DNA from: Renibacterium salmoninarum ATCC 33209
Lineage (GTDB): Bacteria; Actinomycetota; Actinomycetes; Actinomycetales; Micrococcaceae
Direction: 5' to 3'
Length of the DNA stretch: 64,000 nucleotides
Assembly (NCBI RefSeq): GCF_000018885.1
Contig: NC_010168.1
Span: 620,001 to 684,000 of the forward strand
Shown here: piece after piece, positions 1 through 64,000 of the stretch
Layout: each line of letters starts with the position of its first letter
How positions within the stretch are numbered: position 1 is the first letter of the stretch
Position numbers and translations under genes: made by a program
Notes under the pieces: generated by a model
Seen by the model: only the letters and a program-made list of their open reading frames with translations
Told to the model about the DNA's origin: nothing
Databases searched by the model: none

Positions 1-645
1 GCTCCGGCGGAGATCGGCGGCAACGTCGTACTGCCGGTAACCGGTGCCGCTCGACGTCGATTCAACAAAGTCCAAGGCAGCCTTAGCTGGATGAGTGTCT
101 CGGTTATTGCGGTATTGGGGGCGGCCGTAGCCACCGGGCTAACTTTGACCGGAACCGACGTCGGAATTGTGGGCTTATTGCGTGAGCATGGCCAGCAGGA
201 ACAGATCGGAATTGTCTTCTTAGTGTGGTGCGCGGCCTCGATAGTTGGCGGCATTATTTATGGTGCCTTGCATCGTAAAATCAATCCGCTGTGGCTGCTC
301 TTGATTATGGCCGTGCTCACGGTGCCAATGGGTTTTGCGCATGAGACCTGGGCGGTGGTGCTCTTGAGCATTCCGCCGGGCTTATTTTGCGCACCGGCGC
401 TGTCCTCGACCTCAGAATGGATTGCGGATCTGGTCCCGGAACAGCGCCGTGGCGAGGCAATGGGCTGGTTCGGGTCTGCGATCACGCTCGGCAGTGCAGT
501 AGGGGCGCCGATGGCGGGCCTAGCGATCGACATGGTTGGCCCCTGGGGCGGCTTCGTGACAGTCGGCGTGATTGCCGCCGTGCTCGGCGCTGCCGGAATC
601 GTAGCCCAGGCCCTGTGGAAGCGCCGGCGCGCTGCGCTAGTTTAG
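1..645 (+). CDS. MFS transporter, C-terminal part (5' end outside window)
   Basis: The frame is open from the first base of the window, so this is the 3' part of a gene that starts upstream; the first internal ATG (91) is not the real start. The visible part encodes about 214 residues with roughly five to six hydrophobic helices and the MFS-type loop RRGEAMGWFGSAITLGSAVG, followed by a short basic tail (WKRRRAALV). This is the C-terminal half of a proton-driven drug or metabolite exporter of the inner membrane. Substrate cannot be told. It converges on the epimerase gene with only 14 bp between stops. Confidence 0.8.
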   Translation, partial: APAEIGGNVVLPVTGAARRRFNKVQGSLSWMSVSVIAVLGAAVATGLTLTGTDVGIVGLLREHGQQEQIGIVFLVWCAASIVGGIIYGALHRKINPLWLLLIMAVLTVPMGFAHETWAVVLLSIPPGLFCAPALSSTSEWIADLVPEQRRGEAMGWFGSAITLGSAVGAPMAGLAIDMVGPWGGFVTVGVIAAVLGAAGIVAQALWKRRRAALV

Positions 646-659
646 GCCGCCGGGTTTTG

Positions 660-1580
660 TCATATCCAGGCCAGAGTCGGCTCTAGCGCGTCGGCAAACG
701 GCGTAGCGCTGAAGCCAAAGGCGCGTTCAGTCTCGCTCGGATCGGCCAGGAACTCGTGCCGGAACTGATAACTGCTAGCTGCCACCTCTCGCATTCTAGG
801 GTTGATGAGACCAATGCCGCGAAGTAGCCATTGCGGAATCCCCGCGACCTTACCGGGATTGTCTTGCCTTCCAGCAATGTGGGCAACCTGATCGGCAATG
901 TCGTTCCGGCTCGCTTCACTAGCGTGCGGCGCGATCCAGGCACGGCCTAACGCCTCGTCGCTATTGGCAACCGCAATCATAGTTTTTGCAATATCAGGAA
1001 TGTAAGCCCAGCTGTGTTTGAGCGCTGGATTGCCTACTACCCAAGCAGTTTTTCCGGCAAGAAGTGGTTCAAAGAAGCCATTCCCTAGGTGTGCATTGAC
1101 CGTAGCTGCTGGACCAAAATAGTCGCTCGCTCTGATTTCTGCCGCTTTGATATCGCCCCTTCGGTGCGAAGCGAAGATTGCTTCAGAGAGCTCGGCTCGA
1201 ATCTGCCCTTTGGTGTCTGCCGGAGTGAAGGGGGTCTGAGCTGTCATCGGCTTCGTTGGAATGCCATGCGCGTAGAGATTACCCATCATGATCAGCTTTG
1301 CGCCAGTATTCTGAGCTGCTTCGATCGTTGCCGCGCCGATTGCCGGCCATTCTTTGGCCCAGAGCTCATAGGGCGGATTCGTGCAAATATACAGAGTCTC
1401 AGCGCCGGTTAGTGCCTGAGTCAAAGCCGAAGCGTCGTTCGCATTAACTGAAACGGCGGCGGCATGAGGTAATTGCGTGCCGCTTCGAGTGCCGACGACG
1501 ACTTGGTCGCCGCGTGCGACGAGCTGACGGCTGAGTTCGGAACCGATTAGTCCGGCGCCGAGGATGAATTGCTTGGCCAT
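660..1580 (-). CDS. NAD(P)-binding epimerase/NmrA-like protein
   Basis: 306 residues. The N-terminus has a Rossmann nucleotide-binding loop (FILGAGLIGSELSRQL) and the body reads like an atypical short-chain NAD-dependent epimerase/dehydratase (ASDYFGPAA, HSWAYIPDIAKTM). I chose the ATG at 1580 because AGGAGT lies 5 bases upstream and the Rossmann fold begins right after it; a longer frame to 1637 has no support. It is divergent from the TetR gene at 1712, and the gap holds repeated GTGCTCT half-sites, so the TetR protein probably controls this gene. Substrate unknown. Confidence 0.8.
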   Translation of the reverse strand: MAKQFILGAGLIGSELSRQLVARGDQVVVGTRSGTQLPHAAAVSVNANDASALTQALTGAETLYICTNPPYELWAKEWPAIGAATIEAAQNTGAKLIMMGNLYAHGIPTKPMTAQTPFTPADTKGQIRAELSEAIFASHRRGDIKAAEIRASDYFGPAATVNAHLGNGFFEPLLAGKTAWVVGNPALKHSWAYIPDIAKTMIAVANSDEALGRAWIAPHASEASRNDIADQVAHIAGRQDNPGKVAGIPQWLLRGIGLINPRMREVAASSYQFRHEFLADPSETERAFGFSATPFADALEPTLAWI

Positions 1581-1618
1581 GAGTACTCCTGCGATGAAGA
1601 ATAAGAGAGAAGGAGAGC

Positions 1619-1692
1619 GGTGCTCTTGTTTGAGCATAGATCACTGACTATTCAATTACAAGAGCACTGATCTCATTTGTGTTCGGTGCTCT
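1619..1692. promoter_or_regulatory. Candidate TetR operator with three GTGCTCT half-sites
   Basis: A perfect 10-bp inverted repeat (GTGCTCTTGT at 1620-1629, ACAAGAGCAC at 1658-1667) and a third half-site GTGCTCT at 1686-1692 lie in the divergent gap between the epimerase and the TetR gene. The position suits autoregulation plus control of the neighbour. Function is inferred. Confidence 0.5.
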
Positions 1693-1711
1693 GAAATGGC
1701 AGACTTAACTT

Positions 1712-2470
1712 ATGAATGAGTCATACCCTGCAGCTGAGGCACGGTCCGGACGCGGCGTACGTGCCCGTGCACGGGAGCAGATTCTGAGTGAGATTTTGGC
1801 GTTGGCGGAGGCGCAGCTTCGGGAAAAAGGAGCGTATGGGTTATCGCTCAGAGCAATAGCCCGCGAGCTAGGCATGGTCTCGTCGGCAATTTATCGATAT
1901 TTTTCCAGTGCGGACGCTCTTCTTACTGCTCTTATCGTTCGGGCCTATAACGAGCTGGCGGATGCTGCACAAGCTCAGTATGACGCTGCTGGTTCTGAGC
2001 CGAGGCTGGCACAGTTTTTAGCCGTCTGTCACGGTAGCCGGGATTGGGCGATAGCTAATCCGCACCGATATGCGCTAATTTATGGCTCGCCCGTTCCCGG
2101 CTATCAAGCCCCGCCGGAGACGATTGAGCCGGCTGGCCGGGTAGGTCTGCTGATGATCGCCACCGCAACCGGTGTACAGGGGCGTGGTTTTCATCATCCG
2201 CCGTCGGAGTGGCCCCAGGAGCGGGCAGCATTGACGGCAACATTGACTGAACACTTTGGCAGCGCGCTCGAACCGGACATGATTGCCGTCGGAGTTGCTG
2301 CGTGGAGTCATCTTTTTGGCCTGATTAGTTTCGAACTGTTCGGGCATTTTGTCGGCTCGGTGTCCAATAATCGAGTCTATTTCGACGCGGTGATGCGAAA
2401 TTGGGCGGCTCAGCTGGGTCTCAGCGGTACTCAAGGGCGTGAACTAATGAGCTCGCAGTACCTGCTTTGA
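1712..2470 (+). CDS. TetR/AcrR family regulator with WHG-type C-terminal domain
   Basis: 252 residues. Residues about 20-70 form a TetR DNA-binding domain (GAYGLSLRAIARELGMVSSA then IYRYFSSADALLTALI). The C-terminal part, with GLISFELFGHFVG, resembles the TetR_C_13/WHG ligand domain. The protein binds DNA as a dimer and normally represses a divergent gene, here the epimerase. The ATG at 1712 has no clear Shine-Dalgarno sequence; the transcript may be leaderless. It ends 1 bp before the stop of the DUF1844 gene on the other strand. Confidence 0.85.
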   Translation: MNESYPAAEARSGRGVRARAREQILSEILALAEAQLREKGAYGLSLRAIARELGMVSSAIYRYFSSADALLTALIVRAYNELADAAQAQYDAAGSEPRLAQFLAVCHGSRDWAIANPHRYALIYGSPVPGYQAPPETIEPAGRVGLLMIATATGVQGRGFHHPPSEWPQERAALTATLTEHFGSALEPDMIAVGVAAWSHLFGLISFELFGHFVGSVSNNRVYFDAVMRNWAAQLGLSGTQGRELMSSQYLL

Positions 2471-2471
2471 G

Positions 2472-2849
2472 TTAGTTGACGGCGCCGGTGAATTTCTCGC
2501 CTGGGCCCTGACCGGGAGCGTCGGGTAAGATTGAGGCTTCGCGGAATGCTAGCTGCAATGAACGCAATCCATCGCGCAAGGGTCCGGCGTGTTGGCTGCC
2601 GATTTCCGGTGCGGCGGCCGTGACGAAACCAGCCAGAGCAGTTATGAGCTTTCGAGCCTCATCAAGGTCCTTAAGCGATTCAGCGTCAGGGCCTTCGGCG
2701 AGTCCCACTTTGACGGCCGCGGCGCTCATGAGGTGCACAGCCGCCGTCGTAATGACCTCAACAGCTGGTACCTCTGCGATGTCTCGAATAACTGAAGTTT
2801 GTTCATGCTGGTGTTGTTCGTGGCCCTGATTATCATTGAAGCTGCTCAT
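2472..2849 (-). CDS. DUF1844 domain protein
   Basis: 125 residues, charged and His/Gln-rich at the N-terminus (about 1-18), then a helical core with AVEVITTAAVHLMSAAAVKV, DARK-type helices and a Pro/Gly-rich tail. This matches the small DUF1844 family that in actinobacteria sits directly upstream of infC on the opposite strand, as here. Function is unknown; no membrane segment or catalytic motif is obvious. It is divergent from infC across a 271-bp gap. Confidence 0.8.
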   Translation of the reverse strand: MSSFNDNQGHEQHQHEQTSVIRDIAEVPAVEVITTAAVHLMSAAAVKVGLAEGPDAESLKDLDEARKLITALAGFVTAAAPEIGSQHAGPLRDGLRSLQLAFREASILPDAPGQGPGEKFTGAVN

Positions 2850-3120
2850 ACTGCTAAGCTTGTCATAGACCGGCTGGAAGTCGTTATTTCTTGATGTCTT
2901 CGGATTGAGAATTTACGGCCTTCCAGCTAGCAAGCGGAGCACTCTCCCACCTGTCGACCCGATGGCGGATTTTCTCGCTCGGAGTTACCAGGTAACAGGT
3001 CGGCCCTTTGGCAAAACCAGAGGAGAGCCGTATCTACGAGGCCTTCGATTGCACCGGCAGTCGGAGGCCTTCTCTTATGCCCGGTGTCTGATACCTACGT
3101 AGAACTTACAGGAGTCACAC
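2850..3120 (+). promoter_or_regulatory. infC leader and divergent promoter region
   Basis: No gene is visible in this gap. The 3' part (about 3000-3100) repeats GAGGCCTT twice and can fold, as expected for the long leader that precedes infC operons. AGGAG at 3110-3114 is the ribosome binding site that fixes the ATT start at 3121. I did not identify clear -35/-10 boxes. Confidence 0.4.
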
Positions 3121-4224
3121 ATTAGCGAGCCACGAATCAATGATCGGATCCGCGTCCCGGAGGTGCGGTTGGTGGGCCCAGCAGGCGAGCAAGTTGGCAT
3201 TGTTCGGATTGAAGATGCTCTCCGCCTAGCCGCTGAGTCGGACCTGGATCTTGTTGAGGTAGCGCCGATGGCTAAGCCACCGGTGTGTAAACTCATGGAT
3301 TTTGGCAAGTACAAGTACGAAGCTGCTGTGAAAGCGCGCGAAGCCCGGAAGAACCAGACCAATACGGTTCTGAAGGAAATCCGGTTCCGGCTTAAAATCG
3401 ATAAGCACGATTACGAGACGAAGACTGGCCACGCGCTGCGGTTCCTCGGTGCTGGCGACAAGGTCAAAGCAATGATCCAGTTCCGCGGTCGCGAGCAGCA
3501 ACGCCCTGAAATGGGCATTCGTTTGCTCAACCGCTTTGCGGAAGACGTTACTGAAGTTGGCGCAGTCGAATCGACCCCACGCATCGACGGCCGCAACATG
3601 GTTATGGTCATCGGTCCGTTGAAGAACAAGGCTGAGGCAAAAGCTGAAGCTCGTCGTGCTGCACAACGTGTTGAAGACAAGGCCCGCAACGAGGCTGTAA
3701 AAGACGGCACCGCGCGGATCGACGTCGAGACTGGTTCCGGCCCGTTGACTCAGAGCCTTGCCGATCTGCTTCCTGACGGTCTGCACTTGTCCACGGACGC
3801 GACCGAAACTGAAGAAGAGCTTGTCGTTGAAGCGGTTGAAGAAGCTGAAGTCTCGGTGCCAGAAACAAAGGTTGCCGAAGCTCCGAAAGCTGACGCTCCA
3901 AAGGTTGAAGCGCCGAAAGCTGCCGCTAAGGCTGCAGCGCCTAAAGCAGCACCGAAAGTTGCCGCAGCTAAAGCAGCGCCGAAAGCTGCTGCCAAGGTAA
4001 CGGAGGACAAGCCAGCGGCTGTGACCAAAGCAGCTCCAGCGGCTAAGCCAGCTGCCGCAAAGCCAGCAACTGCTGCTAAACCAGCCGCTGCCGCAAAGCC
4101 GGCGGCTCCTAAGCCGGCTGCGAAGCCAGCAGCACCGAAACCAGCTGCGGCAAAGCCCGCAGCAGCTAAACCGGCAGTCAGCCGGAAAGCAGCGCCCAAA
4201 GAAGAAACTGGGCCCACTAGCTGA
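3121..4224 (+). CDS. infC: Translation initiation factor IF-3 (ATT start)
   Basis: IF-3 binds the 30S subunit, blocks premature 50S joining and checks the start codon. The conserved N-terminal segment [15 protein letters not shown] is encoded upstream of the first GTG (3163) and is preceded only by ATT, with AGGAG 6 bases before it. I therefore take ATT (3121) as start, as in Escherichia coli infC, where the rare start allows self-regulation. Residues about 4-75 are the IF3 N domain and 80-170 the C domain ([16 protein letters not shown]). Residues about 215-367 are an extra tail: acidic first, then Ala/Lys/Pro repeats of AKPAA type. It is followed by rpmI and rplT. Confidence 0.95.
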
Positions 4225-4346
4225 TTGAATAGCCAGAATGCCTTTCTTCGGAAAGCAAACTGGCGTAAATAAACGCCAACAACCCGCCGGGTTGTTGCCT
4301 GAGAACCACCGGCCTAGCTGGTGGAGATTTAAGGAGATAGGTTTCC

Positions 4347-4541
4347 ATGCCGAAGATGAAGACCCACAGTGGTGCCAAGAAGCGCTTCAAGCTGACCGGT
4401 AGCGGCAAGCTCAAGCGCCAGCAGGCCAACCGCCGTCACTACCTCGAGCACAAGCCGAGCACCTTGACCCGTCGTCTGGCAGCAGACAAGACGGTTTCAC
4501 CGGCAGATGCTAAAAACATCAAGAAGATGCTGGGCATCTAA
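4347..4541 (+). CDS. rpmI: 50S ribosomal protein L35
   Basis: 64 residues, the usual length. It begins [20 protein letters not shown], the family signature, and is very basic. AAGGAG lies about 10 bases upstream of the ATG. It follows infC by 122 bp; that gap contains a small stem (CCACC...GGTGG near 4307-4325) that may regulate the ribosomal protein genes. Confidence 0.97.
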
Positions 4542-4634
4542 CTTATTCAACCGGCTGCCTTCGCCGCCAAGAAAAGCCTTCTCAGGCAGATCAGTTGATA
4601 TGAGCTTGAGAGCATTAGCAAAAGGAGTACGCAC

Positions 4635-5018
4635 GTGGCACGTGTGAAGCGGGCAGTAAACGCCCACAAAAAGCGTCGGGTTATTCTCGAGCGCGCCAAA
4701 GGTTACCGCGGTCAGCGTTCACGCCTGTACCGTAAGGCAAAAGAGCAGCTGCTGCACTCGTTCGTGTACAGCTATGGTGACCGTCGCAAGCGTAAGGGCG
4801 ACTTCCGTCGGCTCTGGATTCAGCGTATCAACGCTGCATCACGCGCCAACGGCCTGACCTACAACCGCTTGATCCAGGGCTTGAAGGCTGCCTCGATCGA
4901 GGTTGACCGCCGGATGCTTTCTGAGCTTGCTGTCAACGACGCCGCTGCGTTCGCTGGCCTGGTCAAATTGGCTAAAGCCGCGCTGCCCGCAGATACCTCT
5001 GCTCCGGTAGCCAACTAG
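4635..5018 (+). CDS. rplT: 50S ribosomal protein L20
   Basis: 127 residues. It contains the L20 signature ([20 protein letters not shown], later [20 protein letters not shown]). L20 binds 23S rRNA early in 50S assembly and in many bacteria represses its own operon. It starts with GTG at 4635 after AAAGGAG. It is third in infC-rpmI-rplT and is followed by an RNA methyltransferase, a common actinobacterial order. Confidence 0.97.
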
Positions 5019-5076
5019 TCAGTCAAAGCTTCAGTGTGCTGCCGCATTTAGTGAGCAGGTGCGCTAAGGTTTTTGA

Positions 5077-5979
5077 GTGATTAACGACGACGGGCGCCCG
5101 CTAGTAGAACCCATGACCAATCCCGGTGCAGACCGGGTGAAGGACGTGGCTAAACTGGCTGGGCGCCCTTCGCGTACCCGGCGACGGCAGTTTTTAGCTG
5201 AAGGACCGCAAGCGGTCCGTGAAGCGTTGCGGGCGCACCGGGACTGTCTGGCCGCCGGCGGTAACGCCGTCGTCGATGAGGTCTATGCGAGCCGTGGGTG
5301 TTTAGACCGCTACCCGGATTTTGAAGAACTGACAGAATCTGGCCCACAGATCAGAATCGCCAGTGAGCTGGTGCTGTCCGCGATGGCAGATACCGTGAAA
5401 CCGCAAGGCATTATTGCGGTGTGCCGGTTTGTCGATGTGCCTTTGCAGGAAGTTCTGGCCGCTAAACCCCAGCTGATTGCAATGCTCTGTCGGGTACAAG
5501 ATCCCGGAAACGCTGGTACGGTGCTTCGTGCAGCTGATGCCGCTGGCGCAGACGCCGTGATCTTCAGTAATTCCAGCGTGGATGTTTATAACCCCAAGGC
5601 AGTCCGCAGCACGGTCGGTTCGCTCTTTCACCTGCCGGTGGTACTTGGCGCGGATCCGGCAGAAGTTGCACGCCAGTGTCGCATCGCTGGCATCGGCGTC
5701 CTCGCTGCGGATGGCTATGGCGCGCTCAACTTGGATCAACTTCAAGATGAATCGGCGGCGCGCAGCTTTGATCAAGAAACGCCTGAATCCGCATACCCTT
5801 TGGAGCAGCCAACACTGTGGTTTTTCGGTAATGAAGCGCAAGGGCTTTCTACCGAGGAACTTGAGGCCGCCGACCATCGCGTTGCGGTGCCGGTTCATGG
5901 TTCGGCGGAGAGCCTCAACGTGGGCACTGCGGCCACTGTTTGTCTTTACGCAAGCGCGCGGGCTCAACAGCGCGGCTGA
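5077..5979 (+). CDS. TrmH/SpoU-family RNA 2'-O-methyltransferase
   Basis: 300 residues. The three SpoU motifs are present: VQDPGNAGTVLRAADAAGAD (about 142-161), NPKAVRSTVGSLFHLPVV, and FFGNEAQGLS...PVHGSAESLNVGTA (about 250-290). These form the knotted SAM-binding site. The N-terminal third is the substrate-binding domain. The likely target is a ribose in rRNA, given its place after rplT. The GTG at 5077 is used because AAGG precedes it; the ATG at 5113 is an alternative without a site. In relatives pheST often follows closely; here it is 8.6 kb away. Confidence 0.88.
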   Translation: MINDDGRPLVEPMTNPGADRVKDVAKLAGRPSRTRRRQFLAEGPQAVREALRAHRDCLAAGGNAVVDEVYASRGCLDRYPDFEELTESGPQIRIASELVLSAMADTVKPQGIIAVCRFVDVPLQEVLAAKPQLIAMLCRVQDPGNAGTVLRAADAAGADAVIFSNSSVDVYNPKAVRSTVGSLFHLPVVLGADPAEVARQCRIAGIGVLAADGYGALNLDQLQDESAARSFDQETPESAYPLEQPTLWFFGNEAQGLSTEELEAADHRVAVPVHGSAESLNVGTAATVCLYASARAQQRG

Positions 5980-5985
5980 CACAAA

Positions 5986-6021
5986 GAGGCCCGCAGCGCT
6001 GTTTGCAGCGCCAAGGGCCTC
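5986..6021. terminator. Hairpin between convergent genes
   Basis: GAGGCCC (5986-5992) pairs with GGGCCTC (6015-6021), with an inner GCGCTG/CAGCGC stem. It lies between the stop of the RNA methyltransferase gene and that of the membrane-protein gene on the other strand. The T-tract is weak. Confidence 0.5.
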
Positions 6022-6036
6022 GATGAGTAATTCTGG

Positions 6037-6291
6037 TTAGGCGTGTGATTTTCGACCGGTGATGGCACCCCAAATGCCGGCGACTACGAAACCGCCGACA
6101 ATTGCGAGGATCCAGGAACCAAGGTTCCAGAATTCCATCTTCCCGGAATTGAAGAGCAAGCTTCCGATCCAGCCGCCGACGATTCCCAGGATCAGGCTGG
6201 TAACCCAGCCGCCGGTGACTTTACCGGGCATAACTACCTTGACGATGGCTCCGACGACGAGGCCCAGAACGATCCATCCAATGAAACCCAT
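6037..6291 (-). CDS. GlsB/YeaQ/YmgE-family stress membrane protein
   Basis: 84 residues, almost all hydrophobic, with three predicted helices and Gly-rich turns (GFIGWIVLGLVVGAIVKVVM, LILGIVGGWIGSLLF, ILAIVGGFVVAGIWGAITGR). This is the transglycosylase-associated/GlsB family found as small envelope stress proteins; the molecular role is unknown. The ATG at 6291 has GGAGGAG directly upstream. It is divergent from the cation transporter gene. Confidence 0.9.
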   Translation of the reverse strand: MGFIGWIVLGLVVGAIVKVVMPGKVTGGWVTSLILGIVGGWIGSLLFNSGKMEFWNLGSWILAIVGGFVVAGIWGAITGRKSHA

Positions 6292-6462
6292 GACTCCTCC
6301 TTCAGATAGAGCTGATTCATTAACGGTACGCCTGATACGCACAGGAAAGGGGTCCAAGGAGAGATAACAATCTGGGGTGTGTCGTAAAGATGTCCGCACA
6401 GCGAAGATCACGGTAGCGTTGCAGCAGCAAAGCTCGATGCAAGTCCTGATGGAGGAAAACGG

Positions 6463-7425
6463 ATGTCTACCGAGGGTGGCACCAAAGCGATAGTTGCGGC
6501 CCTGACCGCTAACTTGTGCATTGCGGTGTTGAAGTTTTTGGCCTTTTTATTGACCCGATCTTCATCGATGTTGGCCGAGTCGATTCACTCAGTTGCAGAC
6601 TCAGGCAATCAGGTTCTGCTGCTGATTGGCGGCAAACACGCCGCTAAACAAGCCAGTGCCGAGCACCCTTTTGGCTATGGACGGGAACGCTACCTTTATG
6701 CCTTCATTGTTTCAATCGTGCTTTTCAGCGTGGGCGGGTTGTTTGCTTTGTACGAAGCTTGGGAGAAATTCCATGATCCACACGGCTTCGAAGGCCCATG
6801 GTGGTGGGTGCCGCTCGTAGTGCTACTCGGTGCGATTGTCTTGGAAGGGTTTTCCTTTCGCACCGCGATCAGAGAATCAAATCGCAGTCGAGGCAAACGC
6901 TCATGGCCAATGTTCATTCGCACGGCTAAAGCGCCCGAGCTGCCCGTGGTGCTGCTGGAAGACTCTGCGGCGCTTGCCGGTCTAGTCTTTGCGCTCTTCG
7001 GCGTCAGTATGACGTTAGTGACCGGCGATGGGGTGTGGGACGCTATTGGCACTGCACTAATCGGCCTGTTACTCGTTTTGGTTGCTATTGTGCTGGCAAT
7101 CGAAACTAAATCACTGCTGTTGGGGGAGTCCGCGACGGTAGAGGATGTCACCGCCATCGAAGCTGCCCTGATTGGTCCCGGTGTCAGCCGGATCATTCAC
7201 TTGAAAACCATGCATTTGGGCCCGGAGGAACTCTTAGTAGCGGCGAAAATCGCCATTGAGGATTCGGCAACAGGAGTCGCGATAGCAAAGGCGATAAACG
7301 ACGCCGAGCGACGGATTAGGGCGGCAGTACCTATTGTAAAAGTGATTTATCTGGAGCCGGACATCTATAGCGTTACGGCAGCTGGGTTGCCGGCTGCTTC
7401 TGACGGCGATCAACTCGGCCGCTAA
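6463..7425 (+). CDS. Cation diffusion facilitator transporter
   Basis: 320 residues. About six transmembrane helices. TM2 holds the metal site (AESIHSVADSGNQ, His about 42 and Asp about 46) and TM5 its partner (LEDSAALAG). HPFGYGRERY after TM2 is typical of the ZnT9-like CDF branch. A cytoplasmic C-terminal domain follows (about 215-305). The protein exports Zn, Mn or Fe against protons; the exact metal is not readable. The ATG at 6463 follows GGAGG. The 3' end overlaps the convergent MFS gene by 53 bp. Confidence 0.9.
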   Translation: MSTEGGTKAIVAALTANLCIAVLKFLAFLLTRSSSMLAESIHSVADSGNQVLLLIGGKHAAKQASAEHPFGYGRERYLYAFIVSIVLFSVGGLFALYEAWEKFHDPHGFEGPWWWVPLVVLLGAIVLEGFSFRTAIRESNRSRGKRSWPMFIRTAKAPELPVVLLEDSAALAGLVFALFGVSMTLVTGDGVWDAIGTALIGLLLVLVAIVLAIETKSLLLGESATVEDVTAIEAALIGPGVSRIIHLKTMHLGPEELLVAAKIAIEDSATGVAIAKAINDAERRIRAAVPIVKVIYLEPDIYSVTAAGLPAASDGDQLGR

Positions 7426-8578
7426 ACGCGGCAATACCCAAGCCCAGAATGGCAAGGCCCGCGCCAACCAGTGCGGGAGCCACATAACCCCAACCCCAAG
7501 CGATAACGAGTCCACCCAGGAACGCGCCTAATGCGTTGGCGATATTGAGCGCGGAGTGATTCATCGAAGAGGCAAGTGATTGGGCTCCCGGTGAAACATC
7601 GAGGAGCCTGGTCTGTAGCGCAGGTACTAGCATGGCGCCAGAGGCTCCGATCAAGAGCACCAACGGCAAAGCCGACCAGATCTGATGAACGCCAATGCTG
7701 AAAATTAGCAGGATCGCAGCGATGACGCCCATCATGATGTAGATGCTGCCCATCACGGAGCGATCTGCCATTCGGCCGCCAACAACATTTCCAATCACCA
7801 TGCCAACGCCGTAAATTGCGACGACGAGGGGTAGCCAATCGGAAGGCAAACCGGTCACTTCGGTCATGGTCGGCGCAATATAGGCATAAACGGCGAAAAA
7901 GCCGCCAAAGCCAACAATGCCGATCAAGAGCGCAAGCCACACCTGAATACGCTTCAACGCGCTCAACTCGCCCCGCACCGATGCACCTTCGGCTGCAGGT
8001 TGTGCCGGGATAAAAATCCAGAGGCACAGCACGGTAATTGCGCCAATAATAGTCACCAAAATAAAGAGCAACCGCCAACCGAATTGCTGACCAATAAAGG
8101 TCGCCAAGGGTACGCCGACGACGTTAGCGATGGACAGTCCCAGCATCACCATTGAAATGGCACGACCGCGCTTGGTCGGTGAGACCAGCGACGCGGCAAG
8201 CACTGCGGCCACGCCGAAGAATGCGCCGTGTGGTAGCCCCGAAATAAAGCGAGTGATCAACAAGTACCAGAAATCTTGTGCCAAGAACGAAGAGAAGTTG
8301 CCCAAGGTGAACAGCACCATAAGCGCGATGACCACACGTTTTCTTGGCATTTTGGCTGCAACGGCTGCCAGAATGGGCGCACCAACAACTACGCCCAATG
8401 CGTAAGCTGAAATCAGGTGGCCGGCTTCCGGGATAGTGACATTTACCCCCTGGGCCACATTGGGCAACAAGCCCATCATGGCGAACTCGATGGTGCCAAT
8501 GCCAAACCCGCCCATGGCAAGCGAGATGATCGCTAAGGCCACATGGCGAGAGGAAAAATTGTGTTGAGGCTGTTGCAT
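7373..8578 (-). CDS. MFS exporter of the AraJ/DHA1 type
   Basis: 401 residues with twelve hydrophobic segments. GTIEFAMMGLLPNVA in TM1 and RFISGLPHGAFFGVAAVLA are characteristic of the AraJ/YdhP-like DHA1 subfamily. It is a probable sugar or drug efflux protein in the cytoplasmic membrane. The gene is intact, unlike its close relative at 18631-19824. The C-terminal end overlaps the end of the cation transporter gene on the other strand. A divergent Nudix pseudogene starts 78 bp from its ATG. Confidence 0.9.
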   Translation of the reverse strand: MQQPQHNFSSRHVALAIISLAMGGFGIGTIEFAMMGLLPNVAQGVNVTIPEAGHLISAYALGVVVGAPILAAVAAKMPRKRVVIALMVLFTLGNFSSFLAQDFWYLLITRFISGLPHGAFFGVAAVLAASLVSPTKRGRAISMVMLGLSIANVVGVPLATFIGQQFGWRLLFILVTIIGAITVLCLWIFIPAQPAAEGASVRGELSALKRIQVWLALLIGIVGFGGFFAVYAYIAPTMTEVTGLPSDWLPLVVAIYGVGMVIGNVVGGRMADRSVMGSIYIMMGVIAAILLIFSIGVHQIWSALPLVLLIGASGAMLVPALQTRLLDVSPGAQSLASSMNHSALNIANALGAFLGGLVIAWGWGYVAPALVGAGLAILGLGIAAFSGRVDRRQKQPATQLP

Positions 8579-8655
8579 GCTGCTCTTTCCGGTGCGGTGT
8601 TTGCAGCTCTATTCCATCACGGCCTTTGCTAAAGAACAGACCGTAGAATGCCTTT

Positions 8656-9090
8656 GTGAAGTCAAAGCAAATTGTAGGTGGGGCTATTGTCGATGATCTG
8701 CAGCGACCGAGCCGTCTTTTGGTAGCTCGACGCAGCGCACCCGAGTCATCGCTGGGGCTGTGGGAATTCCCCGGCGGTAAGGTCGAAATCGCCGAACTAC
8801 CTGAGGCTGCTTTGCATCGTGAACTTGCCGAAGAGCTGGGGGTTCAAGTCAAACTTGGTCATGAAGTGACCGGACCGGATACCGATGGTTGACTGCTTGG
8901 CAATGGTGCACGGATGCGGGTTTGGTTTGTCCAGATTATCCGCGGGGAACCATTGCCGCTGGAAGATCATGACCAGCTTCAATGGATGCCGCTGTCTGAA
9001 GAATCAGCACTGATGGCGTTGCCGTGGATTCCGGCAGATTTTCCGATCGTGGCGGAGCTGCTCAGGTCAGTTTATGGGCGAAGCGCATAA
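8656..9090 (+). pseudogene. Nudix (MutT-like) hydrolase, interrupted by TGA
   Basis: The first 78 codons encode a MutT-type protein with a complete Nudix box (G-x5-E-x7-REL-x-EE-x-G, in GKVEIAELPEAALHRELAEE). An in-frame TGA stands at 8890-8892, after PDTDG. Reading through gives LLGNGARMRVWFVQII and a normal C-terminus (PLEDHDQLQWMPLSE) to the TAA at 9088. Relatives usually have Trp at that place (GWLLGNG), so TGG to TGA is likely. The enzyme would clean oxidised nucleotides such as 8-oxo-dGTP. The 3' end overlaps the VOC gene. Confidence 0.85.
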
Positions 9091-9442
9091 GGTTTCCGTC
9101 CGGATCCACATGGGCACCCTCACGTAATCCATATTCAGTGTCAACGGGCATGCCCGTTGGGCAACGAATCTCAGCGTTATCCGAAACTGCTTTCCATTGC
9201 AGCGCACGTGCGTCTGCATCGTCGACTTCAATGAAAGCCGCCGAGAAGTTAGTTTCTGGGTCAATGCCGGGCGCTTGCCACAGGTGGATGCGTACCGCGC
9301 CAAGTTTGGCGTAGGCATAGTCTTCATCGCCGTCGTACTTTGCGACCTCAAACCCCAGGGCCTCGTAATGACTGATTGATCGTTCTAAATCAACTACCGG
9401 AAAGACCGGAGCGATCTGGGCGAATTTGACCGTGTTGACCAT
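9062..9442 (-). CDS. VOC-family (glyoxalase/bleomycin-resistance fold) protein
   Basis: 126 residues from the ATG at 9442. The protein shows the paired beta-alpha-beta-beta-beta modules of the vicinal oxygen chelate fold: FPVVDLERSISHYEALGFEV at the start, and YGLREGAHVDPDGNLMRFAH at the end. Similar to bleomycin-binding-like proteins, but the ligand is unknown. A longer frame to 9526 exists without family support. The Shine-Dalgarno sequence is weak. It is convergent and overlapping with the Nudix pseudogene. Confidence 0.8.
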   Translation of the reverse strand: MVNTVKFAQIAPVFPVVDLERSISHYEALGFEVAKYDGDEDYAYAKLGAVRIHLWQAPGIDPETNFSAAFIEVDDADARALQWKAVSDNAEIRCPTGMPVDTEYGLREGAHVDPDGNLMRFAHKLT

Positions 9443-9563
9443 ATGCCGAGCATATCCCGGGGCTGGCGGCGATAGCCAGTGTCTGCACGGCGGTTCAAAT
9501 TTATGCCAGACTGGTATTTTCGGCAATGGTCGAAAATATGGCGTTTCAAGCAGGGAGAACCCG

Positions 9564-9764
9564 ATGTCACAGTCCGAAGAGGGTCAAAGCGCCGCCGTTG
9601 ACGGCGCTGCGAGCAGCGAGGATACCAAGCGGAAGTTCCGTGAAGCTCTCGAGAAGAAGAACGCTAAGCATCACGCCACAGTGGAAGCTACCCAGGGTTC
9701 TAAAATCAGTTCGTCGCATTCTTCCGCAGCTACCAAGCGCGAGTTTCGACGGAAGAGCGGCTAA
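9564..9764 (+). CDS. DUF5302 small protein
   Basis: 66 residues, strongly hydrophilic, with the family core DTKRKFREALEKKNAKHH and the basic end AATKREFRRKSG. This matches the small actinobacterial DUF5302 family, function unknown. The ATG at 9564 follows AGGGAG. The gene overlaps the end of the radical-SAM pseudogene by 4 bp on the other strand. Confidence 0.8.
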   Translation: MSQSEEGQSAAVDGAASSEDTKRKFREALEKKNAKHHATVEATQGSKISSSHSSAATKREFRRKSG

Positions 9765-10945
9765 AACAGCGTCGCCTCGGTAACTGCAGATGCGGAAGTA
9801 GCGACCGTTTCACGCTTTCGTTGCGTGCTGCTTTTGCCAAAGGGCTGACGAATCGGCCAACGCCCTTTTGTCGCTGAAATTGGCAAGCCCCCCTCGGGGT
9901 ACTGCGCTTCTTCTTTTCGCGCGTCGAGAACTGTTTCATGCATATAGGCTTGTGTGCCGCCGAAACCGTGTCTGGTTTTGGCGGCATTCACTTTCTGCGC
10001 CAACCATTGCCGGTACTCTTTGGGCGCATAGGAGCCATTTCCGTAGAGGCCCCGATATTTGCTGACCAACCCTGGATAATTCTTTGCAAGCCAGGACATG
10101 AACCAGTCTTTGGTGCCAGGACGCAAATACAAAGCACCCGCAGTGACGCCAGTCGCCCCGGCTGCCGCCAAGGGGGCCAGCAGAGAATCTAGCGCCTCAT
10201 CACTATCGGTGAGCCACGGCAATATTGGCATCGCCATCACTCCGCAAGGTAGGCCGGCAGATCTCAACCGCGAGATCAACGCCAATCGGGCTTTTGGCGA
10301 AGGGGTGCCGGGCTCAAGAACCTTGGCCAGTGCCTCATCGGTGAGCGCCAGCGAGATGCCCATGCCAATGGGGACCTGGCGAGCTGCATCTTTAAGCACT
10401 GGAATATCCCGACCCAATAGCGTGCCTTTGGTTAAGATAGACAGTGGGCTGCCTGACTCGGCCAGGGCTTTGATGATTCCTGGTATCAGTTAGTAGCGAC
10501 CCTCCGCCCGTTGATAGGGATCGGTGTTGGTTCCCAACGCTACGTGGTGCCGGCCCCAACTAGGCTTTGCCAACTCAACCCGAAGAACTTCGACAGCATT
10601 TACTTTGACTACCACTTGAGAGTCGAAATCCAGCCCCGGATCGAAATCGAGGTAGGTATGGGATTTTCGGGCGAAACAATAAACGCAGGCGTGAGAACAG
10701 CCTCGATAGGGGCTGATGGTCCAGCTGAACGGCATCGTTGAAGAGGCGGGCACCTTATTCAGTACGGATTTAGCGGCTACTTCGTGGAATGCGACGCCAG
10801 CGAATTCGGGGGTGCGGACGGTGCGTCAAAAACCTTGCATTGGCAGCAGAGATGGCCGCTCGGGACGGGATGAACTCTGAGCCGAGCTATCGGTGCTGAT
10901 ATTGAGGGCCTCTTGAGCGAGGACTTGTTGGGATTCCCATCGCAT
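9761..10945 (-). pseudogene. Radical SAM protein (Rv2578c-like), two in-frame stops
   Basis: Read from the ATG at 10945, one frame covers the whole gene but has TGA at 10826-10828 (after MQGF) and TAA at 10490-10492 (after AEGRY). The middle part carries the iron-sulfur cluster motif YRGCSHACVYCFARKSHTYL (CxxxCxxC), then GTNTDPYQRAEGRY; the last part continues LIPGIIKALAESGSPLSILT. Order and content match the Rv2578c-like radical SAM family common in actinobacteria, whose substrate is not established. Full length would be about 394 residues. Both stops must be read through for function, so I call it dead. Confidence 0.88.
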
Positions 10946-11976
10946 GAAGCTATTAGAACATAAATGCTATTAATGTACAAGCAAATAGAATATATATTTC
11001 CTTCCTCGGCATGGATCAAAAGGGAACCTGCCGTTGCGGTGAGACGTTACTGTGAGTTACAGCACACTACTCGCGCTGATTCGAATTATTCTGGCGGTGG
11101 GCGCGTCGGAGATTCTGTGGACCAAGGAGACCATCATGCCAAATGTGGCAACCATTCTGACTGAGAGCGCAGCAACGTATCCCGAGGTTTTGTCGATCAA
11201 GCTTGATGACGTTGAGCTGAGTTTTGCCGCACTCAACGGATTGAGCATGAAAGTGGCAGGATTGTTGGCTGCCCGAGGTGTGGCCAAAGGGGACCGAGTG
11301 GCTATTATCAGCCCGAACATTCCACAAATGCCTGCTATCTACTATGGAATCCTCCGCTACGGTGCGATAGTAGTGCCACTCAATCCGCTCTTGAAATCGC
11401 GTGAAGTGGAGTATCACCTACAGAACTCCGAGGCAAAGCTCGCTTTCGCTTGGGAGGGCGTCCTTGGCGAAGTTAACGCAGGGGCCGAAGCTGCTGGCAC
11501 CGAAGTCATTCCGGTTGACGCTCAGTTCATGGCTTTGCTTTCCCAGGTTGAGCCTTTGGTCGAGGTTACCGAGGTCGCCGGCGACGACACCGCGGTCATT
11601 CTCTATACCTCCGGCACCACTGGGCGACCGAAAGGCGCCGAGTTGACGCATTCAAATCTGCTAAGCAATGCCACGGTGTCTCGAAACCTGCACGATATTA
11701 GCTATGGTGATGTGATTTTCGGCGGTTTGCCTTTCTTTCATATCTTCGGGCAGACCTGTGCGCTCAACGCCGCGGTAATGTCCGGCGCCGCCGTAACTCT
11801 TTTGCCACGCTTCGATCCGCTCAGGGCCCTCGAAATTATTGAACTCGATAAAGTGACGATCTTCGAAGGTGTGCCGACCATGTACATCGGATTACTTCGA
11901 GTACCAGATCGCAGCCGTTTTGATGCTTTGACACTGCGCATGGCGGTCTCTGGTGGGGCTGCGCTTCCGCTCGGTG

Positions 11977-12000
11977 TGAATCGCCCCGGCGTGTCCGGAG
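11977..12000 (+). repeat. Left terminal inverted repeat of the IS
   Basis: It starts TGAATCGCCCCGG and matches the right end (13284-13307, opposite strand) at 23 of 24 positions. Confidence 0.9.
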
Positions 12001-12026
12001 ACTTTCTTGTTTGAGAGGATCAGGAC

Positions 12027-12377
12027 ATGGCAGGGAAAACTACGACACGGTATCCGCAGGAGTTGAAGGATCGTGCGGAGATGGAGGGTGCGTCTTCGGA
12101 GTGGGCGGCGATGCAAAAAGTTGCCCAGCTTTTGGGTGTGGGTGTGCCGGAAACGGTGCGTAAATGGGTCCGGCAAGCCGAGATCGATGTTGGTACTAGA
12201 ACTGGAACAACGAGCACGGAATCGGCCGAGCTGAAACGGTTACGGCGTGAGAACGCTGAGCTGAAACGGGCGAACGCGATCCTTCGGAGTGCTTCAGCTT
12301 TTTTCGCGGTCGAACTCGACCGCCACAACACTGATCGTGAAATACATCAAGGACCATGCCGGTCACCGCGAGAATAA
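12027..12377 (+). pseudogene. IS3-type transposase OrfA, frame altered near its end
   Basis: 116 codons. The N-terminus is a helix-turn-helix of the transposase_8 type (VAQLLGVGVPETVRKWVRQA), followed by a leucine-zipper-like helix (ELKRLRRENAELKRANAILR). After AFFAVELDRH the sequence stops looking like the family, where the usual end is close to ELDRPQH. One missing G near 12321 would explain this: restoring it ends OrfA at a TGA a few codons on and places OrfB in the expected -1 frame. The HTH part is intact. Confidence 0.75.
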
Positions 12378-13277
12378 TGGATTGCGGTGGGGTGTCGAGT
12401 CGATCTGCCAGGTGCTTACTGGGACGGGGTGAAGACCACCCCGTCCACGTACTACGAATGGGTGGATAAAACACGATCTCACCGAGAACAACGTGATGAG
12501 GTGCTCAAGCCCGTGATCCAGAAGGTGTATGCCGCTAATTACGGGGTTTACGGCACCAGGAAAGTCTGGTTGGCGATGAACCGTGAAGGTGTGCCGGTGG
12601 CCAGGTGCACGGTAGAACGGCTCATGGGGTTACTTGGCATACAGGGTGCGGTCCGTGGCAAGGTCAAACGCACCACGATCAAAGACTCGAAGGCGGCCCG
12701 AGCGAAGGACTTGGTCCGCCGTGATTTCACACCAACGGCACCGGATCGGCTATGGGTAGATGATTTCACCTATGTTTCGACCTGGTCCGGGTGGGTCTAT
12801 GTTGCCTTCGTGATCGATGCTTACTCTCGGAGGATCCTGGGCTGGTCAGCGAGTGCTTCTATGAACACCGTGCTAGTGCTCAACGCAGTTAATCAGGCAA
12901 TCTGGAGTCGTGAACGGGCCGGGGCTGAGATTTCCGGGGTGATTCATCATCACGATGCCGGGGCTCAATACGCCTCCTTGGCCTTCACCGAACGCCTGGC
13001 CCAGGCCGGTATCCGCCCCTCGATCGGTTCTGTGGGTGATAGTTACGACAACGTCTTGGCGGAAACCATCAACGGGCTTTATAAGACCGAGCTGATCAAA
13101 CCCGGCAAGCCCTGGCGGACTCTAGAAGAAGTCGAAATCGGCACTGCTGAATGGGCCGATTGGTACAACCACCGAAGGCTCTACCAGTACTGCGGAGACA
13201 TCCCACCAGTAGAGCTAGAAAACCACTACTACAATCACTACCAGAGCACGGCAGCCGCCGACAGGCTCATCGTCTGA
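12328..13277 (+). pseudogene. IS3-type transposase OrfB (DDE integrase), frameshifted
   Basis: The catalytic core is intact: WVDDFTYVSTWSGW, HHHDAGAQYASL, and LAETINGLYKTELI, with exactly 35 residues between the second Asp and Glu (DD35E). The N-terminal part (LIVKYIKDHAGHRENNGLRW) lies in another frame and runs into a TGA at GTG; one G missing from a GGGGG run near 12426 would join it to VKTTPSTYYEW. Together with the missing G in the orfA region, two single-base deletions turn a normal -1 arrangement into three frames. The element probably needs a transposase from another copy. Confidence 0.8.
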
Positions 13278-13283
13278 GAAACC

Positions 13284-13307
13284 CTCCGGACACACCGGGG
13301 CGATTCA
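13284..13307 (-). repeat. Right terminal inverted repeat of the IS
   Basis: Reverse complement of the left end with one mismatch (C/T). It is followed at once by ligase coding sequence. Confidence 0.9.
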
Positions 13308-13710
13308 TATCTACACAGGGGACCTGGCTCGCCAAGATGAAGACGGCCTGTATTTCATCGTCGATCGGAAAAGGACATGATTCTCCGCGGCGGATACAAC
13401 ATCTATCCGCGTGAAGTGGAAGAAGTTTTGTATGAACATCCCGCAGTAGCGGAGGCCGCAGTGATTGGTAGACCCGATTCTGAGTATGGCGAGGAGATAG
13501 TCGCCGTCGTCGCGCTTAAAGACGGTGCCGCAGGGGCTGAACAGCCAGAAAAGCTCGCTGCTGAAATTCGTGAATTCGTCAAAGAGCGAATTGCTGCCTA
13601 CATAAATACCCGCGCGAGGTGCACATTATCGACACGCTACCCAAGGGGCCAACCGGGAAAATCCTCAAACGGGAAATTTCACTCTGACCTGACAAGATCT
13701 GACTGCGCCA

Positions 13711-13749
13711 GATGCCCCCGATTCCAGCAGCACCGGAATCGGGGGCATC
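13711..13749. terminator. Strong bidirectional hairpin terminator
   Basis: A perfect 15-bp stem (GATGCCCCCGATTCC at 13711-13725 with its complement at 13735-13749) and a 9-base loop. It lies between the end of the ligase remnant and the end of the SIMPL-domain gene on the other strand. Confidence 0.85.
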
Positions 13750-13768
13750 TTCTGCGCTGTAGTGCCGA

Positions 13769-14419
13769 TCAGATCAGTTCCCAGCTAGCGGTCACGCTTG
13801 CCGTTACCGCCTTCTCGCCAGCTTCGATTGGCATCGAATCTGATGAAGCAAACGATGCGGCACGCATCGTGATCGGTCCATTGCCGCGCTCGAAAGATTC
13901 TGCGATGGTGAGGACCTTACCCAGCGTCCGTCCAGCTAGTTCCGCGTAGTGCGAAGCATTGTGTAATGCATCAGCCCATGCAAGGGTGCGGGCTTGTTCG
14001 GCAGCGGCACTGGGGTCGGAAATATCTGGCTGCAGGCCATTGAGCCTGACGTCGTTGCCGCCAGCTTCGACGATCGCCGCAATCGTCTGTTGAGTCTGCT
14101 CTTGCAGCCCTAGCCGGACCGTTAGGGTACTGGAGCACTGGTATCCGGTGACTACATTGCCTTTGCCATCTTGCCAAACAGTTTCGGCATGAAGTGAAAG
14201 TCCGCTAGTTGCGCTGTTTTTACGATCGATGTTGGCGCTTTCCAAAGCTCGTTGTACTGACTGCATAGAACGGGATGCATCTTGGTACGCGCCCACTAGA
14301 GTTTTGCGACTCACCTCGACACCGATGTTAAGTGTGAGCAAATCCGGAGTCTGGTTAGCGCTGCCGCGGCCGGTAACCGTGACCGTGTTGCCTCCGTTGT
14401 TTGCGATGCTGTTTTCCAT
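13769..14419 (-). CDS. SIMPL (DUF541) domain protein
   Basis: 216 residues. The start VTVTGRGSANQTPDLLTLNI and the later YQCSSTLTVRL and GGNDVRLNGLQPDI are typical of SIMPL/DUF541 proteins (BP26/YggE-like), which form beta-rich oligomeric rings and have ill-defined stress roles. No signal peptide is visible, so it appears cytoplasmic here. The ATG at 14419 has AGGAG upstream. It faces away from pheS. Confidence 0.85.
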   Translation of the reverse strand: MENSIANNGGNTVTVTGRGSANQTPDLLTLNIGVEVSRKTLVGAYQDASRSMQSVQRALESANIDRKNSATSGLSLHAETVWQDGKGNVVTGYQCSSTLTVRLGLQEQTQQTIAAIVEAGGNDVRLNGLQPDISDPSAAAEQARTLAWADALHNASHYAELAGRTLGKVLTIAESFERGNGPITMRAASFASSDSMPIEAGEKAVTASVTASWELI

Positions 14420-14611
14420 GAGATCTCCTATCAACGACGCTGATTGCTCCCACCGTAACTGTCTAAGCTGAGTGTGCCCAGCCTTTGGCATTCAGTTCCG
14501 CTCAGCGCGGATCAGATCGCACAGCGCGGGGGATGGGCGCCGGATTCCACACCGGAGGCCGCGATTGAATAGACTGATTCCGGCATTCCCACGATCAAGG
14601 TGCGTTCTTTT

Positions 14612-15676
14612 ATGACCGAGCAACTCCCGGCGGATTCCGCCGCTCCCGATCCGACCGACGAAGCTGCGCTTGCGCTCGCCGTCAGTAGCGCCCTTGAGGC
14701 GATTGCCGCGGCCAGCGATCTGGAACAGCTCAAAGAGGCTAGGCTGGCGCATACCGGAGAAAAATCACCGCTAAGTCTGGCTAACCGTGGCATTAAAGAC
14801 ATCGCCAAAGAACTCAAAGCCACCGCTGGCAAGCTCATGGGAGCTGCCCGCGGGCAGGTCAACCAAGCGCTTGCGGCGAGGACTGAGATTCTCGAAGCCG
14901 AAGCCGCGGAACGGATCTTGGTCGAAGAGGCTGTGGACGTCACGGCAGCTCCGCGCCGGCGTCGTGCGGGGGCGAGGCACCCGCTGGCCACCCTTCAAGA
15001 GCGGGTCAGCGATATTTTCGTCGGCATGGGTTGGGAGATCGCCGAAGGTCCTGAGCTGGAATCTGAGTGGTTTAACTTTGATGCGTTGAACTTCAAACCT
15101 GATCACCCAGCTCGGGAACTTCAAGACACATTCTTCGTAGAACCTCCGGAAGCGCATTTGCTGTTGCGCACGCATACCTCTCCGGTTCAGGTCCGCTCCA
15201 TGCTGGAGCGCGAGTTGCCGATCTACGTACTGTGCCCGGGAAAAACCTTCCGCACCGACGAGCTCGACGCAACGCACACGCCGGTTTTCCACCAATTTGA
15301 AGGTCTCGCGATTGACAAGCACCTTTCAATGGCGGATTTGCGCGGCACCTTGGAACACTTTGCGCGGCAGATGTTTGGTGATGAGGCGCAAATTCGACTT
15401 AGGCCCAATTATTTTCCGTTTACCGAGCCCTCGGCCGAGCTGGACATTTGGCACCCTGGTGCCAAGGGTGGCCCGCGTTGGATCGAGTGGGGCGGTTGCG
15501 GCATGGTGAATGAAAATGTGTTGCGCGCCGCCGGAATTGACCCAGAAGAATACTCAGGATTTGCCTTCGGTATGGGCATTGAGCGGACGCTGATGTTCCG
15601 CAACGAAGTCGCCGATATGCGCGACATGATCGAGGGCGATATTCGCTTCAGCCAGCACTTCGGGATGGAAATCTAA
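14612..15676 (+). CDS. pheS: Phenylalanine-tRNA ligase alpha subunit
   Basis: 354 residues. The coiled-coil N-terminal region (about 1-90) is followed by the class II catalytic core: motif 2 around HQFEGLAIDKHLSMADLRGT and motif 3 around GFAFGMGIERTLMFRNEV. With PheT it charges tRNA-Phe as an alpha2beta2 tetramer. The ATG at 14612 is preceded by AAGGTG; the GTG at 14600 lies inside that site and is less likely. The stop overlaps the pheT start by one base (TAATG). Confidence 0.97.
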   Translation: MTEQLPADSAAPDPTDEAALALAVSSALEAIAAASDLEQLKEARLAHTGEKSPLSLANRGIKDIAKELKATAGKLMGAARGQVNQALAARTEILEAEAAERILVEEAVDVTAAPRRRRAGARHPLATLQERVSDIFVGMGWEIAEGPELESEWFNFDALNFKPDHPARELQDTFFVEPPEAHLLLRTHTSPVQVRSMLERELPIYVLCPGKTFRTDELDATHTPVFHQFEGLAIDKHLSMADLRGTLEHFARQMFGDEAQIRLRPNYFPFTEPSAELDIWHPGAKGGPRWIEWGGCGMVNENVLRAAGIDPEEYSGFAFGMGIERTLMFRNEVADMRDMIEGDIRFSQHFGMEI

Positions 15677-18219
15677 TGCGTATACCTTTATCTTGGCTGC
15701 GTGAATTCGCTGCCGTTCCGGCCGACGCCACCGCCGAAGATGTGATGGCTGATCTAGTCCGGGTAGGACTGGAAGAAGAAGCAGTGCACCGGCCCACCGA
15801 CTTTCTTTCTGGGCCAATTGTGGTTGGCCAAGTGCTTTCGCTGGTCAAAGAACCGCAAACTAATGGCAAAACGATCAATTGGTGCCAGGTTCGCGTTGTG
15901 CCCGAGGGCGCAACTCAAACGCTCGAGGGCGATGGAATTTCTCCGGACGGAATTCAAGGCATAGTGTGCGGTGCACACAACTTTGTTGAAGGTGACAAGG
16001 TCATTGTGACACTGCCTGGTGCTGTGCTGCCTGGAGACTTCCGGATCTCGCCGCGTAAAACTTACGGGCACACCTCCGCTGGCATGATTGCGTCCTCGCG
16101 TGAGTTGGGCATTGGCCAAGATCACGATGGCATTGTGGTGCTGTCAACGCTTGGACTCGATCCCGAACTTGGTAGCTCGGTTTACGAACTTCTTGGCTTG
16201 GATGATCATGCGGCCGAAGTCAACGTGACACCGGATCGAGGATATGCGTTCTCGATCCGCGGCATCGCTCGTGAATACGCGCATGCCACTGGCACGGAGT
16301 TCGTCGATCCGGCTGCGCAGCCGACGGTTGTTCCGGCAGATTCTGCGGGCTTCCCGGTCCGTCTTGAAGACGGCGCGCCAATTTACGGCAAGCCTGGCGT
16401 CGATCGTTTTGTTGCGCGAATTGTGCGCGGTATTGATGTTTCCGTACCCACTCCGCAGTGGATGGCATCGCGATTGCGGCTTGCTGGTATCCGATCGATT
16501 TCGCTGCCGGTAGACATCTCAAACTATGTGATGTGGGAGCTAGGTCAGCCGCTGCATTTCTACGATTTGAACAAATTGTCTGGACCGATTGTGGTCCGCC
16601 GCGCGGCCGCGGCAGAGTCCTTGACTACTCTCGATGGCAAAGCACGCAAGCTCGACGTCGAAGATCTGCTGATCACCGACGATTCTGGTCCGGTTGGCAT
16701 TGCTGGTGTGATGGGCGGGGCGGCGACCGAAGTCTCCGCGAGCACGCAGGATGTGCTCATCGAGGCAGCGCACTTTGAAGAAATCACGATCGCGCGGAGC
16801 CGGCGTAGGCACAAATTATCTTCGGAAGCTTCGAAGCGTTACGAACGTGGCGTTGACCCGTTGGTCGCAGATATCGCCACGCAGCGCGCGGTCGATTTGC
16901 TCGTAGAGCTCGCCGGTGGCACGGCCGATCCGCACGGTACCGACGTGTTTTCTGGATTTACTCCGAAGACCATTGGATTCGTCGCTGGTTACCCGGCTCG
17001 ACGCGTGGGGATTCAATTCACTGACGAGCAGATCGAGCGTGCGCTGACTGATATTGGTGCCACTGTTGGCCAATCAGATGGAATCTACGGCGTCAGCGCG
17101 CCGTCTTGGCGCCCAGATCTGGAGACCAAAGACGACCTCGCCGAAGAAATCGCCCGATTGGTCGGCTACGACCAGATTCCGGCAACGCTGCCTGTTGCGC
17201 CGCCGGGACGAGGGCTCAGCCGAGTACAGCAGCAACGTCGTCGGACGCTGCAAGCGCTAGCCGATTCGGGACTCACCGAGGTGCTGGCCTATCCGTTCGT
17301 CTCCAAAGCAATGAATAACACCTTTGGCGTGGCTGAAGGTGGAACTGAGGCGCGTGCGGTGAAGCTCGCGAATCCAATCAGCGAAGAATTCGGTTTCTTG
17401 CGTACTTCGGTTCTGCCTGGCTTGCTTGAGGTGGCGAAACGTAATCTATCGCGTGGCTTCCGTGACTTAGCTCTTTTTGAGGCAGGCTCGGTGTTCTTGC
17501 CGGCTGAAACGATGGGTACCGCCTCGATTCCGCCACTGGGCGCTAGGCCCGCAGACGAAGTTCTGGATGAACTCTATGCCGGCATCCCGGATCAGCCATT
17601 GCACATTGCGGCTGTTCTCATTGGTTCCGATTCGGCGGCTGCGCCGGATCATAAGCCACGGTCGTGGGACTACGCTGATGCACTCGACGTGGCCAAGCTT
17701 GCCGCTGAAGTCTTAGGCGTAGACATCGTAGCTGTCCAGGGCAGGCACCAAGCTTTCCACCCCGGTCGCACCGCTCAATTGGAACTCCGAGATGGCACCT
17801 TACTTGGCTACGCCGGCGAGCTTCACCCGAAGCTGCTGGCTGAGTCAGATCTTCCAGCACGAACGATTGCGGTGGAATTCGATCTTGATGCGCTCTTCGA
17901 AGCGGCTGCCGATGTGATCGTGGCCAAGTCGATTTCAACTTTCCCGTTGGCGACGCAGGATGTGGCCTTGGTGGTCGACGCCGAGGTGCCGGCCAGCGAG
18001 GTCCTCGAGGTGTTGCGTACTGGCGCGGGCGAGCTACTCGAAGAGGTCGCTTTGTTCGATGACTACCGCGGGCACAACGTGGGTGAAGGGAAGAAGTCGT
18101 TGGCCTTTGGTCTTCGGTTCCGAGCCACTGACCGGACTTTGACTGCGGAAGAAGCCACCGCGGCTCGTGAGAGCGCCGTTGCTGCAGCTGCCGCCGCCTT
18201 CGGTGCGGTACTGCGCTAA
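15676..18219 (+). CDS. pheT: Phenylalanine-tRNA ligase beta subunit
   Basis: 847 residues, full family length. The N-terminal tRNA-binding fold spans about 40-155 (GIQGIVCGAHNF, LPGAVLPGDFRI), then B3/B4 editing domain and B5 domain, the catalytic-like core, and the C-terminal ferredoxin-fold anticodon-binding domain (FPLATQDVALVV to the end). It is translationally coupled to pheS. The gene is intact. Confidence 0.97.
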   Translation: MRIPLSWLREFAAVPADATAEDVMADLVRVGLEEEAVHRPTDFLSGPIVVGQVLSLVKEPQTNGKTINWCQVRVVPEGATQTLEGDGISPDGIQGIVCGAHNFVEGDKVIVTLPGAVLPGDFRISPRKTYGHTSAGMIASSRELGIGQDHDGIVVLSTLGLDPELGSSVYELLGLDDHAAEVNVTPDRGYAFSIRGIAREYAHATGTEFVDPAAQPTVVPADSAGFPVRLEDGAPIYGKPGVDRFVARIVRGIDVSVPTPQWMASRLRLAGIRSISLPVDISNYVMWELGQPLHFYDLNKLSGPIVVRRAAAAESLTTLDGKARKLDVEDLLITDDSGPVGIAGVMGGAATEVSASTQDVLIEAAHFEEITIARSRRRHKLSSEASKRYERGVDPLVADIATQRAVDLLVELAGGTADPHGTDVFSGFTPKTIGFVAGYPARRVGIQFTDEQIERALTDIGATVGQSDGIYGVSAPSWRPDLETKDDLAEEIARLVGYDQIPATLPVAPPGRGLSRVQQQRRRTLQALADSGLTEVLAYPFVSKAMNNTFGVAEGGTEARAVKLANPISEEFGFLRTSVLPGLLEVAKRNLSRGFRDLALFEAGSVFLPAETMGTASIPPLGARPADEVLDELYAGIPDQPLHIAAVLIGSDSAAAPDHKPRSWDYADALDVAKLAAEVLGVDIVAVQGRHQAFHPGRTAQLELRDGTLLGYAGELHPKLLAESDLPARTIAVEFDLDALFEAAADVIVAKSISTFPLATQDVALVVDAEVPASEVLEVLRTGAGELLEEVALFDDYRGHNVGEGKKSLAFGLRFRATDRTLTAEEATAARESAVAAAAAAFGAVLR

Positions 18220-18272
18220 GCCATGCTGATATCCGGGAAGTAGAACCGGCAGCCTTAGACTTCGAGCAAGTC

Positions 18273-18638
18273 ATGGGGCTCTACGACTCGGTCGGTTGGT
18301 CTGCCTATACCAAGGATCCGCAGGCTTTGAAGGGAGCCTTGAATGGCTCAGAATTTATTTGTGTGGCCGAGGAAGATGGCCAACTTTTGGGACTGGCGCG
18401 CGCTATATCGGATGGCTTCACTGTGTGCTATTTACAAGATGTCTTAGTGAACCCGGCTTGGCAGCGGCAAGGGATTGGTGCTGAGCTGGTCAAACAGGTA
18501 TTGGCAGCGCATGATCAGCTCCTCCAATTCGTCTTGCTGACCGATGACGAGCCTGCGCAACACGCGTTTTACCGTTCCTTGGGCCTAACAAATACTGCAG
18601 ACCAAGCAGGAATTAACGCCTTCTTCCGGTTCAGCTAG
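18273..18638 (+). CDS. GNAT-family acetyltransferase, 5' end possibly damaged
   Basis: 121 residues from the ATG at 18273. The acetyl-CoA site is VLVNPAWQRQGIGAELVKQV, followed by the GNAT-type end ...FYRSLGLTNTADQAGINAFF. The same frame continues upstream without a start as HADIREVEPAALDFEQV, while an ATG in another frame stands at 18223. One missing G after that ATG (ATGGCTGAT to ATGCTGAT) would explain it. The present product would lack about 17 residues including part of the first strand and may be inactive. The substrate is unknown. Confidence 0.6.
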   Translation: MGLYDSVGWSAYTKDPQALKGALNGSEFICVAEEDGQLLGLARAISDGFTVCYLQDVLVNPAWQRQGIGAELVKQVLAAHDQLLQFVLLTDDEPAQHAFYRSLGLTNTADQAGINAFFRFS

Positions 18639-19824
18639 CTGCTACCGCCGTCGGCAGTGCTTCTGCGAGTACCGCTGACTTTTTACTGGCGGCCTTGGCC
18701 GCTATCAAGATGACTAGCAGGCCAAGACCGGACAGAATTGCGCCAATCCAGATCGGGGAGGTGTAGCCCAGGCCCACGCCGATGCCTACGCCGCCCAGCC
18801 AAGCGCCAAGGGCGTTGCCGATGTTGAATGCGGCAATATTGCTACCGGAAGCCAGCGTTGGTGTTTCATGGGCGAAATGCATGATCCGCATTTGCAGGCC
18901 GGGTACGGTACCAAAGCCGAATCCTGCCATGAGTACCAGCGCGGAAATGGTCACGACGGGGTTGGCTGCGAAGATCGAGAAAACAATCAGAATCACAGTT
19001 AGTACCGTCAGGCTCACGGCAAGAGTTTTGTCTCGGGCTTTATCAGCAGTTTTACCACCGATGAGGTTTCCGGCGAAGGAACCTAATCCGAAGAGGATGA
19101 GTAACCAGGGCACCAGCGTGCTGGCAAATCCGGTGACCTCGGTCAGAGTGTAAGCGATATAAGTAAAGGCGCCGAACATTCCGCCAAAGCCCAGAATGGT
19201 CACGGCAATAGAAAGCCAGACCTGGCCCTTTCCGAAGGCCTTAATTTCATCGCGAAGTCTGGACGGTTTTCCGGCCACATGTTGTTTCGGTACCAATAAT
19301 GCGATACCAGCCATGGCGACCAGTCCCAAAACTGAAATCACTGCGAAGGTTGAGCGCCAACCGAAATTCTGTCCGAGTAAAGTGCCGAAGGGTACACCGA
19401 GCACGGTTGCCATCGTCAGCCCAGCGAACATCATCGATATTGCCGCGCCTTTGCGTTCCGGCGCGACCATGTTTGCCGCTACGACCGCGCCGATGCCAAA
19501 GAAAGCACCGTGCGTTAGTGCGGCAAGGATACGGCCAGTCAGCATCAGGCTGAAGGTGGGCGCTACCGCGGAGAGCAAGTTGCCGGCGATGAACAACACC
19601 ATCAGCGAGATCAAGACAGCTTTGCGGGGGAGTCAGGTCACAGCGGCGGTCAGTAAGATGCCGCTGACGGCGACCGAAAGCGCATAGCCGGAGATAAGCC
19701 AACCAGCCGTCGGCTCATCTACGTTGAATGTTTGGGCTACTTCGGGAAGTAGTCCCATGATGACGAATTCGGTCAGGCCGATGCCGAATCCGCTGATGGC
19801 CAACGCTAAGAGGCCGAGAGGCAT
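18631..19824 (-). pseudogene. MFS exporter of the AraJ type, interrupted by TGA
   Basis: A single frame of about 397 codons has a TGA at 19633-19635, between GILLTAAVT and LPRKAVLISLMVLF. The segments on both sides are typical DHA1 exporter sequence (LTEFVIMGLLPEVAQTFNV; RILAALTHGAFFGIGAVVA). CGA (Arg) to TGA is the simplest change. It is divergent from an intact MarR gene with a palindromic operator between them, so the pair was a regulated efflux unit. It overlaps the GNAT gene end by 8 bp. Confidence 0.88.
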
Positions 19825-19872
19825 GAGAAGGACTCCTTGAGGGATCTTGACAGGTGCGCAGAGAAATTAGCT

Positions 19873-19895
19873 GCGTATGCAATAGTTGCACACGC
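19873..19895. promoter_or_regulatory. Candidate MarR operator
   Basis: A 23-bp palindrome with 10-bp arms and one mismatch (GCGTATGCAA, TAG, TTGCACACGC) lies between the MFS and marR starts. The size and spacing fit a MarR dimer site. Confidence 0.6.
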
Positions 19896-19928
19896 GCTAT
19901 ATAGGCGCAAGCCGTGTAATATGGAGGG

Positions 19929-20363
19929 ATGGGAATTGCAGACGACGCGGTAGAAATTCGGGCACTGGGCTGGCGACGCCTTGCTGCTTTGCATGGCTTG
20001 ATCGAATCGTCGTTGGAGCGCGAGTTGCAGGCTAAACACGGATTATCCGTTGTGGAGTACACCGTGTTGGACGCTTTGTCCCGGCAAGACGGTTGGCACA
20101 TGCGGATGCAACAGTTAGCGCGAGCGGCAGCGTTGTCTGGTAGTGCGACCACCCGATTGGTGAACCGATTGGAAGAACGAGGCTTCTTATCGCGCTATCT
20201 GTGTGCAGATGATCGTCGCGGAATTTATACCGAAGTCACCGAAGCTGGCTTAACAGCGCTGAAAAAGGCGCGTCCTGATCATGACGAAACTCTTGAGCAC
20301 GCTCTTGCCGAGGCTGCGCAGACCGAAGAACTGCGTCTGCTGGCAGAATCGCTAAATAACTGA
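19929..20363 (+). CDS. MarR family transcriptional regulator
   Basis: 144 residues. Winged helix at about 30-105: LSVVEYTVLDALSRQDGWHM, QQLARAAALSGSATTRLVNR, and the wing with CADDRRGIYTEVTEAG (the DxR signature). It probably represses itself and the divergent MFS exporter in response to a small aromatic ligand. The ATG at 19929 follows GGAGGG closely. It is intact although its transporter target is broken. Confidence 0.9.
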   Translation: MGIADDAVEIRALGWRRLAALHGLIESSLERELQAKHGLSVVEYTVLDALSRQDGWHMRMQQLARAAALSGSATTRLVNRLEERGFLSRYLCADDRRGIYTEVTEAGLTALKKARPDHDETLEHALAEAAQTEELRLLAESLNN

Positions 20364-20364
20364 C

Positions 20365-21256
20365 TCAGTAGAGATCAATCTCGCCGGGGGCGAAGAGTTC
20401 CGCGGCGTGACCAACCACCAGTCGATCCGGCACGCCAACTAGTTCAACGTCCTTTTCTGGGTAGTCAAAGCGGGCGAGCACATGACGCATCGCTTCGAGC
20501 CGGGCACGTTTTTTGTCGTTAACTCTTTACCACGGTCCAAGGCGAATGCCTGGTGTCGGTCTTACGAAACATCATCTCTTTCGCGGCGGTGTACGCGTCC
20601 CATTTATCTAGCGAGGCTAAGTCCATGGGGGAGAGTTTCCACTGACGTACCGGGTCTACCTGCCGAATAGTGAACCGGGTGAGTTGTTCTGACCGCGAGA
20701 CCGAAAACCAGAATTTGACCACGTCAACGCCATCGTTGACCAACATCTTTTCGAAAGCCGGGGCTTGGCGCAGAAACTCAGCGTATTGACCGTCAGTACA
20801 GAAGCCCATAACCCTTTCTACCCCGGCCCTGGTGTACCACGATCGATCGAACATTACGATCTCGCCAGCCGCGGGCAAATGGTAAACATAGCGCTGGAAG
20901 TACCATTGGCTTTGTTCACGTGCGGTGGGCTTCTCCAGGGCGACGACTCGAGCCCCACGCGGATTCATTTGTTCAGTGAACCGTTTGATAGTGCCACCTT
21001 TGCCGGCCGCATCGCGGCCCTCAAATAACAGCACGATTCTGCGACCGGTGTCTTTGACCCAATTTTGCAGTTTCAGTAGTTCGATTTGGAGCAGCCGCTT
21101 ATCCATTTCGTAGATTTCCCGAGCAAGTCGAGCGTCGTAGGGATAGCCTTCCCTCCAAGTATCTACCGCAACACCATCTGGCCCGATAAGTACCGGATCG
21201 TCGTCGTCGGTGTCCAAAACACTGAACCCGGGGAGCGCGAGCTTCATTTCAACCAT
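20365..21256 (-). pseudogene. Polyphosphate kinase 2 family protein, frameshifted near the C-terminus
   Basis: From the ATG at 21256 the frame encodes the PPK2 core: Walker A (FEGRDAAGKGGTIKRF), FDRSWYTRAGVERVMGF and the lid region. After SPWTVVKS an extra T makes TAA (about 20518-20521). In the next frame the normal end follows (NDKKRARLEAMRHVLARFDY to the TGA at 20365). PPK2 transfers phosphate between polyphosphate and nucleotides. The shift removes about 50 residues. The frame upstream of 21256 is not family sequence. Activity is doubtful. Confidence 0.85.
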
Positions 21257-21278
21257 GACCTGACCATAGAGTGGGGGA

Positions 21279-21950
21279 GTGAACCACCGATTAATGCCTG
21301 GTGAACCGGTGAGGTTCGAGGACGTCACCGTGCGGGCCGTGCAGCTCTCCAAAGTCGACGCCGAGCCGGCTTGGCTGAGTTCGGCCGAGAGTCTGCGAGC
21401 TTCGCGGTTCAGCAGCCAAGAACTGCACGACCGTTTCGTGGCAAGACGACTCGCGATCCGCATCTTCGCGGCCAAGCTATTGGGTGTCTCTCCCGAGCGC
21501 CTCGAGTCGCATTACTCCTGCCCAGACCACGGCGCGGGCGTGCATTTAGACCACGGGCGTCCTGGTTTCGCTTTGGTTGGCGAAGTTATGCCAATAGCTT
21601 TGAGCAGTTCAAGTAGCGCGGATTGGACGTTACTGGCCGGGATAGCCAGCTCGAGGCCGAAAATCGGGATTGATCTAGAGCAGATAGCGCGTGTTGGCTT
21701 CGAAGGTTTTGACGATGCGGTGCTGACGGCACAAGAGAAATCGCGTTGTCTTAGCCTTCCAGCTGAGGATAGACCCAGTTTTCGAGCGAATTGTTGGGGT
21801 GCAAAAGAAGCATTGCTCAAAGCTGACGGCCGCGGACTCCGGATTGACCAGAGCACAATTGAGTCGTATTCGCCGCAGGTCCGGTTGCTCGATTCTCAGT
21901 CTTTGGGGATGCCCGCCGGTTTTTCCGCCGCTTTAGCCGTGCAAGACTAG
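21279..21950 (+). CDS. 4'-phosphopantetheinyl transferase
   Basis: 223 residues of the Sfp/HetI type. The metal and CoA-binding motifs are present: KIGIDLEQI and WGAKEALLKADGRGL. The enzyme attaches phosphopantetheine to carrier domains of synthetases. GTG at 21279 follows a G-rich stretch; ATG at 21294 is an alternative. It lies close to the Pls-like NRPS pseudogene (23335-27319), whose T domain would be an obvious substrate, but it may also serve other carrier proteins. Intact. Confidence 0.85.
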   Translation: MNHRLMPGEPVRFEDVTVRAVQLSKVDAEPAWLSSAESLRASRFSSQELHDRFVARRLAIRIFAAKLLGVSPERLESHYSCPDHGAGVHLDHGRPGFALVGEVMPIALSSSSSADWTLLAGIASSRPKIGIDLEQIARVGFEGFDDAVLTAQEKSRCLSLPAEDRPSFRANCWGAKEALLKADGRGLRIDQSTIESYSPQVRLLDSQSLGMPAGFSAALAVQD

Positions 21951-21960
21951 CCGTGCAGGA

Positions 21961-23338
21961 TTAGCGACTGCTAGCCGACTGAGCTGGAAACGCAGGTAGC
22001 TCGGCTTGATAAAGCCAAGGCGTCAACAACGCGCGGGAATCTAGGCCGGGCTCTAACTCGTCGGCCAGCGCAAAGAACTCGGACGTGCTCACCGAACTGT
22101 GCGCATAGCGCTCCGTCCAGCTTCGCAGCAGCGCGAAAAATGCCTCATCACCACGGGCGTTGCGTAAGGCATGCAATGTTAAGGAGCCACGCTTATAAAC
22201 TCGATCATCGAACATTTTGACCGCACCGGGGGAGCCAATGATCAGATCCTGTGCTTCGGCGGCCAGCTTTTGGTGCGCTGCTTTTGCCCGGTCTGCGGCT
22301 TTCATCAAACCAGAAGCCTCGGACCAAATCCATTCTGCGTAGCAGGCAAAACCTTCGTGAAGCCAGATGTCCTGCCAGCGCGCGAGCGTCAAGGAATTGC
22401 CAAACCATTGGTGTGACAACTCATGAGCGATCAAGCGTTGCGCATCCCAGCCGGAATTCAAATGATTGCGCCCGATGATCGACAACGACTGAGCCTCAAG
22501 CGGTATGTCTAGCTCGTCTTCAGTAACCACCACGGTGTATCCGGCGAAGGGGTATGGCCCAAAGCAAAACTCAAAGGTATCCATCATGGCTCGCTGCTTT
22601 TGCCAGGCCTTCAAGGGTGCGCGGGACCAAAGCGGCGGGCACCGCAACGGCTAGCGGAACGGGCTCACTCGGTGCCCGATGCGTTCCCCGTTGCTGCTCG
22701 GCAAGCGGCAAAAGTTGGTAGCGGCCAATCTGCACCGTAGCGAGGTAAGTTGCCATCGGTTCGGGTTGTTCATAAACCCAGGTCTGCCGGCTGGATTTGC
22801 TCGAATGGGAAATCAGGGTGCCATTGCAAACTGGTCGGTAGTTGACGTCGGTGGTGACAGAAATGCGAAAGCTAGCCTTTTGACTGGGGTGATCATTACA
22901 AGGAAACCAGCTGGGTGCTCCGGTTGGCTGCCCCGCAACTAAAACGCCGTCGGCTAGTTCTTCCCAGCCAACATCGCCCCAGATGCCGTCGCTGGGTGCT
23001 GGATTCCCTTCGTATCGCACCTCGATGCTAAAGGGCTGCCCCTTTGCGATCGCTTCCGCCAACGTCACGACCAATTGCCCGGTGCGTTGGGCGTATGTAG
23101 CAACTTTTAGCGATTTTCCCGAGCTTTTGACCGCAATTTTTCCAGCGCGCAAACCATCCAGATTGAGCACTATCGATTTCAATTTGGTTGTTGTGACGGC
23201 GTCGATGACTGCCTTGCCGATGAGCCGATTGCTTGCCAGCCGACAATCGAGATCCAAATCATAATGTTGGACGCGGAAGTCATCGGTGCCATGCCCCGGA
23301 GTGTAAGGGTCAAAGGGTTCTAAAGTTGCTGTGCTCAT
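21961..23338 (-). pseudogene. M1-family zinc aminopeptidase, frameshifted
   Basis: The N-terminal part (23338 to about 22595) reads SFRISVTTDVNYRPVCNGTL and ends in [12 protein letters not shown]. An extra G near 22597 shifts the frame; removing it gives [20 protein letters not shown]. The rest carries the gluzincin site [10 protein letters not shown] and, 18 residues on, [11 protein letters not shown] (HExxH-x18-E). About 458 codons in all. The ATG overlaps the stop of the Pls-like gene (ATGA), so the two were co-translated. In poly-lysine producers the adjacent Pld peptidase is, as I recall, of this type. Confidence 0.88.
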
Positions 23339-26300
23339 GAATTCTGTTCAGTAGTCTGTATTGGTCCTTGAGCCGCTGGTCCCTTCCAAGGGCTGACCGG
23401 ATTGCCAATCCAGTAGCTTCCAGCTGGCACGGTTTCACCGCGCATCACCAAAGATGCAGGGCCAACCGTTCCGCCCCGGGCAATCCGGGCCGCGGGCAGG
23501 ATTACGCTGTGGGGGCCCATCGTGGCACCCTCTTCTAGGGTAACGGTGTCTAGGGCCATGATTCGGTCATGGAAGAGGTGAGTCTGAACTACGCAGCCCC
23601 GATTCACCGTTGAGCTTTCACCCAGGGTCACCAGATCGGCCTCCGGCAGCCAATACGATTCGCACCAGGTTCCGTGCCCAATTTTGGCACCAAGCGAACG
23701 TAGCCACCAGACAAGAGCCGGCGTACCACTTGCTGCCCGGGCAAACCAGGGAGCTGCCACCGACTCTATACAAGGTGTCCACTACCTCGCTAAGCCAAAT
23801 AAACGAGCTTCACAACGGATGCTCGCCAACCCTAATCCTGCCCACCAAGAGCCATTTAGCTACGACGGCGCTGCCCGCAGCAACCGCACCAGCGAGCATC
23901 ATGACGACTCCGCCCAGTACCGCCGCGACAAAGTATCCAGTGTGACTTGCCAGCCAAGAAAACAAGCTCAAGACGCTTACTGTGATGGCGACGGTCAGCA
24001 TCGTAGGAACGAATCGACAAATCTCCCAGAGTGCTCTGGCGACTTTCAGTTTTCTCGGCGGTTCGAAGGTTCGCGAAGCATCGGAACTTTGCGCCACCCG
24101 ACGCAGGCGTACCGGTGGTGATCCAAGCCAGGACGTACCGGCTTTTGCTTTCGCGGGCGTCGCTGAAAGTACCGCGACCAGTGAGTTCTTCGGCACAGAT
24201 CTGCCCGCGGCAGTCATACCGGAGTTGCCAAGAAAAGCGCGTTTGCCAATTTTCGCCGGCGCAATATGGACAAAGCCGCCGCCAAGTTCGTAGGAGGCAA
24301 CCATCGTTTTATCGGCCAAAAATGCGCCATCGCCGACCGTGGTCATGGAAGGTAGCAGCAACACGGTAGAAGCTTCAACGTTCTTCCCGATCTTGGCCCC
24401 GAGTAAGCGCAACCAAATCGGGGTGAATAGCGAGGCGTAAATCGGGAAGAGTAAGTCTCTGGCTAAATCCAGCACGCGTTCAGTCGCCCAGACTTGCCAA
24501 CCAATTCGGCTGCGCACCGGGTGGAACCCTTCCCGTAGGCCAAGGCTAAGTAAGCGGACGGTGCCGAGAATGAGCAGCATCAGAATCAGGAACCAGATCA
24601 GCGTTGCAAGGGGAACGGCAAGCAATAACTGAAGGTAAATATGATCCAGCGCGGGGAAAGCGGGCAGCCCGACGCCGGCGGGCGAGCGCCAGATTGCCGC
24701 AGCCAAACTTAGGCCGAAGAAACCAGCAATTGCCGCGGCAAGAAAGGGAATCATTGACAACACGGTTGACGCTGAAGCGTAAATTCCTAGCCAAAGGCGG
24801 TTACTACGTTGCGGTACCTCTGGCCAGTCGGGACGAGCTTTGCCGATCCGTTACGCCGGAGCGCCGGAATACTGTTGGCCAGCGCGTACTTTACCCAGTA
24901 CCGCAGAGCCCGCGGCAACTTGGGCGCTTCTGCCCACTCGGGTGCCGGGCATTAAGGTGCTGCGCGCACCGACGGTTGCGTTAGCACCCACCGCAATCCT
25001 GCCAATATGCACATTGTCGCCGTCGATCCACCAACCGGACAGATCAACTTCGGGTTCGATCGAGGCGCCCTCACCCAAGCTCAGGAAACCAGTGACCGGG
25101 GGTACCGAATGCAAGCTGACGTCTTTGCCTATTTTTGCGCCCAAAGCGCGTGCGTAATGTGACACCCAAGGTGCACTCGCTAATGAGACGGCTTGGGCTA
25201 AATCAGCAATTTGCTCAGCCAGCCATAGTCGCAGGTGCACGCGTCCGCTGCGTGGATAGACGCCGGGAGTGACATCACGCAATAGGATCCGGGCCGCGAG
25301 CACTGAAATTCCCATCCGTCCCCAGGGGCTAACGAATACCGCCCAAGTAGCCAGAATCCACCACCAACTCACAGTTGGCAGATGCCATTCAGCAGTGCCC
25401 TCAGTGCCGCTGAGGAAAGCGAGGATATTACTGATGACCATGAGATAAGTCAGCCAACGCATACCTACCAAAATATGCAACGGAAGGCCCATAAGGGTTT
25501 GAAAAACTTGCGACTTACGGGCCGTTCGGCGCACGTCACGGACGACGGCGGGCGCAGCGTTTTGGTAATCAGGAACCGACTGTCTGGCCAGATCCACCAA
25601 GGCGCCGATCCTGGGGTGGGCATAGATGTCAGCAACGGTGATCGTTGGGTAGCGTACCCGAAGCGCGGAGACTAGTTGTGCCGCGGCAAGCGAGCCGCCA
25701 CCTTGCGCGAAGAAATCTGCGTCCAGATTTGCCGCATCGCCGCCCAAGATCGAATTCCACTGGTCCAGGATCCACTGGGAATCTGGTTCTAATTCCAAGT
25801 CGGCTACGTTGTCGCCACTTCCAGAACCGAGCAAAGGCCAAGGCAAAGCGTTTCGGTCTACCTTGCCACTGGTCTTAGTCGGCAAAGTCTCCACGACGGT
25901 GAGTAACGGTATCAATGCGGCAGGTAATTCTTTGCCGAGCAGTCCACGACAACTGGCCAGGTCTACCGGTTCCGACGCCGAATCTGCTACCAGATATCCC
26001 ACCAAAATCTGGTTGCCACCGGCAGTAGTTTTTACTGCGGCCGCGGCACCGAAGATTCCGGGTAAGCCTTGCAGCGCAGCATCGATTTCGCCGAGCTCTA
26101 TTCGCCGACCGCCAAGCTTCACTTGTTCATCGGCGCGACCCATGAAAATCAGCCCAGCCAGCTCAAACCGGACTAAATCGCCGCTACGATAGGCCCGTTG
26201 CCAGCCAAGGCTGGGCATCGGGGCGTATTTTTCGGCGTCTTTAGCCGGGTCTAAATAGCGAGCTAGCCCGACGCCGCCGATGATTAGTTCGCCAATTTCA

Positions 26301-27319
26301 CCCTCGGCGACCGGCACACCATTTTTATCTACAACGGCTAGGTCCCAGCCATCTAATGGCAAACCAATGCGCACTGGTCGAGCGTCTGGCCCGCTATGGC
26401 CGCCTAGGGGAGCTGCGCAGGCAACAACTGTCGCCTCGGTGGGTCCGTAGGTATTCCATACTTCGCGATCTTCTACCGCGAGCCGATCGGCAAGATCTGG
26501 CGGGCACGCTTCGCCACCGAAAATCAGCAGTCGAACATTTTCTAACGCTTCTACCGGCCATAACGCGGCAAGCGTCGGCACGGTGGAAACGACCGTGATT
26601 CCATGCGAAATAAGCCACGGGCCTAAGTCCATGCCAGTCCGTACAAGCGAGCGAGGTGCAGGCACCAGGCAGGCGCCGTGCCGCCAGGCGAGCCGCATTT
26701 CTTCGCACGAAGCGTCGAAAGCTACCGACAGTCCGGCCAATACCCGATCATTGCTATTTATCGGCTCTGCTTGTAAAAATAAACGAGCTTCAGCGTCAAC
26801 AAATGCCGCAGCAGATCGATGCGATACCGCGACCCCTTTGGGCGTACCAGTCGAACCCGAGGTGAAGATGATCCAAGAATCGTCGTCTACGGTGGGCGTG
26901 CGCGGGTGGGGAAACGGCGCAGGCCGATCTTTACCGACTAGGATTTCGCCAGTGTGCAACACTCCGGCGACTTTGGCTTCACTGAAGACAAGTTTGGCGC
27001 GCTCATCTGGGTCATCGGCGTCTACTGGAACGTAAGCGGCACCGATCATGAGCACCGAAAGGATCGCAATGTAGAGCTCTGCAGTTCCCGAGGGAATCCG
27101 CACGCCAACCTTGTCGCCGGCGCCTAATCCCGCCAGATGCAGGGTCTTGGGGTAGGCCTTAATCTCTTGCAGAAGTTCGGCATAACTCAGGGACCGAGTG
27201 CCGTCATCGAGCGCTGAAGCATCTGGAAAAGCCTCGGCGCTCGCGTTGAGGATGTCGATCAGTTTCCGTTCCGGCGGGGTGGCCTGCGAGCCGGGCAACT
27301 GAGGGGCATAAACGTTCAT
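23335..27319 (-). pseudogene. Pls-like non-ribosomal peptide synthetase, three lesions
   Basis: About 1,328 codons, the size of epsilon-poly-L-lysine synthetase (about 1,319 as I recall). Order: adenylation domain (IFTSGSTGTPKGVAVSHRS, FDASCEEM, NTYGPTEATV, YRSGDLVRFELAGL, KTSGKVDRNALP); carrier domain with Ser in AQGGGSLAAAQLV near residue 542; then membrane helices alternating with three left-handed beta-helix (hexapeptide) domains. Lesions: TAA at 24851 after YSGAPA, TGA near 23810 (GEHPL*, probably Trp) and an extra A near 23767. It overlaps the genes on both sides by ATGA, forming one operon with the oxidoreductase and M1 peptidase. Confidence 0.9.
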
Positions 27320-28278
27320 GGTTTCAGGAGTACCTTGCCGGTTGTTTTGCGTCCTTGGAGATCCCGATGCGCTTGAGCTGCGTCAGCGAGTGGATAGCTA
27401 GCGCCAATCCGAACGGAAAGCTCACCTTTGAGCACTGCGTCGAGAACGTCTGCCGAGCGCCAGCGGCGCTCCTCGGCGTCGAGAAGGTAAGAAGCCATTG
27501 TTGGGCGAGTCAAGAACAACGATCCACCGCGATTGAGGCGCTGAATATCGAAGGACGGTACCGGGCCCGAAGCGGCACCGTACAGCACCAGCGTTCCGCG
27601 AATCTTGAGCGCCGCTAAGGAACCGTCGAAAGTGTCCTTGCCGACGCCGTCGAACACTACGTCGACGCCGCGGCCTCCGGTCAATTCACGAACCTTTTCG
27701 GAGAAATCCTCATAACGCAACACCTGATCTGCGCCAGCTTCTCTGGCCAGAGCTTCCTTTTCATCGTTGGATACGGTGCTGATCACGGTTGCCCCCTTTG
27801 CTTTGAGCAGCTGGATCAGCAGCAGGCCAACTCCGCCCGCGCCAGCGTGCACCAACACGGTATGACTAGGCTGTACGGCAAAAGTTTAATTGATTAAATA
27901 ATGCGCAGTGATGCCCTGTAAGGGCAGCGCCGCCGCAGTATCCAGATCTATTCCGGCGGGTACCGGGAGCGCTTTTGCGGCGTCGAATAACGTGTATTCA
28001 GCATAAGATTCGGCACCCTCTGTGCAGGCGACGTGGTCACCTACCGCGAAGTTTGTTACGCCTTCACCCAGAGCGGCCACAACGCCAGCTGATTCAGATC
28101 CTGGCGTGAACGGTAACTCGATGGGATAGATACCTTCGCGTTGATAGGTCTCGATGTAGTTGACGCCGATCGCGGCAACCTTAACGAGTAGCTGACCTGG
28201 ACCGGGCTGTGGTGCAGCAACATCGGTGATCTGCAAGACCTCAGGGCCCCCAGCAGTAGTCGCAACGATGGCTTTCAT
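27316..28278 (-). pseudogene. Quinone oxidoreductase (zeta-crystallin-like MDR), TAA inside
   Basis: One frame of 320 codons with TAA at 27886-27888, between GITAHYLIN and TFAVQP. The first part is the GroES-like domain (GVNYIETYQREGIYPIELPF); the second has the NADPH-binding loop (VHAGAGGVGLLLIQLLKAKG) and the usual end. TCA (Ser) to TAA is likely. No catalytic zinc ligands are expected in this subfamily. Its last codons overlap the start of the Pls-like gene (ATGA). Confidence 0.88.
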
Positions 28279-28424
28279 AGCGGCACCCCTCTATAACTCT
28301 TTAGTTTTTGTACTAGTTCCCATCGTAGGCTTAGCCGGTGACATTCAGATGAACAGCATGACGGGCCGTGGCGTGCATAGAAATCGCACGGCGCACGGCC
28401 CGCTCAGCTTCGAGGTTTAGTTCG

Positions 28425-29323
28425 TTAGTTCTTGCTCACGATCCATGAATCGTTGGCGTGCTGCACTACTTGCGACAAATCACAACGGAAGCTTGATTGA
28501 CCGGCCTTATAAACGCTGCTGTTCGACGACGTCGGTGCGCTCCACTGGCCGTCGATTTTGAGCTTGTACTCGGTGCTTTGGAACGACTTTGTGCCCATAC
28601 GCATTGCAGTAATTGGCTGAGGTGCCTGCCGGCCCGTTCGTGTAAAGCTCAAAGATGTTCCAGCTTCGGTTGGTATCGCCCTGATCGGAGCCGCTTTGGG
28701 TGAAGAGGGTGTCCCATTTTTGCGTGCGCACATTGAATAATTGCGCCGACCAGGTGTTGCTGCTGGCGCTGGTTTGCTCCAGCTTGCCGAGGTAGGAATC
28801 GAGCCCATTTTTCTTCACGGTGTAATTGGCAACGAAGGTTGAATCGATATTTACCGACTTGGCTACATCGATTGAATCGCACCAAATCCCAATCCCAAGC
28901 CCAGACCTGCGGGGTATGTCCGCCGTTATAAGCAGCGACCATCTCAATGCACGAATTAGGTGCCTTCATGGTCGGAGCGTAGAGCGTATCCGAGCTGAAG
29001 GTGTACCCGGCTGCTACTGAGTTGTAGGCCTGCTGGCCCGTCATCGGCACATTGCTGGTAAAGACGCCCCAAGCTGGGTGATCTGGCACGGCTGCATCAG
29101 TGTTGGTGTCGAGGCCTTTGGCCGCGCTGCGCTCCTGTGTCCGGATGCGGGCAAAATGGTCGGCGGCACTGGTCAACGTGGTGCCGTCGTGCGCGCCGAT
29201 GACCGAGCTTGTTGATGCGGTTGTTGAGGGAGCAGCCTCGGCGTTACCAGCAATGACGCCGATAAAAAGTGAAGTAGCAAGAAGTCCGGTAGTGGCTAGT
29301 GCAATACAAAGCGGTTTTTCCAC
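28425..29323 (-). pseudogene. Secreted protein of unknown function, two frameshifts
   Basis: The N-terminus is a signal peptide (GTG at 29323; hydrophobic stretch ending AGNAEA). The next part includes MKAPNSCIEMVAAYNGGHTP and VWAWDW. The frame then shifts near 28885 into WCDSIDVAKSVNI and a region rich in Ser, Asn and aromatic residues, and again near 28605 into MGTKSFQSTEYKLKIDGQW and SSFRCDLSQVVQHANDSWIV. Conserved-looking Cys residues suggest an extracellular disulfide-bonded domain. I do not recognise the family. A carbohydrate- or surface-binding role is only a guess. Confidence 0.7.
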
Positions 29324-29491
29324 GGTTCAGTCCAATCGGGAAGCCGGAGAATCGAGGATTTCAGCGGACTACGCGCCATTGCGCAGCCCACCAACTTAGA
29401 ACGATAGGTATTCGGGCTGGACGCAAGCTTCGCGCCTGGTCGGAATTACCTGGAATATCTACCGATCATCCACCCACTTTGAATGCTTGAC

Positions 29492-29956
29492 TCAGCGGCG
29501 CAAATAGTTTTGGAAACGGCGCTCGCCGTCGGCCATAACTTTCCGGTGTGCCCAGCTAAAAGCTGGGGCCGCTACCGGTGCCAGTAAGTTCATCCAGCGC
29601 TTAGTGGTGCGAACTGTCCAGCCGATGCTGATCACGGTTTTGGGCTGCTCGCTACTGCCTTCATCGGCGAAGTTGGTGCCGCCGACGCCGTTGAGGTCGC
29701 CGCTGCCGGATACCTGTAACCGGCTTAAATGGGTGATGTCAGTGATTTTCAAGCCAACTCGGAGCTTGTAGCCAAGCGGGCTTCGTACGGTGAGCATCAG
29801 TTCTTCACCAATTGACGGGTCGTGGCTTGATGACGGCGAGCTTAGTTGAAAGGCGGGCCACCAATGCTGCCAGCTTCGCAAGACCACCAATTCGTGCCAG
29901 CAGCGTTCTGAACTTGCTGGAAGCCGCCAGACGGTGTGAAGCGAATAGTGATGCAT
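29492..29956 (-). CDS. SRPBCC (START-like) family protein
   Basis: 154 residues. The start HYSLHTVWRLPASSERCWHE followed by WQHWWPAF is the helix-grip beginning of a polyketide-cyclase/START-like fold, and the C-terminal helix ends ADGERRFQNYLRR. These bind hydrophobic ligands; no function can be assigned. Its start codon lies inside the candidate ArgR box of the divergent argC promoter, so its expression may respond to arginine. Confidence 0.75.
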   Translation of the reverse strand: MHHYSLHTVWRLPASSERCWHELVVLRSWQHWWPAFQLSSPSSSHDPSIGEELMLTVRSPLGYKLRVGLKITDITHLSRLQVSGSGDLNGVGGTNFADEGSSEQPKTVISIGWTVRTTKRWMNLLAPVAAPAFSWAHRKVMADGERRFQNYLRR

Positions 29957-29983
29957 AAATATTTACACCTATGTATATTTGCA
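29952..29983. promoter_or_regulatory. Candidate ArgR box upstream of argC
   Basis: AT-rich paired half-sites (TGCATAAATATTTACA at 29952-29967 and TATGTATATTTGCA at 29970-29983) form an imperfect palindrome 15 bp before the argC start. The TGCAT-type ends suit ARG boxes. Inferred. Confidence 0.55.
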
Positions 29984-29988
29984 GCTAA

Positions 29989-32218
<2,230 letters not shown>

Positions 32219-32222
<4 letters not shown>

Positions 32223-33132
32223 GTCCCCTAACTAGTGCAACCAGTGCGCCAAATAAAGCCGAAATCCTGATTGAAGCGTTGCCCTGGATCCAGCAGTTCG
32301 CCGGCACCGTCGTCGTCGTCAAATACGGCGGAAACGCGATGGTGAGCGATGAACTGCGCCAGGCTTTTACCGAGGACATGGTCTTCCTGCACCATGTAGG
32401 CATCAAACCGGTGGTGGTGCATGGCGGCGGCCCGCAGATCAACTCGATGCTCGGCAAACTAGGCATTGAATCTGAGTTCAAAGGCGGCCTGCGGGTCACC
32501 ACTCCGGAAGCAATGGAAGTAGTCCGGATGGTACTCGCCGGGCAGGTGGGTCGCGAGCTGGTGGGGCTGATCAATGCGCACGGACCATACGCGGTAGGCC
32601 TTTCCGGTGAAGACGGTGCGCTTCTGCAAGCAGTGCGTACCGGAACGGTAGTTGACGGCGTCGAAGTCGACTTAGGCCAGGTTGGTGAAGTGATCGGCGT
32701 CAATCCGGGCTCGATCCTCGACTTGCTAGATGCCGGTCGAATCCCGGTGATTTCCACCATCGCACCCGAAGTTGGTAAGGCCTCGAGCGTACTCAACGTC
32801 AATGCGGACACCGCGGCTGCGGCCCTTGCCGTGGCGCTCCAAGCCTCACGGTTGGTGATCTTGACCGACGTCGAAGGTCTGTATCGAAATTGGCCAGATA
32901 AGGACTCGCTCATCAGCGCATTGAGCGTCAAAGAGCTTCGCGAGCTATTGCCGTCCTTGGCCTCCGGCATGATCCCCAAAATGACCGCTTGCCTCAAAGC
33001 AGTCGATGGAGGGGTGCGCAGGGCTTCCGTCGTGGACGGACGCAGCCCGCATTCAATGCTCTTGGAAATATTCACTACCGCAGGTAATGGCACCCAAGTC
33101 TTCCCAGAAGCTGGGCCGCAAGGAGAAAAGGC

Positions 33133-33136
<4 letters not shown>
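32219..33136 (+). CDS. argB: Acetylglutamate kinase
   Basis: 305 residues. Amino-acid kinase fold with [10 protein letters not shown] at the phosphate site, [14 protein letters not shown], and the C-terminal lysine-bearing stretch [20 protein letters not shown]. It phosphorylates N-acetylglutamate and is normally feedback-inhibited by arginine. Overlaps argJ and argD by 4 bp each. Confidence 0.97.
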
Positions 33137-35926
<2,790 letters not shown>

Positions 35927-35947
35927 ACCTCGCCACGAACCCTCTTG

Positions 35948-36017
35948 GGATGCATTTTCGGCATACGGATGCCGTTGCAACTAGTTAGAAGACCATCCGG
36001 ATGCTGAAAATGCATCC
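35948..36017 (+). promoter_or_regulatory. Long inverted repeat in the argG leader
   Basis: Arms of 24 bp (35948-35971 and 35994-36017) match with two mismatches around a 22-base loop. Each arm contains an ATGC-7 bp-GCAT palindrome. It can act as two opposed ArgR sites or as an RNA hairpin ending 16 bp before the Shine-Dalgarno sequence of argG. Confidence 0.65.
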
Positions 36018-36045
36018 GAACATCAATAAATATGAAGGAGTACCT

Positions 36046-38675
<2,630 letters not shown>

Positions 38676-38680
38676 TCCCC

Positions 38681-38745
38681 CCGCCGAGTGTCGAGATATG
38701 GCGGTTAGAACGCGCTAAAAGCGACCATATCTCGACACTCGGCGG
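38681..38745. repeat. Palindromic repeat element, copy 1
   Basis: Perfect 21-bp arms (38681-38701 and 38725-38745; start CCGCCGAGTGTCGAGATATG) around a 23-base middle. A close copy lies at 39324-39398 on the other side of pdxH. May double as the argH terminator although no T-tract follows. Confidence 0.85.
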
Positions 38746-38764
38746 AAGGAACTAAGCTGGGGAC

Positions 38765-39316
38765 ATGAGCGAGGAATTGAGACAGAAACTGCGCGCCCTG
38801 CCGGATTTTCCGGACGAATTGCCGGAGTTCGACGTCGAAGCTGCCGCGGCCGCGCCGGAACAGCTTTTTATCGACTGGCTCAACCTCGCGATGGAAAAAG
38901 GACTGCGGCAACCCCACGCTTTTTCGCTCGCTACCGCAACTTCCGACGGAACACCTTCAGCGCGGATGCTGATCCTCAAAGGGCTCGATGCCGATGGTTG
39001 GCTTTTCGCCAGCGCCAAGACGTCCCGTAAGGGCGAAGAGTTGAGCAGCAATCCGCAGGCCGCAATGAACTTCTCCTGGCTTGAGCTGGGCCGGCAGGTG
39101 CGCTTAGTGGGCACCGTCGTCGAGCTTTCGGTGCAGGAATCGGCCCGCGATTGGCAAGAACGCCCGCAAAGCGACGGCTCCGCAAATCCTGTTTGGCAGC
39201 TCTATGCCTTACAACCGCTTGAGGTGGAATTCTGGCAAGCCCGGCATGATCGTCACCATCGCCGGCTCTTTTATCGACGCGCGAATCCGAATGACACCTG
39301 GCGGAAGGTCACGTGA
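38765..39316 (+). CDS. pdxH: Pyridoxamine 5'-phosphate oxidase family protein
   Basis: 183 residues, shorter than Escherichia coli PdxH (218). FMN-binding region ARMLILKGLDADGWLF and SRKGEELSSNPQAAMNFSW; C-terminal dimerisation region EVEFWQARHDRHHRRLFYRR. It should oxidise pyridoxamine or pyridoxine phosphate to pyridoxal phosphate. The usual last residues (RLAP) are absent. It is flanked on both sides by palindromic repeats. Confidence 0.85.
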   Translation: MSEELRQKLRALPDFPDELPEFDVEAAAAAPEQLFIDWLNLAMEKGLRQPHAFSLATATSDGTPSARMLILKGLDADGWLFASAKTSRKGEELSSNPQAAMNFSWLELGRQVRLVGTVVELSVQESARDWQERPQSDGSANPVWQLYALQPLEVEFWQARHDRHHRRLFYRRANPNDTWRKVT

Positions 39317-39323
39317 GCTGATT

Positions 39324-39398
39324 CCATTCCGCCGAGTGTCGAGATATGGCGGTTAAAACGCGCCAAAATTGACCATATCTCGACACCCGGCGGAATGG
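39324..39398. repeat. Palindromic repeat element, copy 2
   Basis: Arms of 26 bp (39324-39349 and 39373-39398) with one mismatch. The inner 65 bp is nearly the same as copy 1 (38681-38745), including the middle GCGGTTARAACGCGC. Ends 24 bp before the next start codon. Confidence 0.85.
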
Positions 39399-39422
39399 GA
39401 CGGAATCGACTACCGTAGTCAC

Positions 39423-40172
39423 ATGACACTCAGCGAGGGAGCTGGACTCCTACCCGCCATTGCCGAAACCCAGCAAGCTGCCTGCCAGTTCCGGCTTTGG
39501 CTTGAAGAGCATAGCGATGACGATATTCGGGAACCATCCGCGCTGCCCGGGTGGAGCAGGGCGCAGCTTTTTGCTCACCTGCGTGGTGTGAGCTTAGCGC
39601 TTGCCAGGCAATTGGCATACGCCAAGCGCCAGGAAATCATTGAAATGGACGACGGCGGCGCGGACGGCAGAAATGCCGACATCGCCAAATACGCGGCGCA
39701 GCAGAAACCACAGTTGCTCGCTGAGCTGGAATCCTCATTAGCTAGCCTCGCTGGGGCAATCGATGCTTTGACCGACGCGGATCTAGACACCAAGACCGCG
39801 TTTCGGGACGGCACCGTTGCCGACGTCGTCAAAGCTGCGTGGCGGGAGTTGGTTATCCACCAAGACGATCTGCTTATTGGCGTCAGCAGCAGTGACTGGA
39901 CAGCTGAATTTTGCCGCCATCTCTTTAGCTTCCTCGAAGCGCGGGTGCCAGAAAAAACTCGTTTGGTACTGCAGCCGATTGGTGCCCAGCCCGTGACGTT
40001 GAGCACCGGAAATACTTCTGGCAAGAGCTACGTCATTATCGGGATGCTCAACGATATTGCGGCTTGGCTTGCTGGGCGGAAACCAGCCGGTCAGATCGAA
40101 GCTTTTGCCGCTGCCGATTCCGTGGCACTTCCAGAGCTGTTGCCTTGGCCATCGGCGGTTCCGGCAAGGTAA
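39423..40172 (+). CDS. Mycothiol-dependent maleylpyruvate isomerase family protein
   Basis: 249 residues. DinB-like four-helix bundle of the MDMPI/TIGR03083 type: SALPGWSRAQLFAHLRGVSL near the N-terminus, with a metal-type His, then a helix with ELVIHQDDLLIGV. Members use mycothiol, the actinobacterial thiol. The actual reaction is not readable. I chose the ATG at 39423, because the upstream frame lies in the palindromic repeat. The last bases contain the first heptamer of the array before drrA. Confidence 0.8.
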   Translation: MTLSEGAGLLPAIAETQQAACQFRLWLEEHSDDDIREPSALPGWSRAQLFAHLRGVSLALARQLAYAKRQEIIEMDDGGADGRNADIAKYAAQQKPQLLAELESSLASLAGAIDALTDADLDTKTAFRDGTVADVVKAAWRELVIHQDDLLIGVSSSDWTAEFCRHLFSFLEARVPEKTRLVLQPIGAQPVTLSTGNTSGKSYVIIGMLNDIAAWLAGRKPAGQIEAFAAADSVALPELLPWPSAVPAR

Positions 40173-40217
40173 GCGGGTGTAAGCGCACGGTAAGCGTTCA
40201 GTAAGTGCTCCTTGACA
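40169..40217 (+). promoter_or_regulatory. Four heptamer direct repeats and -35 box before drrA-like gene
   Basis: GTAAGCG at 40169, 40179 and 40190 and GTAAGTG at 40201 are spaced 10-11 bp, one helical turn. TTGACA at 40212-40217 follows; no good -10 is seen at the right distance. The layout is that of sites for SARP or OmpR/PhoB-type activators. A SARP-type gene lies 2 kb downstream (42202-45421). Confidence 0.65.
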
Positions 40218-40284
40218 CGATGATTCGCGAAAGCAATCACGTTTTCTGAACTGCCAGATTATTTCTTGGCAGAAAGGAGCACTC

Positions 40285-41313
40285 ATGAACTCGAGTGATT
40301 TAGCCGTTGAGGCGCACGGGCTGGTCAAAGTGTTTGGCAGCAACCGCGCGGTGGACAGCGTCGATCTCCAGGTGCAGGCCGGCACGGTCTACGGGGTACT
40401 GGGCCCCAACGGCGCCGGAAAATCCACCACGATCAATATCTTGGCAACACTGCTGCACGCTGACGGCGGCGAGGCAAAGATCTTCGGCCACGACGTCCGG
40501 AAAGAAGCCCAAGTAGTCCGCCAGCTCATTGGGGTCACGGGGCAGTCCGCCTCGGTCGATGAAAATCTCAGCGCAACCGAGAACTTGCGCCTATTCTCTA
40601 AACTCTTGGGACTAACCGGAAAGCAAGCCCGAGTCAAAAGCTCGGAACTGCTCGAGGAGTTCGGTCTCACCGAAGCAGCGAAACGTCCGCTGAAGAATTT
40701 TTCCGGCGGCATGCGTCGCCGGCTAGATCTGGCCGCTAGCCTAATTCCCCAACCGCCGCTGATCTTCCTGGACGAACCGACCACCGGCCTGGACCCGCGA
40801 ACCCGTGCGCAAATGTGGGACACCATTCGCCGACTGGTAGCAAGCGGTTCCACGGTATTGCTCACCACGCAGTATCTCGACGAAGCCGATCAACTCGCGG
40901 AACGAATTGCCGTGATTGACCGCGGAAAAGTTACCGCAGAAGGAACCGCCGACCAGCTCAAAGCCTCGGTAGGAAACTCTTCGCTGCTGCTGCGCCTGTA
41001 AGACAACAAGGATCTGCCCGCGGCACGGCTATTGATTGAACAGACGCTGGGTGTCAGCGCCATCGTCTCACCCGAGGCTGGCCGGCTCACCGCGCCAATG
41101 CAAAGCCCGGATGTGGTGACTGATCTACTGATTGAACTGCGAAGTGCAGCAATCAAGGTCGCCGAGATCTCGGTGCAAAAGCCAAGCTTGGACGAAGTCT
41201 TCCTGGCGTTGACCGGGCATGCGGCTACTGAAGATGAAGTACCCGATGACGCTAGCGAGCTGATTGACGGCAACGTGAGCAACATCAGCACAGAAAAGGA
41301 AGGCGCACGATGA
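40285..41313 (+). pseudogene. DrrA-like ABC transporter ATP-binding subunit, TAA inside
   Basis: The first 238 codons form a complete ATPase domain: Walker [15 protein letters not shown], signature [16 protein letters not shown], Walker [17 protein letters not shown] and the switch His region. TAA at 40999-41001 follows LLLRL. The frame continues DNKDLPAARLLIEQTL and the DrrA-type C-terminal domain (KPSLDEVFLALTGHA) to 41313. CAA to TAA is likely. Since the ATPase domain is whole, a short protein might still work. Overlaps the permease gene by ATGA. Confidence 0.85.
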
Positions 41314-42131
41314 CTGCGATCACCCAAGCACTCAACCCAGCCACTGCGCGGCTGAAGAACCACGTCAGTCTTGGCCAAACAATACGAAACTCCTTCACGA
41401 TGGCTTGGCGTGGCCTGCTGAAAATCAAACGCACACCGGAACAACTGATCGATGTCACTGTGCAACCGATCCTGTTCACCGTGATGTTTACCTACATTTT
41501 CGGTGGCGCAATTTCCGGCAATATTGCGAATTATCTGCCGATTATCATTCCAGGAATCTTGGTTCAGACGGTCATTACGACGTCGGTCGTCACCGGAGTG
41601 CAGCTGCGGGAGGACATGGATAAGGGCGTTTTTGATCGCTTCAAGTCGCTGCCGATCGCCCGGATAGCGCCGTTAGCCGGCGCGCTGCTCGCTGACACTA
41701 TCCGGTACTCGATTGCCACGACGCTCACTTTCGTGACTGGTTTCATCATGGGGTATCGACCGGTGAACTTTGGCGCCGTCGTCGCTTCGGCCGTGCTCGT
41801 TATTGCCTGCTCCTGGGCGCTGAGCTGGATCTTCGCGTTCTTCGGCGTCATCGCGCGCAGCGCAAGCAGTGTGCAGGGAATCTCCTTCTTGATTCTGTTC
41901 CCGCTGACCTTCTTGTCAAACGCCTTTGTACCAGCAGGCACGATGCCGGATTGGTTGCAGACCTTCGTCAACATCAACCCGGTATCGCATTTAGTTTCCG
42001 GTGTTCGGGACCTTTGCAATAATGGCGTTTTCGGTGCTGAGGCGGCCTTTGCCTTGTTGGGTGCCGCCGTCGTCGTGTTGATCTTTGCTCCGCTCACAGT
42101 GCGGGCGTATATGCGCAAGGCCTTAGCCTAG
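41310..42131 (+). CDS. DrrB-like ABC-2 exporter permease
   Basis: 273 residues, six membrane helices of the ABC-2 type. DKGVFDRFKSLPIARIAPLA is the cytoplasmic coupling helix region typical of DrrB; FVNINPVSHLVSGVRDL precedes the last helix. With DrrA it would export drugs or lipids such as antibiotics. The gene is intact and ends at a very long hairpin. Confidence 0.9.
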   Translation: MTAITQALNPATARLKNHVSLGQTIRNSFTMAWRGLLKIKRTPEQLIDVTVQPILFTVMFTYIFGGAISGNIANYLPIIIPGILVQTVITTSVVTGVQLREDMDKGVFDRFKSLPIARIAPLAGALLADTIRYSIATTLTFVTGFIMGYRPVNFGAVVASAVLVIACSWALSWIFAFFGVIARSASSVQGISFLILFPLTFLSNAFVPAGTMPDWLQTFVNINPVSHLVSGVRDLCNNGVFGAEAAFALLGAAVVVLIFAPLTVRAYMRKALA

Positions 42132-42199
42132 ATCGCCCTCGATATTGGTTGGAGCCGGAGAAATGTCTCCGGCTCCAACCAATATCGAGGGCGATTTTC
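42132..42199. terminator. Very long perfect hairpin, bidirectional terminator
   Basis: Arms of 30 bp without mismatch (42132-42161 and 42166-42195) around the loop AATG, then TTTCGTTT. It starts right after the permease stop and ends six bases before the end of the regulator on the other strand. Such length is unusual for a plain terminator. Confidence 0.85.
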
Positions 42200-42201
42200 G
42201 T

Positions 42202-45200
42202 TTAATCCCGTAACGAAGGATCAGAGAGTAGCTCGAAAACTCGTTGTAGGCTCGCGTCGCTGCTGAAACCTGGTGCCAGCCGCAGCTGAGTTTCGACGGC
42301 GGCATCGCCCAAGCGGGATCGGGCTGCAGCTAGGTGCCGTTCCCAGAGCAGGCTGGGAACATCTTGGCGTCCACCGGACATCGTCAGCAGCTCCAGACCC
42401 ACCGAGGATCTAGGGCTTCCCGACGCTGCGGTTAATGCAGCCCACGATCCGATGGTCATCGCTGAGGTGCCTAAAACTGGTCGATCGGTGAATGATTGGC
42501 CGGACATCCGACGCCAGGCGATGGTTCGCAAACGTAGGTGCTTGCACCAATAATCCAAGGTCTGTTGGCGAACCGATACCGACTTGCCATGCTCTAAGTC
42601 GTTGAGCAGGTGCGCGCAGATCGCCGCCGCTACCAATACTGGCCCGTAGGGACCGGTCGGTAGCGCTTGGTAAATTTTCGAATCTAAAAGGGTCCGATAC
42701 GCAGCTAACCTAGCTGCCACTTGTGCGGTGTGCAAATAGATTTCGGCCTGAACGGCAATGCCAATACCGGGCGAATCAAAGAACTGATCGTCATCAAGAT
42801 TGGCCAATTCCGCCGCGAAGATGTGTTCGGCGGCTTCTAACTGGCCAAGGGAAATGTGATTTGCTGCGATAAGCGCCTGTAGCTGGCGTAAATCAGAAAC
42901 TGCGTCCAATTCGCTCAGATATTCGACGGCGCGCTCACCCCAGCTCAAAGCCTGTGCATGGTTGGCCCGCTGGGTGAAAAGTTGCGCCAACGACACGGAC
43001 ACCGTGCCCATGGTCCAACCATCATCTAGCTCTTTGCCTAGCCGGAATGCGGTTTGAGCCGCGCTAATCGCCTCAGCAATTCGACCGGAATTTTCCATCA
43101 GGAACGATTCAACTAAAAATGCAGTCGAATGCTTCATCTTATGCTGGCTTGCTTTTGCTTGGGCTACCCGTACCGCTAGTTTCTCCGGCGATCCCAAACA
43201 GAGCCAGAGCTCGGACATCGTTCGGAGATGTTCGTCCAGTGGGATGTTTCGAGCAAGCAATCGGCGGACCATAGTTCGAGATTTCGCCGAAAGTCGAAGA
43301 TTTACCATTGCGGTGGTTGCCGAGATGATGGTGACAGCCAACAGCGCTGCCTGGACGTCCTCGTCTTCAACCGGCACGTCACGAATGGATTCCATGACCG
43401 CATCCGCGAAGCTGACTACATCTTGGTGCATCGAGCGGATTGACCAATAGTTTCCCAGGAGCGCGAAAAGTGGGAAAACAGTTTTCGTATCGCGTTCGAC
43501 GATAGCCCGACGCAAAATGAAAATCAGGTTGTCTTGTTCAATCGTGACTTCATGAACGGTCTTCAGCTGCCTTGGGCCATAACTGTTATCGATGCGCTCG
43601 GTGCACCAGGAACGCGCCCAGGCGGCCATCTGCGTGGCCACCAAAGTGACTTCGGCTGCCCGGTCCTGTTCGATTGCACCGAACTCGCGAACTGTTTCCA
43701 GCATTCGGTAACGCAAATGCGAGCTTTGCTGGTTTTCATAAACCAGCAATAGCAACTGATTGAGCAAAATCTCAATGTCGTCCTCGACAGATTCTAGGTC
43801 ATCGCGATCTGAACCGGCGACGGCGATCGCGGCTTCAAGCGAAAAGCCACTCGGGAAACTGCACAAACGACGCAATGCAGCTTGTTCGGATTTACCCAGC
43901 AAGCTCCAACTCCAGTCGATCACGGCATGCAGGGTACGGACGTTCCGGTGCGGTACGGTCTGTGCCCCGCAGTACGGTCATCATGCTGAAACGTTCGCTG
44001 ATTCGACTCAGGATTTCTTCGACGTTCATGGTGCGCACGCGCGCAGCCGCGAGTTCTATTGCCATCGGTAAGCCATCCAGTCGGGCGCAGAGCGCAGCAA
44101 CAGTATCTGCCGGCAGTGCCGCAGAAGGCCGGGCCGCCGTCGCTCGTTCCAGGAACAAGCTGATCGCAGCGGGGGCACCATCAGAGGCTTCGGTGGCCAG
44201 CGCCTGCAAGGGATAAACTCGTTCGCCAGCGATTTCTAGCGGTGCTCTGCTGGTGGTCAGCACGTTCAGCCGAGGAACCGAGGCAATCAACTCGGCAATA
44301 ACGGCTGCCGCAGCTTCAATAACGTGCTCACAGTTGTCCATGAAGAGCAAGGTTCGGCGTTCTAGCAGCGTTTCGACGATTCGTCGTCGAATGTCGACCG
44401 GCAGGCTCGTTGGTTTCTGCCGGGGTTCGGTGATGCCCAAGGCCGAAGCAAGCGCAAGCCAGATGTCTTCGCCGTCGCGCACGCTGGCCAGCTCGACGAC
44501 GATCACCGAGGGCAGCCCAGCGTTAGCTTGGCGCTGGGCGATTTCCATCGCGAGCCGTGTTTTGCCAAGACCTCCGGGGCCAAGGACGGTGGTGACCCTG
44601 CTCGTGGCCATAACCTGTTCGAGCCCCACAATATCGCTCTCTCGACCAAGCAATTCGTTCGGTGCTGCACGCAGACCAGAGAGAAATTGGCGTCCGGGTT
44701 TGGGCTCTGCGGACGCTTTGGCCTCGGATGAGTCTGGCGAATCGGCGGTCAATAAAGTGGCTTGTAGCGCCGCAGCGGCTGGGCTGGGCGAGCTTCCGAG
44801 TTCGTTTCGCAGCGCGCGCCGGAACACTTCGAATCGACTCAGGGGTTCCGCTTCCGCCAGCGGACGAAGCACTTCGATCGCAGCAACTGGCTGACCGGAG
44901 TTCAGCAGCGCCTGGCCGTGGAGCTCGCTGAGCTCGGTTTGAAGCCGCCAAGCTTGGCGGCGAAGTTCTTCGACGGCGGGGGAGGGCGAGGCATCGCTAG
45001 CGGGATCTCCGGTCCAAAGTTCTAAGGCATTCGACGCCAGCTCAGCAGCTTTGGCCGGATCCGCATCCAGATACTTGAGGGCTTCATGCTGGAGCTGCTC
45101 AGCTTGCCAGAGATCAACGGAGGATCGCGGTGCTGTCAATCGGTAGCCGCCGGCGCTGCTGGCTAGCAACTCGGGAGCGAACGATCGAGTGCGTGAGATC

Positions 45201-45421
45201 AAAGTGTGTAGCGCAGTTTTCGATGATGCTGGTGCATCTAAGCCCCAGACGTCGTCGATGAGCTGTTCCGGGCTCAGTGTCCGTCCGGGGGCCAACGCCA
45301 ACGCAATGACCAATGACTTAGCACGGGGACCGGGTGGCGTAGAAGTAGAACCGGTTACCGATTCTAAGAGCACAGGTCCCAGCAGACGCAATTGTGCTTG
45401 CTGGGGAAGGGGAATGCTCAT
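42202..45421 (-). pseudogene. SARP/AfsR-like regulator (wHTH-BTAD-NB-ARC), frameshifted
   Basis: About 1,073 codons. N-terminal winged helix (LRLLGPVLLES, LSPEQLIDDVWG, LHTLISRTRSF), bacterial transcriptional activator domain to about 240, then an NTPase domain with Walker A VLGPGGLGKTRLAMEI, Walker B LLFMDNCEHV and VLTTSRAPLEI. After TDRTAPER the frame slips near 43938 into RLELELAG and stop; the correct frame resumes AVIDWSWSLLGKSEQAALRR and continues as a TPR-like helical region. The remaining 509-residue fragment keeps the DNA-binding and NTPase parts. It is a good candidate to control drrAB. ATG overlaps the stop of the epimerase remnant. Confidence 0.87.
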
Positions 45422-45841
45422 TCCTCAGATGGTACCGCTTCGGTGGACTTGATGATGCCTAAATCGGGCACAATTTCCCGCATCGTCTTGTTGAAAATTG
45501 GGCCAATGCGAATAACAAAATTTGGAATAGACCGAGTGGGGACTCGTTTAGCCTGTTCACCAAGTCTGGACTTGAGCAATAGACCGATTTACTTCATGGT
45601 GATCCCCTTACCACGACCAATGATGAACCGTTCGACAGCAGGCTCGGGGGCATCGCTAACAGATGAGCCTCGGCTAGATCTCGAACATCTATGATTGGCG
45701 TCCAGAAATCCGGGTGGCTAGGCAAATCGCCAGCAAGAATCCGGCGAATGAGTTCGTTGCTGCCAGAGACGTTCGAGCCCATCAACGGTCCGAGCACAGC
45801 GACCGGATTTACCGTAGTGAGTTCGATGGTGATTAACTTGC
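45418..45841 (-). pseudogene. NAD-dependent epimerase/reductase, C-terminal remnant
   Basis: The reading starts within the end of ogt with TIELTTVNPVAVLGPLMGSN and FWTPIIDVRDLAEAHLLAM, typical of dihydroflavonol-reductase-like SDRs. The frame then shifts near 45610, gives RFIIGRGKGITMK, meets TAA, and goes on as LLLKSRLGEQAKRVPTRSIP and KTMREIVPDLGIIKST to a TGA that overlaps the regulator start (ATGA). The N-terminal Rossmann half is missing. It shows at least three lesions. Confidence 0.8.
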
Positions 45842-46366
45842 GGAGGTCTGGGCTGCCTCACGCGCCAAAAGGCTCCGCTTAACTGCGACACCCCAACGGA
45901 ATCCGCCCAGGGTTCCGTCTGTTCGGACTATTCGGTGGCATGGCACGAAGAGGGCAACGGCATTATTTGCACAGGCGCTCGCTGCTGCTCGGGCTGCTTG
46001 CGGATTTCCGGCTAGCTCTGCGTATTGACGGTACGTTACTGGCTCACCGGCCGGAATCTGACGCAGAATCTCCCAAGCATGACTCCGGAACGGACCGGAT
46101 TTCTGTTGCACCGCGATGGTGCCGATCGTGTAAAAGTCGCCTGCGTAGTAATCAGCCACTGTGGCCGCAATATCGGCATCTGGGGCAGAATCGACAATCG
46201 TCGTGGGGCGCAAGGTTGGGTGAATTTGGGCCGCGAGATCCGCCCTAGATTCTGTCCATCCAGCGGAAATTACTACGGCTTGTTCAGTTGACTCTGGATT
46301 GTCGGCTGCCGTGATCACACTAAACGGGCCGTCGGGGGTATCGACCGTAAAGAATGTAGCTTTCAT
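45833..46366 (-). CDS. ogt: Methylated-DNA-protein-cysteine methyltransferase
   Basis: 177 residues. The suicide active site is PCHRIVRTDGTLGGFRWG; the DNA-binding helix-turn-helix precedes it (VTYRQYAELAGNPQAARAAA). It removes methyl groups from O6-methylguanine. The ATG at 46366 overlaps the stop of the ada-alkA gene (ATGA), so it is the second gene of that operon. Intact although the upstream gene is broken. Confidence 0.92.
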   Translation of the reverse strand: MKATFFTVDTPDGPFSVITAADNPESTEQAVVISAGWTESRADLAAQIHPTLRPTTIVDSAPDADIAATVADYYAGDFYTIGTIAVQQKSGPFRSHAWEILRQIPAGEPVTYRQYAELAGNPQAARAAASACANNAVALFVPCHRIVRTDGTLGGFRWGVAVKRSLLAREAAQTSAS

Positions 46367-47920
46367 GCGGAGGGTTCCTTCTGCTGCTGTTTTTTGACCG
46401 AGGTGGATCTTTTGACGGAAGTGGATGCTGAGCGCCAAAAGTGCACGGTTGCGTAAGACCGCCACGGACTCATCGCCACCGTTTGTTCTGGATTCAGATC
46501 CAAGGCGGCCATTCCCTTACGAACAGCTACATCGTTATCGAGGAAGATGTCGGTGGCGCCAAGTAGCCGCATCCCGAGGTAATTCACCGTCCACGGTCCA
46601 ATGCCGTTGAGCGGGAGCAGCTTGGTGCGCAATGCTGCCATATCGTCTTCGACGCCAATTTTTAGGCCTGAATCCAAAGCGGCCATCACGTTGAGAATTG
46701 ACTCAATACGCCGTTGTGGGCCGCGCAGTACTTCTGCACCACGAGCGGCAATTTGGCCCGCGCTGGGGAAGATTCGGTTCAAACCGGAAATTGAAGTTTC
46801 TATCGGAGTGCCCAGAGTTGCTAGTTGATGGAGCTGCCCGCGGGCTGCGACGACGGTGATCTGTTGGCCAACCATGGCACGCAGTAGCATTTCCGCGGCG
46901 TCTAGGGCTCCGGGCAACCGGATGCCAGGCACTGAGTCAATGCTTCCTGTCATGAAGGGGCGCAAAGTATCATCGACGGCGATCGGATCCGCATCCAAAT
47001 CAAAAACTCGACGGACTCTACTCAAGAGTGTTGGTAGATCCTTGAGATCTTCAATGGTGGCGTTTAAACGTAAATGGTTGGTGGCGTGTGCGCGCTCCGC
47101 CGGACTGAGCTCCTCGGGCAGCTCGGGCGGGCGCACCGTGATAGTCGCGGTGCCGTGCGGAAGCCTTACGGTACGTGCATAGCTTGCTGTCTCAGCTTTT
47201 TCGACGCCGTCTACCGCCCGGGCGGCAAGAAACGCGAAAATTCCGTGGTCGTAGGGTGGACGCAGTGGCAACCGCAAACTGAGCGAGGTTCCACCAATGC
47301 TGCTGGGGATGGCGGAAGCAGATTGTGTGCCGCTGCGTTTTAGCGAACTAGCGCGCAGTTGGCTGGGTGTTAGGTCAAATACTTGTTGCACGGTCTCATT
47401 GAACTGCCGGATCGAAGAGAAACCTGAAGCAAAGGCAATATCCGCGAACTTCATCCGGGTTGAGGTCAAGAGCGCTCGGGCAGTCTGTGCTCTGGCCGCG
47501 CGAGCCAGCGAGAGCGGTCCAGCACCCAATTCGGCGATCAGGATCCGGTTCAGTTGACGCACTGAATATCCCAATTGCCCGGCTAGCGGGTCGACGCCGC
47601 TGCGATTCACCACGCCGTCGGAAATTAGTCGCATAGCGCGCGCGGCAAGATCAGGAGCGCAAATTCCATCCCGGTGTGCCGGGCACAGCTTCTGGTAGGC
47701 AGCGTTTGCAGGCGTGGTAACCGGCCCCGTGGGCAGCGGCGCTGGTGGGGTAAAAGCGGACGTTTTCGGGCCGGGGCGTTCTCGCAGGGCAAGAGGGCCT
47801 GCAGCAGATACCAGTTGAGCTCACTGCGGTATAAAACTGGCCGTCAAAACGCGCGTCCCTTGCGTCGATTGCCCGATAGCACTGTTCGAAGTCCAGGCCA
47901 CAATTCTGCCAGCGCAACAC
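46363..47920 (-). pseudogene. Ada-AlkA fusion (Zn domain, AraC HTH, 3-methyladenine glycosylase), frameshifted
   Basis: The 5' part (GTG at 47920) encodes the Ada metal-binding domain with its four Cys: [20 protein letters not shown] and ACKRCLPE. An extra C near 47654 causes a stop after WNLRS. The next frame continues DLAARAMRLISDGVVNRSGV, an AraC-type DNA-binding domain (about 60-150), and an AlkA glycosylase with the HhH motif LNGIGPWTVNYLGMRLLG and catalytic Asp in FLDNDVAVRKG. The alkylation-sensing domain is thus cut from its effector domains. The downstream piece could still be made from an internal start. Confidence 0.87.
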
Positions 47921-48020
47921 ACCGGAAACTAGCGAAAATCGGACATAGTGATGCGTCGATCATTTCTTGCCGCGCCCGCAGGCACTGTCAATGCTCGACC
48001 CCGCATGACAGGATGGCTGC

Positions 48021-48695
48021 ATGAAGATTGTTATTGCGGGCGGACATGGCCAGATTGCACTTTTCCTCGGCGAGAAATTGGCCGCAGCAGGTCATGAAGC
48101 GCAAGGTCTGATTCGGAAGCCGGAACAACAGCAAGATCTGAGTTCGCGCGGAATCGTTCCGGTGCTGCTCGATCTGGAGAATTCTTCGGTGGACGAGGTA
48201 GCAGCCGCGTTGGCCGGCGTGGATACGGTGGTATTCGCTGCTGGTGCCGGACCAGATAGTGGCCCAGAACGTAAAGACACAGTCGATCGAGCTGGTTCGG
48301 TGTTGTTGGCGGATGCTGCTGAACGCGCCGGAGTGGCACGGTTTGTGCAGATTTCTTCTATGGGCGCAGATTCGGTTCGCGACGGTGCCCGGCCGGACGG
48401 ACTAGACGATGATTTTTATGCTTATTTGCTTGCCAAGCTAGCCGCTGAAGATGATCTCAGTGCACGACATGGTTTGGACTGGACCATTGTGCGGCCGGGG
48501 CGATTGACCAACGATGAACCCACCGGGTTAGTAGCGCTGGCTCCTAACACCGGCCGCGGCGCGATTCCGCGTGCTGACGTTGCGGCAGTGCTAGTGGAGC
48601 TTATCAGCGCTTCTGCTGGCTCACGGCAAATTTTGGAGCTAATTTCCGGTGACGACGCGGTTTCGACAGCTGTGGCGGCACTTTTCCACCGATGA
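48021..48695 (+). CDS. NAD(P)-binding SDR/NmrA-like protein
   Basis: 224 residues. Rossmann loop IVIAGGHGQIALFLGEKLAA at the N-terminus; atypical SDR pattern with FVQISSMGAD and YLLAKLAAEDDL (Tyr-x-x-x-Lys like) and WTIVRPGRLTNDEPTG. Similar to YtfG/NmrA-type sugar-nucleotide-like reductases, substrate unknown. Overlaps the mpg gene by 4 bp. Confidence 0.85.
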   Translation: MKIVIAGGHGQIALFLGEKLAAAGHEAQGLIRKPEQQQDLSSRGIVPVLLDLENSSVDEVAAALAGVDTVVFAAGAGPDSGPERKDTVDRAGSVLLADAAERAGVARFVQISSMGADSVRDGARPDGLDDDFYAYLLAKLAAEDDLSARHGLDWTIVRPGRLTNDEPTGLVALAPNTGRGAIPRADVAAVLVELISASAGSRQILELISGDDAVSTAVAALFHR

Positions 48696-49396
48696 GTCTT
48701 GCTGAACTGTTGCAGCAGGATGCACTGACAGTAGCTCCGCAGCTGCTGGGTGCAAAGCTGACTAGTAGCTTTGGTGGGGCAGGCCCAGTCACGGTTCGGT
48801 TGACCGAGGTGGAAGCATATCTTGGTACCTCAGACCCGGGCTCGCATGCGTATAACGGGCCCACGCCGCGTACCGAGATCATGTTTGCGGAGCCAGGCTT
48901 CATTTACGTCTACTTCACTGACGGCATTCACTCTTGCGCCAATATTATCTGTTCGCCAGCGGGCACTGCCTCGGGGGTGCTCTTGCGAGCGGGGGAAATT
49001 CTCGACGGCGTCGAGCTGGCACGGTATCGCAGGCTCGCAACCAAAAATGATCGCGACCTTGCCTCAGGGCCAGCCAGATTGGCTCAGGCATTGGGTCTGG
49101 ACCGAAAAGCTAATGGCGCAAAGCTCTTTGCCGCGGATTCCATGCGTCTTCCAGCAGAAGCCCTCAGCTTGGAATTGGCACCGTTGCAGTCAAGGGAAGA
49201 GATTGCTAGCGGACTGCGAATAGGCGTTAGTGGCCTTGGCGGTGGCGCAGCTTATCCATGGCGCTACTGGATCGACGGCAACAAAACGGTGTCTAGATAC
49301 AAGGCAGCGGTGCCCGGAAAAATCCAGGACACCGCTGAAAGGTGCTTGATTGCTCTGATTCGATATCAGCCTGACGGCCTAGTCGAACCAGACTGA
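48692..49396 (+). CDS. 3-methyladenine DNA glycosylase, AAG/MPG type
   Basis: 234 residues. The AAG signature is clear: RLTEVEAYLGTSDPGSHAYN with the catalytic Glu, MFAEPGFIYVYFTDGIHSC, and GVLLRAGE. It excises alkylated bases. With ogt and the broken ada-alkA it forms a DNA-alkylation repair neighbourhood. Coupled to the SDR gene. Confidence 0.92.
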   Translation: MSLAELLQQDALTVAPQLLGAKLTSSFGGAGPVTVRLTEVEAYLGTSDPGSHAYNGPTPRTEIMFAEPGFIYVYFTDGIHSCANIICSPAGTASGVLLRAGEILDGVELARYRRLATKNDRDLASGPARLAQALGLDRKANGAKLFAADSMRLPAEALSLELAPLQSREEIASGLRIGVSGLGGGAAYPWRYWIDGNKTVSRYKAAVPGKIQDTAERCLIALIRYQPDGLVEPD

Positions 49397-49400
49397 GGGT

Positions 49401-49646
49401 CTACGGGCAGTAGACGGTAACAATGATCCGTGGCGGCGGTGCGCAAACCCACGGCTTCGGTGCCGGGTCTCCCGCAGCACAGGCAGGCTGTGCGCCATCG
49501 GTGCCAGATTCATTGAGCGTTGCGCCAGCCAACGGCGTAGCGCCGCAGGGTCAACTTGTGGCTTGCGCGGGGGTCGCTACAAAGAGCGCCATCCCCGCGA
49601 GACAAAGCACTGCACCCAATGATGCAAGTCGCTTCAGCAGCTTCAT
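49401..49646 (-). pseudogene. Small secreted Cys-containing protein, TGA inside
   Basis: ATG at 49646 after AAAGGA. The first 29 residues are a signal peptide (MKLLKRLASLGAVLCLAGMA, ending ATPAQA). An in-frame TGA stands at 49551-49553, after ATS. The frame continues PCGATPLAGATLNESGTDGA and further to IIVTVYCP and TAG at 49401, with four Cys. The mature peptide would be about 50 residues. I do not know the family; it may be a secreted or lipid-free surface peptide. A dead gene is most likely. Confidence 0.6.
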
Positions 49647-49873
49647 AGAATTTCCTTTCAGTGACGCCGCCCTACTCGTGCAGGCATCGGCCTGAGCTTA
49701 GGCTAGCCCACCCTCGGTGATATGACCAGCGTCACGTTGTTTTATCGTGCTTTATTGCGCGATTCAGCTGCTCGAGGTGCGGCGCTCTAAGCTATTGGAG
49801 GTTGTTATTGGACTCCATAAACAACTCAGGTAAAACAACGGGCAAAACCACGCAGGCAAGTTGAGAGGCCAAC

Positions 49874-50422
49874 ATGGGGATTCATGCTGAGCAACCCAAA
49901 GAATCTATTGAAGAGCAGATCCAACGGCTGTGCGCTACTGTGCCGGACTATCCAGAACCGGGTATTACTTTCCGCGATCTGACGCCGGTCTTTGCTGACG
50001 GCGCCGCGTTACGAGCGGTAGTAGATGCCTTGGTCGAGCCTTTCGCTGGCCAGTTCGACGCGGTGGCCGGCGTCGAAGCCCGCGGATTTTTGCTTGCCGC
50101 GGCCGCAGCCTACGCCACCGGAACGGGTGTGATCACCGTGCGCAAGGCAGGAAAGTTGCCCCGCGCGGTTTATACCGAGCATTACAGCCTGGAATACGGA
50201 ACTGCCGCACTGGAATTGCATCGCGATGACCTTCCGGCAGGAAGCCGGGTACTCATCCTTGACGATGTACTGGCTACCGGTGGCACCTTGGCTGCGACGT
50301 CAAAACTATTTGCCAAAGCCGGAGTCAACGTCGCCGGTTACGGCGTAGTGCTTGAATTGGCGGAATTACATGGTCGAGAAGCTCTTGCTGGTCACCAGAT
50401 TCGATCTTTGGTCCGGCTGTAA
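49874..50422 (+). CDS. apt: Adenine phosphoribosyltransferase
   Basis: 182 residues. PRPP-binding motif VLILDDVLATGGTLAAT near residue 120; YPEPGITFRDLTPVFAD near the N-terminus; VAGVEARGFLLAAAAAY. It salvages adenine to AMP. GAGAGG lies upstream of the ATG. The 227 bp before it hold no other gene that I can see. Confidence 0.95.
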   Translation: MGIHAEQPKESIEEQIQRLCATVPDYPEPGITFRDLTPVFADGAALRAVVDALVEPFAGQFDAVAGVEARGFLLAAAAAYATGTGVITVRKAGKLPRAVYTEHYSLEYGTAALELHRDDLPAGSRVLILDDVLATGGTLAATSKLFAKAGVNVAGYGVVLELAELHGREALAGHQIRSLVRL

Positions 50423-50455
50423 CGGCAGTTGCCTCGGTAGTTTCTTGTTGTTTCA

Positions 50456-50483
50456 TTTCAGTTCATACAAATAGTTGTATAAT
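50456..50483 (+). promoter_or_regulatory. Promoter with palindrome overlapping the -10 box of the HelR-like gene
   Basis: TATAAT at 50478-50483 with TTTCAG 16 bp upstream. A perfect 16-bp palindrome (ATACAAATAGTTGTAT, 50465-50480) overlaps the -10 box, as a repressor site would. Confidence 0.6.
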
Positions 50484-50513
50484 AGACGGTCTGCTGGCTG
50501 AAAGGATGCCCAA

Positions 50514-52778
50514 ATGCTGGAGGCCGAATCAACGCGTCGTCCTGATGAAACAGGACATGAAGAGTTGGCCCATGAACGCGACTATGTTGCGGGACTGTAT
50601 GGTCGGCTGGACCAGCTGCGTCGCGAAAAAGTAGATCAGCTGGCTGAAGTCCGGCGCAATACTGCCGTGGGTTCGCATCAAAACCGTTCTGAGCGGGATG
50701 CTTTCGCCACGCTTTACGAAGATCGACTGGCGCAACTCGACGCAGTTGATGAGCGGCTTGTTTTCGGCAGGCTTGATCTGGATTCTGGCGAGGAGCGGTA
50801 TATCGGCAGAATTGGTCTTTCGACTGATGATCTACGGCAGCTGATGGTTGATTGGCGGGCGCCTGAGGCTGGAACCTTTTACCAAGCCACAGCATTTGAG
50901 CGTCAAGGCGTCCGACGGCGCAGGCATCTGATTCTGCAGCATCGGCAAGTAAAAGCCATTGAAGACGATGTGCTTGACCCGAGCATGCTCAGCGAAGCGG
51001 GGGCGTTGCAAGGAGAAGGCACGTTGTTGGCGGCCTTGAACTCCAAACGAACCGGCCGGATGAGCGACATCGTGGGCACGATTCAAGCAGAGCAAGACCG
51101 AATCATTCGTTCACCACTTTCCGGCGCTCTGGTAGTGCAGGGCGGCCCGGGTACCGGAAAAACTGCGGTTGCTTTGCATCGTGCGGCATATCTGCTTTAC
51201 ACACACCGCGACCGGCTTAAGTCTGCCGGCGTCTTGCTGGTGGGGCCGTCGTCGTCCTTTATGACTTATATCGAAAGAGTCCTGCCTTCTTTGGGCGAAA
51301 CCGGCGTAGTAATGGCCAATGTGGGCCGACTAATGCCTGGTATCAACGCGGTCACCGATCCGGACTCAACTGTGGCCGAGATTAAAGGTCGCGCGGTGCT
51401 TGCTCAAGTTATTGCTCGGGCAGTGGCCAATAGACAACGAGTACCAGCGCAAGATCGAATTCTCGACATCGAGGGGCAAAAAGTAACGCTGACTCCCAAA
51501 CAGGTACGGCGGGCTCGTGACAAAGCTCGGGCAACCGGTAAGCCGCACAACGAAGCGCGACTGACTTTCGTGAAAATTCTGTTGCGTGAATTGACCGAGC
51601 AACTGACCGAAATTGTCGAGGGTAACTCGATTGGCAATAGCGCGGACCGGTCTTATTTAGCGGAAGAAGTTCGGGCATCGCGAGACGTACGGATTGCCTT
51701 GAATCTTGCCTGGATGCCAATGTCGCCAGAAAAGCTAGTTTCGGAACTGTTTGCTAAACCGGCCTTACTTGAGGCTGCCGCGCCAGAATTGGCCGCGGAG
51801 GAACGTGAAGCCTTGTACCGTGAGGCGGATTCAGCTTGGACCGAATCCGATGTGCCGCTGCTAGACGAAGCTGCCGAACTTTTGGGCGAATTAGATGCCT
51901 CAGGCGGACGTGACTCGGCGGCCAAGGAATCCGAGCGGCGTCGAGACATTGCCAACGCCGAACGCACCTTGGAAAACGTGCACCAGAGTTTGGAAGACGT
52001 TGGCGTCAACGGCGTCTTGACGGCGGCGGATCTAGCCGAGCACAACTCGGTTCAAGAAGACCGTTATACCGCAGCCGAGCGAGCAGTCACCGATCGAACC
52101 TGGGCTTTCGGCCACGTGGTGGTTGATGAAGCTCAAGAACTTTCTGCAATGCAATGGCGGTTGTTGGTCCGGCGTTGTCCCATGAAGTCGTTCACGATCG
52201 TGGGGGATATTGCACAGACCTCTGCGGCTGCCGGCGCTTCTTCCTGGCAGCAAGCCCTTGCTCCGCACTTTGGCGATCGCTGGCAACTTGAAGAACTCAC
52301 CGTTAACTACCGAACGCCAGCCCAGATTGCCGAAGCCGCCGTCCGGATGGCTAATGCAGCTGGTCAAGCCGTTTCGGCGCCAAAAGCGGTTCGGGACGGG
52401 CACTGGCCGCCGATTATTGATCGCGTTTCGGACCTAAGCGCAGCTCTTGTTAACGCAATGCCTGAAGAACTTTCCGCGGTCGACGGCGGTTTGATTGCTG
52501 TCATTGCGGCACCGCAACGGGTTCGTGGCTTAGCTGCTGCCTTGCGCGAGCAATTTGGTCGGCGAGTAGGCCACGGTGCCGGTTCGCTCGAACAAGATAT
52601 TGTCGTGATCGATCCGCACGATGCCAAAGGGCTCGAGTTCGATGGTGTGGTCATTGTGGAACCGTCTGAACTGGTATCCGCCGGCCGCGTGGGCGATCTC
52701 TATGTTTCAATGACCCGACCCACCCAACGGCTTCGGTTATTGACAACGGGCGAGCTCCCCGCAGGCATCGAAGTTTAG
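50514..52778 (+). CDS. HelD/HelR-like RNA polymerase-recycling ATPase
   Basis: 754 residues, superfamily 1 helicase-like. N-terminal coiled coil (about 15-70; DYVAGLYGRLDQLRREKVDQ) that in HelD proteins enters the secondary channel. Walker A VVQGGPGTGKTAVALH near 205-220; Walker B VVDEAQELSAMQW near 535; GDIAQTSAAAG; C-terminal DAKGLEFDGVVIVE and LYVSMTRPTQRLRLL. Actinobacterial members displace RNA polymerase from DNA, and HelR from Streptomyces gives rifamycin tolerance. A role in antibiotic tolerance here is an inference. AAAGGA precedes the ATG. Confidence 0.88.
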   Translation: MLEAESTRRPDETGHEELAHERDYVAGLYGRLDQLRREKVDQLAEVRRNTAVGSHQNRSERDAFATLYEDRLAQLDAVDERLVFGRLDLDSGEERYIGRIGLSTDDLRQLMVDWRAPEAGTFYQATAFERQGVRRRRHLILQHRQVKAIEDDVLDPSMLSEAGALQGEGTLLAALNSKRTGRMSDIVGTIQAEQDRIIRSPLSGALVVQGGPGTGKTAVALHRAAYLLYTHRDRLKSAGVLLVGPSSSFMTYIERVLPSLGETGVVMANVGRLMPGINAVTDPDSTVAEIKGRAVLAQVIARAVANRQRVPAQDRILDIEGQKVTLTPKQVRRARDKARATGKPHNEARLTFVKILLRELTEQLTEIVEGNSIGNSADRSYLAEEVRASRDVRIALNLAWMPMSPEKLVSELFAKPALLEAAAPELAAEEREALYREADSAWTESDVPLLDEAAELLGELDASGGRDSAAKESERRRDIANAERTLENVHQSLEDVGVNGVLTAADLAEHNSVQEDRYTAAERAVTDRTWAFGHVVVDEAQELSAMQWRLLVRRCPMKSFTIVGDIAQTSAAAGASSWQQALAPHFGDRWQLEELTVNYRTPAQIAEAAVRMANAAGQAVSAPKAVRDGHWPPIIDRVSDLSAALVNAMPEELSAVDGGLIAVIAAPQRVRGLAAALREQFGRRVGHGAGSLEQDIVVIDPHDAKGLEFDGVVIVEPSELVSAGRVGDLYVSMTRPTQRLRLLTTGELPAGIEV

Positions 52779-52852
52779 AACCTCTTGCCAGTTTGGCCTC
52801 AGTTCCTGCGCATACTTGTTGTTCTCTACTAGGTCGCTGTTACGGTTGTTTT

Positions 52853-54190
52853 GTGTCGCATGCAACCGAATCCACTGAGTCAACAGTGCAGAAAATTACC
52901 GGGCAAAAAAATGACGAAAGCTTTGCCAACGTTTGGCAAGAACTGCTTTGGCGCGGCCTGGTGCAAGTCTCGACCGATCAAGCTGAACTTGAAAAAGCGC
53001 TGAGCACGGAAACCGTCACCTATTACTGTGGCTTTGATCCGACCGCAGCAAGCTTGCATCTGGGTCACCTGGTTCAATTGCTGCTCATGCGGCGATTGCA
53101 ACTTGCTGGTCACAAACCTTTGGCACTAGTCGGTGGGTCTACCGGCTTGATTGGTGATCCGCGCCCCACAACCGAGCGTTCGATGCAGACTAAAGAGCAA
53201 GTTGCTGAATGGGTAGCTGATATTCAGGCCCAGGTGCAGCCGTTCCTTTCCTTTGAGGGTGAGAACGCGGCTCGTATGGTGAACAACTTGGACTGGACGG
53301 CGCCCATGAGCGCCATCGATTTCCTTCGCGAGATCGGTAAGCATTACCGGGTGGGCACCATGATCAAAAAAGACATCGTGGCCTCGCGCTTGAACTCTGA
53401 TGAAGGTATTTCTTACGCAGAATTCAGCTACCAGATTCTGCAGGGATTAGATTTCTTGTCCCTCTACCGGCAGTACGGCTGCACGCTGCAGTCTGGCGGT
53501 TCCGATCAGTGGGGGAATCTAACCTCTGGTACCGAGTTGATTCGCAAAGCCGAAGGAGGAGCGGTTCATGCAATCGGTACCCCGCTCATCACTAATTCTG
53601 ATGGCACGAAATTTGGTAAAAGCGAAGGTAACGCTATTTGGCTTAATCCTGCGATGACTAGCCCTTACGAGTTTTACCAATTCTGGCTCAATACTGCAGA
53701 TTCCGACGTCGTCGAACGTTTGAAGATTTTTACCTTCCGCTCTCGTGCGGAAATTGCTGAGCTAGAAAAGGCAACTGCCGAGCGGCCGCATGAACGGACA
53801 GCGCAAAAGGCACTTGCCTGGGAAGTTAATTCTCTCGTGCATGGAATTACCGCCACGGAAAAAGTTATTGCCGCTTCCGCAGCGATATTTGGAAATGGCG
53901 AACTTTCTGAGCTAGACGAAGCTACCTTAAGTGCTGCTACTGCCGAGCTGCCCAGAGCAACGGTGCCGGCCTCAACTTTAGGCATTGTCGAATTACTTGT
54001 TGCTACTGGTTTGGTAGAAAGTAATTCAGCAGCCCGGCGCACGATCAGTGACGGTGGTGCTTATGTCAACAACACTAAGATCCTCGATGCAGAATATGTG
54101 ATCGAGAGCACATTGCTATTGCATGGGCGTTACCTCTTATTGCGCCGAGGCAAACGGACCATGGCGATGGTTGAGGTTGAAGCTAGCTAA
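52853..54190 (+). CDS. tyrS: Tyrosine-tRNA ligase
   Basis: 445 residues from GTG at 52853 (MSHATES...), chosen because relatives start with MSH and the upstream frame is not conserved. Class I motifs: PTAASLHLGHLVQLL (HIGH-type) and TKFGKSEGNAIW (KMSKS-type). C-terminal S4 domain from about 375 (LVESNSAARRTISDGGAYVN). It lies directly upstream of the rRNA operon, with no gene between. Confidence 0.95.
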   Translation: MSHATESTESTVQKITGQKNDESFANVWQELLWRGLVQVSTDQAELEKALSTETVTYYCGFDPTAASLHLGHLVQLLLMRRLQLAGHKPLALVGGSTGLIGDPRPTTERSMQTKEQVAEWVADIQAQVQPFLSFEGENAARMVNNLDWTAPMSAIDFLREIGKHYRVGTMIKKDIVASRLNSDEGISYAEFSYQILQGLDFLSLYRQYGCTLQSGGSDQWGNLTSGTELIRKAEGGAVHAIGTPLITNSDGTKFGKSEGNAIWLNPAMTSPYEFYQFWLNTADSDVVERLKIFTFRSRAEIAELEKATAERPHERTAQKALAWEVNSLVHGITATEKVIAASAAIFGNGELSELDEATLSAATAELPRATVPASTLGIVELLVATGLVESNSAARRTISDGGAYVNNTKILDAEYVIESTLLLHGRYLLLRRGKRTMAMVEVEAS

Positions 54191-54619
54191 CTGCTGGCTC
54201 CGCGGCAACGAATTCGCGGTATGAAGCAGATAATTCCAAATAGTTCCCTGTGATAGCGCGCCTGACGGCGGCAGTAGGCACCCAGGTGCCGGGCCGACGT
54301 CGGGCGCGTTTGGTATTTCCTGCGGTTGGTCGAGCGGCGAATTCGGTAGCAAATCCGCTGAAAATAAGGGCTCAGATAAGGGTCGATTAGGCCGATTTGC
54401 GCGACTGCCAATCTGCCTGTAATATTTTCTGAGTCGCCCGCTGAGGGGTACGGATACAACGGCCTGGAACATGGCCGAGTAACCTGACAGAGCGGAGGCC
54501 AAACCCCTTCTAAATTGAGTTGCGATTCTACGTGTGGCATTACGGCCAAAACTAGATGAGCTTTATTTTTGGTGGGATCATTTATTAATTTCAAGTAAAT
54601 TCCGATGAAAATCGCGGAT
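54191..54619 (+). other. Gap before the rRNA promoter, no gene seen
   Basis: About 430 bp without a supported gene. An antisense frame across it has no family features. It becomes AT-rich toward 54560, as expected upstream of strong rRNA promoters. Confidence 0.5.
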
Positions 54620-54649
54620 TTGACAAGAAAGAAATGAATGAAATAAGCT
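54620..54649 (+). promoter_or_regulatory. Candidate rRNA operon promoter
   Basis: TTGACA at 54620-54625 and TAAGCT at 54644-54649, 18 bp apart, in an AT-rich region about 225 bp before 16S. Other promoters in the stretch are possible. Confidence 0.55.
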
Positions 54650-54733
54650 AGTAACAACGCAGCAAGTGAAAACTTAAAGATAAAGAAAGTAAACAATTAC
54701 TTTCAAATGTATTTGGAGAATTACTTGAATGCG

Positions 54734-54766
54734 CCTGTTGTTTGAGAACTCAATAGTGTGTTTTGT
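54734..54766 (+). other. 16S rRNA processing stem, 5' arm
   Basis: This 33-base stretch, containing TTGTTTGAGAACTCAATAG, can pair with 56666-56698 in the 16S-23S spacer. It is the expected RNase III-type stem around 16S precursor, and also carries the conserved actinobacterial leader sequence. Confidence 0.7.
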
Positions 54767-54874
54767 TTTTTGTTGATACCAAAGTTGTTTTGTTTTTTGG
54801 TATTTGCTCATGGGTGCCACACCCCGTGTGGTGGCTTGTGGGTTGATGCTGGGAAAGAGTTTTTTTGTAATGAA

Positions 54875-56418
<1,544 letters not shown>

Positions 56419-56665
56419 AGCACCAAACACTTGATCAGTTTCCGCATGGTTTCTGGTGTGAGTGTGAGGAGTTAAATCCCATTGCGAGAACATTCGTTTC
56501 TCGGTGGGTGCTCAAGGGTGGAATATCAACAAATTTATGCTGAAGTGCTGGTTTTCTGGTGCGGAGGTGTTGTCGCTGGTTCTGTTCTCGGATTGTTGGT
56601 TGAGTACGCTGTTTCCTTCGGGGAGTGGTTGGAAAGATTCGATGGTTTGGGAGGTTCTGGTGGGT

Positions 56666-56698
56666 ACAAAACACACTGTTGGGTCCTGAGATAACAGG
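56666..56698 (+). other. 16S rRNA processing stem, 3' arm
   Basis: Complementary to 54734-54766, with ACAAAACACACT at its core; a few mismatches in the distal half. Confidence 0.65.
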
Positions 56699-56832
56699 CG
56701 CTCTGCTGATTCTGGTACTGACTTTTGGTTGGTGTTGGAGGTCGGTGGGGTGTGTTTGTTGTTTCTGGTTTCCCTTCTTACTAATCAATCCTTTTCCGTT
56801 TGTTCGGTGGGTTGTGTGTGGGAGTGGGTGTT

Positions 56833-56865
56833 GTTGTTTGAGAACTGTATAGTGGACGCGAGCAT
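56833..56865 (+). other. 23S rRNA processing stem, 5' arm
   Basis: GTTGTTTGAGAACTGTATAG and the following GGACGCGAGCAT can pair with 60145-60179 after the 23S gene. Confidence 0.65.
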
Positions 56866-56950
56866 CTTAAGAACAAAGCAATTTGTTTAAGAGCAATTTT
56901 TTCATCACATCTTTTGGTGTGGTGAGAGTTTTAGCTCTGGTTTTTGTGGT

Positions 56951-60076
<3,126 letters not shown>

Positions 60077-60144
60077 CAACCACACCTCACCGATAAACCC
60101 ACCCTTCAAAAGGGGTTTATCACCAAAGGTAAGTGTAAAAACCT

Positions 60145-60179
60145 GCATGCACGCGTCCACTCTACGGTTCCCAACCAAC
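60145..60179 (+). other. 23S rRNA processing stem, 3' arm
   Basis: GCATGCACGCGTCCACTCTA and the following bases complement 56833-56865. A smaller hairpin (GATAAACCC 60092-60100 with GGGTTTATC 60113-60121) lies just after 23S. Confidence 0.65.
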
Positions 60180-60303
60180 AAACCCACACCTAAAAAGGGT
60201 AGCAACGGTTCGTTGACACGGAAACCACATAACTACATACACGCAACACCAAACACTTCACACCACCACACCCCACAACAGGGTGCGGACCGGTAAAAAA
60301 GAG

Positions 60304-60420
60304 TTACGGCGGCCATAGCGTGGGGGAAACGCCCGGACCCATCTCGAACCCGGAAGCTAAGACCCACAGCGCCCATGGTACTGCACTCGCGAGGGTGTGG
60401 GAGAGTAGGACACCGCCGGA
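60304..60420 (+). rRNA. rrf: 5S ribosomal RNA
   Basis: About 117 bases. TTACGGCGGCCATAGCGTGG at the start pairs with CACCGCCGGA at the end, and CCCATCTCGAACCCGGAAG and GAGAGTAGGACACCGCC are standard 5S segments. Confidence 0.95.
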
Positions 60421-60431
60421 CAACCAGTAAG

Positions 60432-60465
60432 AATAAAGGTCCCACAACGACGTGGGACCTTTATT
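60432..60465 (+). terminator. rRNA operon terminator
   Basis: Perfect 14-bp stem (AATAAAGGTCCCAC and complement) with a 6-base loop, followed by AATTT. Directly after 5S. Confidence 0.9.
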
Positions 60466-60524
60466 AATTTAACAAGCTTTTTGTGACTTCAGTGACCAAC
60501 CCAACAAAGCATGAGGCTGATCTT

Positions 60525-61001
60525 ATGGAAAGACTTTTCTCACACACAACCGAGAACCACGCCATTGATGGCGATTCGACGGTCCTTAGAGATCGGGCCG
60601 CGCAGGCGGATATCCCCTTGCCACCATCGCAAGTCTCTGAAGCTTTTACCGATTTGATTCATCTCTGGTGGCCACTGGCTGAGTACAGCGTGTTTGGTGC
60701 CGAGAGTCACGTGGAGTTTGATGACGGTCAGCTCGTTGAAGAGGCCCTTGACGGTCGGCAGTTTCTTTGGGCGACGGTGCTTGACTCGCAGCCTTCGCAG
60801 CTAAAATTGGCTTGGTTTCTTGGTGCTGCTACTGGGTCTTCGACGAACGTTAGCGTTGATTTCGAGGCTCTGGAAACAGGCTGCCGTCTCAGCTTGCGCC
60901 AAAATGGTTGGCAACCTGGTGCTAGTGGCAAAGAACAGTTTGAAAAGTATCAGGACTGGCCTCACATTTTAGCCAGTTTCAGCCGATTCATGGGTGTTTA
61001 G
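60525..61001 (+). CDS. SRPBCC-domain protein (AHSA1-like)
   Basis: 158 residues from ATG at 60525, which has GAGG 8 bases upstream; an in-frame GTG at 60483 lacks one. The helix-grip fold is suggested by SQVSEAFTDLIHLWWPLAEY and by the C-terminal QKYxxW-like GKEQFEKYQDWPHILASF. These proteins bind lipophilic ligands or act as chaperone co-factors; function here is unknown. It is the first gene after the rRNA operon. Confidence 0.7.
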   Translation: MERLFSHTTENHAIDGDSTVLRDRAAQADIPLPPSQVSEAFTDLIHLWWPLAEYSVFGAESHVEFDDGQLVEEALDGRQFLWATVLDSQPSQLKLAWFLGAATGSSTNVSVDFEALETGCRLSLRQNGWQPGASGKEQFEKYQDWPHILASFSRFMGV

Positions 61002-61094
61002 CGGCTGTCGCTTAGAATAGATATTAGAGACGTAGATACATCAATAGGGGAGAGCCGGTCGAATCGACCGGATTCGCGGGACTGAGGAGTAATC

Positions 61095-62690
61095 ATGACT
61101 GAGCACAACGGAAACGACCGAGGAGCGCGCCGCGGCGAACGGCCGTCTTTCAATAGTTCTCGAGGCCCCCGCGACTCCCAAGGTAAGGCACCGCGTCAAG
61201 GTGGTGGACGGCCAGCGAAAACCGGCCAAGATCGTGACGGTCAAAGTCGTGGTCCTTGGAAAGAACGCGGAAGCTTCAATAGCTCTTCTGATGAGCGCCG
61301 CGGCCGTCCAGACGGTGCAAATTCAGGCAGGCCGAATCGCGAAGGGGATCGTTTCCCCCGGCGCGATGATCGCTCGGCGAGCCCTCGCCGGAATGAAGGC
61401 GGCAGAGATGGCGAACGCGGCAGTTCCTGGAAGCCGCGGGATGCCGATAGTGGACGTGGAGCTGGCCAAGAACGCCAAGAGCGCCGGCCTTTTAACCGTG
61501 ACTCGAATGGTTACGGTCGACAAAGCAACGATGATCGACGATCAGATGGCCGGCGTGGCGAAGACCGCCGTTCGGATGAGCGACGCAGCTCGGCGCCGCG
61601 TGGCGAGCGTCCAGGCCAACGTAGTGAGCGTAGCGATTCCTGGCAGCCGCGAACTCCGGGTCAACGACCGGGCGGAGAGCGTTCCTTCAACCGGGACGCT
61701 AATAGCTATCGTCGTCCAGATGGCGATGATCGCCGCACTGGCGCGCCCCGTTCTGATCGGAGCGGTGCGCCGCGAACCGACCGAGCTGGTGCACCCCGCG
61801 GAGATCGTCGTGATTCGCCCCGTCCAGATCTCGATCGTCGTGATTCGCCCCGTTATGACAGTTCGGCACGCGCTGAGCGGGCACCGCGCTCGGAACGTCC
61901 TGAGCGTAGTGCGGATGCTCCGGCCCGGATACACAACCCACGCGATCTGCGCAGCGCTAATCGTCCTGACCGGGAGCGTTCGCCGGAGATTGATGAAGGA
62001 GTCACGGGCGCTGAGCTGGATCGAGTCACCCGGGCCCAGCTGCGTACCCTTGAATCTAAAAATGGTGAGTGGGTAGCTAAACACTTAGTGATGGCTGGCC
62101 GCTTGATCGATGACGATCCGGAGCTTTCCTTCCAACACGCGCTGGCCGCTAGCCGGCGTGGCGGTCGCTTGGCCGCAGTGCGTGAAGCAGTCGGACTGAC
62201 GGCGTATGCCGCGGGACATTATGCTGAGGCGTTGCGTGAGTTCCGCACGTACCGGCGTATTTCTGGCTCAAATGTGCACTTGCCGTTAATGGCAGACAGC
62301 GAACGTGGGCTGGGACGAGCAGACCGCGCACTAGACCTTGCGCGAAGTGAAGAGGTCTCCGAGCTCGATAGCGCTGGCCAAGTCGAAATGGCGATCGTCG
62401 TGTCTGGAGCTCGGGCGGACCTGGACCAAAAAGAAGCCGCATTGGCTGCGTTGGAAATCACGCAGTTAGATAAAAATCGCGCCTTTTCATACTCGCCAAG
62501 GTTATTCCGTGCTTATGCCGATGCTCTGGAAGCAATGAATCGCGCCGAGGAAGCGAATTCCTGGCGTGCTCAAGCGCGGCTCGCAGACGAAGCCTTGGGT
62601 ACGAATGAGGACGATGAGCCTGAAATCATTGACTTGATTGATGACGAAGACGAAGAATCAGACACTGAGGCGAAGCCAGCGGTCGAGTGA
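61095..62690 (+). CDS. TPR-like protein with long Arg/Gly/Ser-rich N-terminus
   Basis: 531 residues. Residues 1-300 are disordered and made of Arg, Asp, Gly, Ser and Pro, with repeated blocks such as RSFNRDANSYRR, SGAPRTDRAGAPRGDR and RRDSPR. Residues about 320-500 form a helical TPR-like domain (WVAKHLVMAGRLIDDDPELS, YAAGHYAEALREFRTYRRIS, LPLMADSERGLGRADRAL). The end is acidic. It matches the Mycobacterium tuberculosis Rv1691-type gene by position before the HAD gene. The basic low-complexity region suggests RNA or ribosome contact; this is a guess. Overlaps the HAD gene by 4 bp. Confidence 0.75.
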   Translation: MTEHNGNDRGARRGERPSFNSSRGPRDSQGKAPRQGGGRPAKTGQDRDGQSRGPWKERGSFNSSSDERRGRPDGANSGRPNREGDRFPRRDDRSASPRRNEGGRDGERGSSWKPRDADSGRGAGQERQERRPFNRDSNGYGRQSNDDRRSDGRRGEDRRSDERRSSAPRGERPGQRSERSDSWQPRTPGQRPGGERSFNRDANSYRRPDGDDRRTGAPRSDRSGAPRTDRAGAPRGDRRDSPRPDLDRRDSPRYDSSARAERAPRSERPERSADAPARIHNPRDLRSANRPDRERSPEIDEGVTGAELDRVTRAQLRTLESKNGEWVAKHLVMAGRLIDDDPELSFQHALAASRRGGRLAAVREAVGLTAYAAGHYAEALREFRTYRRISGSNVHLPLMADSERGLGRADRALDLARSEEVSELDSAGQVEMAIVVSGARADLDQKEAALAALEITQLDKNRAFSYSPRLFRAYADALEAMNRAEEANSWRAQARLADEALGTNEDDEPEIIDLIDDEDEESDTEAKPAVE

Positions 62691-63715
62691 AAACTGACGA
62701 CACCCCGATCTCAGGCGGTATGAACACCTCGTCGCTTTTAGGCGAGTTCGATGCAGTTCTCAGCGACTTGGACGGCGTGGTTTACGCCGGTGCGCAAGCG
62801 ATTCCGGGTGCGGTGGAAGCGCTTGAAGCCGTTGAAAAGCTTGGCATCGGCCTTGGCTACATCACCAATAACGCCTCACGGACACCGGATGCCGTAGCTG
62901 AGCACCTCCGTGAACTCGGTGCACCAGCCACCGCGCAACAAGTCTTTGGCTCCGCTCGCGCGGGTGCCGGTCTGCTAGCAGATCGGTTGGCTGTGGGATC
63001 GAAGGTTTTAGTGATTGGTAGCGCGGCGTTGGCTGATGAAGTAGCAGCCAAAGGCTTCCTGCTTGTTGATGGCGCAGCGGATCAGCCAGATGCAGTTATC
63101 CAGGGCTTCAGTCCTGAGCTTGGCTGGAAAGACCTCGCAGAGGCAGCGTTTGCGATCAATGCGGGCGCGCTTTGGGTAGCGACCAACACTGACCTGACCA
63201 TTCCAGTTGCCCGTGGAATTGCGCCGGGAAACGGATCACTGGTGGCTGCTGTGGCCCAGGCCGTTAACGTGGCGCCATTAGTCGCAGGGAAGCCCGAAGC
63301 CACAATGTTCTTGCTGGCAGCTAAAGCGCTCAAAGCACGGCGTCCGTTGGTCATCGGCGATCGTTTGGACACGGATATTCTGGGTGGAAATAACGCGCAG
63401 ATGAGCACCGCGCTAGTGCTCACCGGAATTGATACCGCCCAATCGGCATTGGCCGCACGAACGTCAGAGCGTCCAAATTATTTGCTGGAAAATTTGTTCG
63501 GGCTGCACCAGCCGTACCTGCTGCCAACGTTGGAGGGCAAGAGCTGGCATTGTGGCGAGGGTTCAGCAACGGTTGCCAATGATGTGCTGGAGATCCGTGG
63601 CGACCGGCAGGACCTAAATTCTTGGCGCGCAGGCTGTGCGGCCTGGTGGCAGGCCTGGCCAAACCTCGAAAGCGCCAAAACACCAGAGATTCGCTGGTTG
63701 ACGAAGCTAGACTGA
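62687..63715 (+). CDS. HAD-IIA family phosphatase (NagD-like)
   Basis: 342 residues. HAD motif I DAVLSDLDGVVYAG (Asp nucleophile), motif II YITNNASRTPD, motif III/IV AGKPEATMFLLAA and VIGDRLDTDILGGNNAQM. The C-terminal 70 residues after PYLLPTLEG are an extra domain. A phosphatase for small phosphates (phosphoglycolate or nucleotides), substrate uncertain. GTG start overlaps the TPR gene stop (GTGA). Confidence 0.9.
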   Translation: MKTDDTPISGGMNTSSLLGEFDAVLSDLDGVVYAGAQAIPGAVEALEAVEKLGIGLGYITNNASRTPDAVAEHLRELGAPATAQQVFGSARAGAGLLADRLAVGSKVLVIGSAALADEVAAKGFLLVDGAADQPDAVIQGFSPELGWKDLAEAAFAINAGALWVATNTDLTIPVARGIAPGNGSLVAAVAQAVNVAPLVAGKPEATMFLLAAKALKARRPLVIGDRLDTDILGGNNAQMSTALVLTGIDTAQSALAARTSERPNYLLENLFGLHQPYLLPTLEGKSWHCGEGSATVANDVLEIRGDRQDLNSWRAGCAAWWQAWPNLESAKTPEIRWLTKLD

Positions 63716-63719
63716 GGCT

Positions 63720-63962
63720 ATGTCAGAATTTCCCGGACCGGCAGTTCCTGCCGAACAGGGCTCGCTGCTCGAATCTGAGCCAGCCAGTTGGCCCGAATCA
63801 GTCACGGCGACCGGTGATGCCGGCGTCGATAGGGTACTTGGTCTATTGGATACCTTGCCGGAGACTGCCACGGCCGATCATCCGCAGCAATTTGAACAGT
63901 TGCACGATGGTTTGCTGACCGAACTGGAGTCTGGCCCCGAAGAAGCGGAATCCCATAGCTGA
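63720..63962 (+). CDS. Small acidic protein of unknown function
   Basis: 80 residues, acidic, with a helix GVDRVLGLLDTLPETATADH and the tail QFEQLHDGLLTELE. Similar small genes sit between the HAD phosphatase and tlyA in other actinobacteria (Rv1693-like). Function is unknown. It stops one base before the tlyA start codon. Confidence 0.75.
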   Translation: MSEFPGPAVPAEQGSLLESEPASWPESVTATGDAGVDRVLGLLDTLPETATADHPQQFEQLHDGLLTELESGPEEAESHS

Positions 63963-63963
63963 C

Positions 63964-64000
63964 ATGGCGCGACTTGACCAGGAACTTCTGGCCCGAGGAT
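63964..64000 (+). CDS. TlyA-type rRNA methyltransferase, start only
   Basis: ATG at 63964 and ARLDQELLARG are all that is visible, then the window ends. That is the usual beginning of the S4 domain of TlyA, which 2'-O-methylates rRNA cytidines and is needed for capreomycin sensitivity. Gene order (TPR, HAD, small, tlyA) supports it. Confidence 0.65.
   Translation, partial: MARLDQELLARG

What the first reader, a model, noticed from the sequence alone, without database searches (positions are those of the whole stretch)
20365..28278. Relic poly-amino-acid synthetase operon: oxidoreductase, Pls-like NRPS, M1 peptidase, near a live PPTase
Three genes joined by ATGA overlaps encode a quinone oxidoreductase, a single-module synthetase with adenylation, carrier and three beta-helix domains between membrane helices (about 1,328 codons, like epsilon-poly-L-lysine synthetase), and a gluzincin peptidase like the poly-lysine degrading enzyme. 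A PPTase that could activate the carrier is adjacent and intact. Every operon gene is broken by one to three point lesions, so the ancestor probably made a cationic or other homopolymer that this lineage has abandoned.
Basis: partly seen in the sequence, partly recalled or inferred. Interest (0 to 1): 0.75.

Follow-up and report, generated by a model that had tools for sequence, protein, structure and literature searches.

The report
Recently broken poly-lysine synthesis operon
This is the freshly broken copy, in what is very probably the salmon pathogen Renibacterium salmoninarum, of an operon that its free-living relatives keep intact and probably use to make the antimicrobial polymer epsilon-poly-L-lysine; it shows a bacterium dropping a natural preservative as it becomes host-restricted, but the kind of system is already known.

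Summary
On the minus strand at 21964-28278 lie a quinone oxidoreductase, a Pls/PosA-family single-module synthetase and an M1 peptidase, with four disabling lesions: two in-frame stops and two frame breaks. The synthetase fits an epsilon-poly-L-lysine synthetase. Its pieces match the Pls/PosA terminal domain almost end to end, the solved Pls adenylation domain is its best structural match, and its pocket DAESIGTVVK is identical in all 84 intact relatives examined. Those 84 also have the M1 gene directly downstream. In 30 of 80 loci the flanks are the same, pheST and arg genes, so the gene is ancestral here. First, the oxidoreductase looks like a neighbour: it is next to pls in 39 of 84 relatives, and one sibling keeps it after losing pls, peptidase and PPTase. 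Second, the decay is recent: first- and second-position changes show no clear excess over intact arg/phe genes, and the estimated unconstrained share of the branch is -4 to 3% with upper bounds of 3.5-9%. Ordinary in kind; modest interest as a dated loss.

The parts
27319..28278 (-). NADPH:quinone oxidoreductase (PIG3/QOR type), interrupted by one in-frame stop near 27886; overlaps the start of pls, probably not part of the pathway
   Evidence: frames; TIGR02824 / NF008024 on both pieces (each below cut-off); PF08240, PF00107; near pls in 39 of 84; one search kept in G077 without pls
24854..27319 (-). Pls piece a: adenylation domain (pocket DAESIGTVVK), carrier domain with its serine, start of the terminal domain; ends at an in-frame stop (24851-24853)
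   Evidence: (PDB 7wew, 635 bits)
23813..24850 (-). Pls piece b: membrane helices and hexapeptide-type (acetyltransferase-like) segment, TIGR02353 positions 213-556; ends at a frame break
23338..23781 (-). Pls piece c: last hexapeptide-type segment, TIGR02353 positions 570-695, in another frame; its stop overlaps the start of the peptidase gene (ATGA)
22574..23338 (-). M1 peptidase piece N (N-terminal M1 domain), up to a frame break
   Evidence: PF17900
21964..22650 (-). M1 peptidase piece C with HELSH zinc motif and third ligand in HEGFA, in another frame
   Evidence: (PF01433)
21279..21950 (+). Sfp-type 4'-phosphopantetheinyl transferase, open frame, convergent with the peptidase gene; could prime the Pls carrier
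20365..21256 (-). Polyphosphate kinase 2; main frame to about 20522, C-terminal part in another frame; neighbour, not part of the operon (bounds approximate)
14600..18219 (+). pheS-pheT, left boundary of the conserved locus
29998..38675 (+). arginine biosynthesis genes (argC, argJ, class III aminotransferase argD, argG, argH by Pfam; argB/F/R named by position only), right boundary of the conserved locus

Best explanation
The locus is a recently inactivated, vertically inherited epsilon-poly-L-lysine operon. In the intact relatives the adenylation domain activates L-lysine as an adenylate, and the carrier serine, primed by the neighbouring PPTase, holds it as a thioester. The membrane-embedded terminal domain with three hexapeptide-type (acetyltransferase-like) segments then joins residues through the epsilon-amine and releases the chain outside. 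The M1 peptidase, translated from the overlapping start codon, trims or degrades the polymer and so protects the producer. Here two stops and two frame breaks in the three co-oriented genes end the pathway; the PPTase frame stays open. Shown here by sequence: domain order, pocket, catalytic residues, synteny, lesions, lack of a clear relaxed phase. Taken from published work on Streptomyces and Corynebacterium homologues: the chemistry, the product and the protective role. Inferred: that the ancestor made epsilon-poly-L-lysine, that the PPTase served Pls, and that loss followed the move to a host-restricted life.
For: TIGR02353 (Pls/PosA terminal domain) is covered by the three pieces in order. 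The best solved match is epsilon-poly-L-lysine synthase 7wew (635 bits), against 187 bits for the poly-ornithine synthetase PosA, 8g95. The pocket DAESIGTVVK is the same in 84 of 84 relatives and, read off the alignment, in 7wew; alanine at the second position is the published mark of lysine against ornithine (PMC10522769, passages). The carrier serine is present in 84 of 84 and here. The M1 zinc motif and third ligand are kept. The predicted M1 start lies within 160 nt of the pls stop in 84 of 84. The published S. albulus pldII is translationally coupled to pls and needed for self-protection (PMC9223678, passages). The C. [quoted passage not shown] coelicolor (PMC8117764, two of four parts read). 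Both pheT and argC flank pls in 30 of 80 loci and in all five same-genus regions. Recent breakage: estimates of the unconstrained share are 3.0% and -1.2% for the operon and 0.0% and -3.7% for pls alone, with bootstrap upper limits of 9.0, 5.4, 6.4 and 3.5%.
Against: No biochemical product is known for any Micrococcaceae copy in what I read. The substrate call rests on pocket identity. C. variabile itself made no detectable polymer in culture. PldII itself was not compared by sequence. Third-position G+C on this branch is lower in the operon (0.589) than in arg/phe genes (0.639), while the sibling's values are nearly equal (0.837, 0.846), so some weakening of selection on codon use cannot be excluded. 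A very recent loss and a finished-genome error cannot be told apart from one assembly, although four separate lesions plus other interrupted genes make error unlikely. In 8 Micrococcaceae loci (L011, L021, L028, L029, L031, L032, L033, L080) argC was not found in the held flank, so the locus is not fixed throughout the family. The fold of the terminal domain was not modelled (server busy).
Confidence: 0.9

Rival explanations
1. The lesions are sequencing or assembly errors and the operon is intact in the organism.
For: First- and second-position substitutions show about the same constraint as intact genes, as expected if the genes still worked.
Against: Four lesions fall in three adjacent genes of a single-contig genome scored 99.88% complete. 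Conserved neighbours (pheS, pheT, argC, argG) are unbroken in the same assembly, while other genes of the window are also interrupted (20 of 41 by a crude count with known artefacts). Two otherwise invariant Pls residues away from the junctions are replaced. A review reports many pseudogenes in this species (PMC3364575, passages).
Confidence: 0.05
2. A shortened synthetase (adenylation, carrier and first part of the terminal domain, 822 codons) still works, for example loading lysine for another purpose.
For: Piece a has a full adenylation domain and carrier with all pocket residues, is the longest open piece and is about as constrained as intact genes.
Against: The pieces after the stop are equally constrained (PLS_b (1+2)/3 = 0.30, PLS_c 0.19, PLS_a 0.31), so selection was on the whole protein until recently. 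A tryptophan of the adenylation domain that is invariant in 84 relatives is replaced. None of the 84 relatives has a shortened form.
Confidence: 0.05
3. The synthetase made another homopolymer (poly-ornithine, poly-diaminobutyrate or an unreported one); the neighbouring arg operon would supply ornithine.
For: Adjacency to arginine genes is seen in 37 of 80 loci; the family contains several products (PMC10522769).
Against: The pocket is identical to that of the solved epsilon-poly-L-lysine synthase, with alanine where the poly-ornithine synthetase has methionine and poly-diaminopropionate/diaminobutyrate synthetases have phenylalanine. The peptidase-gene context is published for Pls and is reported as different for the other three synthetases. 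The held Rhodococcus, Nocardia, Brevibacterium and Microbacterium loci have the same pocket without argC in the flank.
Confidence: 0.05
4. The quinone oxidoreductase is a functional part of the pathway rather than a neighbour.
For: It overlaps pls by ATGA here and in L113/L114, lies within 400 nt in 39 of 84 relatives, and is broken together with pls.
Against: No match to it in 41 of 84 held loci, among them all Rhodococcus and Nocardia loci (two of the 41, L054 and L064, have under 2 kb of upstream flank), and further away in 4. Sibling G077 keeps it open at the pheT-argC locus without pls, the neighbouring M1 gene and the PPTase.
Confidence: 0.1

Closest known systems
epsilon-poly-L-lysine synthetase Pls with PldII (Streptomyces albulus; Corynebacterium variabile homologue)
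   Same: A-T-terminal domain order, pocket identical to the solved adenylation domain 7wew, peptidase gene directly downstream and overlapping (translational coupling is published for S. albulus)
   Different: Broken here; a quinone oxidoreductase overlaps upstream; locus between pheST and arg genes; a PPTase gene converges on the peptidase gene
Intact pls loci of the same genus group (Psychromicrobium silvestre L004 and unnamed siblings L111-L114)
   Same: Same gene order PPTase - M1 - pls - oxidoreductase - arg; 78-89% identity in piece a; same ATGA overlaps in L113/L114
   Different: Frames open
delta-poly-L-ornithine synthetase PosA (Acinetobacter baumannii)
   Same: Same NCBIfam family name (Pls/PosA) and mechanism class
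   Different: [quoted passage not shown] 187 bits to the adenylation domain

Membership tests
epsilon-poly-L-lysine synthetase (Pls) | Adenylation plus carrier domain followed by the Pls/PosA terminal domain, no condensation or thioesterase domain | tested here: met
   over three pieces searched apart; no condensation or thioesterase family among the Pfam matches
epsilon-poly-L-lysine synthetase (Pls) | Lysine pocket identical or near identical to confirmed Pls | tested here: met
   DAESIGTVVK; 84 of 84 relatives identical; same ten residues read by eye in the 7wew alignment; position assignment by motif anchors (PheA numbering recalled), with spacing close to the PosA residues
epsilon-poly-L-lysine synthetase (Pls) | Three hexapeptide/acetyltransferase-like segments separated by six membrane helices | tested here: inconclusive
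   Weak hexapeptide-type matches, below curated cut-offs, in each piece; hydropathy peaks outside the adenylation domain: 6 in the window's pieces, 5 in L004 and L005, 4 in L114; no structure model obtained
epsilon-poly-L-lysine synthetase (Pls) | Peptidase gene of the M1 type directly downstream, translationally coupled | tested here: met
   ATGA overlap; gene downstream in 84 of 84 relatives, though the exact overlap was checked only in the siblings; coupling itself is inferred
epsilon-poly-L-lysine synthetase (Pls) | Functional open reading frame | tested here: not met
   One in-frame stop and one frame break: a pseudogene of the family
epsilon-poly-L-lysine synthetase (Pls) | Product is epsilon-poly-L-lysine | not testable with these tools
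   needs expression of an intact relative and mass spectrometry
M1 gluzincin aminopeptidase / PldII | HEXXH plus downstream glutamate ligand, M1 N-terminal domain | tested here: met
   frame broken
M1 gluzincin aminopeptidase / PldII | Sequence orthology with S. albulus PldII and polymer-degrading activity | not tested
   PldII sequence not compared; rests on published gene context
Sfp-type PPTase | PF01648 with conserved G-x-D and W-x-x-K-E-A-x-x-K residues | tested here: met

The most novel reading that the evidence does not exclude
Epsilon-poly-L-lysine production is a free-living trait that was shed late and at least twice in the Renibacterium/Psychromicrobium group: by point lesions in the fish pathogen, almost at the tip of its branch, and by clean removal of pls, peptidase and PPTase (but not the oxidoreductase) in a 2.4 Mb sibling. 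The polymer would then be of no use or a cost inside a host, which would give a handle on its unknown natural role.
Probability: 0.3. Interest if true: 0.5.

Novelty: new member of a known kind. Interest (0 to 1): 0.3.

Why it matters
The natural role of epsilon-poly-L-lysine is called less well understood in the literature read here (PMC8117764). An inherited operon that stayed under constraint until very recently, then lost three genes together in a host-restricted species, is a natural knock-out with intact siblings for comparison. It also cautions that genome mining would list fragments here although no product can be expected.

Tried and rejected
Considered and rejected: another NRPS-like family such as A-T-reductase (no reductase domain among the matches; TIGR02353 covers the C-terminal part); recent horizontal acquisition (pheT and argC on either side in 30 of 80 loci and in the same-genus regions); long-decayed relic; oxidoreductase as pathway gene; programmed frameshifting (one frame in 84 of 84 relatives). 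Stops reported inside M1 matches of G026, G097 and G114 appear to be the natural ends of those genes: checked by coordinates for G097, whose match runs 9 nt past the stop, and all five same-genus regions have one open M1 frame.

A first survey of interrupted genes counted antisense frames and is not used. The second (20 of 41) still contains artefacts, at least the long forms of argJ and argH and one antisense frame over argB/argD, and is given only as a rough figure. Fast evolution of the PPTase is similar in the sibling with intact pls and so says nothing on its state.
Full report
Where it is. The window is bases 620001-684000 of a 3,155,250-base, single-contig genome; its G+C is 56.7%. The 2012 review PMC3364575 tabulates 3.155 Mb, 56.3 and one chromosome for Renibacterium salmoninarum ATCC 33209 (passages seen). 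Its genus mates include G129, whose contig length, 1,688,342, is that of the Psychromicrobium silvestre contig behind L004. The species name is therefore an inference, though a strong one.

The observation. On the minus strand the oxidoreductase, synthetase and peptidase read in 2, 3 and 2 pieces. The oxidoreductase has one in-frame stop; the synthetase one in-frame stop and one frame break; the peptidase one frame break. ATGA overlaps link the three genes, and intact siblings L113 and L114 have the same two overlaps. The PPTase on the plus strand is open and keeps all 15 columns that are at least 95% conserved in 40 relatives. The polyphosphate kinase 2 next to it also changes frame near its end.

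What the synthetase is. The NCBIfam model for the Pls/PosA terminal domain is matched at 1-210, 213-556 and 570-695 of 695 by the three pieces in order, each piece being below the cut-off by itself. A whole-genome search that reads through stops gives 494 bits over 1-580, above the curated cut-off, and the remainder as a second match. The adenylation domain's best solved relative is epsilon-poly-L-lysine synthase 7wew at 635 bits; the poly-ornithine synthetase PosA (8g95-8g98, identified as PosA) reaches 187 bits. The ten pocket residues are DAESIGTVVK, the same in 84 of 84 intact relatives and, read by eye from the printed alignment, in 7wew. The positions were set by motif anchors, with PheA numbering recalled. 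Their spacing agrees with the PosA residues named in PMC10522769 up to one extra residue after the fourth position (passages). That paper reports alanine at the second position for lysine enzymes, methionine in PosA and phenylalanine in diaminopropionate/diaminobutyrate enzymes.

The peptidase and the PPTase. The M1 pieces carry the N-terminal and catalytic M1 domains, the zinc motif HELSH and a third ligand 19 residues on; both histidines of HEXXH and the two glutamates are present in all 84 relatives. In Streptomyces albulus pldII is translationally coupled to pls, and cells with repressed pldII began to dissolve (PMC9223678, passages). [quoted passage not shown] coelicolor (PMC8117764, two of four parts of the text read). 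That paper also lists Arthrobacter among genera with Pls homologues. The genome has eight carrier-domain matches, one of them Pls. The NRPS carriers at 116-119 kb and 2.97 Mb sit in open frames whose adenylation or condensation domains are cut short, so whether the PPTase still has an intact NRPS client is open.

Relatives. A scan of genome contigs (84,980 species by its description) found at least 593 stretches that encode a relative, of which the best 80 were kept. Five same-genus regions were added, one of them the same genome as L004, giving 84 distinct loci. In all 84, pls is one open frame and the M1 gene follows on the same strand with its predicted start within 160 nt. Of the 80 loci, 37 have argC in the held flank and 30 have both argC and pheT, as do the five same-genus regions. 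The 43 without argC are the Rhodococcus, Nocardia, Brevibacterium, Microbacterium and other non-Micrococcaceae loci and 8 Micrococcaceae ones (L011, L021, L028, L029, L031, L032, L033, L080). A PPTase match was found in 40 of 85 locus rows, 39 of them on the opposite strand to the M1 gene and 35 within 1.5 kb of it. The oxidoreductase is within 400 nt upstream in 39 of 84, further away in 4, and has no match in the held locus in 41. In the family, 163 of 295 genomes have a match over the Pls/PosA cut-off, which includes other members of that family and this genome; none of the listed matches has a stop inside, the list being cut to the best rows and not showing this genome's. Of six genus mates, five have pls in one open frame. 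The sixth, G077 (2.4 Mb, 60 contigs), has no full Pls match, no M1 match above 34% identity and no PPTase match, but keeps an open oxidoreductase between pheT and argC on one contig.

How old is the break. With G114 as nearest intact sibling and G129 (or G026 where needed) as outgroup, changes unique to this branch were counted by codon position. The ratio of first plus second to third position is 0.38 for the broken operon (191 to 501), 0.29 for pls alone, 0.33 for ten arg/phe genes and 0.63 for ten other open frames of the window; the sibling's own values are 0.54, 0.48, 0.54 and 0.77. Scaling by controls, the share of the branch spent without constraint is estimated at 0.030 (bootstrap -0.047 to 0.090) with arg/phe controls and -0.012 (-0.097 to 0.054) with five further intact genes, and at 0.000 and -0.037 for pls alone. 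The operon thus stayed under selection for nearly all of the branch. Against a perfectly clean picture, third-position G+C is 0.589 in the operon and 0.639 in arg/phe genes here, but 0.837 and 0.846 in the sibling, which could mean weaker selection on codon use. Consistent with a short neutral phase, Pls deviates at 3 of 317 columns invariant in 84 relatives, one of them beside the frame break; six relatives checked the same way deviate at none. The M1 pieces deviate at 2 of 52, both in the last four residues before the break.

Other readings. Sequencing error, a working short form, another polymer, and a pathway role of the oxidoreductase were considered and are listed as rivals. Each is disfavoured by the calls named there, but error in the reference cannot be excluded without reads.

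Novelty. Two searches for Renibacterium with polylysine or poly-L-lysine gave 3 and 4 papers. By their listings none is about this operon, but they were not opened; the 2008 genome paper is not held. PMC11078813 (passages) mentions the gene-cluster class 'NAPAA', with epsilon-poly-L-lysine as its example, in an analysis of Antarctic Micrococcaceae and Dermatophilaceae genomes. The kind of system is therefore well known. What is added is a located, dated loss in a host-restricted relative, a likely second loss in a sibling, and the separation of the oxidoreductase from the pathway.

Noticed in passing
L131 (G077:C63:108001-124000), about 7918-9411: A 2.4 Mb sibling has an open quinone oxidoreductase between pheT and argC, where relatives carry PPTase, M1 gene and pls as well: an apparent clean second loss.
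   Followed up: yes
L129 9887-13968 and L130 9223-11439 (own genome, about 116-120 kb and 2.97 Mb): NRPS open frames with adenylation or condensation domains cut short, so the PPTase's remaining NRPS clients may also be broken.
   Followed up: partly
window 20365-21256: Polyphosphate kinase 2 whose last part lies in another frame; 84-93% identical and in one open frame in four same-genus regions.
   Followed up: partly
window 1-64000: Many other interrupted genes when compared with sibling G114 (20 of 41 by a crude count with known artefacts), for example 5059-5976, 9842-10945, 40285-41310, 42208-45421.
   Followed up: partly
window 28300-29400: About 1.1 kb between the oxidoreductase and the next conserved gene that sibling G114 lacks; overlapping minus-strand frames without any Pfam match.
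   Followed up: partly
L007: A contig labelled as an Acidobacteria bacterium MAG carries a full Arthrobacter-like pls locus with arg and phe neighbours: probably misbinned.
   Followed up: no
genus g3: By a hand count of the rows, none of 24 genomes of unnamed genus g3 (2.0-3.0 Mb) has a full-length Pls/PosA match: another lineage without the gene.
   Followed up: no
window 21279-21950: The PPTase evolves much faster than its neighbours both here and in the sibling with intact pls (38-53% identity within the genus).
   Followed up: no
window 21964-28278: Third-position G+C of the broken operon is 5 points below arg/phe genes in this genome but about equal to them in sibling G114.
   Followed up: no
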